Shown here piece by piece: positions 1 through 54,769 of a stretch of 54,769 nucleotides of DNA. The stretch is from an uncultured Flavobacteriaceae bacterium. Its GTDB lineage: Bacteria > Bacteroidota > Bacteroidia > Flavobacteriales > Flavobacteriaceae. Under the pieces are notes generated by a model. That model was not told the DNA's origin and did not search any database. It saw only the letters and a program-made list of their open reading frames with translations. Location: the NCBI GenBank assembly GCA_905480425.1, contig CAJQQG010000020.1:1-54769 (forward strand), given 5' to 3'. How positions within the stretch are numbered: the stretch's first letter is position 1; every line of letters begins with the position of its first letter. Made by a program: the position numbers and the translations under genes.

Positions 1-1139
1 TTTAGCTCACTTTGCTTCTCTGAGAGTAAAATTTGTGTCTCTAGTTTATTAAAATTCGCAATAATTTTGTTGGTATTAGCAAATCCTGCAAGTTTAATTA
101 TTGAGTCTTTAATATTTATTAATTCACGATTTAAGTTTTGAGATTTATATATTTTTTCTAAAACTTTATAATTATACTTTTTCTCAATTGGACTTAAATT
201 ATTCACTTTTAAATTTTCAATCGCAATTTCTTTAGCCTTGGAAAGATCGTTAAGTCCTATATAACATTCCGCTAATCTAGTTGAAATGGAAGGAGTTTCG
301 TTAGGAAATTTAATCAATATTAGCTTAGCCTTATTTAAAATTTCAATGGCCCTTTTATATTCTTTTACAGATTGATAATAGGCTCCATAAAGCGCGTAGA
401 TATAACCATAATTCCTTTGGATATAGGATCCATTGTCAAAGCTTTTTTCTGAAACCAGAGTTTCATATAAATTATCTGCAGTTTTTAAAAATTCATTCGC
501 CTTGAAAAAATTCCCTGTTCTTAAGTGTATATTAATTAATTGCGAATAAGAATAGAGCAGATCTTCTTTTTTGTCTAAAATTTTTCTACTCTCAAAAGTC
601 TTTAAATAATACTTTAGAGCTAAATCATAATTTTTATTTACAATCGCGATAAGGGCAAGATTTCCTCGAACCGTATTTAAACCATTTTGTTTATCTCCTT
701 CATTTTCATAGAGCAGAAAATTCTCTTGAGCTTCGAGATTATATTCTTTGGATTTTTTATAATCTTTGATAGGGCTGCTAAAATATATATTGGCAATATT
801 GACAAGCACCCAAGGTGGTTTATTTACTTTTTTTAAATTTCTTTCAGAAACAGGAATCGTCTCAAATGTTTCAAGTGAAATTTGAAAATATGATAAAGCA
901 GCTGCATGAAGCCCTCTTTCGTTTAGTATTTCTCCTATATGAGCATAGACTCCTGACAACCCAGGTGAGGAACTGCCATAATATGAAGCATCTAATGCCT
1001 CAAAGGCAAAGTCTAATGCTTTCTGTGGATTCGTTAGCTTGTATTTTCTGATAGAATCATTGAATGACTGAAAATCCGTGTTTGCAGTAACGTTGACTGG
1101 GGATAAACTCGTGACAAAAAAAAGTAATGTTAAAAACAA
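1..1139 (-). CDS. TPR-repeat sensor-like protein, C-terminus cut by window edge
   Basis: An open frame of about 380 codons runs off the left edge, so the C-terminal part is missing. After a hydrophobic N-terminal segment that looks like a signal peptide (ending near SPVNVTA) the protein is a chain of paired helices with TPR-like spacing (segments such as ALDFAFEALD, AALSYFQISLETFE, LALKYYLK, AIEILNKAKLI, KAKEIAIENL). The last visible residues, ETQILLSEKQSELK, begin a charged coiled coil. That layout is known from TPR-headed sensor kinases and LuxR-type regulators of Bacteroidota, but the output domain is outside the window, so the class is inference. No ATG precedes the signal peptide: TTG at 1139 is used here, while an ATT at 1157 would add a basic PKKIT n-region. 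Both the start and the exact family are uncertain. Confidence 0.6.
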   Translation of the reverse strand, partial: MFLTLLFFVTSLSPVNVTANTDFQSFNDSIRKYKLTNPQKALDFAFEALDASYYGSSSPGLSGVYAHIGEILNERGLHAAALSYFQISLETFETIPVSERNLKKVNKPPWVLVNIANIYFSSPIKDYKKSKEYNLEAQENFLLYENEGDKQNGLNTVRGNLALIAIVNKNYDLALKYYLKTFESRKILDKKEDLLYSYSQLINIHLRTGNFFKANEFLKTADNLYETLVSEKSFDNGSYIQRNYGYIYALYGAYYQSVKEYKRAIEILNKAKLILIKFPNETPSISTRLAECYIGLNDLSKAKEIAIENLKVNNLSPIEKKYNYKVLEKIYKSQNLNRELINIKDSIIKLAGFANTNKIIANFNKLETQILLSEKQSEL

Positions 1140-1208
1140 TGTTATTTTTTTAGGAATAGAAAAATAATCAATATTAAACCAATAATGATCAGTATTTCAA
1201 AAAAATCT

Positions 1209-1373
1209 TTAATAGACAACTTTGAGTTGTTTGGCTGATTTTCTTTTAAGATACTTTGCCTTCTCGGAATTAAACTTTTCCTTTGAATAAGTTTTACCGT
1301 TAAAAAAAATTGTTTTTACATTCTCTGGAAAATCTCTTTCAAACATAAAATCATGACAATACTGCTTAGGCAT
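1209..1373 (-). CDS. possible small basic protein (54 aa)
   Basis: A short ATG-started frame encodes a Lys-rich 54-residue protein starting MPKQYCHDFM and ending KQLKVVY. It contains FFNGKTYSKEKF and looks more protein-like than random AT-rich translation. It lies just upstream of the TPR gene on the same strand. I do not recognise it. The same frame stays open for ten codons before the ATG, back to a TAG, so it could also be the tail of a decayed gene. An overlapping frame without an ATG would encode a hydrophobic tail ending FLFLKK. Low confidence that either is expressed. Confidence 0.25.
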   Translation of the reverse strand: MPKQYCHDFMFERDFPENVKTIFFNGKTYSKEKFNSEKAKYLKRKSAKQLKVVY

Positions 1374-1474
1374 ACCAATATTATTTTTAACAAATTTAAA
1401 ATATCTCTAGTACATGTAATAATCAAAGAGTACTGCAAAATTACTGCGGGTTTAAATTTTTTAATTTTAATTCA

Positions 1475-2002
1475 TTGAAGAAAATCTTATTGCTTTCTGA
1501 CACCCATGGTCACTTAGACAAAAAAATAATTGGCTATATTTCCCAGGCCGATCAAGTATGGCATGCAGGTGATATAGGAAATCCCAAGGTATTAGATGAT
1601 TTAACTGCACTAAAGCCCCTTAGGGCGGTTTATGGAAATATTGACGGGCATGAAATACGACTTCAGGCCCCTGAGGTACTTTATTTCAATTGTGAAGGCG
1701 TTTCTGTGTTAATGCTTCACATTGCAGGCTACCCTGGAAGGTATAACCCCCAAGCAAGAGCCCTAATTACAAAACACAAGCCTAAATTATTGATTTGTGG
1801 TCATTCTCACATCCTCAAAGTAATGCAGGATAAAAAAAACAATCACCTTCACATGAATCCGGGAGCTGCAGGAATATCTGGCTTCCATAAAGTAAGAACA
1901 ATGCTTCGTTTTGAAATAGACAAGGGTAAAATTCAAAACCTGGAGGCGATTGAACTTGGAGTAAGAGGCGCTTTAGCGAATGCGGTCGATAGAGCGGACT
2001 AA
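1475..2002 (+). CDS. YfcE/MJ0936-family metallophosphoesterase
   Basis: The 175-residue protein is a small calcineurin-like phosphoesterase. The family's two-metal site is visible in order: SDTHGH near residue 9, AGDIGN near 32, YGNID near 54, and GHSH followed by NPGA in the C-terminal third. Members hydrolyse phosphodiesters in vitro; the physiological substrate is generally unknown. The start is a TTG at 1475, because SDTH normally sits about eight residues from the N-terminus and no ATG is available in frame. The 3' end overlaps the convergent DUF4293 gene by 30 bp. Cytoplasmic, with no signal peptide. Confidence 0.85.
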   Translation: MKKILLLSDTHGHLDKKIIGYISQADQVWHAGDIGNPKVLDDLTALKPLRAVYGNIDGHEIRLQAPEVLYFNCEGVSVLMLHIAGYPGRYNPQARALITKHKPKLLICGHSHILKVMQDKKNNHLHMNPGAAGISGFHKVRTMLRFEIDKGKIQNLEAIELGVRGALANAVDRAD

Positions 2003-2362
2003 CTTTTCATCTTTATCAATGGCCCTTCGTGCTAAAAACAATAGAATGCACTCAACCATAGAGGCTACTAGAACAAGTAAGATAATGGTATGTGTATTTC
2101 CTTCAAAGACTTTTAAGCCACAAATCTGAACAACGACAAGATTAAATAGAATTAACACAAAACAAAGGATTGACTGAATCTTTCGTTTTGAGTATAAAAA
2201 CAAACAGATCGTGGCCAATACCGGAATACTATAAAATCCGTAATAGCCATAAAACCACGAATTTAATTCCATCCCAAAAGAAGGTACAAGAGAAAGGTAT
2301 AACATTAAAGATGATAGTAAAATAACTACAAGAAGATACAAAGATTGAATCCGTTGAATCAT
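1973..2362 (-). CDS. DUF4293 four-helix membrane protein
   Basis: The 129-residue protein has four predicted membrane helices, beginning right after MIQRIQSLYL, and a short basic C-terminal tail (DKDEKLVRSIDRIR). Start motif, size and helix layout match DUF4293, a Bacteroidota-only family of unknown function. The gene is divergent from rho, a neighbourhood I recall as common in flavobacteria, and converges with the phosphodiesterase, sharing its last 30 bp. No catalytic motif is visible. Confidence 0.8.
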   Translation of the reverse strand: MIQRIQSLYLLVVILLSSLMLYLSLVPSFGMELNSWFYGYYGFYSIPVLATICLFLYSKRKIQSILCFVLILFNLVVVQICGLKVFEGNTHTIILLVLVASMVECILLFLARRAIDKDEKLVRSIDRIR

Positions 2363-2499
2363 GATAAGGTTTTTGACAAAATTAAGTTTTTTTTAAAAAC
2401 GAACTTTTTAAAATAAAAATTGTAATATTGTGGCTCTAGAACACAAAATACTTTGAGTATCAAATCTTAATACTCAGAAAGAACTTCATATAAAACTTC

Positions 2500-4092
2500 A
2501 TGTACGAAATAGAAACTCTTAAACTAAAGAAACTCGCCGAGTTACAAGAAATCGCGAAAAAAATTGGCATTAAAAGAACTGCCGGTCTGAAAAAATTAGA
2601 TCTGGTTTATCAAATCGTTGACTTTATAGCCTCTAAGCCAGACGAAACAATAGCCCCAGCAGCTCCTAGTGCTGACGCTAAAAAAGAAAATATTAAAAGT
2701 GAGGGGCAAAATAAGCCTGCTGCCAAAGTATTACCTGTTCAAAAGGTAAGTCCAAAACCACAGACAGAAAATACCCCAAACAAGGTGCCACAACATAAGC
2801 ATCCTCAAAAGAATCCAAATAAAAATAATCCCAACGCGAATCCAAAAGCCAACGCGAATAATCCAAACCAAGGGAATAGAAATAATAACCCCAATCAACA
2901 TAATAAAAATAATAACCGAAACGAGCCGAATCATAATAAAGACAATCGTAGTAGATACCGTCAGCCTGATTTTGAATTTGATGGTATTGTTGAAACAGAA
3001 GGTGTGCTAGATATTATGGCAGAAGGCTATGGTTTTTTAAGATCTTCAGACTACAATTACCTGTCCTCACCTGATGATGTGTATGTGTCTCAATCTCAAA
3101 TACGACTCTTTGGTCTAAAAACAGGTGATACTGTGCTAGGTTCAGTTCGTCCTCCAAAAGAAGGTGAAAAATATTTCCCCTTAATTAAGGTAACTAAAAT
3201 GAACGGTTTAGATCCTAAGGTGGTTCGTGATCGTGTTTCATTTGAACACCTAACCCCTTTGTTTCCTCAAGAGAAGTTTAACCTTGCCGACAAGCAAAGT
3301 ACTATTTCCACACGTATTATGGATTTATTTGCTCCTATTGGTAAGGGTCAAAGAGGAATGATTGTTTCCCAGCCAAAAACAGGTAAAACAATGTTACTTA
3401 AAGACATTGCCAATGCCATTGCTGCAAACCATCCTGAGGTTTACCAATTAATTCTATTAATTGATGAACGCCCTGAAGAGGTTACAGACATGCAGCGTAA
3501 TGTTGATGGAGAGGTGGTCGCCTCTACCTTTGATGAGCCTGCTGACCGTCACGTAAAAGTGGCAAACATTGTTCTTGAAAAGGCAAAACGACTTGTAGAA
3601 TGCGGACATGATGTAGTTATCCTACTGGATTCTATTACGCGTCTTGCAAGAGCATATAATACTGTTCAACCAGCCTCTGGTAAAATTTTAAGTGGTGGTG
3701 TGGACGCTAATGCACTTCACAAACCAAAACGTTTCTTTGGAGCGGCACGTAATATTGAAAACGGAGGATCTCTCTCTATAATTGCTACAGCTCTGACAGA
3801 AACAGGATCTAAAATGGATGAAGTAATTTTTGAAGAATTTAAGGGAACTGGAAATATGGAGCTCCAATTGGATCGCCGAATTGCTAACCGAAGAATTTTC
3901 CCAGCCATCGACTTAATATCCTCTAGTACGCGTCGTGATGACATATTACTAGATGAAACAACGATTAAACGTATGTGGATTATGCGTAAGTATCTTGCTG
4001 ACATGAATCCAGTTGAAGCAATGGAATTTATAAATGATCGCTTTAAACGCACACTAAGTAATGAAGAGTTCTTAATCTCAATGAACACATAA
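2500..4092 (+). CDS. rho: transcription termination factor Rho with Asn-rich insert
   Basis: Rho is the hexameric RNA-dependent ATPase that ends untranslated transcripts. At 530 residues it is over 100 longer than E. coli Rho. Residues 1-45 form the Rho_N helix bundle ([16 protein letters not shown]). Residues about 50-160 are a low-complexity, Asn/Pro/Lys-rich insert (repeated NPN, NNN and NKNN). The RNA-binding cold-shock-like domain follows ([16 protein letters not shown]). The ATPase has Walker [10 protein letters not shown] near 288, the [10 protein letters not shown] motif, TFDEPADRH, and Walker [17 protein letters not shown]. Asn-rich inserts are typical of Bacteroidota Rho; in B. thetaiotaomicron the corresponding disordered region has been linked to condensate formation. 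A clear terminator follows the gene. Confidence 0.97.
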
Positions 4093-4116
4093 TTACTTCC
4101 GTTTTACAAACAATTA

Positions 4117-4144
4117 AAGACTCCTTTTAAGGGGTCTTTTTTTT
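4117..4144 (+). terminator. Rho-independent terminator after rho
   Basis: An 8 bp stem (AAGACTCC with GGGGTCTT, one G:U pair) encloses a TTTTAA loop and is followed by a run of eight T. It sits 24 bp after the rho stop codon. Confidence 0.85.
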
Positions 4145-4256
4145 ACCCACACAATGGGGTGAAATCTTTAACTTAAGCCTTTAGAAGCCCCATAATGGAT
4201 CAGAGAAGTTAATTAATTGAAGTGGACTTAAAGTGACGGGCTAGTAAGGAGGTAAC

Positions 4257-4277
4257 TACACTTTAAAATAAAGTGTA
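4257..4277. repeat. 9 bp perfect inverted repeat in rho-rpsT gap
   Basis: TACACTTTA and TAAAGTGTA are separated by AAA. Neither strand has a T-run after it, so it is not a standard terminator. It could be an operator or a small RNA hairpin. Apart from this and the two terminators I see no gene in the roughly 280 bp between rho and rpsT. Confidence 0.4.
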
Positions 4278-4319
4278 AAAAGAAAGAAAAGGGGACTTAG
4301 AGGAAGGTGTTATATAAAC

Positions 4320-4349
4320 AAAAAAAGGCCTCTACAATAGAAACCTCTT
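4320..4349 (-). terminator. Rho-independent terminator after rpsT
   Basis: On the minus strand AAGAGGTTTC pairs with GAGGCCTTTT (ten pairs including G:U) around a TATTGTA loop, followed by a T-run. It lies 22 bp beyond the rpsT stop. Confidence 0.8.
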
Positions 4350-4371
4350 GTAATAATTAAACAAAGATCTT

Positions 4372-4623
4372 TTATAAAGAAGCAACGTGCTTAGTCAGCT
4401 TAGACTTTAAATTTGCTGCTTTATTAGCATGAATAATATTCTTTTTAGATAACTTATCTATTAAAGAAACTATAGAAGGAAACATCTTTTGTGCATCTTT
4501 CTTTACTGTAACATCTCGAAGCCTTTTAATAGCGTTACGAGTAGTCTTGTGCTGGAATCGGTTCAAAAGTCTTTTCTTGTTATTTGAACGTATTCTTTTT
4601 AAAGCGGATTTATGATTTGCCAT
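4372..4623 (-). CDS. rpsT: 30S ribosomal protein S20
   Basis: S20 binds 16S rRNA early in small-subunit assembly. The 83-residue, very basic protein starts MANHKSALKRIRSNNKKRLLN and contains the typical KTTRNAIKRLR segment, with an Ala/Lys-rich C-terminal helix (IHANKAANLKSKLTKHV). The length is normal for the family. It lies 21 bp downstream of tRNA-Glu on the same strand with no promoter in between, so both are probably made from one transcript starting at the TACATTTG box before the tRNA. A terminator follows closely. Confidence 0.97.
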   Translation of the reverse strand: MANHKSALKRIRSNNKKRLLNRFQHKTTRNAIKRLRDVTVKKDAQKMFPSIVSLIDKLSKKNIIHANKAANLKSKLTKHVASL

Positions 4624-4644
4624 AACTTGTTTTTTTTAAAATTG

Positions 4645-4716
4645 TAGCCCGTAGGGGAGTCGAACCCCTCTTTCTAGGATGAAAACCTAACGTCCTAACC
4701 GATAGACGAACGGGCC
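4645..4716 (-). tRNA. tRNA-Glu (anticodon TTC)
   Basis: A full cloverleaf can be folded on the minus strand. The acceptor GGCCCGT pairs with ACGGGCT (first pair G:U) with discriminator A. The anticodon loop is TTTTCAT with TTC at 4681-4683, and the T-arm is GGGG-TTCGACT-CCCC. The 3' CCA is not encoded. It is transcribed ahead of rpsT. Confidence 0.95.
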
Positions 4717-4729
4717 ATATTTTCGAGCG

Positions 4730-4760
4730 CAAATGTACATGTAAAAATATTATTTTCCAA
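4730..4760 (-). promoter_or_regulatory. Bacteroidota-type promoter for tRNA-Glu/rpsT
   Basis: The minus strand has TACATTTG (4737-4730), an exact TAnnTTTG -7 box, with TTGG 19 nt upstream (4760-4757) as a -33 element. The expected start point lies a few bases before the tRNA. Confidence 0.7.
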
Positions 4761-4972
4761 CCCTAAAATGAACAATACTTGAATTTTATTTAGAAGGCAA
4801 GACTTATTGCCACTGATTTGGTTAAATTTTTACAATATGGAGTTCATGAAAATTAAATTTCAATAAGATAAAGATGCAGGGGTTTTTTCACGTCAATAGT
4901 TATTTTTGAATCTTGAGGGTTGTAATTGCTAATTATTTTGTTCTCAAATAAAGAGCTACAACCATTTTGAAA

Positions 4973-6451
4973 TTAATAAGATTTTGCGAAAAGAACTCTT
5001 TGCTTAGAGGGTTTTCCAGAAAAAACACATACCCCCTCCTCTGCTATATTCTCTAAAGGAATACAACGAATCGTAGCTTTAGTTTTTTTCTTAATCGCTT
5101 CTTCAGTTTCATTAGTTCCATCCCAATGAGCAGAAACAAAACCACCTTTTTCTTTGATTATTTTTTGAAAACTTTCAAAGTCATTAACCTCCCTTATATT
5201 TTCTTCTCTAAAGTTTTTTGCCTTTTCAAATAAATCGATTTGGATCACCTCCAGCTGGCTAGTAACATGATCTACAATATCGTTTTGAGACACGTACTGC
5301 TTAGATAAAGTGTCACGGCGTGCAATCTCTAAGGTACCTTTTTCTAAATCTTTAGGACCGATTGCAATTCGAAGTGGCACCCCCTTGAGTTCGTAGTCAT
5401 TAAATTTATATCCAGGTTTAAATTTATCTCGATTATCAAACTTAACACGAATGTTTTTTTCTTCAAGCAAAGCTTTGATTCTCTGAGCTACTTCTGCAAT
5501 TTGAGCTTGTTGTTCATCTCCTTTATAAATAGGAATAATCACCACTTGAATGGGTGCTAAATTAGGAGGTAATACGAGTCCATGATCATCACTATGCGTC
5601 ATAATAAGTGCCCCAATAAGACGTGTAGAAACCCCCCATGAAGTAGCCCATACGTATTCCAATCCACCTTGGGAAGTTGCATATTTAACATCAAATGCTT
5701 TTGCGAAATTTTGTCCTAAAAAGTGAGAGGTTCCTGCTTGAAGTGCTTTTCCATCTTGCATTAGCGCCTCAATACAATAGGTTTCTTCGGCGCCTGCAAA
5801 ACGTTCACTTTCTGATTTTGTTCCCTGAATTACTGGAATTGCCATATAATTCTGAACAAAATCTGAATAGACTTGATTCATTTGTTTTGCCTCTATAAGC
5901 GCTTCTGATTTTGTTGCATGTGCAGTGTGACCCTCTTGCCATAAAAACTCAGCCGTTCTTAAAAAAAGACGTGTTCGCATTTCCCAGCGAACAACATTTG
6001 CCCATTGATTGATCAAAATAGGGAGATCTCTATAGGACTGAATCCACGATTTATAAGTGTTCCATATTACCGCTTCACTAGTGGGTCTTACCACCAACTC
6101 TTCTTCAAGTTTGGCCTCAGGATCTACAATAAGTTTTCCTTTGTTATCAGGATCATTTTTTAATCTGTAGTGGGTCACCACCGCGCATTCTTTTGCAAAA
6201 CCCTCAGCATTTTTTTCTTCAGCCTCAAATAAACTTTTAGGGACAAAAAGTGGAAAATATGCATTTTCGTGACCCGTAGCCTTAAACATTTTGTCAAGTT
6301 CAGCTTGCATTTTTTCCCATATTGCATAGCCATAGGGTTTAATAATCATGCAACCTCGTACTGCAGAATTTTCTGCTAAATCAGCTTGTACAACAATTTC
6401 ATTATACCATTTAGAATAATCTGTACTTCTAGAAGTTAATTTATTAGCCAT
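4973..6451 (-). CDS. proS: prolyl-tRNA synthetase, archaeal/eukaryal type
   Basis: ProRS charges tRNA-Pro with proline in the cytoplasm. The sequence shows class II aminoacyl-tRNA synthetase motifs: motif 2 with [26 protein letters not shown], then the motif 3 region [25 protein letters not shown], followed by the anticodon-binding domain (VVIIPIY) and a C-terminal Zn-like domain ending LFAKSY. It lacks the large editing insertion of bacterial-type ProRS, as expected for this clade. The frame is open back to an ATG at 6505, but MANKLTSRS at 6451 is preferred: it gives a 492-residue protein, and a TAGTTTTG box at 6510-6503 would place the transcript start after 6505. The gene stands alone. Confidence 0.95.
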
Positions 6452-6502
6452 ATTAGTTTGGCATGGATTTTGCCTATATTTGTTTGTATTAGTTTTATAA
6501 TA

Positions 6503-6510
6503 CAAAACTA
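6503..6510 (-). promoter_or_regulatory. putative -7 box for proS
   Basis: TAGTTTTG on the minus strand fits TAnnTTTG. It implies a leader of about 45 nt before the ATG at 6451 and argues against a start at 6505. No clear -33 element is seen. Confidence 0.5.
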
Positions 6511-6544
6511 AACTTTTATAACCATATTTCTAAAACGTTTTTAC

Positions 6545-7888
6545 ATGAATGTAACCTTCAGTTTAGCAAAAATTAAAAAAATATTTTTAGGGCTTTTATC
6601 CTTTGTCCTTATAGTAAGCTGTGGGAGTTTTCAGAGTGCATCATATTTTGAAACTGATGGTATATACGTTTCAAAGAAGTCAAATTCTCAAGAGTCCTCA
6701 CAGGAAGTAACACAGGACACTTATTACAGTCAATATTTTCAAGATGTTGCTGATGGATATATTCCAGAAACTACTCAGGAAACCTATTTTACAGATACTG
6801 ACACATACACATCATCAGGTCAAAACCAGTCCAATGATATTGATTCTGCAACAAGTCAAATTCCTTGGGGAGGGCAAACGGCACAAACTGAAATCATTGT
6901 AGGAAATAATGGTCCAAACTATTTCTGGGGTGGTCTCTCTGGTTTTGCTTTTAGAACTTCTTCTTTTTGGAATAATTATTATGGAGATTCATTCCGATTT
7001 GGATATGGTAATTTTTTCAATCCATTTTTCAACCCCTATCAGTCAAATTTTGGATTTTGGGGAAATCAATTCTTTAATCCTTTCATGAATCCATACAGTG
7101 CATATTCAAACTTTTATAGTCCTTATGGGTATGCGAATTTTTGGAATGTTAATCAAAGATGGCGCAGAAACCGCTTCATGAATGGCTATAATAATCAGAA
7201 TCTAAATGATAGAGATTTTGCCTCTACAGTTGCCAGAGTTAGATCAGGAAGAGGAGAAAAAAATTATGGAGATTCTTCTGATAGAAATAATAGAAATGAT
7301 GATTCTAAAGAATCAAAATCTGACGACCGTGATGTGCAAAGAACAATTAATAGAATTAATGTTGGAAGGGGTGTAAGCTCTATTGGAAGAGGCGTTAGTA
7401 TTGGAACTAATCAATTGAATGAAAATATTTTAAGTAGTTCCAGATCAACAAATATTAGAAATACTCCTTCTACTTCAGGGATCACAGGATTCTATAGATC
7501 AAATACAAATATTAATAAATCGCTACAGGGAAATAGTGTGGGTAGGGTTTCATTGTCTAGAAATTCTCTAGGGGCAAGAAATAATACTAAGACATCTTCA
7601 CCAAGAACCCTTAGACCGGTAAACACCAGAAGACCAGTTGTTGTTAATAATCGACAATCTGCTGTGAGAAGAACTGCACAACAATTAACAAAAGGCGCTA
7701 AGAATTCATACAGTCGTACCAAAAAAAATAATTCTTCCCCTGCAAGATCCTATAATCCTAGTCCCGCTAGATCATACAATTCATCCCCTGCAAGATCCTA
7801 TAATTCTGGCAGCAGCAGCAGAGGTAGTAGTAGTGGTGCAAGTAGTGGCGGATCTGGAAGAAGTTCTTCTGGGGGACGTCGAAATTAA
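6545..7888 (+). CDS. low-complexity surface lipoprotein of unknown function
   Basis: The 447-residue protein has a lipoprotein signal with lipobox LIVSC (Cys26), so it should be lipidated and placed in the outer membrane or periplasm. Residues about 40-100 are Ser/Thr/Gln-rich. Residues about 115-215 are extremely rich in Phe, Tyr, Asn and Gly (NPFFNPYQSNFGFWGNQFF). The C-terminal half is Arg/Ser/Asn-rich and ends in three SSPARSYN-type octads and a Gly/Ser tail. No known domain is visible. It sits 18 bp before the outer-membrane protein gene, so the two are probably cotranscribed. A role at the cell surface is inference; the biochemical function is unknown. Confidence 0.75.
   Translation: MNVTFSLAKIKKIFLGLLSFVLIVSCGSFQSASYFETDGIYVSKKSNSQESSQEVTQDTYYSQYFQDVADGYIPETTQETYFTDTDTYTSSGQNQSNDIDSATSQIPWGGQTAQTEIIVGNNGPNYFWGGLSGFAFRTSSFWNNYYGDSFRFGYGNFFNPFFNPYQSNFGFWGNQFFNPFMNPYSAYSNFYSPYGYANFWNVNQRWRRNRFMNGYNNQNLNDRDFASTVARVRSGRGEKNYGDSSDRNNRNDDSKESKSDDRDVQRTINRINVGRGVSSIGRGVSIGTNQLNENILSSSRSTNIRNTPSTSGITGFYRSNTNINKSLQGNSVGRVSLSRNSLGARNNTKTSSPRTLRPVNTRRPVVVNNRQSAVRRTAQQLTKGAKNSYSRTKKNNSSPARSYNPSPARSYNSSPARSYNSGSSSRGSSSGASSGGSGRSSSGGRRN
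7733..7804 (+). repeat. three 24 bp in-frame tandem repeats
   Basis: Three consecutive 24 bp units (7733, 7757, 7781) each encode an octad of the form (S/P)SPARSYN. They differ mainly at third codon positions, so the repeat is kept at protein level and is not a very recent DNA duplication. Confidence 0.85.
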
Positions 7889-7906
7889 TCTAAATAACTT
7901 TTTAAA

Positions 7907-9418
7907 ATGCGATACCTTACCATACTTATTGGTAGTCTGCTGATGATACAAGTAACCGAAGCACAGAATGTCAATGATGTAAACCGGTTTTTATCAACAG
8001 AGCTAAATGGCTCAGCACGTTACACTTCGATGGCGGGTGCATTTGGAGCCCTAGGGGGTGATTTAACTGCGTTGAGTTTTAATCCAGCCAGTTCTTCAGT
8101 TTTTTTAAATTCTGAATTTGGTGCTTCCATAAATTATAAAAACAAACTCACAAAAGGAACTTATTTTGGAACTTCAACAAATAGAGAAAATGATGACCTT
8201 AGTTTAGATCATTTTGGGGCAGTCTTTGTATTTAATAACAAGAATACTGAAAGTCCGTGGTCTAGAGTGAGTGTGGGTATAAATCTACACAAAATAGCTA
8301 CTTACGATCAAAAAGCTTTTGTAAATGGAACTAATACAAATGGTATAGATCAATATTTTGAATATTATGCAGATGGGCTGGACTTTGAGAATCTTCCAAT
8401 TTACGATGGTGAAGCAGTCTCTGAAGTATATAAAATTTTAGGCGCTGAAAATGGCTTTGGGGCCCAGCAAGCATTTTTAGGCTACCAGAGTTATATCGTG
8501 AATCCATTTAATTTTGAAAATGGAAATACAGAATATTATTCAAATGTTGATTATAATCAAGTAAATCACCAGCTGTCACTTAATAACGATGGATGGCAAA
8601 GGAAAACCAGTTTTAATATTAGCGGATTATACCGAAATATTTTTCATATTGGTGTAAATATTAATAGCCATAATTTAAAATTTAGTTCAACTCAAAATTT
8701 ATTAGAAACCGGACAGTCGCTTAAATCTGATACCTACGATATAGATTTTAAAAATACGCTACTAACTCTTGGAGATGGCACCTCAGTTCAGATTGGTGGA
8801 ATTCTAAGACTAAAGAATATTAGACTTGGTGTAACATACGATAGTCCACAATGGCTTACTATGATTGATGAAACAACTCAAGGTATTGACACTTTTCATT
8901 TTGAAGAAAATTCTGTTGTAAATGAAATAATTAATCCAAATATTACAAATGCTTATGAACCCTATGAATTAAAAATCCCATCTAAAACCACACTAAGTTT
9001 TGCCTACATATTTGGCTCAAAAGGGATTATTTCTGCTGATTACAGTTCTCAAAATGCTGGTAATACTATTTTGAGTGATCAGTATGGGAGCAATTATTTA
9101 AATACCGTTTCATCGAGAGTAAATTCAGAATTTGGTGCTATAAACACCTTAAAAATAGGTGGAGAATTTCGCTTAAAAGATATTAGCCTTCGCTCTGGAA
9201 TACTCACCAGAAGCGGAGTGTATAAAAATAGCACTACTAATGATATCGCATTAACCCTTGGGGTGGGTATCGATTTTGGGGCAAGTAACTTAAGTCTATC
9301 ATTTATAAATTTTGAGCAAAACAAACGTTTCGAACTCTTCTCTGAGGGTCTCACGGATGTTTATAATTTAACTCAAAAATTAACCCAAGTAAGTGTTAGT
9401 TATAACATCAAGCTTTGA
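7907..9418 (+). CDS. FadL/OmpP1-like outer-membrane beta-barrel protein
   Basis: The 503-residue protein has a cleavable signal peptide (ending TEAQ) followed by the FadL-like opening RYTSMAGAFGALGGDLTALSFNPAS, then alternating beta-strand sequence, and ends in an aromatic/hydrophobic strand (VSVSYNIKL) typical of outer-membrane barrels. Flavobacterial homologues are often annotated as hemin receptor or hydrophobic-compound transporter; the real substrate is not known. It follows the lipoprotein gene by 18 bp, suggesting that the two work together at the surface. Confidence 0.8.
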   Translation: MRYLTILIGSLLMIQVTEAQNVNDVNRFLSTELNGSARYTSMAGAFGALGGDLTALSFNPASSSVFLNSEFGASINYKNKLTKGTYFGTSTNRENDDLSLDHFGAVFVFNNKNTESPWSRVSVGINLHKIATYDQKAFVNGTNTNGIDQYFEYYADGLDFENLPIYDGEAVSEVYKILGAENGFGAQQAFLGYQSYIVNPFNFENGNTEYYSNVDYNQVNHQLSLNNDGWQRKTSFNISGLYRNIFHIGVNINSHNLKFSSTQNLLETGQSLKSDTYDIDFKNTLLTLGDGTSVQIGGILRLKNIRLGVTYDSPQWLTMIDETTQGIDTFHFEENSVVNEIINPNITNAYEPYELKIPSKTTLSFAYIFGSKGIISADYSSQNAGNTILSDQYGSNYLNTVSSRVNSEFGAINTLKIGGEFRLKDISLRSGILTRSGVYKNSTTNDIALTLGVGIDFGASNLSLSFINFEQNKRFELFSEGLTDVYNLTQKLTQVSVSYNIKL

Positions 9419-9454
9419 TCAATTTAGTAGTATTTTATTCCTCTTTAAATTAAG

Positions 9455-9462
9455 TATATTTG
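9455..9462 (+). promoter_or_regulatory. putative -7 box for folE
   Basis: TATATTTG fits TAnnTTTG exactly and lies 19 bp before the folE ATG, giving a leader of only about a dozen bases. Confidence 0.6.
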
Positions 9463-9481
9463 TACGCATCTTTATTAAACT

Positions 9482-10162
9482 ATGAAAATCGAAAAAACAA
9501 TAAACGAAACTAACTTTGAATTAGGAGAAGACCACTTTTCATTAAGTGCCATAACTCCCCTACTCGAAAATGCTTTTGACAAAAGTGATGCTCAAAAAAT
9601 AGACATCATTCAAGACCATGTTAAAACCATACTCGAAACACTTGGGATGGATCTAAAAGATGACAGCCTTAAGGGAACACCCCTTCGTGTTGCAAAAATG
9701 TTTGTCAATGAAATTTTTGGAGGACTAAATCCAGAGAATAAACCTAAAGCTTCTACTTTTAATAATTCCTATAAATATGGGGAAATGTTAGTGGAAAAAA
9801 ACATCACCCTCTACTCTACTTGTGAACATCATTTACTTCCTATTGTAGGTAAAGCACATGTAGCATATGTTTCAAATGGAACAGTTGTTGGGCTTTCAAA
9901 AATGAACCGTATTGTAGATTATTATGCTAAAAGGCCACAGGTTCAAGAGCGTCTTACTCTCCAAATTGTGCAAGAATTACAAGCTACTTTAGGAACAAAA
10001 GATGTAGCGTGTGTTATTGATGCGAAACATCTTTGTGTAAATTCAAGAGGAATTAGTGATACAGCTAGCAGTACTGTTACAAGCGAGTTTGGAGGTGTAT
10101 TTAATACGGAAGAAAAGAAGAGAGATTTTTTAGATTATATAAAATTAGATACTACATTTTAG
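9482..10162 (+). CDS. folE: GTP cyclohydrolase I
   Basis: FolE converts GTP to 7,8-dihydroneopterin triphosphate, the first step of folate and pterin synthesis. The 226-residue protein has the Zn and catalytic segment STCEHHLLP (Cys114, His116, His117), the conserved GKAHVAYV and GLSKMNRIVDYYAKRPQVQERLT blocks, the second Zn cysteine in DAKHLCVNSRGI, and the terminal TVTSEFGGVF. The N-terminal 40 residues are variable, as usual. The gene is directly followed by cysS: the folE stop and the cysS ATG are adjacent, so the two are translationally linked. Confidence 0.97.
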   Translation: MKIEKTINETNFELGEDHFSLSAITPLLENAFDKSDAQKIDIIQDHVKTILETLGMDLKDDSLKGTPLRVAKMFVNEIFGGLNPENKPKASTFNNSYKYGEMLVEKNITLYSTCEHHLLPIVGKAHVAYVSNGTVVGLSKMNRIVDYYAKRPQVQERLTLQIVQELQATLGTKDVACVIDAKHLCVNSRGISDTASSTVTSEFGGVFNTEEKKRDFLDYIKLDTTF

Positions 10163-11641
10163 ATGGACACTTCATTAGTGGTTTATAATTCATTAAGCGG
10201 GAAAAAAGAGCCTTTTAAATCTATTGACCCGCAACATGTTGGAATGTATGTTTGTGGACCTACTGTATATAGTAATGTTCATTTAGGGAATTGTAGAACT
10301 TTTATGTCTTTTGATTTAATCTATAGATATCTTAAGCATTTGGGGTATAAAGTTCGCTATGTAAGAAACATAACTGATGCTGGGCATTTAGAAAATGATG
10401 CTGATCAAGGGGAAGATAGAATTGCAAAAAAGGCACGTCTCGAATCTTTAGAACCCATGGAAGTTGTTCAGCGCTATACGGTAGATTTCAGAAATACAAT
10501 GGCGCAATTTAATGCATTGCCTCCAAGTATTGAACCAACAGCTACGGGGCATATAGTCGAACAAATTGAACTTATTAAACAGATCTTGGAAAAAGGATTT
10601 GCCTATGAAATAAATGGTTCAGTATACTTTGATGTTATTGAGTTTAATAAAGTAACACCCTACGGAAAACTAAGTGGAAGAAACATTGAAGATCTAATCC
10701 ACAATACAAGATCATTAGATGGGCAAAGCGACAAAAAAAATCCACAAGATTTTGCACTTTGGAAAAAAGCTGAACCTGTTCATATCATGAGATGGCCTTC
10801 ACCTTGGAGTGATGGTTTTCCTGGATGGCACCTTGAGTGTACTGCAATGAGTACTAAATATTTAGGGAAAACGTTTGATATCCATGGAGGTGGAATGGAT
10901 TTAAAATTTCCGCATCATGAATGTGAAATTGCTCAATCCGAATCTATTCATGAAATTAGTCCTGTAAATTACTGGCTACACGCTAACATGCTTACCTTAA
11001 ATGGGAAGAAGATGGCGAAATCTACTGGAAATAATATTTTGCCACAAGAAATGTTTACCGGAACGAATTCTATCTTTAAAAAAGCCTTCTCCCCAATGGT
11101 TGTTAGGTTCTTTATGTTCCAAGCCCACTATCGAAGTATTGTAGACATAAGCGAAACTGCCTTAAAAGCTTCTGAAAAAGGATTTAATCGTTTACTAGAG
11201 GGTATTACAAAAATGTCTTCATTAACAACAAGTGAAAAAAGTTCAGGATTTGACTTGCAACAATGGAAATCAAAGTGTTATGCCGCAATGAATGATGACT
11301 TTAATAGTCCTTTATTAATTGCGAGTCTTTTTGATGCAGTGAAATATATTAATGGAATTGCAAATGGATTACAACAAATTAATTCAGAGGATTTAATTGA
11401 ACTTTCCGCATTAATGAATGCTTTTTTCTATGACGTATTGGGTTTACTAGCTTTTAAAAATAATACATCAAATGAAACTGATGAAAAGCTTGATGGATCA
11501 CTTCAGCTAATTATGGAGCTCAGAAATAAAGCACGGTTGAATAAAGATTTTGAAACTTCTGATTTAATTAGGGATTCATTGTCGAAATTAAATATTCAAA
11601 TTAACGATACCTCAGAGGGAACCTCATTTAAAATTAACTAA
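10163..11641 (+). CDS. cysS: cysteinyl-tRNA synthetase
   Basis: The class I synthetase charges tRNA-Cys. In order one sees the Zn cysteine and HIGH-like motif ([17 protein letters not shown]), WHLECTAMS, the Zn-binding [12 protein letters not shown], and the KMSKS-type motif in the form KMAKSTGN. The C-terminal helical domain contains the DALR-like region. At 492 residues the length is normal. The ATG follows the folE stop with no spacer, so expression depends on the folE promoter. yidD begins nine bases downstream. Confidence 0.97.
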
Positions 11642-11650
11642 AATAAACTC

Positions 11651-11872
11651 GTGAAGAGAATTTTGATTTTTCCCCTTGTGATACTAATTAAAGGTTATCA
11701 ACTCCTTATATCTCCACTACTACCTTCTAGTTGTAGATTTCAACCTACATGTTCTCAGTATATACTTGAAGCTTTAAAAAAACACGGTCTTTTTAAAGGA
11801 GGCTGGTTGGGAGTTAAACGTATTGTAAAATGTACACCTTGGGGCGGCTCAGGATATGATCCAATTCCTTGA
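11651..11872 (+). CDS. yidD: membrane protein insertion efficiency factor YidD
   Basis: The 73-residue protein carries the family hallmarks: an N-terminal hydrophobic amphipathic helix, [19 protein letters not shown] with three conserved cysteines, the [15 protein letters not shown] block, and the terminal GYDPIP. YidD acts at the inner membrane near YidC-dependent insertion. The start is GTG. It follows cysS closely and precedes lgt, another membrane-biogenesis gene. Confidence 0.95.
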
Positions 11873-11931
11873 GAATTTATTTCTAATGGCATTGATTTTA
11901 ATTATATTTACATAGATAAAATAGCACATAT

Positions 11932-12765
11932 ATGTACTTCACAAAAATAGATTGGGCTCCAAGTGAAACACTATTTAAAATAGGAAGTTTTGGAATTCAT
12001 TATTATAGCTTAATGTTCATAATTGCCTTTGGACTTGGTTATTATATGATGAAGAAAATTTATGATGAAGAAAAAATTCCACTAGAATATTTAGAATCAT
12101 TATTTGTCTACATGATCATTTCTGTTCTTTTAGGAGCACGCTTAGGGGATGTCTTTTTTTACAGCTGGGACTATTACCAAAACCATTTGATAGAAATTTT
12201 ATTACCTATTCGAGATACTCCAACAGGCTATACCTTTACTGGTTTTAGGGGCCTGGCTAGTCATGGAGCTGTTATAGGAACTCTTATTGGACTCTATTTA
12301 TATAAACGAAAATTTACTCATAAGCCACTTCTATGGTTACTCGACAGGGTTACCGTTCCCATTGCAATTGGTGCTAGTTTTGTTAGGTTCGGAAATTTAC
12401 TTAACTCCGAAATCGTAGGTAAATATACCAATACAAACTTTGGTGTTGTCTTTTTAAACAGAGGAGAGTCTTTGCCAAGGCATCCTGCTCAATTATATGA
12501 AGCAATAGGATATATTGTCCTATTTTTTATATTAAAACAAACCTATAAATCTGAATACAAAAGCAAACCTGGATTTATGTTAGGATTGTTTTTCACAGGA
12601 ATGTTTGTAATTCGTTTTCTTGTTGAATATCTTAAAGAAAGCCAGGGAGGCTTTGAAGATCTAATACCCCTATTCTCAACAGGTCAATGGCTTAGTATTC
12701 CGTTTATCACCCTTGGAGGATTTCTTATGCTTAGAAGCTCAAAAAAGACTCAAAATGAAGTATAA
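11932..12765 (+). CDS. lgt: prolipoprotein diacylglyceryl transferase
   Basis: Lgt attaches diacylglycerol from phosphatidylglycerol to the lipobox cysteine of prolipoproteins, which this genome needs for lipoproteins such as the one at 6545. The 277-residue protein has about seven membrane helices. Signature elements include FRGLASHGAVIGTL, the RFGNLLNSEIVGK signature and HPAQLYEA. The last helix region contains RFLVEYLKESQGGFE. Length and order match the family. Confidence 0.96.
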   Translation: MYFTKIDWAPSETLFKIGSFGIHYYSLMFIIAFGLGYYMMKKIYDEEKIPLEYLESLFVYMIISVLLGARLGDVFFYSWDYYQNHLIEILLPIRDTPTGYTFTGFRGLASHGAVIGTLIGLYLYKRKFTHKPLLWLLDRVTVPIAIGASFVRFGNLLNSEIVGKYTNTNFGVVFLNRGESLPRHPAQLYEAIGYIVLFFILKQTYKSEYKSKPGFMLGLFFTGMFVIRFLVEYLKESQGGFEDLIPLFSTGQWLSIPFITLGGFLMLRSSKKTQNEV

Positions 12766-12880
12766 TTCATTTTAAACACTTGGTTATTTTTTAATGTTTC
12801 AATAGTTTTAAAGAATTGAAAAAGCATTGAGTAATCTTGAATTACTTTAATAAAACCTTTTAAATAAATAATAAAGCTTT

Positions 12881-13420
12881 ATGGAAGATCATGTATTAAA
12901 ACTTTTAAAACATCCTGTTGGAACTTTTCAATGGAATGAGAGTCCAAATTCAGAAGAAATAAGAAAAGCAATTAAAAAGCTTGAACAATTTCCTGAAGAG
13001 CTTAAAAAATCTTTAGCTGGTGTTACCAGAGAAAAACTAAAAAATCGCTACCGACCTCAGGGATGGACTATAGCTCAAGTTGTTCATCATCTTGCAGATA
13101 GTCACATGCATAGCTATTTACGATTTAAACATGCAATATTAGAAGATTTACCTTCTATAAAGGATTATAAAGAAGCAGATTGGGCAATGCTGGAAGACGC
13201 TTCACATGAAGAAATCTCATGCAGTATTGATTTACTTACTGCACTTCATAAACGATGGACATTTTTTTTAAATTCATGTTCAGAAGCACAATTATCAAGA
13301 GCATATTTTCATCCTGAACGAGACAAACATTATCCCTTACATTCTACTATATTATTATATGCTTGGCATGGGGTTCATCACATAGCACACATTGAAAATG
13401 CAAAAAAGAAAGGGTATTAA
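12881..13420 (+). CDS. DinB/YfiT-like metal-dependent hydrolase
   Basis: The 179-residue protein belongs to the DinB four-helix superfamily, YfiT (bacillithiol transferase-like) branch. It has GWTIAQVVHHLADSHMHS, with the first metal histidine in the HHLADSH stretch, and WHGVHHIAHI near the C-terminus supplying the remaining histidines. Members transfer thiols or act as metal hydrolases; the actual substrate here is not known. A strong bidirectional terminator separates it from the convergent secDF. Confidence 0.85.
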   Translation: MEDHVLKLLKHPVGTFQWNESPNSEEIRKAIKKLEQFPEELKKSLAGVTREKLKNRYRPQGWTIAQVVHHLADSHMHSYLRFKHAILEDLPSIKDYKEADWAMLEDASHEEISCSIDLLTALHKRWTFFLNSCSEAQLSRAYFHPERDKHYPLHSTILLYAWHGVHHIAHIENAKKKGY

Positions 13421-13422
13421 CT

Positions 13423-13453
13423 AAAAAGCCAAATCAAAATGATTTGGCTTTTT
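13423..13453. terminator. bidirectional terminator between DinB-like gene and secDF
   Basis: A 14 bp perfect stem AAAAAGCCAAATCA / TGATTTGGCTTTTT with an AAA loop has an A-run on one side and a T-run on the other, so it can end both convergent transcripts. Confidence 0.9.
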
Positions 13454-13474
13454 TAAAATAATAAAAGAAGCAGC

Positions 13475-16429
13475 TTATTCTTCTTTTAGCGCCTTTTTAG
13501 CTTGAGTATCATACATTACAGGTGTTGCAATAAATACTGAAGAATAAGTACCTACAATCACACCAATAATTAATGCAAACATAAATCCTCTAATGGATTC
13601 ACCACCAAAGATGAATATGGAGAGAAGAACAATCAAGGTTGTTAATGAAGTATTTAAAGTTCTGCTTAATGTGCTATTCAACGCTGCATTTACAGTAGTA
13701 TCAAATTCCCATTTAGTATGCTCTCCTATATATTCCCTAATTCGGTCAAACACAACTACGGTATCATTCAATGAGTATCCAATAACCGTAAGAATTGCCG
13801 CAATAAAAGCTTGATTAATCTCCATGCTAAATGGCATAAACGTATAGGTTATTGAGAAAATGCCCAATACAATTAATACATCATGGAATACGGCAGCAAC
13901 TGCTCCTAGTGAAAATTGCCATTTCTGAAATCTCAAAAGAATATATAAAAACACTACGATCAGTGATCCAATAACAGCTAAAAAAGAGTTTTTCTTAATA
14001 TCATCAGCAATGGTTGGTCCAACTTTAATAGAAGACATGATCCCAATTTGTTTTTCTGAACTTCCATTAACGAAACTTTGATAGGTAGTTCCATCAGGAA
14101 GATATGATTGAAGTGCATCAAAAAGCTTATTTTGAATTTCCTCATCGACAGCTATGCCTTCAACATCAACTTTATATTTTGTTGTTATTTTTAATTGATT
14201 GTCTTCTCCAAATGTTTTCGCCTCAGCACTACCAAACTCATTTGATAAAACAGCTCCAATTTCAGTTGGATTTACAGACTCATCAAAACGAACAGTATAG
14301 GATCTACCTCCAACAAAATCAACACCTTGATTTAATCCTTGAAAACTCAAGGAAGCTAAACTTATAACTATTAAGATCGAAGAAACCAGATAAGCTACTT
14401 TTCTGCGTTGTAGGAATGAAATTTTAATGTTTGAAAACAATCCTTTTGTCGCTTTTGTTGAAAAAGAAACATCTTTCCCTTTTTCATTTCTCGAATCAAC
14501 TAAAATACGAGTAATAAAAATTGCTGTAAATAATGAAGTTCCAATACCTATTAATAAAGTGGTTGCAAATCCTTTAATTGGACCTGTCCCAAAAATAAAT
14601 AAGATTAGGGCGGTAAGGCCTGTTGTAATATTTGCATCTAAGATTGAAGAAAGAGCGTTATTAAAACCATCGGCAATAGCTTTACGAATTCCTTTTCCCT
14701 TACCTAATTCTTCACGAATACGTTCAAAAATAAGAACATTTGCATCAACGGAAATACCAATGGTCAATACAACACCTGCAATACCAGGCAGAGTAAGAAC
14801 AGCTCCAAGGCCTGCTAAGATTCCGAAAATTAAAAGAATATTCATTACCAGTGCTATATCCGCATAAATTCCTGAGCTTCCGTAATAGAATACCATCCAT
14901 AATAAAACGAATATAAGGGCTATAACAAAAGAGTTAATTCCAGCCTCAATTGCTTCTTTTCCTAAGGAAGGTCCTACAATTTCAGATTGAATGATTTCTG
15001 CTGAAGCAGGAAGCTTACCGGCGCGTAATACATTTGCTAAGTCAATTGCCTCATTAAGAGTAAAACTACCTGTAATTTCAGAACGTCCTCCAGAAATAGG
15101 ACCACTTGAAACACCAGGAGCAGAATACACTATATTATCTAAAACAATTGCAATATTACTGGCTTCCTTAAAAGCTTTTCCAGTCATATTTTCCCAAATA
15201 CGTGCACCTCTAGAATCCATTTGCATTGAAACAGCAGCGTTTCCAACTTGATCAAATGTTTGTAAGGCATCAACAACAACACCACCACTTAAAGGGGCCT
15301 TATTGTCACGATTTGATTTTAAAGCATATAATTCAACAACATCACTGTCTGTTATAGGTTTTCCCCATGCGAAACGAATATACCTGTATTCAGAGGGTAA
15401 TAATTTACGTACATCGGGTTGATTTAAATATCCTAAAATTAAATCACTATCACGCGAAGCAAATTGTGCTAAGACTGGACCTCCCTGGAAACCCTGGCCA
15501 ACGATACGATCTAGAATCGGATTTGATGATGAAAGGATTGAATCTTGAGGTGAAACATCCGCTAATAAATCTTCAATTTTTGAAATATCATCTTTCTCAT
15601 CAGAAGAAGTCTTCTTTGATGCTTTAACCTGAGGTTTCAAAAGATTATTTGCTTCAATCAAGAAGTTGAGTAGTTGATCGTTTTTATAGGTTTCCCAAAA
15701 TTCTAATTGAGCTGTGCTTTGTAATAAATTTTTAACACGATCTACATCTTTTGCACCAGGTAATTCAACAAGAATTCTTCCTGAGGCTCCTAAACGTTGA
15801 ATATTAGGTTGTGTAACCCCAAACTTATCAATACGCTTTCTCAATACCTCAAAGGCAGAAACAATTGACTCATCAATTTTTCTACGAACCACAACCTGAG
15901 TATCTTGATCGGTCATTTCAAAATTAATTTCATCGCTTAGTGTACGATTTGCAAATATATCTGGTGATGCTAATTTATCACCACTTTTAACTATATCAAA
16001 AGATTTAAAAAATGAATCAATATAGGGTTCATCGGAAGATTTCTGAAGAATATCAGCTTCATCTAAAGCTTTATTGAAAATTGGATTTCGAGTATTTTCT
16101 GCTAGACCGCTTAATATGTCACGAATAGAAATTTGAAGAATAACATTAATTCCTCCTTTGAGGTCAAGCCCTTTATTAAGCTCTTTATCTTTGGCGTCAT
16201 TATATGAAGTAAACCCATATAATGAGTTATTGCCAATAGAATCTAAATAAGAATTTGCTTTTTGGTCACGAACCTCTAAGTAGTTAGGAACATCATCAGA
16301 AACGGTTTGCATTGCATAGGTGTCTGCTTGTTTTTCTACATTGCTTGTGATAAATGTAAACGAGAGTTGGTAAATACTTACTAGCGCAAATAAGATACCG
16401 AAAACTCTGATGAGAGAATTATTTTGCAT
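13475..16429 (-). CDS. secDF: fused protein translocase subunit SecDF
   Basis: SecDF uses the proton gradient to pull exported proteins through SecYEG. The 984-residue protein is a SecD-SecF fusion, the usual form in Bacteroidota. It has an N-terminal membrane helix, GLDLKGGINVILQI and the P1 domain (RRKIDESIVSAFEVLRKRIDKFGV), then the SecD membrane block (GGRSEITGSFT, ISVDANVLIFERIREEL). The SecF half starts near residue 660 with QGLNQGVDFVGGRSYTV and its own block (IGYSLNDTVVVFDRIREYIGE). A long acidic loop near 270-300 (KKTSSDEKDD) is species-specific. A strong promoter precedes it. Confidence 0.96.
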   Translation of the reverse strand: MQNNSLIRVFGILFALVSIYQLSFTFITSNVEKQADTYAMQTVSDDVPNYLEVRDQKANSYLDSIGNNSLYGFTSYNDAKDKELNKGLDLKGGINVILQISIRDILSGLAENTRNPIFNKALDEADILQKSSDEPYIDSFFKSFDIVKSGDKLASPDIFANRTLSDEINFEMTDQDTQVVVRRKIDESIVSAFEVLRKRIDKFGVTQPNIQRLGASGRILVELPGAKDVDRVKNLLQSTAQLEFWETYKNDQLLNFLIEANNLLKPQVKASKKTSSDEKDDISKIEDLLADVSPQDSILSSSNPILDRIVGQGFQGGPVLAQFASRDSDLILGYLNQPDVRKLLPSEYRYIRFAWGKPITDSDVVELYALKSNRDNKAPLSGGVVVDALQTFDQVGNAAVSMQMDSRGARIWENMTGKAFKEASNIAIVLDNIVYSAPGVSSGPISGGRSEITGSFTLNEAIDLANVLRAGKLPASAEIIQSEIVGPSLGKEAIEAGINSFVIALIFVLLWMVFYYGSSGIYADIALVMNILLIFGILAGLGAVLTLPGIAGVVLTIGISVDANVLIFERIREELGKGKGIRKAIADGFNNALSSILDANITTGLTALILFIFGTGPIKGFATTLLIGIGTSLFTAIFITRILVDSRNEKGKDVSFSTKATKGLFSNIKISFLQRRKVAYLVSSILIVISLASLSFQGLNQGVDFVGGRSYTVRFDESVNPTEIGAVLSNEFGSAEAKTFGEDNQLKITTKYKVDVEGIAVDEEIQNKLFDALQSYLPDGTTYQSFVNGSSEKQIGIMSSIKVGPTIADDIKKNSFLAVIGSLIVVFLYILLRFQKWQFSLGAVAAVFHDVLIVLGIFSITYTFMPFSMEINQAFIAAILTVIGYSLNDTVVVFDRIREYIGEHTKWEFDTTVNAALNSTLSRTLNTSLTTLIVLLSIFIFGGESIRGFMFALIIGVIVGTYSSVFIATPVMYDTQAKKALKEE

Positions 16430-16461
16430 TTCAATTATAGTTTAAGCTCAATTAAGGCGAG

Positions 16462-16492
16462 CAAATATAGGATTAAACCTAAGAATTGACAA
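16462..16492 (-). promoter_or_regulatory. Bacteroidota-type promoter for secDF
   Basis: TATATTTG (16469-16462) has TTG 20 nt upstream (16492-16490). Both elements and the spacing fit the -7/-33 consensus; the leader to the ATG would be about 25 nt. Confidence 0.7.
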
Positions 16493-16530
16493 CTCAAAGG
16501 CCGATTAATGAGTAGGATTGGATTTGTGAA

Positions 16531-17463
16531 TTATAGATTATCGCTTAATGCAGCATTCATAGCCTTGACTTTTTCTGCACTATCCTGCATTTTTTGTTTT
16601 TCGTCAGCATTTAACTGAACATCAACAATTGACTCAATACCATTTGCACCAATAATACAAGGAACACCAATACATATGTCATTCAAATCATATTCTCCTT
16701 CTAAATAAACAGAACATGGAATCATTCGTTTTTGATCACTTAATATACTATCAACAAGATAGGCAACAGAAGCACCAGGAGCATACCATGCGGAAGTACC
16801 TAACAATTTTGTTAATGTAGCACCGCCTACCATAGTATCTGCAGTAACTTTATCTAAAGTTTGTGAATCTAAATAATGTGAAACAGGTGCTCCGTTATAA
16901 CTTGCGATTCTTGTCAAAGGAATCATCGTTGTATCACCATGCCCTCCAATGACCATTCCATGAATATCATTTGCAGGCTTGTCTAATGCCTTTGATAAAT
17001 AGGTTTTGAAACGGGAACTATCGAGTGCACCACCCATTCCTATAATTCTATTTTTAGGAAGTCCTGTCGATTTAAAAGTCAAATAGGTCATAGTATCCAT
17101 TGGATTAGAGACTACTACAATAATGGTGTTTGGAGAATGCGTTAATACATTTTCAGAAACACTTTTTACAATTCCTGCATTAATACCTATTAACTCTTCA
17201 CGAGTCATTCCTGGTTTACGAGGAATTCCAGAAGTAATCACAACGACATTACTTCCTGCTGTTGCAGCATAATCGTTTGTGACTCCAATAATTGAAGTAT
17301 TAAATCCAAGGGTTGTTGCCGTTTGTGATAAATCTAACGCTTTACCTTCGGCAAAACCTTCTTTAATATCTAATAATACAACTTTACTTGCTATTCTTTT
17401 TTGAGCAATATATTCAGCACAAGAAGCTCCAACATTTCCAGCACCTATAATCGTAACTTTCAT
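16531..17463 (-). CDS. mdh: malate dehydrogenase
   Basis: This NAD-dependent enzyme interconverts malate and oxaloacetate in the TCA cycle. The 310-residue protein has the Rossmann motif GAGNVGASCAEY, Asp in LLDIKEG (NAD preference), the substrate-specificity loop SGIPRKPGMTREEL with Arg residues that favour malate over lactate, VSNPMDTMTYL, and the catalytic pair ALDSSRF and GGHGDTTMIPL. It belongs to the LDH-like MDH group. It lies 67 bp downstream of gyrB on the same strand. Confidence 0.94.
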   Translation of the reverse strand: MKVTIIGAGNVGASCAEYIAQKRIASKVVLLDIKEGFAEGKALDLSQTATTLGFNTSIIGVTNDYAATAGSNVVVITSGIPRKPGMTREELIGINAGIVKSVSENVLTHSPNTIIVVVSNPMDTMTYLTFKSTGLPKNRIIGMGGALDSSRFKTYLSKALDKPANDIHGMVIGGHGDTTMIPLTRIASYNGAPVSHYLDSQTLDKVTADTMVGGATLTKLLGTSAWYAPGASVAYLVDSILSDQKRMIPCSVYLEGEYDLNDICIGVPCIIGANGIESIVDVQLNADEKQKMQDSAEKVKAMNAALSDNL

Positions 17464-17530
17464 CTTTTATTGTTTTTTTTAATAGTATTCGTTTTGAAGT
17501 ATGAAAACAAGACTATTTTCTTATTTAATA

Positions 17531-19483
<1,953 letters not shown>

Positions 19484-19507
19484 TTAAGCCATATTAAGAC
19501 GTATTAA

Positions 19508-19515
19508 CAAATATA
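19508..19515 (-). promoter_or_regulatory. putative -7 box for gyrB
   Basis: TATATTTG on the minus strand, an exact TAnnTTTG match, lies about 37 bp before the gyrB start. The 158 bp between asnB and gyrB holds nothing else I can identify. Confidence 0.6.
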
Positions 19516-19629
19516 CTTATTTGAATACTTAAATCACAGCTAAGACCCTATCAATAGTAATGAAGTTATCAACATATAGTAGTATAAAAAATGTACTTTT
19601 AAAAGAAAAAAACTGTAATAATGAATTGA

Positions 19630-21294
19630 TTAATAACCTTTTTCATGAACTTTAGCAACTGCTCGACCACTGGGATCATTTTGATTTTGAAAAGCTTCAT
19701 CCCAAGCTAAGGCAACAGGAGTGCTACAAGCTACTGATGGAACAGATGGAACGCTTAATGCTGCTGCATCACTTGGGAAATGAGATTCAAAAATAGAACG
19801 ATAAAAAAACTCTTCTTTGTTTTGAGGAGTTTGAACTGGAAAGCGGAAATGAGCATTATCCATTTGTTCATCCGTAACTTTTTCTCCTACAACTTTCTTT
19901 AGATTGTCGATCCAACTATAACCAACTCCGTCAGAAAATTGCTCCTTTTGACGCCAAGCAACACTCTTTGGAAGATAATCCTCAAAAGCTTTTCTAAGTA
20001 CCCATTTCTCCATACGATCATCTGATATCATCTTATCCTTTGGATTGACTCGCATGGCCACTTCAATAAATTCCTTATCTAAAAATGGAACACGTCCTTC
20101 AATACCCCATGCTGCCAATGATTTATTAGCTCGCAAACAATCATATTGATGTAGTTTTTCTAATTTTCTGACGGTTTCTTCATGGAATTCTTTCGCATTT
20201 GGAGCTTTATGAAAATATAAATATCCTCCAAAAAGTTCATCAGCTCCTTCACCAGATAGAACCATTTTAATTCCTAAAGCCTTAATTGCACGCGCCATTA
20301 AAAACATGGGAGTAGAAGCTCTTATTGTAGTAATGTCATAGGTTTCAAGATGATAAATTACTTCTCTTATAGCGTCCAAACCTTCTTGAATAGTAAATTT
20401 AATTTCATGATGAACCGTACCTATATGCTCTGCAACTTTTTGAGCAGCAGCTAGATCAGGAGAGCCCTCAAGCCCTACTGAAAAGGAATGTAATTGTGGC
20501 CACCATGCCGATTGTGTGTCATCTGATTCAATACGTTTGGCTGCAAATTTTTTAGCTAATGCTGAAGTGATTGAAGAATCTAAGCCCCCAGAAAGTAAAA
20601 CCCCATAAGGAACATCACTCATTAACTGACGGTGAACAGCATCCGTTAAAGCATCATGAAGCTCTTCTATAGAGGTAGAGTTGTCCTTAACGGCTTCATA
20701 GGTATTCCATTCAGGATGGTACCATTTTGTAGGAGCCTCATCCTTGCTATGAAAATAGTGACCTGGAGGGAACAACTCTATTTTTGAACAAACACCCTCT
20801 AGTGCTTTTAATTCAGAAGCAACAAAAAAGGTTCCATTTCCATCCCATCCCATGTAAAGTGGAATAATGCCCATGTGGTCACGTGCTATGAAATATTCGT
20901 CTTTTTCTTTATCATAGATTGCAAAAGCGAAAATTCCATTTAATTTATTCACAAAACTTTTTCCTTCCTTTTCATATAAAGCAAGTATTACCTCACAATC
21001 AGATTTTGTTTTAAATCCATAACTAGCCTCATAAGGTTTTCTCAACTCACTGTGGTTGTATATTTCGCCGTTAGCCGCTAAAATCAAATTATTCGAGGGA
21101 CTTATTAAAGGTTGTTTTCCTGAAGTGGGGTCGACTATAGCAAGGCGCTCATGACCTAAAATTGCAGTTTCACAATCATAAATTCCACTCCAATCAGGAC
21201 CACGATGCCTAAGGCGTTTAGACATTTCTAATATTTGAGGCCTTACCTCTGTTGATGACTGCTTTAAATCAAAAGCACATACAATACCACACAT
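19630..21294 (-). CDS. asnB: asparagine synthase B, glutamine-hydrolysing
   Basis: AsnB makes asparagine from aspartate, ATP and glutamine. Residue 2 is the Cys nucleophile of the glutaminase domain (MCGIVCAFD), followed by LRHRGPDWSG, GHERLAIVDP and NGEIYNHSELR. The synthetase domain has the PP-loop VLLSGGLDSSITSALA and the VLSGEGADELFGGYLYF block. At 554 residues it matches E. coli AsnB. It has its own promoter box 17 bp upstream. Confidence 0.96.
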   Translation of the reverse strand: MCGIVCAFDLKQSSTEVRPQILEMSKRLRHRGPDWSGIYDCETAILGHERLAIVDPTSGKQPLISPSNNLILAANGEIYNHSELRKPYEASYGFKTKSDCEVILALYEKEGKSFVNKLNGIFAFAIYDKEKDEYFIARDHMGIIPLYMGWDGNGTFFVASELKALEGVCSKIELFPPGHYFHSKDEAPTKWYHPEWNTYEAVKDNSTSIEELHDALTDAVHRQLMSDVPYGVLLSGGLDSSITSALAKKFAAKRIESDDTQSAWWPQLHSFSVGLEGSPDLAAAQKVAEHIGTVHHEIKFTIQEGLDAIREVIYHLETYDITTIRASTPMFLMARAIKALGIKMVLSGEGADELFGGYLYFHKAPNAKEFHEETVRKLEKLHQYDCLRANKSLAAWGIEGRVPFLDKEFIEVAMRVNPKDKMISDDRMEKWVLRKAFEDYLPKSVAWRQKEQFSDGVGYSWIDNLKKVVGEKVTDEQMDNAHFRFPVQTPQNKEEFFYRSIFESHFPSDAAALSVPSVPSVACSTPVALAWDEAFQNQNDPSGRAVAKVHEKGY

Positions 21295-21310
21295 AGTTGT
21301 ATTTTTTTAT

Positions 21311-21318
21311 CAAATATA
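21311..21318 (-). promoter_or_regulatory. putative -7 box for asnB
   Basis: TATATTTG on the minus strand lies 17 bp before the asnB ATG; a leader of about ten bases is implied. Confidence 0.6.
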
Positions 21319-21372
21319 AACTTTTAGATTATAATATTTATCTTAAAAGAATTTTTGATTAATATATGTAAT

Positions 21373-21410
21373 AAAAAAAAGCTAATTAATGTGAATTAAT
21401 TAGCCTTTTT
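21373..21410 (-). terminator. terminator after the amidohydrolase lipoprotein gene
   Basis: On the minus strand GCTAATTAAT pairs with ATTAATTAGC around TCAC, extended by A:T pairs and one G:U, and ends in a run of T. Confidence 0.8.
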
Positions 21411-21439
21411 AATATTATAAGTTTGTTTTGTTAAATATA

Positions 21440-23104
21440 TTAATGAATTCTATTACTGTAAACTACATTGCCGTTAAGTATAGTGGCAACCACACGTGTT
21501 TGAAGAATGCGCTTTTCACTAACATTTAAAATATCTCTATCCATAATTATAAAGTCTGCAAATTTACCTACTTCAATAGAACCCTTTTCGGACTCTTCAA
21601 AGTTGGCATAGGCTCCCCATATGGTCATTCCTCTGAGGGCATCCATTCTAGATAATTTATTTTGAAAAAGAAATCCTTCTTCCGGAAATTGGTTACTATC
21701 TTTTCTTGCTATTGCAGCATAAAAAGTGTTTAAAGGACTTACCTCTTCCACTGGAAAATCAGTCCCTAGGGCAATTCTTCCTGAGCGTTTAAGCAAATCG
21801 TTGTAGGCATAAGCGCCTAATAATCGATTTTCTCCTAAACGTTCTTCTGCCCAATACATATCACTTGTTGCATGTGTTGGCTGAATTGAAGGAATGATTT
21901 TACGATTAAATAATTTTATGTCGAAAGTATCAATTATTTGAGCATGTTCTATTCGCCATCTTGGATCATCAGAAAATACTAAAGCTTTTTTATAGGCATC
22001 TAAAACTACTTTATTAGCATCATCTCCAATGGCATGAGTGTTCATTTGGAAAGGAGTTGCTGCTAACTTGTAAGCTAATTTTTCTATTGAATCTTTTGAG
22101 GTTATAAAAACACCTTTATGAGATTTTAAATCACTGTAAGGATTTTTTAATGCAGCACCTCTAGAGCCAAGTGCACCGTCCGCATATACTTTGAAAGAAC
22201 GTACATTTAACATATTGGTTTTTAATGGACCTGTTTTAAGGAAATAGTCCATATTCTCTTTTGTATTAGAAATCATAGCGTAGACCCGCATATTTAATAG
22301 ACCTGCTGTTTGCAAGCTATCAATTAACATTATATCGTCTTTCTGCATTCCCGCAACTGAAACTGTGGTTAAACCATTTTCAAAACCAATTTGTGCCGCA
22401 TCATTAAGAGCTTTGATTTTATCTCTTAGGGTGGGCTCAGGCAAAATAGCTTGAACAAGATTCATAGGAGTATCGATGAGTACGCCAGTTAAATTTCCAT
22501 TTTCAATAATAATTGAACCACCTTCTACTTTAGTTTCAGCAGTTATACCAGCTAAGTCTAACGCCTTTTGATTAACAAGCATCGCATGACCATCAATCCT
22601 ACTTAAGGCAACTGGTATATTTGGAAATAATATATCTATTTGTTTTTTTGAGGGAAGTCTTTTGACTTCCCAATCATTTTGATCCCATCCCCTTCCAATA
22701 ATTGCATTAGGTTTTGTGTCTTTAGTTGCAGCTTTAATTCTCTCAACAACATCTTCAAAACTTTTAGTTCCTTTTAAATTTATTTGCTGTAAGCTAAGTC
22801 CCATTTCTAAAAAATGGCAGTGAGAATCAATAAATCCAGGATATATTGGAAGTTGATTTAGGTTAAGTACTCTTTTAGCATTATATTTTTCTAACAAGTC
22901 TTCACCACCAACAGCTAAAAACTTTCCTTTATCCACAACAAAAGCCGATACTTTACCTAATTGTTCAGACATAGTATATACGGATGCATTATGCACCAAT
23001 AAATCAACTTTATTTTGACATGAGGCCATAAATATGATTAACAAAATAGAAAGAAAACCTAAAATATTAGTTTTTAAAACTTTTAGAGAAAAAAAGGTGT
23101 TCAT
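21440..23104 (-). CDS. YtcJ-like amidohydrolase lipoprotein
   Basis: The 554-residue protein is an amidohydrolase-superfamily enzyme of the YtcJ/LAF3 group. It begins with a lipoprotein signal (lipobox MASC, Cys29), so it is envelope-anchored. The metal-site motifs are DSHCHFLEMG near residue 93, a central VYADGALGSRGAAL, NTHAIGDDANKVV, WRIEHAQIID, and the late aspartate in ALGTDFPVEEVSPL. Characterised members hydrolyse amide bonds of small molecules, but the substrate cannot be read from the sequence. It is flanked by a terminator downstream and by an unrelated outer-membrane gene upstream. Confidence 0.88.
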   Translation of the reverse strand: MNTFFSLKVLKTNILGFLSILLIIFMASCQNKVDLLVHNASVYTMSEQLGKVSAFVVDKGKFLAVGGEDLLEKYNAKRVLNLNQLPIYPGFIDSHCHFLEMGLSLQQINLKGTKSFEDVVERIKAATKDTKPNAIIGRGWDQNDWEVKRLPSKKQIDILFPNIPVALSRIDGHAMLVNQKALDLAGITAETKVEGGSIIIENGNLTGVLIDTPMNLVQAILPEPTLRDKIKALNDAAQIGFENGLTTVSVAGMQKDDIMLIDSLQTAGLLNMRVYAMISNTKENMDYFLKTGPLKTNMLNVRSFKVYADGALGSRGAALKNPYSDLKSHKGVFITSKDSIEKLAYKLAATPFQMNTHAIGDDANKVVLDAYKKALVFSDDPRWRIEHAQIIDTFDIKLFNRKIIPSIQPTHATSDMYWAEERLGENRLLGAYAYNDLLKRSGRIALGTDFPVEEVSPLNTFYAAIARKDSNQFPEEGFLFQNKLSRMDALRGMTIWGAYANFEESEKGSIEVGKFADFIIMDRDILNVSEKRILQTRVVATILNGNVVYSNRIH

Positions 23105-23201
23105 GGTTATTTATCTAGTTAGTTTGATCAAAATTTAAAGCGAATATAAGTAAAATCAATTATTGAATCTAAAATATTAATACACTAAAAAAAGAAAAAA
23201 A

Positions 23202-24944
23202 TCAATACGGGAAATCGAATTTATAAGTCACTCCTCCCAAAATAAGAAATGGAGGCTCCTGAAAGTATGCCCAGCGTCCATAAGGCCCTTTTGAATTTGT
23301 CTTTATTTTAGTAAAAACATCAAACTGCTCAGTTAGTTTAACTGATAGATGAGATGTAGTACTGATAAAAATAGGGGCTAATTGTTCTTGAAAAGTTACA
23401 CTTTCTGCTTGCTGACCAAGAAAAATAGGTCGGTATGCAATAGTTCGATTACCCAGCATAGAACCCTGAAAAGAAAAAGTAACTAGATCTTTCCACTTAA
23501 ATTGACCCTCCCAATTCATTTCTACAGAAGGAATATTCCATAAAGACTGTAAGTCATTACTCTCAAAATGGCGATAGAGTGTTTCTAAGCGAATAAAGTT
23601 GTTTTTAGCTAAGTCTAATCTTAGAGAAGCCCTAAAACCATACATATCAAGATTTGAATACTTATTCTCAAAAGCATTTGATAAGCTATATGAATTTTCA
23701 ATATTATTAAAGTCAAACGGAAGGCGTTCAAAAAGCATAAAATTTTCAATTTGATCATATAATAATCCGAAATCAAAATTCAAAACGGAAGCTAAACTAG
23801 AGCGAACTCCTAATTCAGAATTGTATTTATTAAAAGTAGGCTTTAGTGTCGTAGAGGGTGCTAAATATGGGTTTATTTGAGATAATGATTGATAACTATT
23901 TAAAGTGATTCCTCCATTAGCAGTAAAATACGGTATGATTACTGCTGCATTTTTATGAAAGAAGATTTCTACTTCCGGGTAGTATAATAATGAACTAGAT
24001 AGATCTGTTGTTCCCTGGACATAACTTATTCCTCCACCTATTTTAAGTTTTAAATCACTACTTCTATTTTGCCAAAATAATCGAAAAGAGCCTAATCCCG
24101 TCGTTTTTTCTTGAACAATTCCATCATAATATGATTTATTGAAAATAGTATTTATTCCAATAATAGAAGTTGATGCTGTAATTTCTCCTTCACCAAGTGG
24201 TATCTCAAAATCAGTATTTAATACTACTTGTTTTTCAGAAGTGTTAAAGTTATCAGTGGTAATGTTTGCCTGAAACTCCATATCCTTAACCACAAAATCA
24301 TACCAATCCCAATGAGTTCTTAATTTAAAAAAATTACGCTTCACCGAAGGATCAGGAAAATTAATTATCTGAAAATCCCACTCCTTGTCATATAATCCAT
24401 AATAATTATTTTTTGCTCCTATTAGTTGCATAGAACTATTTACGCTATAATTATTACTTCTTAAATTGTGATGTAAGCCAAAACGACTATAATTTTGGTT
24501 GCTTTTTAATAGTGTGTTAGTTATATCAGAATCAAATCCATCCCTATATAGCTTTAAACCAAAGCTTTGTTTTCTGTCTATAGCTATCACACTGGAAACA
24601 TCAAAATAAAGCTGACTCTTTAGTCCGATACCTCCACTGAAAAAAGTATTATATGGAGTAGTTGAGGAGCGTTGCTGAAGCTTCAAAGGAGTCGCTTTAT
24701 TCGGAATAAAAGTTGAAATTACTGGTATTGATTTAATGAAAAAATTCAAAAACCTCTTATTACTCACAAGTGAGTCTGGAACTTTTAGGGTTGGATTAAT
24801 CATAAAAGCCTCAAACAGAATTGGAGTATAGGATTTCTGAACTAACACCTCTTGAGTTCCTATTTCATTCTTTTGCTGCGCATATATTTTAATCCCAAAA
24901 AACATAATAAAGAATAATCCAAAATATAAAACTTTACTATTCAT
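23202..24944 (-). CDS. outer-membrane beta-barrel protein, TonB-receptor-like annotation group
   Basis: The 580-residue protein has a signal peptide (ending IKIYAQ), a short periplasmic lead-in (QEVLVQKSYTPILFEAF) and then beta-barrel sequence with alternating aromatic strands, ending in FDFPY with a terminal aromatic, the usual barrel insertion signal. No TonB box or plug domain is evident, so it is probably not a true TonB-dependent receptor. Its start overlaps the stop region of the upstream TPR gene by 8 bp, so the pair is translationally coupled and likely acts as one envelope unit. The substrate is unknown. Confidence 0.75.
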   Translation of the reverse strand: MNSKVLYFGLFFIMFFGIKIYAQQKNEIGTQEVLVQKSYTPILFEAFMINPTLKVPDSLVSNKRFLNFFIKSIPVISTFIPNKATPLKLQQRSSTTPYNTFFSGGIGLKSQLYFDVSSVIAIDRKQSFGLKLYRDGFDSDITNTLLKSNQNYSRFGLHHNLRSNNYSVNSSMQLIGAKNNYYGLYDKEWDFQIINFPDPSVKRNFFKLRTHWDWYDFVVKDMEFQANITTDNFNTSEKQVVLNTDFEIPLGEGEITASTSIIGINTIFNKSYYDGIVQEKTTGLGSFRLFWQNRSSDLKLKIGGGISYVQGTTDLSSSLLYYPEVEIFFHKNAAVIIPYFTANGGITLNSYQSLSQINPYLAPSTTLKPTFNKYNSELGVRSSLASVLNFDFGLLYDQIENFMLFERLPFDFNNIENSYSLSNAFENKYSNLDMYGFRASLRLDLAKNNFIRLETLYRHFESNDLQSLWNIPSVEMNWEGQFKWKDLVTFSFQGSMLGNRTIAYRPIFLGQQAESVTFQEQLAPIFISTTSHLSVKLTEQFDVFTKIKTNSKGPYGRWAYFQEPPFLILGGVTYKFDFPY

Positions 24945-27900
24945 TTAGATCTTGATTTATAGAACGATTTTCTTTTGCGGTAGCAGCTTTATATGTGACA
25001 AGTAAACTTTCAGCTTCCTCAATAACAGAAGGGAAAGCTATAAAATTTTCAATGACAGACTCTAATACAAAACTTGCCTGAAAAGGGTCATCCAACGCAT
25101 AATAATTTTTTGCAAGGAGCAATAAGGCTTTTGCATTCCAATCTCCTAGTTGTCCACTAGATACTGAAATTCTTTCTATAATTAAATTGGACGCTTTATA
25201 CTTTTTAAAGCTATATAAGCGCTCAGCTTTAAAATAAAGTGCTTCAGCAGCTATATCTTTTTGAAAACTATTTTCTAGAATTTCATATGCACTTGACGCA
25301 GATAAAGTATCATTTAATTTTAAAGCTGATCGAGCTTTAAATTTTAAAGCATCCCATTTCAATCCCTCCTCCAACCTACTGAATTTTAGCACTTCCTCTG
25401 AAAGTAAGAGAGATTTTTCAAATTTATTTACGGCAAAATATCCTTGCATTAAATTTAATGTGGCAAAACGTTTATTTCCTTCGAAAGAAGCAATCTCATA
25501 AAGATTTTCGAGGTAAGGAAGTGCTTCTTTTAATAAAGCTTCTTTTTTTAATAAAGTTACAATCCTAACTAACGCTTTTTCAGTATAACTTGAAACCTCT
25601 TGTTCTACTAAAGATTCATAAAATGGTAATGCTTCTTCAAATTCTTCTTTCTCAAAATAAATTTCAGCAAGATAATATGCTGCAGGATTTCCATAAACCC
25701 CTCTAGAATAGATTTCCAAATACTCTTTTAAAAGTTTTTTAGCACTATTTTTATTTCCCTCAAGAAATTGTTTCTCAGCAGCAGTAAAAGTAGATTTTTC
25801 TAATTCAATATCAGAAAATGTATTTAAGCCTTCCGATTTAATCCACTTTGTGAAGGCACTGACCTTAGCTTGATCAACTGAAATTTCTCTAAGAGTTCTT
25901 ACCGCCTGTTGAGCAACTGGATCAAGTCTATATTTTATAGCTACATTTTCTAAAACAAACTTAGCCTCATTATAGTTTTCATTGTTATATAATATCAAGC
26001 CTTTATTAAGTAAAGCCCTTGGCACATAGGGACTATTCTGATAGCCGTTTATTAAATCTTCATAGGCTGCTATTGCCTTAACTGTCTTTCTTTCGCGACT
26101 GTAACTTGAGGCTAATTCAAATAATGCATCATCTACTAGCGGATCTTTTTTATACTTTGTGACCAAAACTAAAAGTGTTTCTATTTTTTTTGGGTTACGA
26201 TCAACAAAACCATAACTAATTGCTTTTTGAAATAGAGCATATGCAGCTCTTTTAGAACTCAACGTTATTGAAGTATTATAATGCTCGATAGCGGGCCAAT
26301 ATTTTTTTAATGCAAATTGACAATCTCCCATTCTTAAAAAAGTATCAAGTTGATAAGAAATATCAAAAGAATTATTTGCTTTATTAAACGCATCAAAAGA
26401 CTTTAAGGCATAATCATATTCTCCTAATTTAAAATAAATGTATCCAATGTCATAACTAAGCCTATTGAAGGTTGATATATGCTCTTTCTTGGGATGTTTT
26501 TTAAACATTTTAAAGGCCTCCAGTGCATCATCAAATTGATTCCGCTCATAATAAGATCGTCCTAACCAATACAAAATGTAGGCTTCTAAAGACTTATCCT
26601 TATTTATTTTCAAAGCTTTTTCAAAATAACTGCTACTAATTGCATACCTGCCTCTTTTGAAATCTTCTATTGCCTTAAGAGCAAGAACACGCTGAAGGAT
26701 AGCATTCTTTTTATACCTATTTGTTTCTTCTAAAATTTCTAAAGCAGCTTGATAATTTCCGTTTTTAGTGTATGAATTAATTAATAGCTCCTCAATTAAA
26801 TTAGCTTGTTCGTTTTTAGGAAACTGTTCTAAAAAATCAACCAAAACCATAGGAGGCTCTTTATAAGGATTTCCAATCTCGTATGTTAGCTTGGCATAAT
26901 TTAAAAAAGCATCTTCTTTAATGATTAAATCAAAATCCATTTGAGATGCGCTTTTGAATGCATTTTGTGCTGCAGCCTTTTGATTAGTTTTTAAATAGCA
27001 ATCCGCTAAATAGTAATTGGCATTTTGAGCTAAGGAATTCTTTTTGCTAATTATCTTATTAAATTGACCGATGGCTTTATCATAGTCCCCATTTTTATAG
27101 TAAGCAAAGCCTAACTGATAAAAATCAGTATTTTCCCAAGTTCCTTTTTTACCCCTATATGCTTCCAAATACGGGATAGCTTGCACAAAAGAGTTAAGAT
27201 TGAAATAGCTTTCACCAATAATTTTTGAAATTTCCGAAACATCTCCTGAAGTATTATTTTCAAATATCGACCTACCCAAAGTTATCGCTTTTTCAAAACG
27301 CCCTAACCTAAAATTCATGTCTGCCTGAAAATAATATAAATTCTCTTTTTGAGCTTTATTTGAAATATTACTAAATTGAGATCTAGCTTCATCAAAATCC
27401 TCTAATTGATAGGCAATGTGACCCAAATAATAATGAGCATCTGATTCGTATACTTTATTTTGCTTTACCTTTTCAAGGTATTGCTTAGCCTGTTTATATT
27501 TTTTAGCAGAAAACAATGTATAACCCTTATTGAAATTATATTCGTCAATACTTGCCTTGGGTACTTGATTTTCAGACACGCGAGAAAACCATTTTAAAGC
27601 ATAGCGATACTTTTCATTATTAAAGTAATAATTTGCTACATCAAAATCTATAGAAGTAGCTTCTATTGAATTTGGAAATTCCTTCTTGAATTGAACTAAC
27701 ATTTTTTCTGCTCCCACATAATTTAACCTAAGAGCATTGGAAAGGATATTAAAATCAACCTTTTGTTCAATCTCTCTGGATGCAAATGCATCTTCAAAAA
27801 AAATATTTGACTGCCACGAGGCAGGAAAATATCCTAATCCAAAAAAATGATTCCCATTTTCCGGGATTCTTTGTGAATCATATAATTGACCAGCCAATAA

Positions 27901-27960
27901 AGCAGGAAGAAAAAGAAGAACGATCTTCGTAATACGAAATATTTTAATAAAATAAATCAT
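24937..27960 (-). CDS. large secreted TPR-repeat protein
   Basis: The 1007-residue protein has an N-terminal signal peptide (LLFLPALLAGQ) and then consists almost entirely of TPR units, visible as repeated patterns of the form A-x-x-x-F-x-x-(A/S) with YxLG/YYLA starts (YYLGHIAYQLEDFDEARSQF, YQLGFAYYKNGDYDKAIGQF, YWLGRSYYERNQFDDALEAF, YYLAEIYFEKEEFEEALPFY). It should form a long superhelix in the periplasm that scaffolds other proteins. It overlaps the outer-membrane protein gene downstream and is divergent from ftsE. This trio is an arrangement I recall from other flavobacteria. The partner is inferred, not shown. Confidence 0.85.
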   Translation of the reverse strand: MIYFIKIFRITKIVLLFLPALLAGQLYDSQRIPENGNHFFGLGYFPASWQSNIFFEDAFASREIEQKVDFNILSNALRLNYVGAEKMLVQFKKEFPNSIEATSIDFDVANYYFNNEKYRYALKWFSRVSENQVPKASIDEYNFNKGYTLFSAKKYKQAKQYLEKVKQNKVYESDAHYYLGHIAYQLEDFDEARSQFSNISNKAQKENLYYFQADMNFRLGRFEKAITLGRSIFENNTSGDVSEISKIIGESYFNLNSFVQAIPYLEAYRGKKGTWENTDFYQLGFAYYKNGDYDKAIGQFNKIISKKNSLAQNANYYLADCYLKTNQKAAAQNAFKSASQMDFDLIIKEDAFLNYAKLTYEIGNPYKEPPMVLVDFLEQFPKNEQANLIEELLINSYTKNGNYQAALEILEETNRYKKNAILQRVLALKAIEDFKRGRYAISSSYFEKALKINKDKSLEAYILYWLGRSYYERNQFDDALEAFKMFKKHPKKEHISTFNRLSYDIGYIYFKLGEYDYALKSFDAFNKANNSFDISYQLDTFLRMGDCQFALKKYWPAIEHYNTSITLSSKRAAYALFQKAISYGFVDRNPKKIETLLVLVTKYKKDPLVDDALFELASSYSRERKTVKAIAAYEDLINGYQNSPYVPRALLNKGLILYNNENYNEAKFVLENVAIKYRLDPVAQQAVRTLREISVDQAKVSAFTKWIKSEGLNTFSDIELEKSTFTAAEKQFLEGNKNSAKKLLKEYLEIYSRGVYGNPAAYYLAEIYFEKEEFEEALPFYESLVEQEVSSYTEKALVRIVTLLKKEALLKEALPYLENLYEIASFEGNKRFATLNLMQGYFAVNKFEKSLLLSEEVLKFSRLEEGLKWDALKFKARSALKLNDTLSASSAYEILENSFQKDIAAEALYFKAERLYSFKKYKASNLIIERISVSSGQLGDWNAKALLLLAKNYYALDDPFQASFVLESVIENFIAFPSVIEEAESLLVTYKAATAKENRSINQDLNE

Positions 27961-28086
27961 TGTATTAAAGATATAAGAATCATTCTATTTGACTCGTGCA
28001 TAAAGCATTTGAAAAGGTGTATTTTATTAACAATGTATTAATGAATAAATCAAAAAACATACCTTTATAAGAAATCTACTTTCACT

Positions 28087-28767
28087 ATGCAAAATGCAAT
28101 TGTCACTCTTGACAACGCCACTATAATTAATGAAAATAATGTAATTTTTTCATCAATTAACTTTAAAGTTAATGCAGGTGAATTTATTTTTTTAATTGGA
28201 AAAACTGGTGCTGGAAAAAGCAGTTTATTAAAAGTTTTATATGGTGATTTAACCTTAGCATCTGGAAAAGGATCAATAGTAGGGTTTGATATAACAGAAC
28301 TTAAAGACAAACAAATTCCATTGTTAAGAAGAAAAATTGGCGTTGTTTTTCAAGATTTTAAATTACTCCCTGACCGAACTATTTTTGAAAATCTTTCATT
28401 TGTCTTAAAAGCAACAGGATGGAAAGAGAAAAGTAAAATAAAAGCAAGAGTAATAGAAGTATTAAATCTTGTGAATATTTCTCCAGAAACACAAAAATAT
28501 CCTTTTGAATTATCAGGGGGTGAACAACAGCGCGTTGCAATAGCAAGAGCATTATTAAATGAACCTGAATTAATAATAGCAGATGAACCAACTGGAAATC
28601 TTGACCCCGAAACAAGCCAAGAAATAATGCAGCTTTTCAGAAAACTTCATTCAGAAGGTATAAGTGTAATTATGGCCACCCATGACTATAACATGATAGT
28701 GAAATTTCCAGGTAAAATATATCAATGTGACAATGGAAATTTAAACGAAGTCATTCCAAAAAAATAA
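28087..28767 (+). CDS. ftsE: cell-division ATP-binding protein FtsE
   Basis: FtsE is the ATPase of the FtsEX complex, which regulates peptidoglycan hydrolases at the septum. The 226-residue protein shows Walker [16 protein letters not shown]-loop [15 protein letters not shown] signature [16 protein letters not shown], Walker [16 protein letters not shown] and the H-loop MATHDYNMI. The FFKLLPDRT-type Q-loop is characteristic of FtsE as opposed to LolD. No ftsX lies next to it here. It is divergent from the TPR/outer-membrane pair and convergent with typA. Confidence 0.92.
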
Positions 28768-28807
28768 GATCTTACTCCCCTCCTCTTAATTTTGAAACTT
28801 AATTTCG

Positions 28808-30610
28808 TTAAACTTTTTGTTTTTGACGTTTACGTTCGTTTTCATCTAGAAAAACTTTTCGTAATCTAAGAGATTGAGGAGTTACTTCTACATACTCATC
28901 TTTCTGAATATATTCCAATGCCTCTTCAAGAGAAAACTTAATTGGTGGTGCTAACTTTACCTTGTCATCAGTTCCAGAAGAACGGACATTTGATAGTTTT
29001 TTAGTTTTTGTGACATTTACCACCAAATCATCTTGACGGGTATTTTCACCAATTACTTGTCCTGAATAAATAGCTTCATTAGAAGAAACAAAGAATTTAC
29101 CCCGATCTTGTAACTTATCTAAAGAATAAGGAATGGCTGAACCTCGTTCCATGGAAATAAGCGAGCCATTAATTCTTCCAGGAATTTCTCCTTTATATGG
29201 ACTAAATTCCACAAAACGATGATTCATAATTGCCTCACCTGCAGTTGCTGTAAGCAATTGATTTCTTAATCCAATAATTCCTCGTGAAGGAATTTTAAAT
29301 TCACAAATCATTCGAGAACCTTTAGGATTCATGCTAATCATCTCACCTTTTCTCAATGACACCATTTCAATTGCTTTTCCAGAAATATCTTCCGGTAAAT
29401 CAATTGTAAGTTCTTCCATTGGTTCCATTTTTTTACCGTCAACTTCTTTTATGATAACTTGAGGTTGGCCAATTTGTAACTCATAACCTTCACGTCTCAT
29501 TGTTTCGATAAGAACAGAAAGATGAAGTACACCTCGCCCAAATACAATAAATTTATCAGAGCTATCTGTTGTATCCAAACGCATAGCTAAATTTTTCTCT
29601 AACTCCTTATTAAGACGATCTCGAATATGTCGAGAGGTGACTAGTTTTCCTTCTTGTCCGAAAAATGGAGAATCATTAATAGTGAAAAGCATGCTCATGG
29701 TAGGCTCATCAATAGCGATGGATGGTAATGCTTCCGGATTTTCAATATCAGCAATTGTATCTCCAATTTCAAATCCTTCAATTCCAATAATAGCACATAA
29801 ATCGCCAGCCTCAACACTGTCAACTTTTTTACGCCCTAACCCATCAAATAAATGTAATTCTTTAATACGGGAGATCGTTTTTGTGCCATCAGATTTCATT
29901 AAATTAACACGCATGTTACTTTCTAAAAGTCCACGCTGTAATCTACCTATAGCAATTCTACCTGTAAACGAAGAATAATCTAAAGAGGTAATTAACATTT
30001 GAGTATTTCCCTCTTTAACTACTGGACTTGGAACATGTTCCAAAACCATATCCAGTAATGGAGATACCGAATCTGTTTGTTTGTTCCAATCCAAACTCAT
30101 CCAATTATTTTTTGCAGATCCATAAACAGTTGGAAAATCAAGCTGCCACTCTTCTGCCTCTAACTCAAACATTAGGTCAAAAACAGCTTCATGAACTAAT
30201 TCTGGAGTACAATTTTCTTTATCGACTTTATTGATAACTACAATTGGCTTCAGCTTTAGATCAATAGCCTTTTTAAGTACAAATCTAGTTTGTGGCATTG
30301 GGCCTTCAAAAGCATCTACTAGAAGTAACACACCATCAGCCATATTTAATACTCGTTCAACTTCACCTCCAAAATCAGCGTGACCAGGGGTATCGATGAT
30401 ATTAATCTTTACATCTTTATATTCAACAGCAACATTTTTAGAAAGAATGGTTATTCCACGTTCTCTTTCTAAATCATTGTTATCTAGAATAAGATCACCT
30501 GTTGACTCGTTGCTTCGGAAAAGATTACAGTGATGAAGAATCTTATCAACTAGAGTTGTTTTTCCGTGATCAACGTGTGCGATAATCGCGATATTTTTAA
30601 TTGCCGTCAT
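28808..30610 (-). CDS. typA: ribosome-associated GTPase TypA/BipA
   Basis: TypA is a translational GTPase used in 50S assembly and stress adaptation. The 600-residue protein has G1 [13 protein letters not shown]2 [10 protein letters not shown]3 [15 protein letters not shown]4 NKVDKE and G5 GSAKNNW, then EF-G-like domains II, III and V and the TypA-specific C-terminal domain ([31 protein letters not shown]). An exact TATATTTG box lies about 20 bp upstream. Confidence 0.97.
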
Positions 30611-30629
30611 AGCGTTTTTTAAGCGTTTG

Positions 30630-30637
30630 CAAATATA
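30630..30637 (-). promoter_or_regulatory. putative -7 box for typA
   Basis: TATATTTG on the minus strand fits TAnnTTTG and is 20 bp before the ATG. The rest of the 320 bp typA-ssrA gap holds only a loose inverted repeat (AGTTTCA/TGAAACT) and no gene. Confidence 0.6.
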
Positions 30638-30929
30638 TTATTAATTATAACGGGATCAGCTATGAGAATGGATTATTAATTGAGTGTAAAGCTTCGAAAA
30701 CATAAAGAGCATATCTTCAATAAACCTCTATTATAGTTGACTAAAAGAGATTTCAAAATAAGATAATTTAAAATTCTTGAAAACATGAGGTCTTATAACA
30801 AGTTTCAGATTCAATTTAAATCCTCTTTTATTAGGACTAAAACATTGAAACTCATTATAAAAAATAAAATAGATAGATTTGAGGCAATCTTTGTAAATTC
30901 GCAATATAATTAGTTCATTGAAAATTCAT

Positions 30930-31325
30930 GGGGTCGACTGGTTTTGACAGCAGGATGCATGAAAAGGTAAGCAAGTCGAGCGCTGAATTACAGCTCGTAA
31001 ATCTCATTTTTCACATTTTTAAATGGCGAGAATAACTACGCTCTAGCTGCATAATTAACAGAATTATAGTATGTTAATGCCAAGTCCTGACTAGGTCGGG
31101 AAGCTGGATGTCTCTGAATAGCCCTTGTTGACGGCGATTTATATTGAGGCACCATAAAAGTCAACATCGAGACATAAGGGCATCGTTTATGTTTTTCAAT
31201 AAAGATGATAAGATTAATTTGGGCGGATTTCGGTCAGGATTAATTCGAAAATCAATCGAAATCTAAACTTGAAGAAAGCTTTTTAATCGCTTGTTTGGAC
31301 GCGGGTTCGATTCCCGCCGACTCCA
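30930..31325 (+). ncRNA. ssrA: transfer-messenger RNA (tmRNA)
   Basis: tmRNA rescues stalled ribosomes and tags the nascent chain for proteolysis. The 5' end GGGGTCG pairs with the 3' CGACTCC (one G:U) plus discriminator A. The T-arm CGGG-TTCGATT-CCCG is intact and the typical start GGTCGACTGGTTTTGACAG is present. The tag frame at 31025-31054 reads GENNYALAA followed by TAA, ending in the ALAA signal for proteases. CCA is not encoded. I see no exact TAnnTTTG promoter; TAAATTCG at 30894-30901 is the nearest candidate. Confidence 0.96.
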
Positions 31326-31331
31326 CTAATT

Positions 31332-31375
31332 AAAACCCTAATATATTATTAATTAATATGTTAGGGTTTTTTATT
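31332..31375 (+). terminator. terminator after tmRNA
   Basis: A 17 bp stem begins AAAACCCTAA and closes with TTAGGGTTTT, with a five-base loop and a following T-rich tail, six bases after the tmRNA 3' end. Confidence 0.9.
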
Positions 31376-31798
31376 ATAGCTATTTGTACGATTATTGTAC
31401 GGTCAGATGTTAAAAGCCAATAAAATCAGCTACAAACTCTAATTTGATCACCCTATACCCTCAAAACAAATCGGTTTTCATTTTAGGGGGTTTCTTGTTA
31501 TATGGTGCTATTATCCAACACCGCTGTTAAACTGTTACAGAGTTACACTTAAAGAATAACAAATCCAAGAACATACTGAAGATGATATGCCTATGGTTTA
31601 AAAGAAAAAAGCCTCTAAGGTTAATTAGTGACGTTATTATTTAAAGATGTGCTTGATTTGGTCTATTCTGTAAAGATGTCTTTTTAATCTAATACTTTGG
31701 GAGGGTAAAACGCTATTAATATTAGGGTTGTTGTTTTTTATTCTAAGTAAGCCAAGAATATAAACTTCAATTTAATGCATTCTCCGCAATAACTTTAT
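31376..31798. other. gene-free stretch downstream of ssrA, possible integration scar
   Basis: No convincing open frame is present on either strand in this region. It begins with a direct repeat TTGTACG at 31384 and 31395 (11 bp period), followed by an 11-codon frame that stops at once. The rest is AT-rich with scattered stops. Its place at the 3' side of tmRNA, a common integration target, and the change from core to accessory genes after it suggest a decayed mobile-element end, but no integrase or second att copy is visible. Confidence 0.35.
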
Positions 31799-31822
31799 TA
31801 AGATAATTAAATCATTATCTTA
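31799..31822. repeat. 9 bp inverted repeat upstream of the M28 peptidase gene
   Basis: TAAGATAAT and ATTATCTTA are separated by TAAATC, and the repeat ends 21 bp before the ATG. The position suits an operator or a leader hairpin that affects the peptidase gene. Confidence 0.4.
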
Positions 31823-31843
31823 TGCATATAAATTCACTTAACA

Positions 31844-33949
31844 ATGAAAATCAATTTCCTTTTAATTCCGACTATTTATCTATTCACTCTTCAGTTATCT
31901 ATTGCTCAATATGAAGGCTATTCTTCTTCTTCATGGGAGAAACAATTAAGAACAGAAGCCCTTTTTATTAAACATCAAAATTCCAAATCTTTTAAAAATC
32001 ATTTAAGGGAGTTAACGGTTAGGCCTCATGTTGTTGGAAGTAAGGAAAACAAAAAAGTACAAGAATATATTTCAAAAGTCATGCAAGATGCGGGACTTTC
32101 TGTAAAAAACTACCCTTATGACGTCTATCTTCCAAAAGAACCCGGATATTCATTAATTGAAATTGTAACACCCAAAAGAGAAGTTCTTAATCAAAAAGAA
32201 GATATTATTTTAAATGATCCATTTTCTAGGGATTCGTTGCTATGGAAGGGATGGAATGCATTTTCTGGAAGTGATGATGTTACAGCTGAAGTGGTTTATG
32301 CAAACTATGGTAGAAAAGAAGATTTTGAAAAATTAAAAAAATTGGGAATTGAGGTTGAAGGAAAAATTGTTTTGGCGCGGTATGGAGGAAATTTTAGAGG
32401 GTTTAAAGCAAAGTTTGCTGAACTTAGTGGAGCTAAAGGACTCCTTATTTTTACAGATCCTAAAGACAGTGGTTTCACTAAAGGTTTAGTCTATCCTGAA
32501 GGACCATATTATAATAATAGTACCATACAAAGAGGGTCTTTACTTACCACAGATTTTACTGGGGATCCTTTGACTCCTTTTGAACCTGCATTACCTCTTG
32601 ATGGAAAACAAAAAATTAAACGTTTAAGTCCAAAGAATGCTCAACTACATAGCATACCAGTAACTCCAATTGCATACGGTGAAGCAGAAAAAATATTAAA
32701 ACAAATGAAAGGCAGTCCTGTTCCCCAAGCATGGCAAGGTGGACTACCGTTCACTTATAGACTGGATGGAGGCAAAGACTTAACAGTGAGATTAAAGGTT
32801 GATCAAAAGATTGATTTTGTAAGAGCAACAAATGTTGTGGGGATGATCAAAGGAAGTGATGCTCCAAATGAATGGATTATTTTAGGGAGTCATTATGATG
32901 CATGGGGGTTTGGGGCAACAGACCCAAATAGTGGAACCGCTATGCTACTTAATTTAAGTGAAACTCTTGGTAAGTTATTAAAAGAGGGAAACCGTCCTAA
33001 AAGATCTATCCTAATTGCACATTGGGATGCTGAAGAACATGGCGTAATTGGATCTAGTGAATGGGTAGAGCAAATGCGGGATGAATTAAATGCTAAGGCG
33101 ATTGTTTACATGAATTTTGATGGAGGGGTGTCTGGAAAGAATTTTGGTGCCTCATCTGCACCAACACTTAAAAAATTACTCCTTGAAGTTTCTAAGAAAA
33201 TTCAATATCCTTATTCAAATCAGAATCTATATGAATTTTGGAGAAAAAAGGATCAAATCAAACCTTATATAGGGAATTTAGGAGGAGGGTCTGATCATAT
33301 TGCTTTCTATATGCATGTTGGTGTACCGTCCCTTAGCGGAGGAGCTGGAGGGCCAAATCTTTATCATTCAAATTATGATAGCTTTCAATTTTATGAGAAG
33401 TTTGTGGATCCTGAATTTAAAATGGGTCCAATGGTTGAGCAAATGGCTGGTTTAATGGCACTTCGAATGGCAAATGGTATACTAATACCCTACAATATTA
33501 ATAAATATCATCATGATTTAAAGATACATTTCGATTCTGCAACTCTAAAAATAAAAAAATATAGTAACACTTTTGAAGGCTTTAAAAAAGCTTCTAATGC
33601 AATTATTCAACTTGAAAAAACTAGTGAAATACTAACTAATAATATTGAAATATTTTTAAAGAAAAATAAATTGCCAAAAAAAATAATTTCAAAATTAAAC
33701 CAACAATTAATTGCTCTTGAAAAAAGTTTTATCTCTGAAAAAGGAATGTATTTTGGATCTTGGTATAAGTCATTATATTCATCTTCAGATCCTTTCAGCG
33801 GTTATGCATCTTGGATATTACCTGGACTTGAGTACGAAATAGCTTTAAAATCATCTAGAAGATTAAAAGAGTGGGATGACAGATATACTAAAGCAATAAA
33901 TTCACTAAATACTAAAATGAAGAGATTAAATGAGGAAATAATCAAATAG
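31844..33949 (+). CDS. secreted M28 peptidase, glutamate carboxypeptidase II-like
   Basis: The 701-residue protein has a signal peptide (ending LSIAQ), a PA domain (about residues 130-280) inside an M28 catalytic domain, and a C-terminal dimerisation domain like that of transferrin receptor/PSMA. The co-catalytic zinc ligands are visible: GSHYDAWGFGATDPNSG, the acid WDAEEHGVIGS, the aspartate in YMNFDGGVSG, and the late histidine in LYHSNYDSF. Human homologues release C-terminal glutamate from peptides such as N-acetyl-Asp-Glu. Here it probably trims peptides outside the cytoplasm. Its stop overlaps that of convergent ptsI by 8 bp. Confidence 0.9.
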   Translation: MKINFLLIPTIYLFTLQLSIAQYEGYSSSSWEKQLRTEALFIKHQNSKSFKNHLRELTVRPHVVGSKENKKVQEYISKVMQDAGLSVKNYPYDVYLPKEPGYSLIEIVTPKREVLNQKEDIILNDPFSRDSLLWKGWNAFSGSDDVTAEVVYANYGRKEDFEKLKKLGIEVEGKIVLARYGGNFRGFKAKFAELSGAKGLLIFTDPKDSGFTKGLVYPEGPYYNNSTIQRGSLLTTDFTGDPLTPFEPALPLDGKQKIKRLSPKNAQLHSIPVTPIAYGEAEKILKQMKGSPVPQAWQGGLPFTYRLDGGKDLTVRLKVDQKIDFVRATNVVGMIKGSDAPNEWIILGSHYDAWGFGATDPNSGTAMLLNLSETLGKLLKEGNRPKRSILIAHWDAEEHGVIGSSEWVEQMRDELNAKAIVYMNFDGGVSGKNFGASSAPTLKKLLLEVSKKIQYPYSNQNLYEFWRKKDQIKPYIGNLGGGSDHIAFYMHVGVPSLSGGAGGPNLYHSNYDSFQFYEKFVDPEFKMGPMVEQMAGLMALRMANGILIPYNINKYHHDLKIHFDSATLKIKKYSNTFEGFKKASNAIIQLEKTSEILTNNIEIFLKKNKLPKKIISKLNQQLIALEKSFISEKGMYFGSWYKSLYSSSDPFSGYASWILPGLEYEIALKSSRRLKEWDDRYTKAINSLNTKMKRLNEEIIK

Positions 33950-35570
33950 TATTTCTTATTTCATTTTTAATCTTTGGTATCAGAGAAGGAGGCATACTCA
34001 AAGAGTTTATGTTGATGTTTAGAAAATAAGATAAACATTTTTCATCAGATGCTAGTTCACCACAAACACTGACTTCTTTACCTTCCTTATGAGCGAGTTC
34101 CGTAAAATTTTTAATCAAAATAAGAATACTTTCTTTGCTTTGAGATAAGTAATTCGAAACACTTTCGTTAGTTCTATCTGCGGCCATTAAGAATTGAGCC
34201 AAATCATTAGTTCCAAAAGAAAAGAAGTCTACATTTTCAATATAAAATTCAGGACGAAAAGCTACGTTTGGAATTTCAACCATAATTCCAACACGAGGCA
34301 AATGATTTATTTTGATTCCCTCACTATTTAGTTGATTAAATTCAAGTATTATTGTTTCTTTAATTTGAATCCAATCCTCTTCACTAGCAATCATTGGACA
34401 TAAAATATGGATATTGAAAAGGTTTGAAAGACGCAATAAAGCTCTGATTTGAGGTTTTAGAAGATTATCATAATGTTTAAATCCTAAACGAAGAGCTCTA
34501 GAACCAAGTGCCGGATTTTCTTCTTTTATATTATTTAAATAAGATAAAGGTTTGTCTGAACCAAAATCAAGAAGTCTTATTGTATGCTTAACCTCAGGGA
34601 ATTCTTTTAAAATAGATTCATAAACTGAATAATGCATGTTTTCATTTGGAAACTTTTCTGAATTTAAAAAACATAATTCAGTTCTAAACAAACCAATTCC
34701 ATCAGCACCGAAAGACTTTGCTTTTTTAGCATCATCTAATGAACCAATATTTGCGTTAATTTCAATACTAGTTCCAGATTTAGTAGTAACATTATTATGA
34801 CTTTTTTTAAGTTGAATTGATGATTCATGTTTTTCTTTGAGCATTAATAAATCATATTTTTTTACATAAAATAGAGATGGATTCAAAATGAGTTGGGCTT
34901 TTGCACAATCAATAATTAATAAAGATCCAGCCTTAATTTTTGATATACTCTTAGCTAATCCAACTAAAGAGGGAATACCTAAAGCCTTTGAAAGTATTGC
35001 GACGTGATCTGTAGGCCCTCCATGTGAAGTGATAATTCCTAACACAAGATTTTTATCAATAGATGACAATTGATTCGTGGTAATTGAATCTGCTACAATT
35101 ATAGAGGGTGTATTTAGAGTAATTTTGTTTTCTTCTTTTTTCTGAAGTATGAGGATTAGCATCCTACTCAACATTACTATGTCATCAGCACGTGCGCTAA
35201 TATAGGGATCCCCTAATTCATTTAAAATTTCAGTGTATTCAGCAGTAACTTCATGAACAGCATAATCAGCATTACAACTATTTGATTTTATAAAATCAAT
35301 TGTTTTCCCTTCTAACTCGGGGTCTTTTAATATTTCTAGGTGAGCATCATAGATTTTTATTTCTTCTTTAGATAAAGAATTAATCATTTTTTGTTTTAAA
35401 TCTAAAGTCTTCGCCTGAGCAATTAAAAGAGCTTGTTTAAATTGTTTAATTTCACTTTCGATAGATGAAATTTTACTTTTAATTATATTTAAAGAGTAAT
35501 TTTCATTCAAGAGAAAAGCTGGACCCATGGAGGTGCCAAATGAAGCCGATATGCCATTTAAAGTTCTAAT
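33942..35570 (-). CDS. ptsI: phosphotransferase system enzyme I
   Basis: EI takes phosphate from phosphoenolpyruvate and passes it to HPr. Motifs: active-site GGPTDHVAILSKALGIPSLVG, GADGIGLFRTELCFL, the PEP-binding DFGSDKPLSYL and ALGSRALRL, NDLAQFLMAADR and CGELASDE. The first ATG (35528) would cut off the conserved GISAS start; the frame continues upstream through LNGISASFGTS with no ATG, GTG or TTG. I therefore place the start at ATT 35570, which overlaps the ptsH stop (ATTAG). With that start the active histidine falls at residue 189, as in E. coli EI. The protein would have 542 residues, slightly shorter than usual. It is the last gene of the leftward operon. Confidence 0.92.
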   Translation of the reverse strand: MRTLNGISASFGTSMGPAFLLNENYSLNIIKSKISSIESEIKQFKQALLIAQAKTLDLKQKMINSLSKEEIKIYDAHLEILKDPELEGKTIDFIKSNSCNADYAVHEVTAEYTEILNELGDPYISARADDIVMLSRMLILILQKKEENKITLNTPSIIVADSITTNQLSSIDKNLVLGIITSHGGPTDHVAILSKALGIPSLVGLAKSISKIKAGSLLIIDCAKAQLILNPSLFYVKKYDLLMLKEKHESSIQLKKSHNNVTTKSGTSIEINANIGSLDDAKKAKSFGADGIGLFRTELCFLNSEKFPNENMHYSVYESILKEFPEVKHTIRLLDFGSDKPLSYLNNIKEENPALGSRALRLGFKHYDNLLKPQIRALLRLSNLFNIHILCPMIASEEDWIQIKETIILEFNQLNSEGIKINHLPRVGIMVEIPNVAFRPEFYIENVDFFSFGTNDLAQFLMAADRTNESVSNYLSQSKESILILIKNFTELAHKEGKEVSVCGELASDEKCLSYFLNININSLSMPPSLIPKIKNEIRNTI

Positions 35571-35835
35571 AATTGGTTGTAAAGTTATTTTTAATCAATT
35601 CTTCTAAAGTCTCCAAAGCCTTTATTTCATCAGTACCATTTGCACAAATTTTAATCACATCTTGACTTTTAACACCTAAAGTCATTAATGATAAGGTACT
35701 TTTTCCATTTCCCTTTTTATCATTAAATTCTATGAAGATTTCGGATTGAAAAGCAGATGCTTGTTTTGCAAATAATGAAGATGTGCGTGCATGAAATCCA
35801 ATTTCATCTTTAATTTTAATTATTTTTTCAATCAT
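35566..35835 (-). CDS. ptsH: phosphocarrier protein HPr
   Basis: HPr relays phosphate from EI to EIIA. The 89-residue protein has the active-site segment IGFHARTSS with His15 and Arg17, and GKSTLSLMTLGV with Ser46, the residue phosphorylated by HPr kinase in organisms that have it; no kinase gene is in the window. Its ATG overlaps the EIIB stop by 4 bp and its stop overlaps the proposed ptsI start, so the three cytoplasmic PTS proteins are translationally coupled. Confidence 0.94.
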   Translation of the reverse strand: MIEKIIKIKDEIGFHARTSSLFAKQASAFQSEIFIEFNDKKGNGKSTLSLMTLGVKSQDVIKICANGTDEIKALETLEELIKNNFTTNY

Positions 35836-36149
35836 GAAGTTTGAGATATTAATTCTTCAGCTTGGTTTAATATAGAGATAGGGTCCCTAACTGCCTTATT
35901 AACACTTACATCCAAAATTATTTTATTTTCAAAACGATTTTTACCTGATATAGTGATCATTTTAGCAATAATTACTATGTCTGATTCTATTATTTGTTCA
36001 GGTGTTAATTTTACAGATATTTTATGCCCTCCTTGTTCTTCAATATAAATTTCGTGACCTCTTTTTAATGCTTCTTTTTTTAAAGCAGTTGCAGCCATTT
36101 TACTATGTGCAACTCCTGCAAGACAGGCTGTTATTAAAGATATTTTCAT
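35832..36149 (-). CDS. fructose-family PTS EIIB
   Basis: The 105-residue domain accepts phosphate from EIIA on a cysteine and gives it to the incoming sugar. Cys9 sits in TACLAGVAHSKMAATAL, clearly the fructose-family phosphocysteine loop, although the usual Pro-Thr after the Cys is replaced by Leu-Ala. It is a free-standing subunit rather than part of an EIIBC fusion. Its order between EIIC and HPr, with a 10 bp gap and a 4 bp overlap, places it in the same unit. The substrate cannot be deduced from the sequence. Confidence 0.88.
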   Translation of the reverse strand: MKISLITACLAGVAHSKMAATALKKEALKRGHEIYIEEQGGHKISVKLTPEQIIESDIVIIAKMITISGKNRFENKIILDVSVNKAVRDPISILNQAEELISQTS

Positions 36150-36159
36150 AAACTAATAT

Positions 36160-37221
36160 TTAGGATTCATTAATTTGTTTATCAATTGCATTTAATTTAG
36201 CTATATCTCGATTGCTTATACTCTTTAAAAGATTTACAGATAAAGCTGTAATAACTGATCCCACAACTACACAGATTACGAAAACTATTGGTTTATTATA
36301 AAAAAACCATTGAGCTATTCCTAAAACAGGAGTGCTTAATTCTAATAAAAAATAACCTGCAATAAATCCAGAAATAGTTGATCCTAAGGCTGTTGCTATT
36401 GTAACTCTAATTAAATCACCTACTGCTAATGGTATTACAATTTCTGTAAAACCACCAACTATTGCATAAACCCATGAGCTTTTTGCATATTGAAGTTCAG
36501 AAATAGTGTATAATTTTGGTCTTAAAAAAGTTGCTAAGCACAATCCTAAAGGAGGAACAGTTACTATAGATCCACAAATCCCTAGAGGAACAAATAAATT
36601 CAAATCCATTACAGCAGTTGCAAATGTACTTTGAGTTTTACTAAACGGTCCACCATAATCAACACCTCCTAAAAATCCCATCACTGCTCCCATAGTGGCT
36701 GATCCCTGTTCATTTAGGTTAGTCAAAAAATCAGAAATTACACCCATAATCCATGCAATTGGCGGACCCAAGAAATATACCATAAAAATAACGACAGCTA
36801 TTGTACTTAGTACAGGAGCCATAAATCCCCATGTGCTCTGTAACATAGACGGAAGTTCAACTTTTAAAAGCATATAGGTCACATATCCAACTAAAATTCC
36901 TCCAAGAAGAGCTCCCAAATAACCAGTATCAATTTGTTGAGCCAATACACCAACAATAAAACCTGGCGCTATACCGGGAGTATCGGTAATACTAAAGGCA
37001 GTATATGCAGCCATAATTGGAACAAAATAAGTCAGGCCAATAGTTCCAATATCTTTAAACACCATCCATATAGAGTCTTCAGCAATATTATTCCCTCCAA
37101 TTACAGCTAGGCTTCCTACCATTCCACCAATTAATAAAACAGGTAACATGTAGGAAACACCTGTTCTAAAATGTGTGCCAGTATTTTTAAAAATGCTTAT
37201 TGTTTCTTTCCAAAAATTCAT
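36160..37221 (-). CDS. fructose-family PTS EIIC permease
   Basis: The 353-residue membrane protein has about nine or ten hydrophobic helices and fructose-family EIIC landmarks: TGVSYMLPVLLIGGMVGSLAV near the start, SITDTPGIAPGFIVG, and GALLGGILVGYVTYML. A histidine or glutamate pair typical of the sugar site is seen in GGFTEIVIPLA. The EIIC domain stands alone, so the EII complex here is three separate polypeptides. It lies 2 bp from EIIA and 10 bp from EIIB. The transported compound is unknown. Confidence 0.88.
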   Translation of the reverse strand: MNFWKETISIFKNTGTHFRTGVSYMLPVLLIGGMVGSLAVIGGNNIAEDSIWMVFKDIGTIGLTYFVPIMAAYTAFSITDTPGIAPGFIVGVLAQQIDTGYLGALLGGILVGYVTYMLLKVELPSMLQSTWGFMAPVLSTIAVVIFMVYFLGPPIAWIMGVISDFLTNLNEQGSATMGAVMGFLGGVDYGGPFSKTQSTFATAVMDLNLFVPLGICGSIVTVPPLGLCLATFLRPKLYTISELQYAKSSWVYAIVGGFTEIVIPLAVGDLIRVTIATALGSTISGFIAGYFLLELSTPVLGIAQWFFYNKPIVFVICVVVGSVITALSVNLLKSISNRDIAKLNAIDKQINES

Positions 37222-37223
37222 GA

Positions 37224-37667
37224 TTAAACTTTATTAAACGAACTAAAAATTTCTTTTTCAGAAGTTGCAGATAACCATTTTGCTCTTATGTCTTCCTCTA
37301 AGGCTAATTTCGCTACCTCTGACATCATTTCAATATGACTATTTTCTTCTCCCACCTTAGCAATTGGTATTGCGAGTAAAATAACAAACTGGGCTAACTC
37401 ATCACCTTCATCCCAAGTTAGGCCAGAGGTTCTTCCAAAAGCAAAAGAAGGTTCTATAACTTCATTACTTTCTGCGTGAGGAATAGCGATACCATATCCA
37501 CAATAGGTAGAAAGTAGATTTTCCCTATCTAATACAGCTTTCAAATAATGTTCTTTATTTTTAATTTTACCTAAATCACAAAGTTGATCGATTAAAAATT
37601 TAATTACATCTGTTTTAGATGTAATATTAATATCTAAAGAAATATAAGAAGGAATTAAATTCTCCAT
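37224..37667 (-). CDS. fructose/mannitol-family PTS EIIA
   Basis: The 147-residue domain transfers phosphate from HPr to EIIB. The phosphorylated histidine is His64 in GYGIAIPHAESNEV, the standard context of the PTS_EIIA type-2 fold, with DRENLLSTYCG just before it. The family also includes nitrogen-regulatory PtsN, but the operon position next to EIIC and EIIB argues for a transport role. Confidence 0.92.
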   Translation of the reverse strand: MENLIPSYISLDINITSKTDVIKFLIDQLCDLGKIKNKEHYLKAVLDRENLLSTYCGYGIAIPHAESNEVIEPSFAFGRTSGLTWDEGDELAQFVILLAIPIAKVGEENSHIEMMSEVAKLALEEDIRAKWLSATSEKEIFSSFNKV

Positions 37668-37676
37668 TGTATTTAT

Positions 37677-38378
37677 TTAAGATTGCGCTTTATTTATTGC
37701 TTCAGCACAACGTTTAAAACCAGCAGTAATACCATCAGGATCCTTAAAAATTGCAGACGATAATACAACTACGTCTGGTTTACAAGCAATAAGTGGAGCT
37801 AAATTATCTACTCGAATTCCACCATCAATTGCAATCTCGCAATCTGGATTTTTTTCATCAACTAGTTTTCTGGCTCGTTTTAATAAATCTAAACATGATC
37901 TTCTCCAGCCCCAATTATCTTTTCCGTCAGTTTCATCGACTCCGTGGACCACAACATGTAATCTGTCTATATCGTAAATAGATTCCTCAACAAAAGAGAG
38001 TGGTGTATATAGTCCAATAGTCAGTCCTACTTTTATAGATCGTTCTCTACACCAATTGATTATGTATGCTAAGGGTGCTCCAATAAAATGTTCTGCTGGT
38101 ATAATTAACATATTTGTCCCAACCTGAGCTAGCTTATCAATAAAAAGTAGATCACATGTTTTCGTATATATGTGGCACTCAATGGGTTTAGATGTGTGAT
38201 TTCTTATACCCTCAATAATTTGATGCCCTCCCATTAATTGCATATTTTTTAAATCATGCATATCTGCAGCATCAGAATGAATATAGTCTGCCCCTGCAGC
38301 AGAAGCTTCCTTTACAATATCTGCCAAATGACCATAATCAACATGGGCGAGACCTGCCGCTATTTTAATTTTTTTCAT
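37677..38378 (-). CDS. ribulose-phosphate 3-epimerase family protein
   Basis: The 233-residue TIM barrel resembles Rpe/AlsE. Metal ligands of the family are retained: His34 and Asp36 in DYIHSDAADM, His69 in IECHIYTK and Asp185 in AIDGGIRVDNL. The phosphate-binding GSAIF segment is changed to LSSAIF. The usual MDG after the first Asp is changed to AADMHD and the mobile MTVNPGFGG loop is replaced by VHGVDETDG, so the substrate likely differs from ribulose-5-phosphate. In this operon it would act on the phosphorylated PTS product, moving an epimeric ketose phosphate into central metabolism. That role is inference. Confidence 0.82.
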   Translation of the reverse strand: MKKIKIAAGLAHVDYGHLADIVKEASAAGADYIHSDAADMHDLKNMQLMGGHQIIEGIRNHTSKPIECHIYTKTCDLLFIDKLAQVGTNMLIIPAEHFIGAPLAYIINWCRERSIKVGLTIGLYTPLSFVEESIYDIDRLHVVVHGVDETDGKDNWGWRRSCLDLLKRARKLVDEKNPDCEIAIDGGIRVDNLAPLIACKPDVVVLSSAIFKDPDGITAGFKRCAEAINKAQS

Positions 38379-38383
38379 ATCGT

Positions 38384-39535
38384 TTATTTATACAAACTAT
38401 CTTTCATTAGTTGAACAATAGTTTCACTATTATTAGGTTGCAAATTAATTAACAAAGGATGTCTCATAATATCTTTTGACTCCTCATTTGATATTTTGGA
38501 TTTTTCCAATACAGTATTTAATCCCGTGACTTTAAACAAATCAACTAAACAATTACGCAAGGAAGAAGGGTCAGATTCTAATCCAAGATATTCTGCTACT
38601 TTAATGAATTTTTTTGGAGCTATTTTTTCTTTATATTTTAAAAAAGCAGGATAGACTATTGCAAGAGTATCTCCGTGAGCAATTCTAGAACAAATACCTC
38701 CAATAATTTCACCTAATGGGTGAGGTAAATCTGCTCCCCCATTTGCCAAACACATTCCTGCTAGTGTATCTGCCCTAGCTAAATTGCTTCGAACCTTAAT
38801 GTTATTTGAATCTTTAATGGCTTTTGGTAAGTTTTGAATTACTAGTTTAATAGCTTGTAAAGACATCTGTTCTGTAATCGGAGAGACACGACTTCCAAGA
38901 AAACTTTCAAAAGCATGAGTAAAAGCATCAAATCCTGTTGCTGCTGTTACAGAAGAGGGAACTGAAAGCATTAGCTCTGGATCTACAATTGCTAAAGCTG
39001 GAAATAATGCAGAATGAAAAAAAGTGACTTTATTTTTAGTTTTTGTATCACTAACTACAGCCGCTTGAGTACAATGCGAACCTGATCCTGAGGTTGTTGA
39101 AACAGCAATAAAAGGTAAAGCAGCCTCTGGTTTAGGTGATATCGCAAATGGATCATCATATTTTGATTTAGCTTCCTCCCAGTTAATATTTACATTTTCA
39201 TTATATAATAAAGCAATAAGTTTTGCCGTATCCAAAACAGATCCACCACCTATTCCAATAACAAAATCAACTTGATTTGCAACTGCTAAGGCTAATCCCT
39301 TTTCAACTCCTTCTAATGTTGGGTTAGGAATAACTTCATCAAAAAATGATACCTCAATATTAGCAGACCTAATTATTGATATGATTTCTTCAAAAGTTTC
39401 TTTTAATGATCCATTTAAAGGGCGTGAAACCATTAGACACTTCTTTCCATAAAATGGTAAGATATCTTTTAGATCTTTACGTCTCCCTGTTCCAAATCGA
39501 ATTTGTGTGGGAACAAAAAAATTAAATGAATTCAT
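38384..39535 (-). CDS. iron-containing (group III) alcohol dehydrogenase
   Basis: The 383-residue enzyme has the GGGS NAD-binding segment (IGIGGGSVLDTAK near 95-105), TTSGSGSH, and all four metal ligands of the family: Asp203 and His207 in GFDAFTHAFES, His272 in ADLPHPLGE and His287 in SRIAHGDTLA. Relatives oxidise or reduce small diols, aldehydes and sugar alcohols (FucO, glycerol dehydrogenase, phosphonate-linked enzymes). Next to an epimerase and a PTS it could oxidise a phosphorylated polyol or reduce an aldehyde product; this is inferred from context only. Spacing to its neighbours is 5 and 14 bp. Confidence 0.9.
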   Translation of the reverse strand: MNSFNFFVPTQIRFGTGRRKDLKDILPFYGKKCLMVSRPLNGSLKETFEEIISIIRSANIEVSFFDEVIPNPTLEGVEKGLALAVANQVDFVIGIGGGSVLDTAKLIALLYNENVNINWEEAKSKYDDPFAISPKPEAALPFIAVSTTSGSGSHCTQAAVVSDTKTKNKVTFFHSALFPALAIVDPELMLSVPSSVTAATGFDAFTHAFESFLGSRVSPITEQMSLQAIKLVIQNLPKAIKDSNNIKVRSNLARADTLAGMCLANGGADLPHPLGEIIGGICSRIAHGDTLAIVYPAFLKYKEKIAPKKFIKVAEYLGLESDPSSLRNCLVDLFKVTGLNTVLEKSKISNEESKDIMRHPLLINLQPNNSETIVQLMKDSLYK

Positions 39536-39549
39536 TCTATTATTTGGAT

Positions 39550-40938
39550 TTAACTTATTGGTTCAAATTTAGCTGTAAAGTGACGTAAACTAATAATAGG
39601 ACCCTCATATATCAATTTTAAACCTTTCATCTCATTCCGCCGTTCAAATACATCTGCAAGAGCATTAACAACAACATCCATATGCCGATTTGTATATACT
39701 CTCCTAGAGACTGTAAGTCGAACAAGTTCTAAGTCTGGAAAAATAATTTTTCCTGTTTCAGGATTTTTTTTTGAAAAGGCACATGAACCAAGTTCAACTC
39801 CTCTTACGCCACCTGTTTTAAATAATTCAACCACCATGGCCTGACCAGGAAATTCAGATTGAGGAATATTAGGATAAAATTTTTGAGCATCAACATACAC
39901 TCCATGTCCGCCTGTTGGTAAAATTATTGGAACTCCTTTTTTTGCTAATTGTTCTCCTAAATAAGCGACTTGATTAATTCTATATTCTAAGTAGTCTTCT
40001 TCAACTCCCTCATATAAGCCAATTGCGAGTGCCTCTAGATCCCTTCCACTCATTCCACCATAGGTTACGAATCCCTCATTGATTATTGCTAATTGATTAA
40101 TAGCAGGAAATAGTTCTTCGTGCCTAGTGCAAATAAAACCTCCTATATTAACTAATCCATCTTTTTTAGAACTCATAACACATCCATCTGCATAGGAAAA
40201 TAACTCAAGGGCTATCTCTTTGATGGTCTTATCCTCATAACCTTCTTCTCTCATTTTTATGAAATAACAATTTTCTGCAAATCTAGCTGCATCAATCATC
40301 AATGGAATCTTGTTAGCTTTTGCAATTACAGAAACCATTCTTATATTATTAATTGAAACAGGTTGCCCTCCATTTCCATTACTTGTAATTGTAATAATGA
40401 TTAATGGTATATTTTCAGAACCATGTTGTTTAATAAAATTTTGCAATTTTTTGATATCCATGTTTCCTTTAAAAGGATGTGGATTTGAATTTGCAGTTCT
40501 TCCTTCTTCAATAATCAGATCAACAGGTATTGAACCTGCAATTTCTGCATGACCTTTAAAACTATCAAAGTGTAAATTTCCTAAAATATATCCTCCTTTT
40601 TTTGCATACAATTGTGACATAATAAAATCAGCTGCTCGCCCTTGATGAGTGGGTTGCATATATGGAAATCCCATAATGTCTTGAACGGAATTTCGAAGGT
40701 TATAAAAGCTCTTACTTCCAGCATATGACTCGTCTCCTTTCATCACTCCAGCCCACTGATTACTACTCATAGCAGAGGTTCCACTATCAGTAATCATATC
40801 GATATAAACCTGTTCAGCTTCAAGTCTAAAAACATTAAAATCTGCTTTTTTTATCCACTCTTCTCTTTCTGGCCTTGTTGACTTTTTTATTGGTTCAATG
40901 ACCTTAATTCTAAAAGGTTCTGCATTTAAAAATTTCAT
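39550..40938 (-). CDS. tryptophanase-like PLP-dependent beta-eliminating lyase
   Basis: The 462-residue protein belongs to the tryptophanase/tyrosine phenol-lyase family, which splits the amino acid into pyruvate, ammonia and indole or phenol. Family blocks include TDSGTSAMSSNQWAGVM, PTHQGRAAD, TITSNGNGGQPVS, IDAARFAEN and the PLP lysine in MSSKKDGLVN (Lys259). Two positions that separate the subfamilies point to tryptophanase: the residue after Phe124 is Asp125, as in TnaA and unlike the Thr of tyrosine phenol-lyase, and Leu383 replaces the Arg that binds the phenol-lyase substrate. It is the second gene of the leftward operon, after an indoleamine-dioxygenase homologue. Real substrate unproven. 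Confidence 0.88.
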   Translation of the reverse strand: MKFLNAEPFRIKVIEPIKKSTRPEREEWIKKADFNVFRLEAEQVYIDMITDSGTSAMSSNQWAGVMKGDESYAGSKSFYNLRNSVQDIMGFPYMQPTHQGRAADFIMSQLYAKKGGYILGNLHFDSFKGHAEIAGSIPVDLIIEEGRTANSNPHPFKGNMDIKKLQNFIKQHGSENIPLIIITITSNGNGGQPVSINNIRMVSVIAKANKIPLMIDAARFAENCYFIKMREEGYEDKTIKEIALELFSYADGCVMSSKKDGLVNIGGFICTRHEELFPAINQLAIINEGFVTYGGMSGRDLEALAIGLYEGVEEDYLEYRINQVAYLGEQLAKKGVPIILPTGGHGVYVDAQKFYPNIPQSEFPGQAMVVELFKTGGVRGVELGSCAFSKKNPETGKIIFPDLELVRLTVSRRVYTNRHMDVVVNALADVFERRNEMKGLKLIYEGPIISLRHFTAKFEPIS

Positions 40939-40967
40939 TCAGTTTATATGTTTTATTTAGTTAAATA

Positions 40968-40979
40968 TAATGATTTTAA
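40968..40979. promoter_or_regulatory. TAATGATTTTAA motif upstream of the tryptophanase-like gene
   Basis: The same 12-mer also occurs at 42428-42439 and 52762-52773, each time in a promoter-proximal intergenic stretch. It could be a shared regulator site, but the sequence is AT-rich and chance is possible. Confidence 0.3.
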
Positions 40980-40995
40980 AGTTTGAGTATTTTAA

Positions 40996-42393
40996 TCAAA
41001 TCTTATCATCATTTAATTTCATTTCTTTATTCAACTTATAAACCTTGGCTGGATCATATGATTTTTTATTTAAAATTTCAAGTTGCTTCTTTAGTAAAGA
41101 TCTTTTTCGGTCAAATTCTTCTTTCCAAAAAGGTAGATTTGATTTTATCAATTTTTGAGGTAATTTATTGAAATTTATTTCCATAGTGTTTAAAACAGCC
41201 GTTATTTGATTTGGAATCCACGAGATAATAGGTGTTCCCCCAGTAGCTTTTGGATAAACAGTATTTTGCATAATGTATTTTTGAACAAACTGCCAATGAC
41301 CATTTCTAAAAGCATAAATTTCATCAAGTAATAACAACAATATTAATATTCCCTCAAAATTATTTGAATGCTCCAGACGTTCAATTAATGAATTAGATTT
41401 TTCTGAAAAATAAACTCTTGTATCTTCCAAAAAAGATTGAATACACATAGGTCTATAACTCCTTAAATCATTTAAATAGTGTGTAAGTTCATTTTTTGGA
41501 TACTGATTTATAACTCCTGAAAAAATATCCATAAGGGGAATAATATTATCTTGAGCTCCAGTTTGACCTCGATATTTTTGTGGCTTATCACTTACATTTT
41601 CATAAACTAAACCATCACCAAAAATTTCATCATTCCCTTTGATACCCATAATAAAAATTCGAAAATCATTATAATGTTCCCATCTAGATGCTGTCCACAT
41701 TAGTTGTCTTCTTTCATTAATTTTAATCATTGTTTTATAACCTAGATCTAAAGCTTTATTAAGTTGTTTATCAGAATTTGAGTTTTGTAGGTCAATTACG
41801 GATTTCACAAGGTTAGGAGAATGTTGATTAATATCTACATGAAGCATAATAAAACCACGCTCATCGTCCATACCTGAAAAACTACATGCCATTCCAAGAT
41901 TTTCCCAATTCAGACCTCCTTTTGGATCAATCTTAAAATAATTCCCCAATGAATAAGCATAGTGATAATCTAAAAAAGGATAGACATCTAGTTTTTTGGC
42001 TACAATAGAAAATGGTTCAGCAATTTGATTAGGTAAAAAAACATTTGCCTTTCCGTATTTATTATTTTCAAGAAAATAAAAATGGGCAGGGGCAAGTGTG
42101 AAAGAAGAAGTTATAAATGCATAACACCGGAACAAGGCTTGAATAATAAACGGATCTTTTTCTAATGTGACTTCATTTTTAAAATTAGTTATGTTTGCAA
42201 CTCTTTTTTCAACCTCTCCTTTAAATGACAAAATACCTCTATTGTTTTGATCTTTTAAAATAGGAAGATCATCTATAAATATTTGAAGTGATTTATATAA
42301 TTCAGGCAAATACCTTAAGGGCTCTTTTATTGGAAGGAATCCGTTTTTTTCATTAACGTCAAAAAAGCCATCTGAGTAAATTTTTCTAATCAT
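40996..42393 (-). CDS. indoleamine 2,3-dioxygenase-like heme protein
   Basis: The family opens the indole ring of tryptophan and related indoles with O2, giving N-formylkynurenine-type products. The 465-residue protein keeps the family signature blocks: FIMGIKGNDEIFGDGLVYEN near 247-266 (compare SGWKGN and DGLVYEG of animal enzymes), QTGAQDNIIPLMDIFSGV, YLNDLRSYRP, the presumed proximal heme histidine His366 in FRNGHWQFVQKYI, and ATGGTPIISWIPNQ in place of the GTGGT loop. A charged C-terminal tail of about 50 residues is extra. It is the first gene of the leftward operon, just downstream of the inverted repeat. Known relatives act on free indoleamines; here the partner genes suggest tryptophan or a tryptophan conjugate. 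Confidence 0.85.
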   Translation of the reverse strand: MIRKIYSDGFFDVNEKNGFLPIKEPLRYLPELYKSLQIFIDDLPILKDQNNRGILSFKGEVEKRVANITNFKNEVTLEKDPFIIQALFRCYAFITSSFTLAPAHFYFLENNKYGKANVFLPNQIAEPFSIVAKKLDVYPFLDYHYAYSLGNYFKIDPKGGLNWENLGMACSFSGMDDERGFIMLHVDINQHSPNLVKSVIDLQNSNSDKQLNKALDLGYKTMIKINERRQLMWTASRWEHYNDFRIFIMGIKGNDEIFGDGLVYENVSDKPQKYRGQTGAQDNIIPLMDIFSGVINQYPKNELTHYLNDLRSYRPMCIQSFLEDTRVYFSEKSNSLIERLEHSNNFEGILILLLLLDEIYAFRNGHWQFVQKYIMQNTVYPKATGGTPIISWIPNQITAVLNTMEINFNKLPQKLIKSNLPFWKEEFDRKRSLLKKQLEILNKKSYDPAKVYKLNKEMKLNDDKI

Positions 42394-42407
42394 TAAAAAT
42401 AATTTTA

Positions 42408-42460
42408 GTTGATTAATTTTAATAAGTTAATGATTTTAATTTGTTTCTAAATTAATCAAC
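42408..42460. promoter_or_regulatory. 12 bp inverted repeat in the divergent operon promoter region
   Basis: GTTGATTAATTT (42408-42419) and AAATTAATCAAC (42449-42460) are perfect complements separated by 29 bp. One copy of TAATGATTTTAA lies between the arms. A second short palindrome-like site, TTAAGCGCTAA, is at 42527-42537, closer to the rightward operon. No exact TAnnTTTG box is present on either strand in this 172 bp gap. Confidence 0.5.
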
Positions 42461-42565
42461 AACTAATTTTTAATACACAACGAGTTTATTAATTAAGTTT
42501 TAAATATATTTAGATATAAATAATCGTTAAGCGCTAACTTAAAGTGCTTTTGTATTTTCTAAAGC

Positions 42566-44233
42566 ATGATTAATAATCAACAAAAAGTCATACGAATTCA
42601 CCCTAAAGACAATGTTCTAGTTGCATTAATTAATTTAAAAAAAGGTGACACAATTGATTTTGAAAATAAATCATATATCTTAAACGAGGATATAGCAGCA
42701 AAACATAAATTCACAACAAAAAAAATTGATGAAGGAGATTTAGTCTATATGTATGGGGTTATAGTGGGAAGAGCGATAAAAAAAATCGGGAAAGGATGTA
42801 TTATTAATAGTTCTAATTTAATTCATGAAACTGAAAATCATAGTATTAAGTCTCATCAAAAAAAGTCTAAATGGAATGCTCCTCCACTTATAGATTTTAA
42901 AAATAAAACATTTGATGGATACCACAGAGATAATAAAAGTGTGGGTACTGAAAATAATTGGCTTGTAATTCCATTAGTTTTTTGTCAAAATAGAAATATT
43001 GAGGTTTTGAAACAGGCGTTAGTTGAAAAACTAGGCTTTGGAAAAAAAAATCACTTAGGCTTGGATGTTCAATCCTTAATTGATAGTTATAAAGCAAAAG
43101 AAAGTAATGAAGTTATCTTAAATAAAAATATAATTGTTGATCCCGAAGAAAAATCCAAAAATCCACTCTTTCCTAATGTTGATGGTATCAAATTCCTAAC
43201 TCATGATGGTGGTTGTGGTGGTGCTTCCAGTGACGCAATAACACTTTGCAATTTACTTGCTGGATATATTAACAATTCAAATGTAGCGGGTGCAACTATT
43301 CTGAGTTTAGGATGTCAACATGCACAAGCAAGTATTTTAGTGACTGCTTTGAAAAGAATGTCACCTAAAATTACAAAACCCGTATACATTTTAGAACAGC
43401 AACAAAGTAACTCAGAAAAAGAATTTTTGGCTGCAGCAGTTAAAAAAACATTTATTGGATTAATTGAGGCTAATAAAATAGTTCGAGAGCCTGCTTCATT
43501 GAGTAAATTGATTATTGGTTTGGAGTGTGGAGGTTCAGATGGTTTTTCTGGTATTTCAGCAAATCCAACCTTAGGATATGTTTCTGATTTATTAGTTGGA
43601 CTTGGAGGCACAACCATCTTGTCAGAATTTCCTGAACTAAGTGGCGTAGAACAAGAATTAATTAATCGGTGTGTAGATCCAAAAAAAGCAGTAAAATTCA
43701 ATTCTCTGATGACAGATTACAACTCAAAGGCCGAGGCACTTGGAGCAGCATTTTCAATGAACCCATCTCCTGGAAATATTAAAGATGGATTAATTACAGA
43801 TGCAATAAAATCAGCAGGAGCGGCTAAAAAAGGTGGTACCTCTCCTATTATAGATGTATTAGATTATACAGAGCAAGTAATAACTCCTGGATTAAATTTG
43901 TTGTGCACCCCAGGAAATGATGTAGAATCGACAACTGGACTTGCAGGCTCCGGTGCTAACATTATATTATTTACTACAGGACTTGGAACCCCTACCGGAA
44001 ATCCGATTACTCCAGTAATCAAAATATCTTCAAATAGTTACTTGTACAACAAAATGCGAGATATTATTGATTTTAATACGGGTAGCATAATTGAGGGCAC
44101 ATGTTCTATAAAAGAAAGTGGTGAAGCCTTATTAAATTTTATTATCAAAATTGCTAGTGGAAAAATAAAGCCAAAAGCACGTAATTTAAATCAAGATGAT
44201 TTTATTCCTTGGAAAAGAGGAATGTCACTTTAA
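42566..44233 (+). CDS. UxaA/altronate-dehydratase-family sugar-acid dehydratase, probably L-fuconate dehydratase
   Basis: The 555-residue protein joins an N-terminal SAF domain (about residues 1-95) to a UxaA C-terminal domain. The latter shows THDGGCGGASSDA, LGCQHAQAS, VGLECGGSDGFSGISANP and LGYVSDLLVGLGGTTILSE, all typical of this iron-dependent dehydratase family. Characterised members dehydrate altronate or galactarate. In this operon the reaction needed is L-fuconate to 2-keto-3-deoxy-L-fuconate, usually done by an enolase-family enzyme, which is absent here; the substrate assignment rests on context. First gene of the rightward operon. Confidence 0.82.
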   Translation: MINNQQKVIRIHPKDNVLVALINLKKGDTIDFENKSYILNEDIAAKHKFTTKKIDEGDLVYMYGVIVGRAIKKIGKGCIINSSNLIHETENHSIKSHQKKSKWNAPPLIDFKNKTFDGYHRDNKSVGTENNWLVIPLVFCQNRNIEVLKQALVEKLGFGKKNHLGLDVQSLIDSYKAKESNEVILNKNIIVDPEEKSKNPLFPNVDGIKFLTHDGGCGGASSDAITLCNLLAGYINNSNVAGATILSLGCQHAQASILVTALKRMSPKITKPVYILEQQQSNSEKEFLAAAVKKTFIGLIEANKIVREPASLSKLIIGLECGGSDGFSGISANPTLGYVSDLLVGLGGTTILSEFPELSGVEQELINRCVDPKKAVKFNSLMTDYNSKAEALGAAFSMNPSPGNIKDGLITDAIKSAGAAKKGGTSPIIDVLDYTEQVITPGLNLLCTPGNDVESTTGLAGSGANIILFTTGLGTPTGNPITPVIKISSNSYLYNKMRDIIDFNTGSIIEGTCSIKESGEALLNFIIKIASGKIKPKARNLNQDDFIPWKRGMSL

Positions 44234-44294
44234 TAATTAATTTAATTGTTTGAGGCAAACAAAAAATAATAGATAATCATACTTATTTTGAAAA

Positions 44295-45077
44295 ATGATA
44301 AAATTTAGTTTGAAAAATAAAACAGTAATTGTTACTGGAGGTGGAAGTGGTATTGGAAAAGCAATTTCGAAAACCTTTGCCAAACAGGGAGCTAAAGTAC
44401 ATATTTTAGATTTTAATGAAACAAGTCTCAAAGAGACGGTTTCTGAAATTAATTTATTAACATCTAGTGCTGAAGGATATTTTTGCGATGTATCAATACA
44501 GAAGGAGGTAAATTTGATAATTAAAAAAATTACAGAAAAAAACAATATTGATATCTTAATCAATAATGCAGGTATAGCACATGTAGGAAATATAGAATCT
44601 GTTGAAGAAAATGATCTTGATTTATTGTATAATGTAAATATAAAAGGAATTTACAATTGCATTAAAGCAACTATTCCTTCAATGAAAAAATCAAAAAGTG
44701 GAGTAATTCTAAATTTAGCTTCAATTGCATCCTCTGTAGGTATTAATGATAGGTTTGCTTACTCAATGTCAAAGGGAGCTGTTCTTTCAATGACCTATTC
44801 AATCGCAAAAGATTATTTAACATCTAACATCAGATGTAATTGCATTTCACCCGGAAGAGTTCACACACCCTTTGTGGATGGGTTCATTAAGAAAAACTAT
44901 CCGGAAAAGCAGAAAGACATGTTTAAAAAACTATCTCAATCACAGCCAATTGGTAGAATGGGAAAACCTCAAGAAATTGCTGACTTAGCTTTATTTCTAT
45001 GTTCGGATGAAGCTGGTTTTATTACAGGTTCTGATTATGCGATAGACGGGGGCTTTATAAAATTAAATGGTAAGTAA
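44295..45077 (+). CDS. SDR oxidoreductase, probably 2-keto-3-deoxy-L-fuconate dehydrogenase
   Basis: The 260-residue short-chain dehydrogenase has TGGGSGIGKAI for the cofactor, an Asp after beta-2 (ILDFNETS, favouring NAD), NNAGIAHVG, catalytic Ser in LASIASSVG and YSMSKG, and the C-terminal block NCISPGRVHTPFVDGF plus IDGGFIKLN. In the non-phosphorylating fucose pathway this step makes the 2,4-diketo acid that the FAH-family hydrolase next door cleaves. The two genes are 17 bp apart. The SDR fold is certain; the substrate is inferred from the operon. Confidence 0.85.
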   Translation: MIKFSLKNKTVIVTGGGSGIGKAISKTFAKQGAKVHILDFNETSLKETVSEINLLTSSAEGYFCDVSIQKEVNLIIKKITEKNNIDILINNAGIAHVGNIESVEENDLDLLYNVNIKGIYNCIKATIPSMKKSKSGVILNLASIASSVGINDRFAYSMSKGAVLSMTYSIAKDYLTSNIRCNCISPGRVHTPFVDGFIKKNYPEKQKDMFKKLSQSQPIGRMGKPQEIADLALFLCSDEAGFITGSDYAIDGGFIKLNGK

Positions 45078-45094
45078 ATAATAGTTTAAATTAT

Positions 45095-45952
45095 ATGAAA
45101 TTAATTCGATTTGGAGAGGTAGGTAAAGAAAAACCTGGAATAATATTAGCGAATGGAACTAAAATAGATGTCTCAGACTTTGGTAGCGATTATGATGAAT
45201 TTTTTTTTGGTAATAATGGTCTCCAAAGATTAAAAGATTGGTTAAAAATAAATAAAGAAAATTGTCCTGTTATAGATAAGTCTATTAGACTAGGCGTTCC
45301 TTTAGTTCGACCATCTAAAATTGTTTGTGTTGGATTAAATTACACTAAACATGCTGAAGAAAGTGGCATGGAGATTCCTAAGGAACCTGTGCTATTTTTT
45401 AAAGCTACTTCTGCATTATCTGGACCTTTTGATAAAATTATCATTCCCAAAAATAGTAAAAAAACAGATTGGGAGGTTGAGTTGGCGATTATTATCGGAA
45501 AAAAAGCATCTTATATTACCAAAGAAGAAGCTTTAGAGCATGTTGCAGGCTATGTTCTTCATAATGATGTCAGCGAACGTGAATTTCAACTAGAACGCTC
45601 TGGACAATGGGTTAAGGGAAAAAGCTGCGATACATTTGCACCTATTGGACCTTTCATAGCGACTAAAGATGAAATAAAAAACCCCAATAACTTAAATCTT
45701 TGGCTTAAAGTAAATGATAAGATAATGCAAGATAGTTGTACATCAGATTTTATTTTTAACGTCCAACACGTTATTAGCCATATAAGTCAGTTCATGACTC
45801 TTTTACCAGGAGATATTATTTCAACAGGTACTCCGTTTGGTGTTGGCTTAGGACTTACTCCACCATTATACTTAAAACATGGAGATATTGTAGAGTTAGG
45901 AATTGAGGGTCTGGGAGAATCAAAACAACACGTTATTACTTACGAAAAATGA
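45095..45952 (+). CDS. FAH-family hydrolase, probably 2,4-diketo-3-deoxy-L-fuconate hydrolase
   Basis: The 285-residue protein has the fumarylacetoacetate hydrolase fold: CVGLNYTKHAEESG, then metal-binding acids in DWEVELAIIIGKKA and HNDVSEREFQLERSGQW, and the active-site region KSCDTFAPIGPF followed by ISTGTPFGVGLG. Relatives split 2,4-diketo acids into two smaller acids. For L-fucose the products would be pyruvate and L-lactate, which fits the lactate-oxidising gene at the operon end. The stop overlaps the next start by 4 bp. Confidence 0.86.
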   Translation: MKLIRFGEVGKEKPGIILANGTKIDVSDFGSDYDEFFFGNNGLQRLKDWLKINKENCPVIDKSIRLGVPLVRPSKIVCVGLNYTKHAEESGMEIPKEPVLFFKATSALSGPFDKIIIPKNSKKTDWEVELAIIIGKKASYITKEEALEHVAGYVLHNDVSEREFQLERSGQWVKGKSCDTFAPIGPFIATKDEIKNPNNLNLWLKVNDKIMQDSCTSDFIFNVQHVISHISQFMTLLPGDIISTGTPFGVGLGLTPPLYLKHGDIVELGIEGLGESKQHVITYEK

Positions 45953-46776
45953 AAATCGATTCACATCAACACTTTTGGAACTATAATGCAGAAAGAGATA
46001 ATTGGATTGATGAATCTATGTCGGTTATTAAAAAAGATTTTTCTCCTGAAGACCTTTACCCTATTCTTAAAAAAAACAATATTCATGGATGTGTTGCAAT
46101 TCAAGCAGATCAATCTGAAGAAGAAACCCATTTTTTACTTGATTTAGCAAAAAAGCACTCCTTTATTAAAGGTGTTATTGGGTGGATAGATTTATGTGAT
46201 AAAAATGTGGAGAAAAGAATTGCTTATTTTAATAAAAATAAACTTCTCAAAGGATATAGGCATATTATTCAAACAGAAAAAGAAGATTTTTTGTTGCGAA
46301 AAGAATTTCAAAATGGTTTACGCCAATTGGGTAAATTTAAATTAACCTACGATCTATTGATACTTCCCAATCAGATAAATGCAGCTATTAAATTAGTTTC
46401 TCTATTTCCTGATCAAGTCTTTATTTTAAATCATATAGCAAAACCGAAAATTTCAAAACCTTTAGAATCGAATTGGGTAAATCACATTAAAATATTAGCA
46501 ACCCATAGCAATGTAATGTGTAAAATTTCAGGAATGGTTACAGAAACTGAAAAATTTAAATGGAATCAAACTGATTTTATTCCTTTTCTTGATACTGTTA
46601 CTAATGCTTTTGGAGTAGATAGACTTCTTTTTGGATCAGACTGGCCTGTTTGTTTACTTGCTGCTTCTTATGATGAGGTAATTAAAATAAACAACGAATA
46701 TTTTAAAAATTTTTCGAAAAAAGACCGTGATAAAATATTTGGTGAAAATGCACAACGTATTTATAACTTAGATTAA
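45949..46776 (+). CDS. COG3618-type amidohydrolase, probably L-fuconolactonase
   Basis: The 275-residue TIM-barrel hydrolase starts with the metal motif DSHQHFWNY, has GYRHIIQTE, LNHIAKPKI with a conserved histidine, KISGMVTE and the late acid motif FGSDWPVCLL. This layout is that of the sugar-lactone lactonases that open L-fucono- or L-rhamnono-lactones. It overlaps the FAH gene by 4 bp and precedes the sugar dehydrogenase by 5 bp, as expected for the enzyme that receives its lactone. Confidence 0.87.
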   Translation: MKIDSHQHFWNYNAERDNWIDESMSVIKKDFSPEDLYPILKKNNIHGCVAIQADQSEEETHFLLDLAKKHSFIKGVIGWIDLCDKNVEKRIAYFNKNKLLKGYRHIIQTEKEDFLLRKEFQNGLRQLGKFKLTYDLLILPNQINAAIKLVSLFPDQVFILNHIAKPKISKPLESNWVNHIKILATHSNVMCKISGMVTETEKFKWNQTDFIPFLDTVTNAFGVDRLLFGSDWPVCLLAASYDEVIKINNEYFKNFSKKDRDKIFGENAQRIYNLD

Positions 46777-46781
46777 TAAAG

Positions 46782-47564
46782 ATGGATTTACAATTAAAAA
46801 ATAAAGTCATAATAGTAACTGGAGGCTCTAAGGGCATAGGAAATGGAATTTGTAATGTCCTAGCTGAAGAAGGAGCTATTCCTGTAATAATAGGAAGAAA
46901 TAAAGTAGATGTTATATCTGCAGTAAAAAAAATAAAGGTAAAAGGTTATCAAGTAGCCTATGCATTAGCAGAATTAACAAATCCTGATGAATGCGAGGCT
47001 GCAATAGAAAAAGTGACTAAAGAATTTAATAAGATAGATGGGTTAATAAACAATGCTGGAGTAAATGATAGTATAGGTTTAGAGAATGGATCCTATGACG
47101 AGTTTATGGAGTCAATTAAAAAAAATGTAGCTCACTATTATTCCATGGCCCACTTAGCACTTCCTGCTTTAAAAAAGAGTAAAGGTTCTATTGTTAATAT
47201 TGGTTCAAAAACTTCAATTACAGGTCAAGGAGAGACCTCTGGTTATGCAGCTGCAAATGGAGGTAGGAATGCTCTTACAAGAGAATGGGCTTTGGAGCTT
47301 CTTCCCTATTCAATTCGTGTTAATGCTGTGATAGTAGCTGAATGTTATACTCCCCTTTATGAAAAATGGATAAATACTTTTGATAATAAAGACGAAAAGT
47401 TAGCCTCTATTTTAAAAAATATTCCCTTGGAAAATAGAATGACAACAACACAAGAAATTGCAAACACTGTTGCATTTTTAATTTCTGAAAAATCGAGTCA
47501 TACTACTGGCCAATTAGTATATGTTGATGGAGGTTACACGCATTTAGACCGAGCCTTAAACTAG
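46782..47564 (+). CDS. SDR oxidoreductase, probably L-fucose dehydrogenase
   Basis: The 260-residue short-chain dehydrogenase has TGGSKGIGNGI, NNAGVNDSI, catalytic IGSKTSITGQGETSGYAAANGG and VDGGYTHLD. The family's YxxxK is altered: the expected Lys of YAAANGG is replaced by Asn, an unusual change that also occurs, as I recall, in the fucose-dehydrogenase-like SDR group of Bacteroidota, so it should be verified. VIVAECYTPLYEKWI replaces the usual PG motif. The expected reaction is L-fucose plus NAD(P) to L-fuconolactone. It lies 17 bp before fucP. Confidence 0.82.
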   Translation: MDLQLKNKVIIVTGGSKGIGNGICNVLAEEGAIPVIIGRNKVDVISAVKKIKVKGYQVAYALAELTNPDECEAAIEKVTKEFNKIDGLINNAGVNDSIGLENGSYDEFMESIKKNVAHYYSMAHLALPALKKSKGSIVNIGSKTSITGQGETSGYAAANGGRNALTREWALELLPYSIRVNAVIVAECYTPLYEKWINTFDNKDEKLASILKNIPLENRMTTTQEIANTVAFLISEKSSHTTGQLVYVDGGYTHLDRALN

Positions 47565-47581
47565 CATTTAGTAATATAATT

Positions 47582-48892
47582 ATGAATAAAGATCAAGTAG
47601 TTTCAAAAAAAATATTATTTCCTTTTATTTTAGTGAGTTCATTGTTTGCACTTTGGGGTTTTGCGAATGCAGTCACAGACCCTATGGTGCAGGCCTTTAA
47701 AAAAGTATTAGAATTATCCAATTCAGAAGCTGCTTGGGTACAAATGGCATTTTACGGAGGCTATTTTTGCATGGCGCTACCCGCAGCATTGTTTATGAGA
47801 AAATACTCTTATAAAGTTGGTATTTTAATTGGTTTAGGACTGTATGCTATTGGTGCTCTTTTATTTTATCCAGCTGCTCAGTATCAAAATTTTATGTTTT
47901 TTTGTCTTGGATTATACATTCTAACTTTTGGTTTAGCATTTTTAGAAACCGCAGCAAATCCATATATCTTAAGCATGGGAAGTAAAAAAACAGCAACACA
48001 GAGGTTAAATTTAGCACAAGCCTTTAATCCTGTTGGATTAATTGCTGGACTTTTTGTTGCACAACAATTTATTCTTAAAAATTTAAAATCAGATGATATA
48101 ATGGATTTTAACGCTTTAGATGAAGCTAGTAAGATTGCTATTAAAACATATGATTTACTTATAATTCGAAATCCTTATGTGATTCTAGGAATTGTTTTAA
48201 TTGGAATCTTTATTGTATTTCTGGTAAGTAAAATGCCTCAGTCTAAAGATGAAAATAACTTCCCAAGTATAGGAGATACTATTTTTGCTCTTAAAAACAA
48301 CACTAACTACATCTTTGGAGTTATTGCCCAAATTTTATATGTAGGTGCACAAATAATGTGTTGGACATACATTTATCAATACGCAGAAGCAATTAGTATT
48401 GATGCAGTAACTGCTGGATATTATCAAATGATAGCCTTTATTTTATTCATAATTGGTAGAGCAATTGGAACGTATTTATTGAAACATACAAACCCTGGCA
48501 AATTATTACTTTACTTTGCAATCCTATCCATTGCTTTAATTCAAGGAACTATATTTATAACAGGTATTGTTGGGCTTTATGCTTTGGTAGGGGTTTCCTT
48601 TTTCATGTCCATAATGTTTCCTACAATTTATGGAATTGCCTTAAGCGATTTAACAGAGGAACAATCCAAAATAGGGTCTGCTGGTCTAGTAATGGCAATT
48701 GTCGGAGGTGCGTTAATGCCTAAATTACAGGGACTAATTATAGATACTGGAGGAAATGGAGTCGCTGATATAAAAATTGTAGGAGTATCAGAAGTGAATT
48801 TTTCTTTCACACTTCCTTTGATTTGTTTTTTATTTATTGCTTGGTATGGCTTAAAAGTATTTAGAAATGCATCACAAAAAAATAATGTTTAA
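47582..48892 (+). CDS. fucP: L-fucose:H+ symporter, FucP-type MFS permease
   Basis: The 436-residue inner-membrane protein has twelve predicted helices and FucP-family features: SLFALWGFANAVTDPMVQAFKK at helix 1, QMAFYGGYFCMALPAALF, FLETAANPYILSMG and LNLAQAFNPVGLIAG. The acidic residue at the position of the proton/sugar site in NAVTDPM replaces the usual NDxL form only in part. It is likely the importer for the sugar used by the rest of the operon. It is followed by the mutarotase after 3 bp. Confidence 0.93.
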   Translation: MNKDQVVSKKILFPFILVSSLFALWGFANAVTDPMVQAFKKVLELSNSEAAWVQMAFYGGYFCMALPAALFMRKYSYKVGILIGLGLYAIGALLFYPAAQYQNFMFFCLGLYILTFGLAFLETAANPYILSMGSKKTATQRLNLAQAFNPVGLIAGLFVAQQFILKNLKSDDIMDFNALDEASKIAIKTYDLLIIRNPYVILGIVLIGIFIVFLVSKMPQSKDENNFPSIGDTIFALKNNTNYIFGVIAQILYVGAQIMCWTYIYQYAEAISIDAVTAGYYQMIAFILFIIGRAIGTYLLKHTNPGKLLLYFAILSIALIQGTIFITGIVGLYALVGVSFFMSIMFPTIYGIALSDLTEEQSKIGSAGLVMAIVGGALMPKLQGLIIDTGGNGVADIKIVGVSEVNFSFTLPLICFLFIAWYGLKVFRNASQKNNV

Positions 48893-48895
48893 ATA

Positions 48896-49240
48896 ATGAA
48901 GAAACTTAAACGACATTGTTATGCTTTAGATTTAATTGATGACATACATCTTATAAGTATTTACAAAAAACATCACCAAGAAGTTTGGCCAGAGATCACT
49001 AAAAGTCTTTTAGATTCAGGAATTGAAAATGCAGAAATATATTGTGTCGGTAATCGTTTATTTATGATATTAGAGGTAGTGGATACCTTTACTTTTGAAA
49101 AAAAAGAAAAAATGGATATCAAAAATATTAAGGTACAAGAATGGGAAAAGTTGATGTGGTCCTATCAACAAAAACTTCCTGTTGCAAAAAAAGGTGAGAA
49201 ATGGTTATTGATGGATAAAATCTTCCAATTAAAAAAATAA
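48896..49240 (+). CDS. RhaM/FucU-like sugar mutarotase
   Basis: The 114-residue protein belongs to the L-rhamnose mutarotase family, which speeds anomer exchange of the free sugar. Visible features are RHCYALDLIDD, YKKHHQEVWPEITKSLLDSGI with the conserved HxxVWPE core, the NRLFMILEV strand and the late WEKLMW. In a fucose operon it would supply the anomer needed by the dehydrogenase. It lies 3 bp after fucP and 10 bp before the flavoenzyme. Confidence 0.88.
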   Translation: MKKLKRHCYALDLIDDIHLISIYKKHHQEVWPEITKSLLDSGIENAEIYCVGNRLFMILEVVDTFTFEKKEKMDIKNIKVQEWEKLMWSYQQKLPVAKKGEKWLLMDKIFQLKK

Positions 49241-49250
49241 AAATATACCG

Positions 49251-50396
49251 ATGAAATTAAATATAAACTCTCAATATCCCTCAGTAAGTGACTTAAGGAA
49301 AAGAGCTAAATTCAAAATGCCAAAATTTGCCTTTGATTATTTAGATGGGGGTTGTAATGATGATATTAATTTGAATAAAAATCGAACAGATATTCAAAAA
49401 ATTGAACTAATGCCTAACTACTTATCAGACTTTGATGAGTCTTTAATGAAGACAGAGTTATTTGGACATACCTATGATGCACCATTTGGAATCGCACCTA
49501 TTGGCCTTCAGGGATTAATGTGGCCAAATTCACCAGAGATACTTGCAAAAGCAGCAATGGAGCATAATATTCCATTTATACTTAGTAGTGTCACTACTTC
49601 AAGTATAGAAACGATTGCGGAGATAACAGAGGGTAAATCATGGTTTCAATTATATCATCCTGCAGATGAAAAAATAAAAAATGATTTATTGGATAGAGCT
49701 GAAAATGCTGGTATGAGTGTTTTAGTAATTTTAGCTGACGTACCAACTTTTGGGTTTAGGCCTAGGGATATTAAAAATGGCCTGTCAATGCCACCAAAAA
49801 TGAATTTAAATAATATTATTGAGGTAATAAAAAATCCTGAATGGACACTTAAAACACTCCTGTATGGAAAACCTGCTTTTAAAACAATGATGCCCTACAT
49901 TCCTAAAGGATTAAATCTTCAAAAATTAGGAGAGTTTATGGATATAACTTTTTCTGGACGTTTAAATGAAGAAAGGATAGCTTCCATTAGATCAAAGTGG
50001 AAAGGAACGTTAATAATCAAAGGAATTGTTGGTGAGCAGGATGCCGAAAAGGCAATACGTTTAGGTGCAGATGGTTTGATAATATCTAATCATGGTGGAC
50101 GTCAACTAGATGCAGGGCAATCCTCAATAGTATCTATGACAGATTTAGCCAAAAAATATAAAAATAAAATAAAAATAATGATAGATTCTGGATTACAAAG
50201 TGGCCCAGATATTGCCAGGGCAATGGCAAGTGGTGCAGAATTTACCTTTATGGGAAGAAGCTTTATGTATGGAGTCGGTGCCCTTGGAAATGAAGGGGGA
50301 AATCATACCATTTCATTAATTAAAAAGGAGTTACTTCAAGTAATGGAACAACTTTGCTGTGAGAAAACATCTGATTTTAAAAATCACTTAATCTAG
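49251..50396 (+). CDS. FMN-dependent alpha-hydroxy-acid dehydrogenase, probably L-lactate dehydrogenase
   Basis: The 381-residue TIM-barrel flavoprotein shows family markers: FDYLDGGCNDD, PFGIAPIGLQGLMWP, SWFQLYHPAD, IIKGIVGEQDAEKAI, and the catalytic histidine with substrate Arg in SNHGGRQLDAG, then IDSGLQSGPDIARA and FMGRSFMYG. It oxidises L-2-hydroxy acids to 2-keto acids. As the last gene of the fucose operon it fits oxidation of the L-lactate released by the hydrolase. The electron acceptor (quinone or O2) cannot be told from the sequence. Confidence 0.9.
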   Translation: MKLNINSQYPSVSDLRKRAKFKMPKFAFDYLDGGCNDDINLNKNRTDIQKIELMPNYLSDFDESLMKTELFGHTYDAPFGIAPIGLQGLMWPNSPEILAKAAMEHNIPFILSSVTTSSIETIAEITEGKSWFQLYHPADEKIKNDLLDRAENAGMSVLVILADVPTFGFRPRDIKNGLSMPPKMNLNNIIEVIKNPEWTLKTLLYGKPAFKTMMPYIPKGLNLQKLGEFMDITFSGRLNEERIASIRSKWKGTLIIKGIVGEQDAEKAIRLGADGLIISNHGGRQLDAGQSSIVSMTDLAKKYKNKIKIMIDSGLQSGPDIARAMASGAEFTFMGRSFMYGVGALGNEGGNHTISLIKKELLQVMEQLCCEKTSDFKNHLI

Positions 50397-50677
50397 TAAA
50401 AAAAGTTAGGTCCTATATTACCCATTTAGGATGAAAATTATTTCAATAATGGACCATCTCATTATTATAAAAGAAAATTTATATCGATAGGCTACTTAGT
50501 TACCATTAAATTCTTGACTAATATTTCTTAAAATTGTTTGATTATATATAATTAATTCGTGTAATTTAATGATAGAAATCTTCTAAAGATTATTTTTTAG
50601 ATTAGCATCATAATTAAGTTTAATTATTATTAATGGTCAAAGTGTTTGATGTTCTATTTTTTCCAAAAATTTAAGGT
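50397..50677. other. 281 bp intergenic stretch, no gene seen
   Basis: AT-rich sequence with stops in all frames. Only a 6 bp hairpin (AATCTT-CTA-AAGATT, 50577-50591) stands out. No clear terminator for the fucose operon and no TAnnTTTG box for the next gene were found. Confidence 0.5.
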
Positions 50678-51649
50678 ATGATAAGTGATAAAATTAATGC
50701 TTTATGGCACCCAGAATGTTATCATGGCTGGGGGAAATCTAAACGATTTTTTGAAGGTTGGTACTATAAAGTTGTAAGTGAAAATCAAAGACACGCTGTT
50801 GCTATTATTCCTGGGATAGCTATGGATGAAAACGGAAAAAAACAAGCATTTATTCAAATCTTGGATGGTAAGAATTTAAATTCTACCTATCATCGATTTA
50901 ATCCTGAAAAATTTGAACCTACTCCCAAAATACATTCTCTAAAGATTGAAAATAATTTTTTCAGTCAAAAAAAAGTAATCCTCAATTTACCTGAGATTAA
51001 GGGAGAACTTATTTTTGATAATCTATCACCATGGCCTAGTAGTATTTTATCACCTGGTATAATGGGACCATTTTCATTTGTTCCTTTTATGGAATGCTAT
51101 CATGGAATTTTGAGTATGAATCATAGTATAAATGGAACATTGATGCTTAATGGTAAAACTTTATCGTTCGATAAAGGCAGAGGATATATGGAAAAAGACT
51201 GGGGACACTCTTTTCCAGAGGGATATATTTGGATGCAGAGTAATCATTTTAGTAAAAAAGAAACCTCCATCAAGATTTCTATTGCTAAAATACCTTGGCT
51301 AAGAAGTTCTTTTATAGGATTTATAGCAGGCTTGATGATTGAAGGGCGTTTAATCCAATTTACCACCTACAATAGAACAATACTTGAAAATTGTAGTGTA
51401 AATCAAAAAGAAGTTAGAATTGTTATGGAAAATAAAAAATATAAACTCAGTATCGTTGCACAAAGAGAAAAAGGAACTTCATTAGCAGCACCAATATCAG
51501 GTTTTATGAATGGCCGCATAGAGGAAAGTATGAATGCTGAAATCCATGTTGTCTTATTCAATAAGAAAAACAACAATAAAATATTAGATGACACTGGTTT
51601 GTCAGCTGGAATAGAAGTTGCTGGCAAATATGAATTATTACTAAAATGA
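50678..51649 (+). CDS. tocopherol cyclase (VTE1)-family protein
   Basis: The 323-residue protein carries the family opening RFFEGWYYKVV and later FDKGRGYMEKDWGHSFPEGYIWMQSNHF, both hallmark blocks of the tocopherol-cyclase-like lipocalin-related fold found in plants and scattered bacteria. Plant enzymes close the chromanol ring of vitamin E. Bacterial members outside cyanobacteria lack the rest of that pathway and their function is unknown, so the name marks the family only. No signal peptide is seen. It stands alone between the fucose operon and a convergent oxidoreductase. Confidence 0.82.
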   Translation: MISDKINALWHPECYHGWGKSKRFFEGWYYKVVSENQRHAVAIIPGIAMDENGKKQAFIQILDGKNLNSTYHRFNPEKFEPTPKIHSLKIENNFFSQKKVILNLPEIKGELIFDNLSPWPSSILSPGIMGPFSFVPFMECYHGILSMNHSINGTLMLNGKTLSFDKGRGYMEKDWGHSFPEGYIWMQSNHFSKKETSIKISIAKIPWLRSSFIGFIAGLMIEGRLIQFTTYNRTILENCSVNQKEVRIVMENKKYKLSIVAQREKGTSLAAPISGFMNGRIEESMNAEIHVVLFNKKNNNKILDDTGLSAGIEVAGKYELLLK

Positions 51650-51690
51650 TTTTAAATTAAAATAACCTCTTTTTATTAGTCATCTCAAAT

Positions 51691-52698
51691 CTATTTATCA
51701 TCAATAACTTTCAAAACTAGTTTTCCAAGTTTTTTTCCAGAGAATAATCGTAAAAAAGTTTCATGAAAATTATCGATTCCTTCATAAACATCTTCATTAC
51801 TTTTTAATTTTCTCTCTTTTATCCATTTAGTCATATTTTCAAAAGCTTCTTGATACCTGTCTGCATAATCAAAGACAACCATTCCTTTCATACTAGCACG
51901 ATTTACTAACAACGATAAATAATTTTTAGGCCCTTGTACTTCCATGCTATTATATTGAGAAATAGCTCCACAAATTACGACTCTTGCATTTCTTCTAAGA
52001 AATATCAAAGCGTCATCTAAAATTTCTCCTCCTACATTATCAAAATAGATGTCAATCCCTTTAGGGCATTGTTTTTTTATTCCCTTTTGAATAGATTCAT
52101 TTTTATAATCAATTGCACCATCAAAGCCAAGCTCATCAGTTAAATAATCACATTTTTCTTTTCCTCCTGCAATACCTATAACAAATGCCCCTTTAAGTTT
52201 AGCGATTTGACCTACAATACTTCCAACGGCGCCTGCTGCTCCAGAAACCAAAACAACATCATTTTTTTTTAATTTTCCAACTTCAAGAATTCCAAAATAA
52301 GCTGTCATGCCAGGCATTCCAAGGATCCCTAAATACTTAGGGATAGAGGCTTTATTAGGATCAACTTTAAAATAACCTTCACCATCTGAAATACTGTAAA
52401 GTTGAACTCCTCCCCAGCCGCTAACATAATCTCCTATTTTAAATTTTGTCGTGCCATTAACTTGAATCACTTTTCCAACAGAACCTGACCTCATAACAGA
52501 ATTTAGTTCAACAGGAGGGATATAGGATCGAGTATTATTAATCCAACCACGCATTGCAGGGTCAAGAGAGATATAATGATTTTCGATTAAAATCTCTCCA
52601 GAATTTAATTCAGGAATTAAACTTTCTTCTAAACTCCATGTTTCTTTTGTTGGAAATCCTACAGGGTGTTTAACAAGTATTTGAGCTTTGTTTTTCAT
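51691..52698 (-). CDS. MDR-family NADP-dependent enone/alkenal oxidoreductase (CurA-like)
   Basis: The 335-residue medium-chain reductase lacks the structural and catalytic zinc ligands and has LGILGMPGMTAYFGILEVG, VLVSGAAGAVGSIVGQIAKLKG for NADP(H), the KxxY-like region, and YFDNVGGEILDDAL. These are the marks of the leukotriene-B4-dehydrogenase/prostaglandin-reductase branch, which reduces double bonds next to a carbonyl. I start at ATG 52698 rather than the TTG just before it. It is divergent from the flavin oxidoreductase gene, sharing an 85 bp gap with an inverted repeat. Confidence 0.88.
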   Translation of the reverse strand: MKNKAQILVKHPVGFPTKETWSLEESLIPELNSGEILIENHYISLDPAMRGWINNTRSYIPPVELNSVMRSGSVGKVIQVNGTTKFKIGDYVSGWGGVQLYSISDGEGYFKVDPNKASIPKYLGILGMPGMTAYFGILEVGKLKKNDVVLVSGAAGAVGSIVGQIAKLKGAFVIGIAGGKEKCDYLTDELGFDGAIDYKNESIQKGIKKQCPKGIDIYFDNVGGEILDDALIFLRRNARVVICGAISQYNSMEVQGPKNYLSLLVNRASMKGMVVFDYADRYQEAFENMTKWIKERKLKSNEDVYEGIDNFHETFLRLFSGKKLGKLVLKVIDDK

Positions 52699-52733
52699 CA
52701 AACGAATATACGTTTTTCTCTCAATTTTAATTT

Positions 52734-52770
52734 AAATCATTATATTTTGAAATTAAAAATTTAATGATTT
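52734..52770. promoter_or_regulatory. 9 bp inverted repeat between the divergent oxidoreductase genes
   Basis: AAATCATTA (52734-52742) and TAATGATTT (52762-52770) are perfect complements 19 bp apart, suited to a dimeric regulator controlling both genes. The right arm is part of the TAATGATTTTAA motif seen elsewhere in this half of the window. Confidence 0.45.
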
Positions 52771-52783
52771 TAAAAATTAAAAA

Positions 52784-53740
52784 ATGGATCAAAATAAAAT
52801 TACTCAACTTTTAGGGATTAAATATCCAATTATTCAGGCGGGAATGGTTTGGGCTAGTGGTTGGCGATTAGCTTCTTCTGTAAGTAATAACGGAGGCTTA
52901 GGTCTTATTGGTGCAGGATCAATGTATCCTGATATTTTAAGAGAACACATACAGAAATGTAAAAAAGCAACCGATAAACCATTTGGAGTAAATGTACCTT
53001 TGTTATATCCTAATATTGAGCAGTTGATGGAGATAATTGTTGAAGAAAAAGTTTCAATTGTTTTTACAGCAGCAGGTAATCCTAAGTTATGGACCGAACA
53101 CTTGAAGTCTCATGGTTGTATTGTAATACACGTTGTTAGCTCTGTTAAATTTGCATTAAAAGCACAAGATTGTGGTGTAGATGCATTAGTTGCAGAGGGT
53201 TTTGAAGCTGGAGGACACAATGGTCGTGAAGAAACTACCACAATGACTCTAATACCTTTGGTTAAAAAAGCCATTAAAATTCCTTTAATTGCTGCTGGGG
53301 GAATAGGTTCTGGTCCTGCAATGTTGGCAGCTATTGCTCTAGGCGCTGATGGGGTTCAAGTGGGCTCCCGCTTTGTCGCAACTCCAGAGGCATCTTCACA
53401 TTTAAATTTCAAAGAAGAAGTTCTAAGGTCAAAGCAAGGATCAACTTTATTAACACTCAAAGAATTGACGCCCGTTAGAATGATCAAAAATCCTTTTTAT
53501 CAAAAAATTAGTGCACTCTATAAATCAGGAGCTGATATTGACGAGCTCAAAAAAACTTTGGGCAGAGGAAGAGCAAAAAAAGGAATGTTTGAAGGTGACC
53601 TTATTGAAGGTGAATTAGAAATTGGTCAAGTTTCTGCACAAATAAATTCAATTATTCCTGCAGCTGACATATTAAAAGAATTTATTGAATCATATAATAA
53701 AACATTAAGTTCTTTAAGTAAAATGAATGCCTTTAAATAA
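52784..53740 (+). CDS. nitronate monooxygenase-family FMN oxidoreductase
   Basis: The 318-residue TIM-barrel flavoprotein has the N-terminal YPIIQAGMVWASGWRLA, FGVNVPLLYP, AEGFEAGGHNGREE with the histidine conserved in this family, LIAAGGIGSGPAMLAA and DGVQVGSRFVATPEA. Members include nitronate monooxygenases, quinone reductases and the FabK enoyl reductase. Pairing with a divergent alkenal reductase suggests detoxification of reactive electrophiles, but the reaction cannot be fixed. Confidence 0.86.
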   Translation: MDQNKITQLLGIKYPIIQAGMVWASGWRLASSVSNNGGLGLIGAGSMYPDILREHIQKCKKATDKPFGVNVPLLYPNIEQLMEIIVEEKVSIVFTAAGNPKLWTEHLKSHGCIVIHVVSSVKFALKAQDCGVDALVAEGFEAGGHNGREETTTMTLIPLVKKAIKIPLIAAGGIGSGPAMLAAIALGADGVQVGSRFVATPEASSHLNFKEEVLRSKQGSTLLTLKELTPVRMIKNPFYQKISALYKSGADIDELKKTLGRGRAKKGMFEGDLIEGELEIGQVSAQINSIIPAADILKEFIESYNKTLSSLSKMNAFK

Positions 53741-53849
53741 TTCTTTGCTATTACATTAAAAAAAGATATACTCTAATGATAAAACGATTTTGCTATGAAA
53801 ACGTAACTGACTTGAACAAAGAATTAATCCATATCAAAATTTAGATGTT

Positions 53850-54769
53850 TTATTCCCCTTTTCGAATCATAATATTTCGATATTCAACTTTTCCATGATC
53901 CCCCTGAAGCATCAAAGGACCTTTATCCGCCTCATTACTATCTAAAGCTCCTCCTGTTATTCCAGGTATTATTTGATCATTAATGATGGTTTTTCCATTT
54001 GCTATTATTGTTACTCTCCTTCCTATCAAAGTAATATCAAAAACTTGCCATTCACCAGCAGGATTTGCAGCCATCTCATTTGGTGTTAAAAACCCATAAA
54101 CGGCACCAAACAAAATATTACTTGGATCCTTTCCATAGCTATCTTCAACTTGAACTTCATAACGCCCTCGTAAGTATATACCAGAATTACTACCCTTTGG
54201 AATTCGAGCTTCAATGTGTAATTGAAAATCTTCATATGTATCAGTCGTTAATAAGTTAATACCTGATTTTGGATTAACTAAAATACCATTATCTACTAAC
54301 CATTGATTTTTTCTGTTGGGATATTCTGGCTGCCAACCGTTCAAATTAGTTTTATTAAAAATTGAGATTGCTTCACCAAACTTTACAGGATTTGATCGAA
54401 TTAATTTAGGAGCTCTTTTACCCTCAAAAGAATAGGCTTTTGCATTACTTCCTAAAATAGTACCTATTAACTTACCTTCTTTAACTTTTGCTGAGAAATG
54501 AAGATCAGTTTCTCCATTCCATTGAGGAGGAATACTAAAATCTATAATGCCATTATTAAAATGAACTTCAGAAATTGGACGGGCACTTCCATTGTATTCG
54601 ACGAAATATCCAACCAAAGTTTTACTTCCAGATAATTTCACTTCCAACCAAGAGGGTGAAATACGTTTATCCATTTTCACATTTATATCCCATTTTCCAA
54701 TAATGGCATCATTGTTTTGTGCAGAAATTATTCCACAAAAAAATGTGGCTATAAAAAATTTATATTTAA
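53850..54769 (-). CDS. secreted DUF1080 (3-keto-glucoside hydrolase-like) protein, start beyond window
   Basis: The frame is open to the right edge. Upstream of the first in-window GTG it continues through GKWDIN and a signal-peptide-like stretch (FFIATFFCGIISAQ), so the true ATG lies at or just past 54769. A first beta-rich domain (about 100 residues; WLEVKLSGSKTLVGYFVEY) is followed by the DUF1080 concanavalin-like domain with FNKTNLNGWQPE, SNSGIYLRGRYEVQVEDSYG, GEWQVFDITLIG and GPLMLQGDHGKVEYRN. DUF1080 members bind or cleave 3-keto-disaccharides in the envelope. A link to the nearby sugar operon is possible but not shown. Confidence 0.82.
   Translation of the reverse strand, partial: KYKFFIATFFCGIISAQNNDAIIGKWDINVKMDKRISPSWLEVKLSGSKTLVGYFVEYNGSARPISEVHFNNGIIDFSIPPQWNGETDLHFSAKVKEGKLIGTILGSNAKAYSFEGKRAPKLIRSNPVKFGEAISIFNKTNLNGWQPEYPNRKNQWLVDNGILVNPKSGINLLTTDTYEDFQLHIEARIPKGSNSGIYLRGRYEVQVEDSYGKDPSNILFGAVYGFLTPNEMAANPAGEWQVFDITLIGRRVTIIANGKTIINDQIIPGITGGALDSNEADKGPLMLQGDHGKVEYRNIMIRKGE

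What the first reader, a model, noticed from the sequence alone, without database searches (positions are those of the whole stretch)
33942..42393. Nine-gene operon joining an IDO-like dioxygenase and a tryptophanase to a complete PTS
Seen: nine leftward genes with gaps under 60 bp or overlaps, in the order IDO-like, tryptophanase-like, iron alcohol dehydrogenase, Rpe-like epimerase, EIIA, EIIC, EIIB, HPr, EI. Known: each family is well defined, but PTS is rare in Flavobacteriaceae and EI/HPr are normally shared and encoded away from specific EIIs. Inference: this is a self-contained pathway that phosphorylates an imported compound and uses two enzymes acting on tryptophan side chains or indole rings. 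I know of no described system with this gene set, so it may be a new catabolic route.
Basis: partly seen in the sequence, partly recalled or inferred. Interest (0 to 1): 0.8.

Follow-up and report, generated by a model that had tools for sequence, protein, structure and literature searches.

The report
PTS operon with its own tryptophanase
A marine bacterium carries an operon, shared in part with gut and sea bacteria, that seems to import and phosphorylate an unknown compound and has its own tryptophan-splitting enzyme; it is a candidate for the unsolved question of how bacteria eat sugar-decorated tryptophan.

Summary
The nine genes are real, in the stated order, with gaps of 57 bp or less. 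Eight are a conserved unit; the IDO-like gene is not part of it. TnaA-like, Rpe-like and EIIC occur in the same 15 of 38 genomes of the genus; IDO is in 6 of 38 and overlaps in 2. The order TnaA-FeADH-Rpe-EIIA-EIIC-EIIB-HPr-EI recurs in 21 of 76 relative loci. In 39 of 76, mostly Firmicutes and Vibrio, the Rpe-like gene sits with a glucose-type PTS and usually an M20 dipeptidase; in 7 of 76 with a peptide ABC transporter and peptidases. The linked tryptophanases (28 of 28) form one clade (support 0.999) that keeps tryptophanase-type pocket residues but fails the tryptophanase and tyrosine phenol-lyase equivalog cut-offs. The genome has a separate, canonical-looking Rpe. No glycosidase cluster that I recognised is in more than 3 of 76 loci. 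Best reading: uptake and breakdown of a sugar-amino-acid or glycopeptide conjugate of tryptophan. C-mannosyl-tryptophan is my leading, unproven candidate; reviews say its bacterial degradation mechanism is unknown.

The parts
40996..42393 (-). IDO-like haem dioxygenase (465 aa), first gene, lineage-specific addition
   Evidence: PF01231 121.5 bits; in the alignment with human IDO1 it keeps the His and Arg that I recall as haem ligand and substrate contact, and has His where most IDO1 chains have Ser. In 6 of 38 genus genomes, with the PTS in 2.
39550..40938 (-). Operon-type tryptophanase (462 aa), a separate clade of the TnaA/TPL family
   Evidence: NF009709 661.6 bits, below the TIGR02617, NF053783 and TIGR02618 cut-offs; clade 28 of 28, support 0.999; D125 and H453 in 28 of 28, L383 in 27 of 28 where TPL has Arg.
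38384..39535 (-). Iron-containing alcohol dehydrogenase (383 aa)
   Evidence: PF00465 159.6 bits, none of the 17 NCBIfam hits reaches its cut-off; nearest solved relatives are methanol dehydrogenases.
37677..38378 (-). Rpe-like TIM-barrel protein (233 aa), core of a family spread over several phyla
   Evidence: PF00834 90.4 bits, TIGR01163 92.1 (cut-off 212.6); 76 loci at 59-99% identity; model pLDDT 89.4, RPE fold; H34, D36, H69 in 79 of 79 and D185 in 78 of 79 aligned sequences.
37224..37667 (-). PTS EIIA, fructose/mannitol type (147 aa)
   Evidence: PF00359 108.8 bits; candidate phosphorylation site His64 in IPHAES (motif recalled).
36160..37221 (-). PTS EIIC, fructose family (353 aa)
   Evidence: TIGR01427 178.4 bits, cut-off 157.55; 33-34% identity to the 5 hits listed of 209 plasmid records.
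35832..36149 (-). PTS EIIB, fructose type (105 aa)
   Evidence: PF02302 55.2 bits; TIGR00829 68.3 (cut-off 76.85); candidate phosphorylation site Cys9 (motif recalled).
35566..35835 (-). HPr (89 aa), the only one found in the assembly
   Evidence: PF00381 83.3 bits; candidate phosphorylation site His15 (motif recalled).
33942..35528 (-). PTS enzyme I (528 aa from the first ATG), the only one found in the assembly
   Evidence: TIGR01417 426.1 bits; candidate phosphorylation site His175 in GGPTDHVAI (motif recalled).

Best explanation
A dedicated catabolic operon for a sugar-amino-acid or small glycopeptide conjugate whose amino acid is tryptophan. Proposed order of events: (1) EIIC/EIIB/EIIA, fed by the operon's own EI and HPr, import the conjugate and phosphorylate its sugar (parts shown, act inferred). 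(2) The Fe-ADH and the metal-binding Rpe-like TIM barrel work on the sugar half: the ADH makes a ketone or aldehyde by reversible oxidation, and the Rpe-like protein abstracts a proton next to it, so that the sugar is epimerised or split from the indole (inferred). (3) The operon-type tryptophanase cleaves the freed tryptophan, or its still-modified form, to the indole, pyruvate and ammonia (inferred from family and pocket residues). (4) The sugar phosphate enters the pentose-phosphate or glycolytic pool; transketolase, transaldolase, RpiA or PPi-phosphofructokinase genes sit beside the core in some relatives. C-mannosyl-tryptophan fits best: it has no O-glycosidic bond, it is a Trp conjugate, and it is reported from marine sponges and ascidians. 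The IDO-like enzyme is an optional oxygen-dependent side branch in one lineage.
For: Unit: TnaA, Rpe-like and EIIC in the same 15 of 38 genus genomes; eight-gene order in 21 of 76 loci, Rpe first in 2 more. Dedicated lyase: 28 linked TnaAs from Flavobacteriaceae, Bacteroidales, Clostridia and Bacilli are one clade against 35 others; D125 and H453 in 28 of 28, as in 33 of 35 others (the two exceptions are the TPL branch); F127, S411 and S450 in 28 of 28 linked and 0 of 35 others, G346 in 28 of 28 and 1 of 35. Dedicated Rpe-like: another PF00834 protein in the genome scores 264 bits against 90. Peptide side: M20 dipeptidase in 35 of 39 glucose-PTS loci; in the 7 Opp loci amidohydrolase in 7, M29 peptidase in 6, M3 in 5; M28 peptidase converges on the window operon and follows EI in L045; M12B-like peptidase close to EI in 4 genomes. 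Glycosidases: none among the 17 commonest neighbour clusters by their representatives. Sugar side: Tkt, Tal and RpiA in 7 of 7 Vibrio loci, Tkt in L045 and L073. Literature: C-Man-Trp in ascidians and sponges, used by a bacterial consortium, mechanism unknown (PMC8433626 and PMC12990085, passages); the sponge isolate Maribacter halichondriae holds this operon (L018), and its paper lists tnaA, PTS genes and hxlA as found in it alone of six Maribacter strains (PMC10942906, passages).
Against: No experiment links any of these genes to a Trp-sugar conjugate. TnaA is in only 4 of 39 glucose-PTS loci and 1 of 7 Opp loci, so it is not core everywhere; Opp loci have no PTS, and I recognised a kinase-like gene in one only (L034). 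L010 has Rpe-PTS but no TnaA or ADH upstream, with no Ns in the sequence. The Fe-ADH is 54-93% identical in flavobacterial loci but only 34-54% elsewhere, so it may not be specialised. A pentose-phosphate outlet is not the obvious fate of a mannose conjugate. I know of no RPE or Fe-ADH family enzyme that breaks a C-glycosidic bond. Glycosidases are not wholly absent: GH3 in L010, L011, L015 and in L007/L026, L028; GH1 in L035 and its cluster-mates in L042, L044. One review says mucin Cys domains are not C-mannosylated, which weakens a gut source. The M28 neighbour and fucose cluster were not seen beside the other flavobacterial operons listed, except in the close relative G555.
Confidence: 0.45

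Rival explanations
1. An ordinary sugar operon. The PTS imports a ketose or sugar alcohol, Fe-ADH and the Rpe-like epimerase convert its phosphate into a pentose-phosphate intermediate, and the tryptophanase is an add-on that supplies pyruvate, ammonia or indole signal.
For: RPE fold and metal ligands kept; Tkt, Tal and RpiA in the 7 Vibrio loci; EIIC nearest to fructose-like permeases; most Firmicute loci and all 7 Vibrio loci lack a linked TnaA.
Against: Does not explain M20, M29, M3, M18 and M24 peptidases and peptide ABC transporters beside the Rpe-like gene, nor why a single TnaA clade goes with the unit in four bacterial groups.
Confidence: 0.22
2. A glycated-peptide (Amadori) pathway: PTS or Opp imports fructosyl or psicosyl dipeptides, a peptidase trims them, the Rpe-like protein epimerises the bound ketose at C3, and amino acids such as Trp are then degraded.
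For: Peptidases plus sugar PTS plus a C3-epimerase fold; known Amadori operons also use PTS and epimerases (recalled: gfr, frl, fra). A SIS-domain gene lies next to EI, on the other strand, in L010 and L011, and another on the stretch of L065.
Against: No SIS-domain deglycase among the nine window proteins or the ten Firmicute cluster representatives scanned; SIS cluster c51 is in 3 of 76 loci. Known Amadori PTS are mannose-type (recalled). A Trp-specific lyase is not expected.
Confidence: 0.14
3. The lyase cleaves a sugar-bearing or other beta-substituted amino acid that is not tryptophan (S- or O-linked), as the E. coli malX-malY pair (EIICB plus PLP beta-lyase, function unsettled; recalled) might.
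For: TnaA and TPL accept many beta-leaving groups (recalled); the operon clade is sister to the TPL branch and has its own pocket-region changes.
Against: D125 and H453, the tryptophanase-type indole contacts (roles recalled), are in 28 of 28 linked sequences.
Confidence: 0.12
4. One reading: IDO and tryptophanase both act on the imported compound.
For: Same strand, 57 bp gap, in two closely related genomes.
Against: IDO not found in 13 of 15 operon-bearing genus genomes, and present without other operon genes nearby in 4 genomes in which the PTS was not found.
Confidence: 0.07

Closest known systems
Fructose-family PTS permeases (fruA, frwBC, MngA type)
   Same: EIIA_2, EIIB and EIIC parts; EIIC over the TIGR01427 cut-off.
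   Different: EIIC 33-34% identical to the five plasmid-collection hits listed of 209; EI and HPr inside the operon; coupled to TnaA, Fe-ADH and Rpe-like genes.
Tryptophanase (TnaA) and tyrosine phenol-lyase
   Same: Whole-length family match, Lys258-Lys259 and the Asp and His of the TnaA pocket.
   Different: Separate clade, under the three equivalog cut-offs, clade-specific changes.
Ribulose-5-phosphate and allulose-6-phosphate 3-epimerases
   Same: Fold and the four metal ligands (ligand role recalled).
   Different: 23-25% identity in the ten best structural matches, scores under the Rpe and AlsE cut-offs; Met positions and phosphate-loop motifs of RPE are replaced (alignments; roles recalled).
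C-glycoside deglycosylation systems (DgpABC, CarABC)
   Same: Proposed logic only: sugar oxidation followed by metal-assisted proton abstraction to break a C-C bond (search listing and abstract starts; details recalled).
   Different: No Gfo/Idh/MocA oxidoreductase among the nine proteins; no PTS there (recalled). A Gfo/Idh/MocA gene does lie upstream, on the other strand, in L010, L011 and L015 (L011 member scanned), not followed up.
E. coli malX-malY (recalled)
   Same: PTS EIICB next to a PLP beta-lyase; the Firmicute EIICB matches the MalX model TIGR02004 at 301.7 bits, under its cut-off of 632.2.
   Different: MalY is a different PLP family; no Rpe-like or Fe-ADH partner (recalled).

Membership tests
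Tryptophanase TnaA (TIGR02617, NF053783) | score above the curated equivalog cut-off | tested here: not met
   515.6 of 825.8 and 599 of 750 bits
Tryptophanase/TPL subfamily (NF009709) | score above the subfamily cut-off | tested here: met
   661.6 bits, cut-off 285
Tryptophanase TnaA | Asp and His indole contacts, no TPL-type Arg | tested here: met
   D125 and H453 28 of 28, L or I at 383 28 of 28; roles recalled
Tyrosine phenol-lyase (TIGR02618) | score above the curated equivalog cut-off | tested here: not met
   553.1 of 720.7 bits
Tryptophanase TnaA | releases indole from L-Trp | not testable with these tools
   needs an assay
Ribulose-phosphate 3-epimerase (TIGR01163) | score above the equivalog cut-off | tested here: not met
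   92.1 of 212.6 bits; the genome's other PF00834 protein scores 264 bits
Ribulose-phosphate 3-epimerase | fold and metal-binding residues | tested here: met
   best PDB matches are RPEs, TM 0.83; H34, D36, H69 79 of 79, D185 78 of 79
Indoleamine 2,3-dioxygenase (PF01231) | score over the gathering cut-off and conserved proximal His | tested here: met
   121.5 bits, cut-off 26; alignment, residue role recalled
PTS fructose family | EIIC above TIGR01427, EIIA above TIGR00848, EIIB above TIGR00829 | tested here: inconclusive
   EIIC met (178.4 over 157.55); EIIA 94.5 under 103.5; EIIB 68.3 under 76.85
Amadori-product PTS operons (gfr, fra) | SIS-domain deglycase in the operon | tested here: not met
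   no such domain in the nine proteins; SIS gene beside 2 relatives
DgpABC/CarABC C-deglycosylation system | Gfo/Idh/MocA 3-oxidase plus DgpB/C lyase | tested here: not met
   no Gfo/Idh/MocA or AP-endonuclease-type domain in the nine proteins

The most novel reading that the evidence does not exclude
The operon and its relatives are the bacterial C-mannosyl-tryptophan degradation system: PTS (or Opp) uptake of C-Man-Trp or C-mannosylated peptides, carbon-carbon glycosidic cleavage by a Fe-ADH plus RPE-fold enzyme pair, a new route to C-deglycosylation, and a dedicated tryptophanase for the tryptophan half.
Probability: 0.25. Interest if true: 0.85.

Novelty: new variant of a known kind. Interest (0 to 1): 0.62.

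Why it matters
Two reviews whose passages I read (2021 and 2026) say that bacteria can use C-mannosyl-tryptophan but that the mechanism is unknown. This operon names concrete, testable genes, one set of them in a cultured sponge bacterium. If right, it adds another enzyme solution for breaking a C-glycosidic bond and explains an otherwise puzzling PTS in Flavobacteriaceae. Even if the substrate is another one, the work sets apart an Rpe-like protein family whose window member does not reach the Rpe cut-off, and a tryptophanase clade that should not be annotated as plain TnaA.

Tried and rejected
Rejected: chance neighbours (order conserved). Rejected: IDO as a core member. Rejected: Rpe-like as the housekeeping enzyme. 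Kept as rivals: plain sugar PTS, Amadori pathway, other beta-substituted amino acid. Considered: retro-aldol release of ribulose-5-phosphate by an HPS-like reaction, which would explain the Tkt/Tal/RpiA neighbours; similarity to HxlA is weak (22.3 bits), so left as a thought. The promoter scan of 33700-42700 gave 40 promoter-like sites against 46.4 (sd 6.3) in shuffles, so it says nothing on transcription units. TAnnTTTG upstream of IDO: none in the window; 1 of 4 other upstream regions looked at. The tblastn of plasmid records gave one further Rpe-like family member among the 20 hits listed of 203 (Photobacterium, L148). The search uses peptides of the query, so its sharp fall from 59% to 27% identity may partly come from the method. 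Neighbour clusters rest on blastp clustering with Pfam or NCBIfam scans of representatives; the rest of each cluster was not scanned.

Literature: searches listed no paper that I saw to be on this gene set (open-licence PMC only; listings of at most 20). Of the papers listed I opened only the Maribacter one. Searches (malX-malY; C-deglycosylation) were seen as listings. The Hossain 2018 consortium paper itself was not seen, so which bacteria it holds is unknown to me. PMC13066745 and PMC8712536 were seen as passages.

Full report
1. Observation. By eye, each PTS protein but the permease has a phosphorylatable residue in its motif: EIIA His64, EIIB Cys9, HPr His15, EI His175 (motifs recalled). 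This is the only HPr and only EI N-domain found in the assembly of 1.85 Mb, 79 contigs, 85% complete. EI may begin upstream of its first ATG.

2. The unit without IDO. In the 38 genomes held of the genus (54-98% complete), EIIC is in 15, Rpe-like in 15 (E 1e-40 or better) and the operon-type TnaA in the same 15 (a sixteenth genome has a 19.6-bit match over 33 residues, and G531 has an additional TnaA at 50%). The three lists are identical; since the genes are adjacent, joint absence can also come from a missing contig. IDO is in 6 of 38, of which only the window genome and G555 have the PTS. I fetched 12-18 kb around each of the four other IDO genes: none of the other eight operon proteins has a blastp match there, and only two of the four share a downstream neighbour. 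So IDO has joined the operon in one lineage. By alignment it keeps the His and Arg of human IDO1 that I recall as haem ligand and substrate contact, and has His where most IDO1 chains have Ser, so it is plausibly an active Trp-type dioxygenase.

3. How far the unit reaches. A genome-contig scan with the Rpe-like protein kept the best 80 of 82 matches, 79 loci. I set three aside (L085-L087, 24-27% identity). The remaining 76 have 59-99% identity (one, L084, over 156 residues only): Flavobacteriaceae and other Bacteroidota, Clostridia, Erysipelotrichaceae, Bacilli, an Anaerolineales MAG and Vibrio. Several lie at contig ends, so absences are uncertain, and Acidaminobacter JC074 contributes three loci. 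By blastp and clustering: 25 of 76 have the fructose-type EIIC; 21 of these have TnaA-ADH-Rpe-EIIA-EIIC-EIIB-HPr-EI in order (20 titled Flavobacteriaceae, Flavobacteria, Flavobacteriales, Maribacter or only Bacteroidetes, 1 Salinivirgaceae), 2 Bacteroidales have Rpe first, L026 starts at the Rpe gene, and L010 lacks TnaA and ADH although its upstream sequence is present without Ns. 39 of 76 have a glucose-type EIICB: M20 dipeptidase in 35, Fe-ADH in 32, PRD regulator in 26, YitT in 21, EIIA-glc in 20, fructose-6-P-aldolase-like in 16, Cof phosphatase in 16, HbpS-like in 11, transketolase, transaldolase and RpiA in 7 each (the seven Vibrio), TnaA in 4. 7 of 76 are set apart by a peptide-type ABC binding protein: amidohydrolase in 7, M29 in 6, Fe-ADH in 6, M3 in 5, M24 in 2, TnaA in 1. 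5 of 76 are short or unclear. Cluster representatives were named by Pfam and NCBIfam.

4. TnaA. The TnaA relatives with over 400 aligned residues in the fetched loci were put in a tree: 28 non-identical sequences from the window and Rpe-linked loci, 35 others (29 from Flavobacteriales genomes, whose loci were capped at 30, and 6 from plasmid records). The 28 are monophyletic with support 0.999 (FastTree, midpoint root) and sister to a branch with an annotated tyrosine phenol-lyase. Asp125 and His453 are in 28 of 28 (33 of 35 others), Leu383 in 27 of 28 where the TPL branch has Arg. F127, S411 and S450 are in 28 of 28 and 0 of 35 others, G346 in 28 and 1, Y348 in 28 and 2; a two-residue insert before the Leu-Arg-His453 stretch is in 28 and in 1 of 35. 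The roles of these residues in TnaA and TPL are recalled.

5. Rpe-like. The genome's other PF00834 protein scores 264 bits against 90 for this one. In 24 chosen sequences of the family 57 positions are invariant; in a set of 79 the putative metal ligands H34, D36 and H69 are in all and D185 in 78. AlphaFold2 gives pLDDT 89.4, with residues 41-48 under 50; the first 37 PDB matches listed are RPEs or the allulose-6-phosphate epimerase. The Met positions and phosphate-loop motifs of RPE are replaced in the printed alignments, so the substrate should differ from ribulose-5-phosphate. Of 203 plasmid records with a match, 20 were listed: one (Photobacterium, 59%) is a family member, the other 19 are at about 30% or less.

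6. What it does. Facts to explain: a sugar-type PTS or a peptide ABC importer; several kinds of peptidase (M20, M29, M3, M24, M18 in L051); a redox enzyme; a metal enolising barrel; a Trp-type lyase in several lineages; pentose-phosphate enzymes in some. No glycosidase is among the 17 commonest neighbour clusters (one of them, c16, has no family match). Glycosidase genes do occur on single stretches: GH3 in L010, L011, L015 and in L007/L026 and L028, GH1 in L035 with cluster-mates in L042 and L044 (representatives scanned); GH2- or GH13-like ORFs in L038, L047, L054 and L057 are my reading. A glycopeptide or sugar-amino-acid conjugate without an ordinary glycosidic bond, with tryptophan as the amino acid, covers most of the facts. 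C-mannosyl-tryptophan is such a compound. The 2021 review reports it from ascidians and marine sponges and tells of a bacterial consortium that uses it, mechanism not clarified (PMC8433626, passages). The 2026 review repeats that the mechanism is not known, and adds that C-mannose is absent from mucin Cys domains, which goes against a mucin source in the gut (PMC12990085, passages); the 2021 review still counts mucins among the substrates. Another 2026 paper cites the same consortium work (PMC13066745, passages). The sponge isolate Maribacter halichondriae Hal144 carries the operon (L018); its description lists fruAb, fruA, ptsH, ptsI, tnaA and an hxlA as present in it alone of the six Maribacter strains compared; the passages I saw do not join them (PMC10942906, abstract and passages). 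That its hxlA is the Rpe-like gene is my inference. The divergent cluster of the window looks like a non-phosphorylating L-fucose pathway; thrombospondin repeats carry both C-mannose and O-fucose (recalled), but fucose is common in the sea and I saw this neighbourhood again only in G555, so this is at most suggestive.

7. Against. TnaA is missing from most Firmicute and all seven Vibrio loci, Opp loci lack a PTS and a recurrent kinase that I could recognise, the Fe-ADH falls to 34-54% identity outside the flavobacterial loci, and I know of no precedent for C-C cleavage by these two families. SIS-domain genes beside EI in L010 and L011 and a Gfo/Idh/MocA gene upstream in L010, L011 and L015 could point to the Amadori rival or to a known type of C-deglycosylation in those strains; I did not follow them. 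I give 0.45 to a Trp-sugar or glycopeptide conjugate and 0.25 to C-mannosyl-tryptophan with C-C cleavage by this enzyme pair.

8. Novelty. PTS catabolic operons and tryptophanases are known kinds; this combination was not found in the literature searched (open-licence PMC only). I rate it a new variant of a known kind, with a more novel reading left open.

Noticed in passing
window 42566-50396 (+): Divergent cluster that looks like non-phosphorylating L-fucose breakdown: galactarate-dehydratase-like, SDR, diketo-deoxy-sugar-acid hydrolase-like, fuconolactonase-like, L-fucose dehydrogenase and FucP (the last two over a cut-off), mutarotase-like, LldD-like.
   Followed up: partly
window 31844-33949 (+): M28 peptidase with PA and TfR-dimer domains converges on EI; the two ORFs overlap by 8 bp.
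   Followed up: no
L005:5001-6431: An IMG/VR contig that looks like a giant virus (my reading; Hsp70-like and other ORFs) encodes an IDO relative 46% identical over residues 1-462 to the window's IDO.
   Followed up: no
L006/L013, L007/L026, L028, L036, L029: A reprolysin (M12B)-like peptidase lies next to or two genes from EI in four genomes, and farther off, upstream of Rpe, in a fifth (L029).
   Followed up: partly
L039, L042, L043, L055: A PPi-dependent 6-phosphofructokinase cluster (L039 member scanned) is on the Rpe-like loci of four Firmicutes, directly upstream and divergent in L039 and L042.
   Followed up: no
L034, L047 and L073 (Acidaminobacter JC074): One genome has three Rpe-like loci, each with a different accessory set: Opp+TnaA; PTS+M20+TnaA+HPr+EI; PTS+split transketolase+HPr+EI.
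   Followed up: partly
L010, L011, L015: Three flavobacterial loci have a Gfo/Idh/MocA oxidoreductase and a GH3 gene upstream on the other strand (L011 members scanned); L010 and L011 also have a SIS_2 gene after EI.
   Followed up: partly
L037:14740-16251 (-): A phosphohexomutase-like ORF inside a Clostridium version of the cluster (my reading of the sequence).
   Followed up: no
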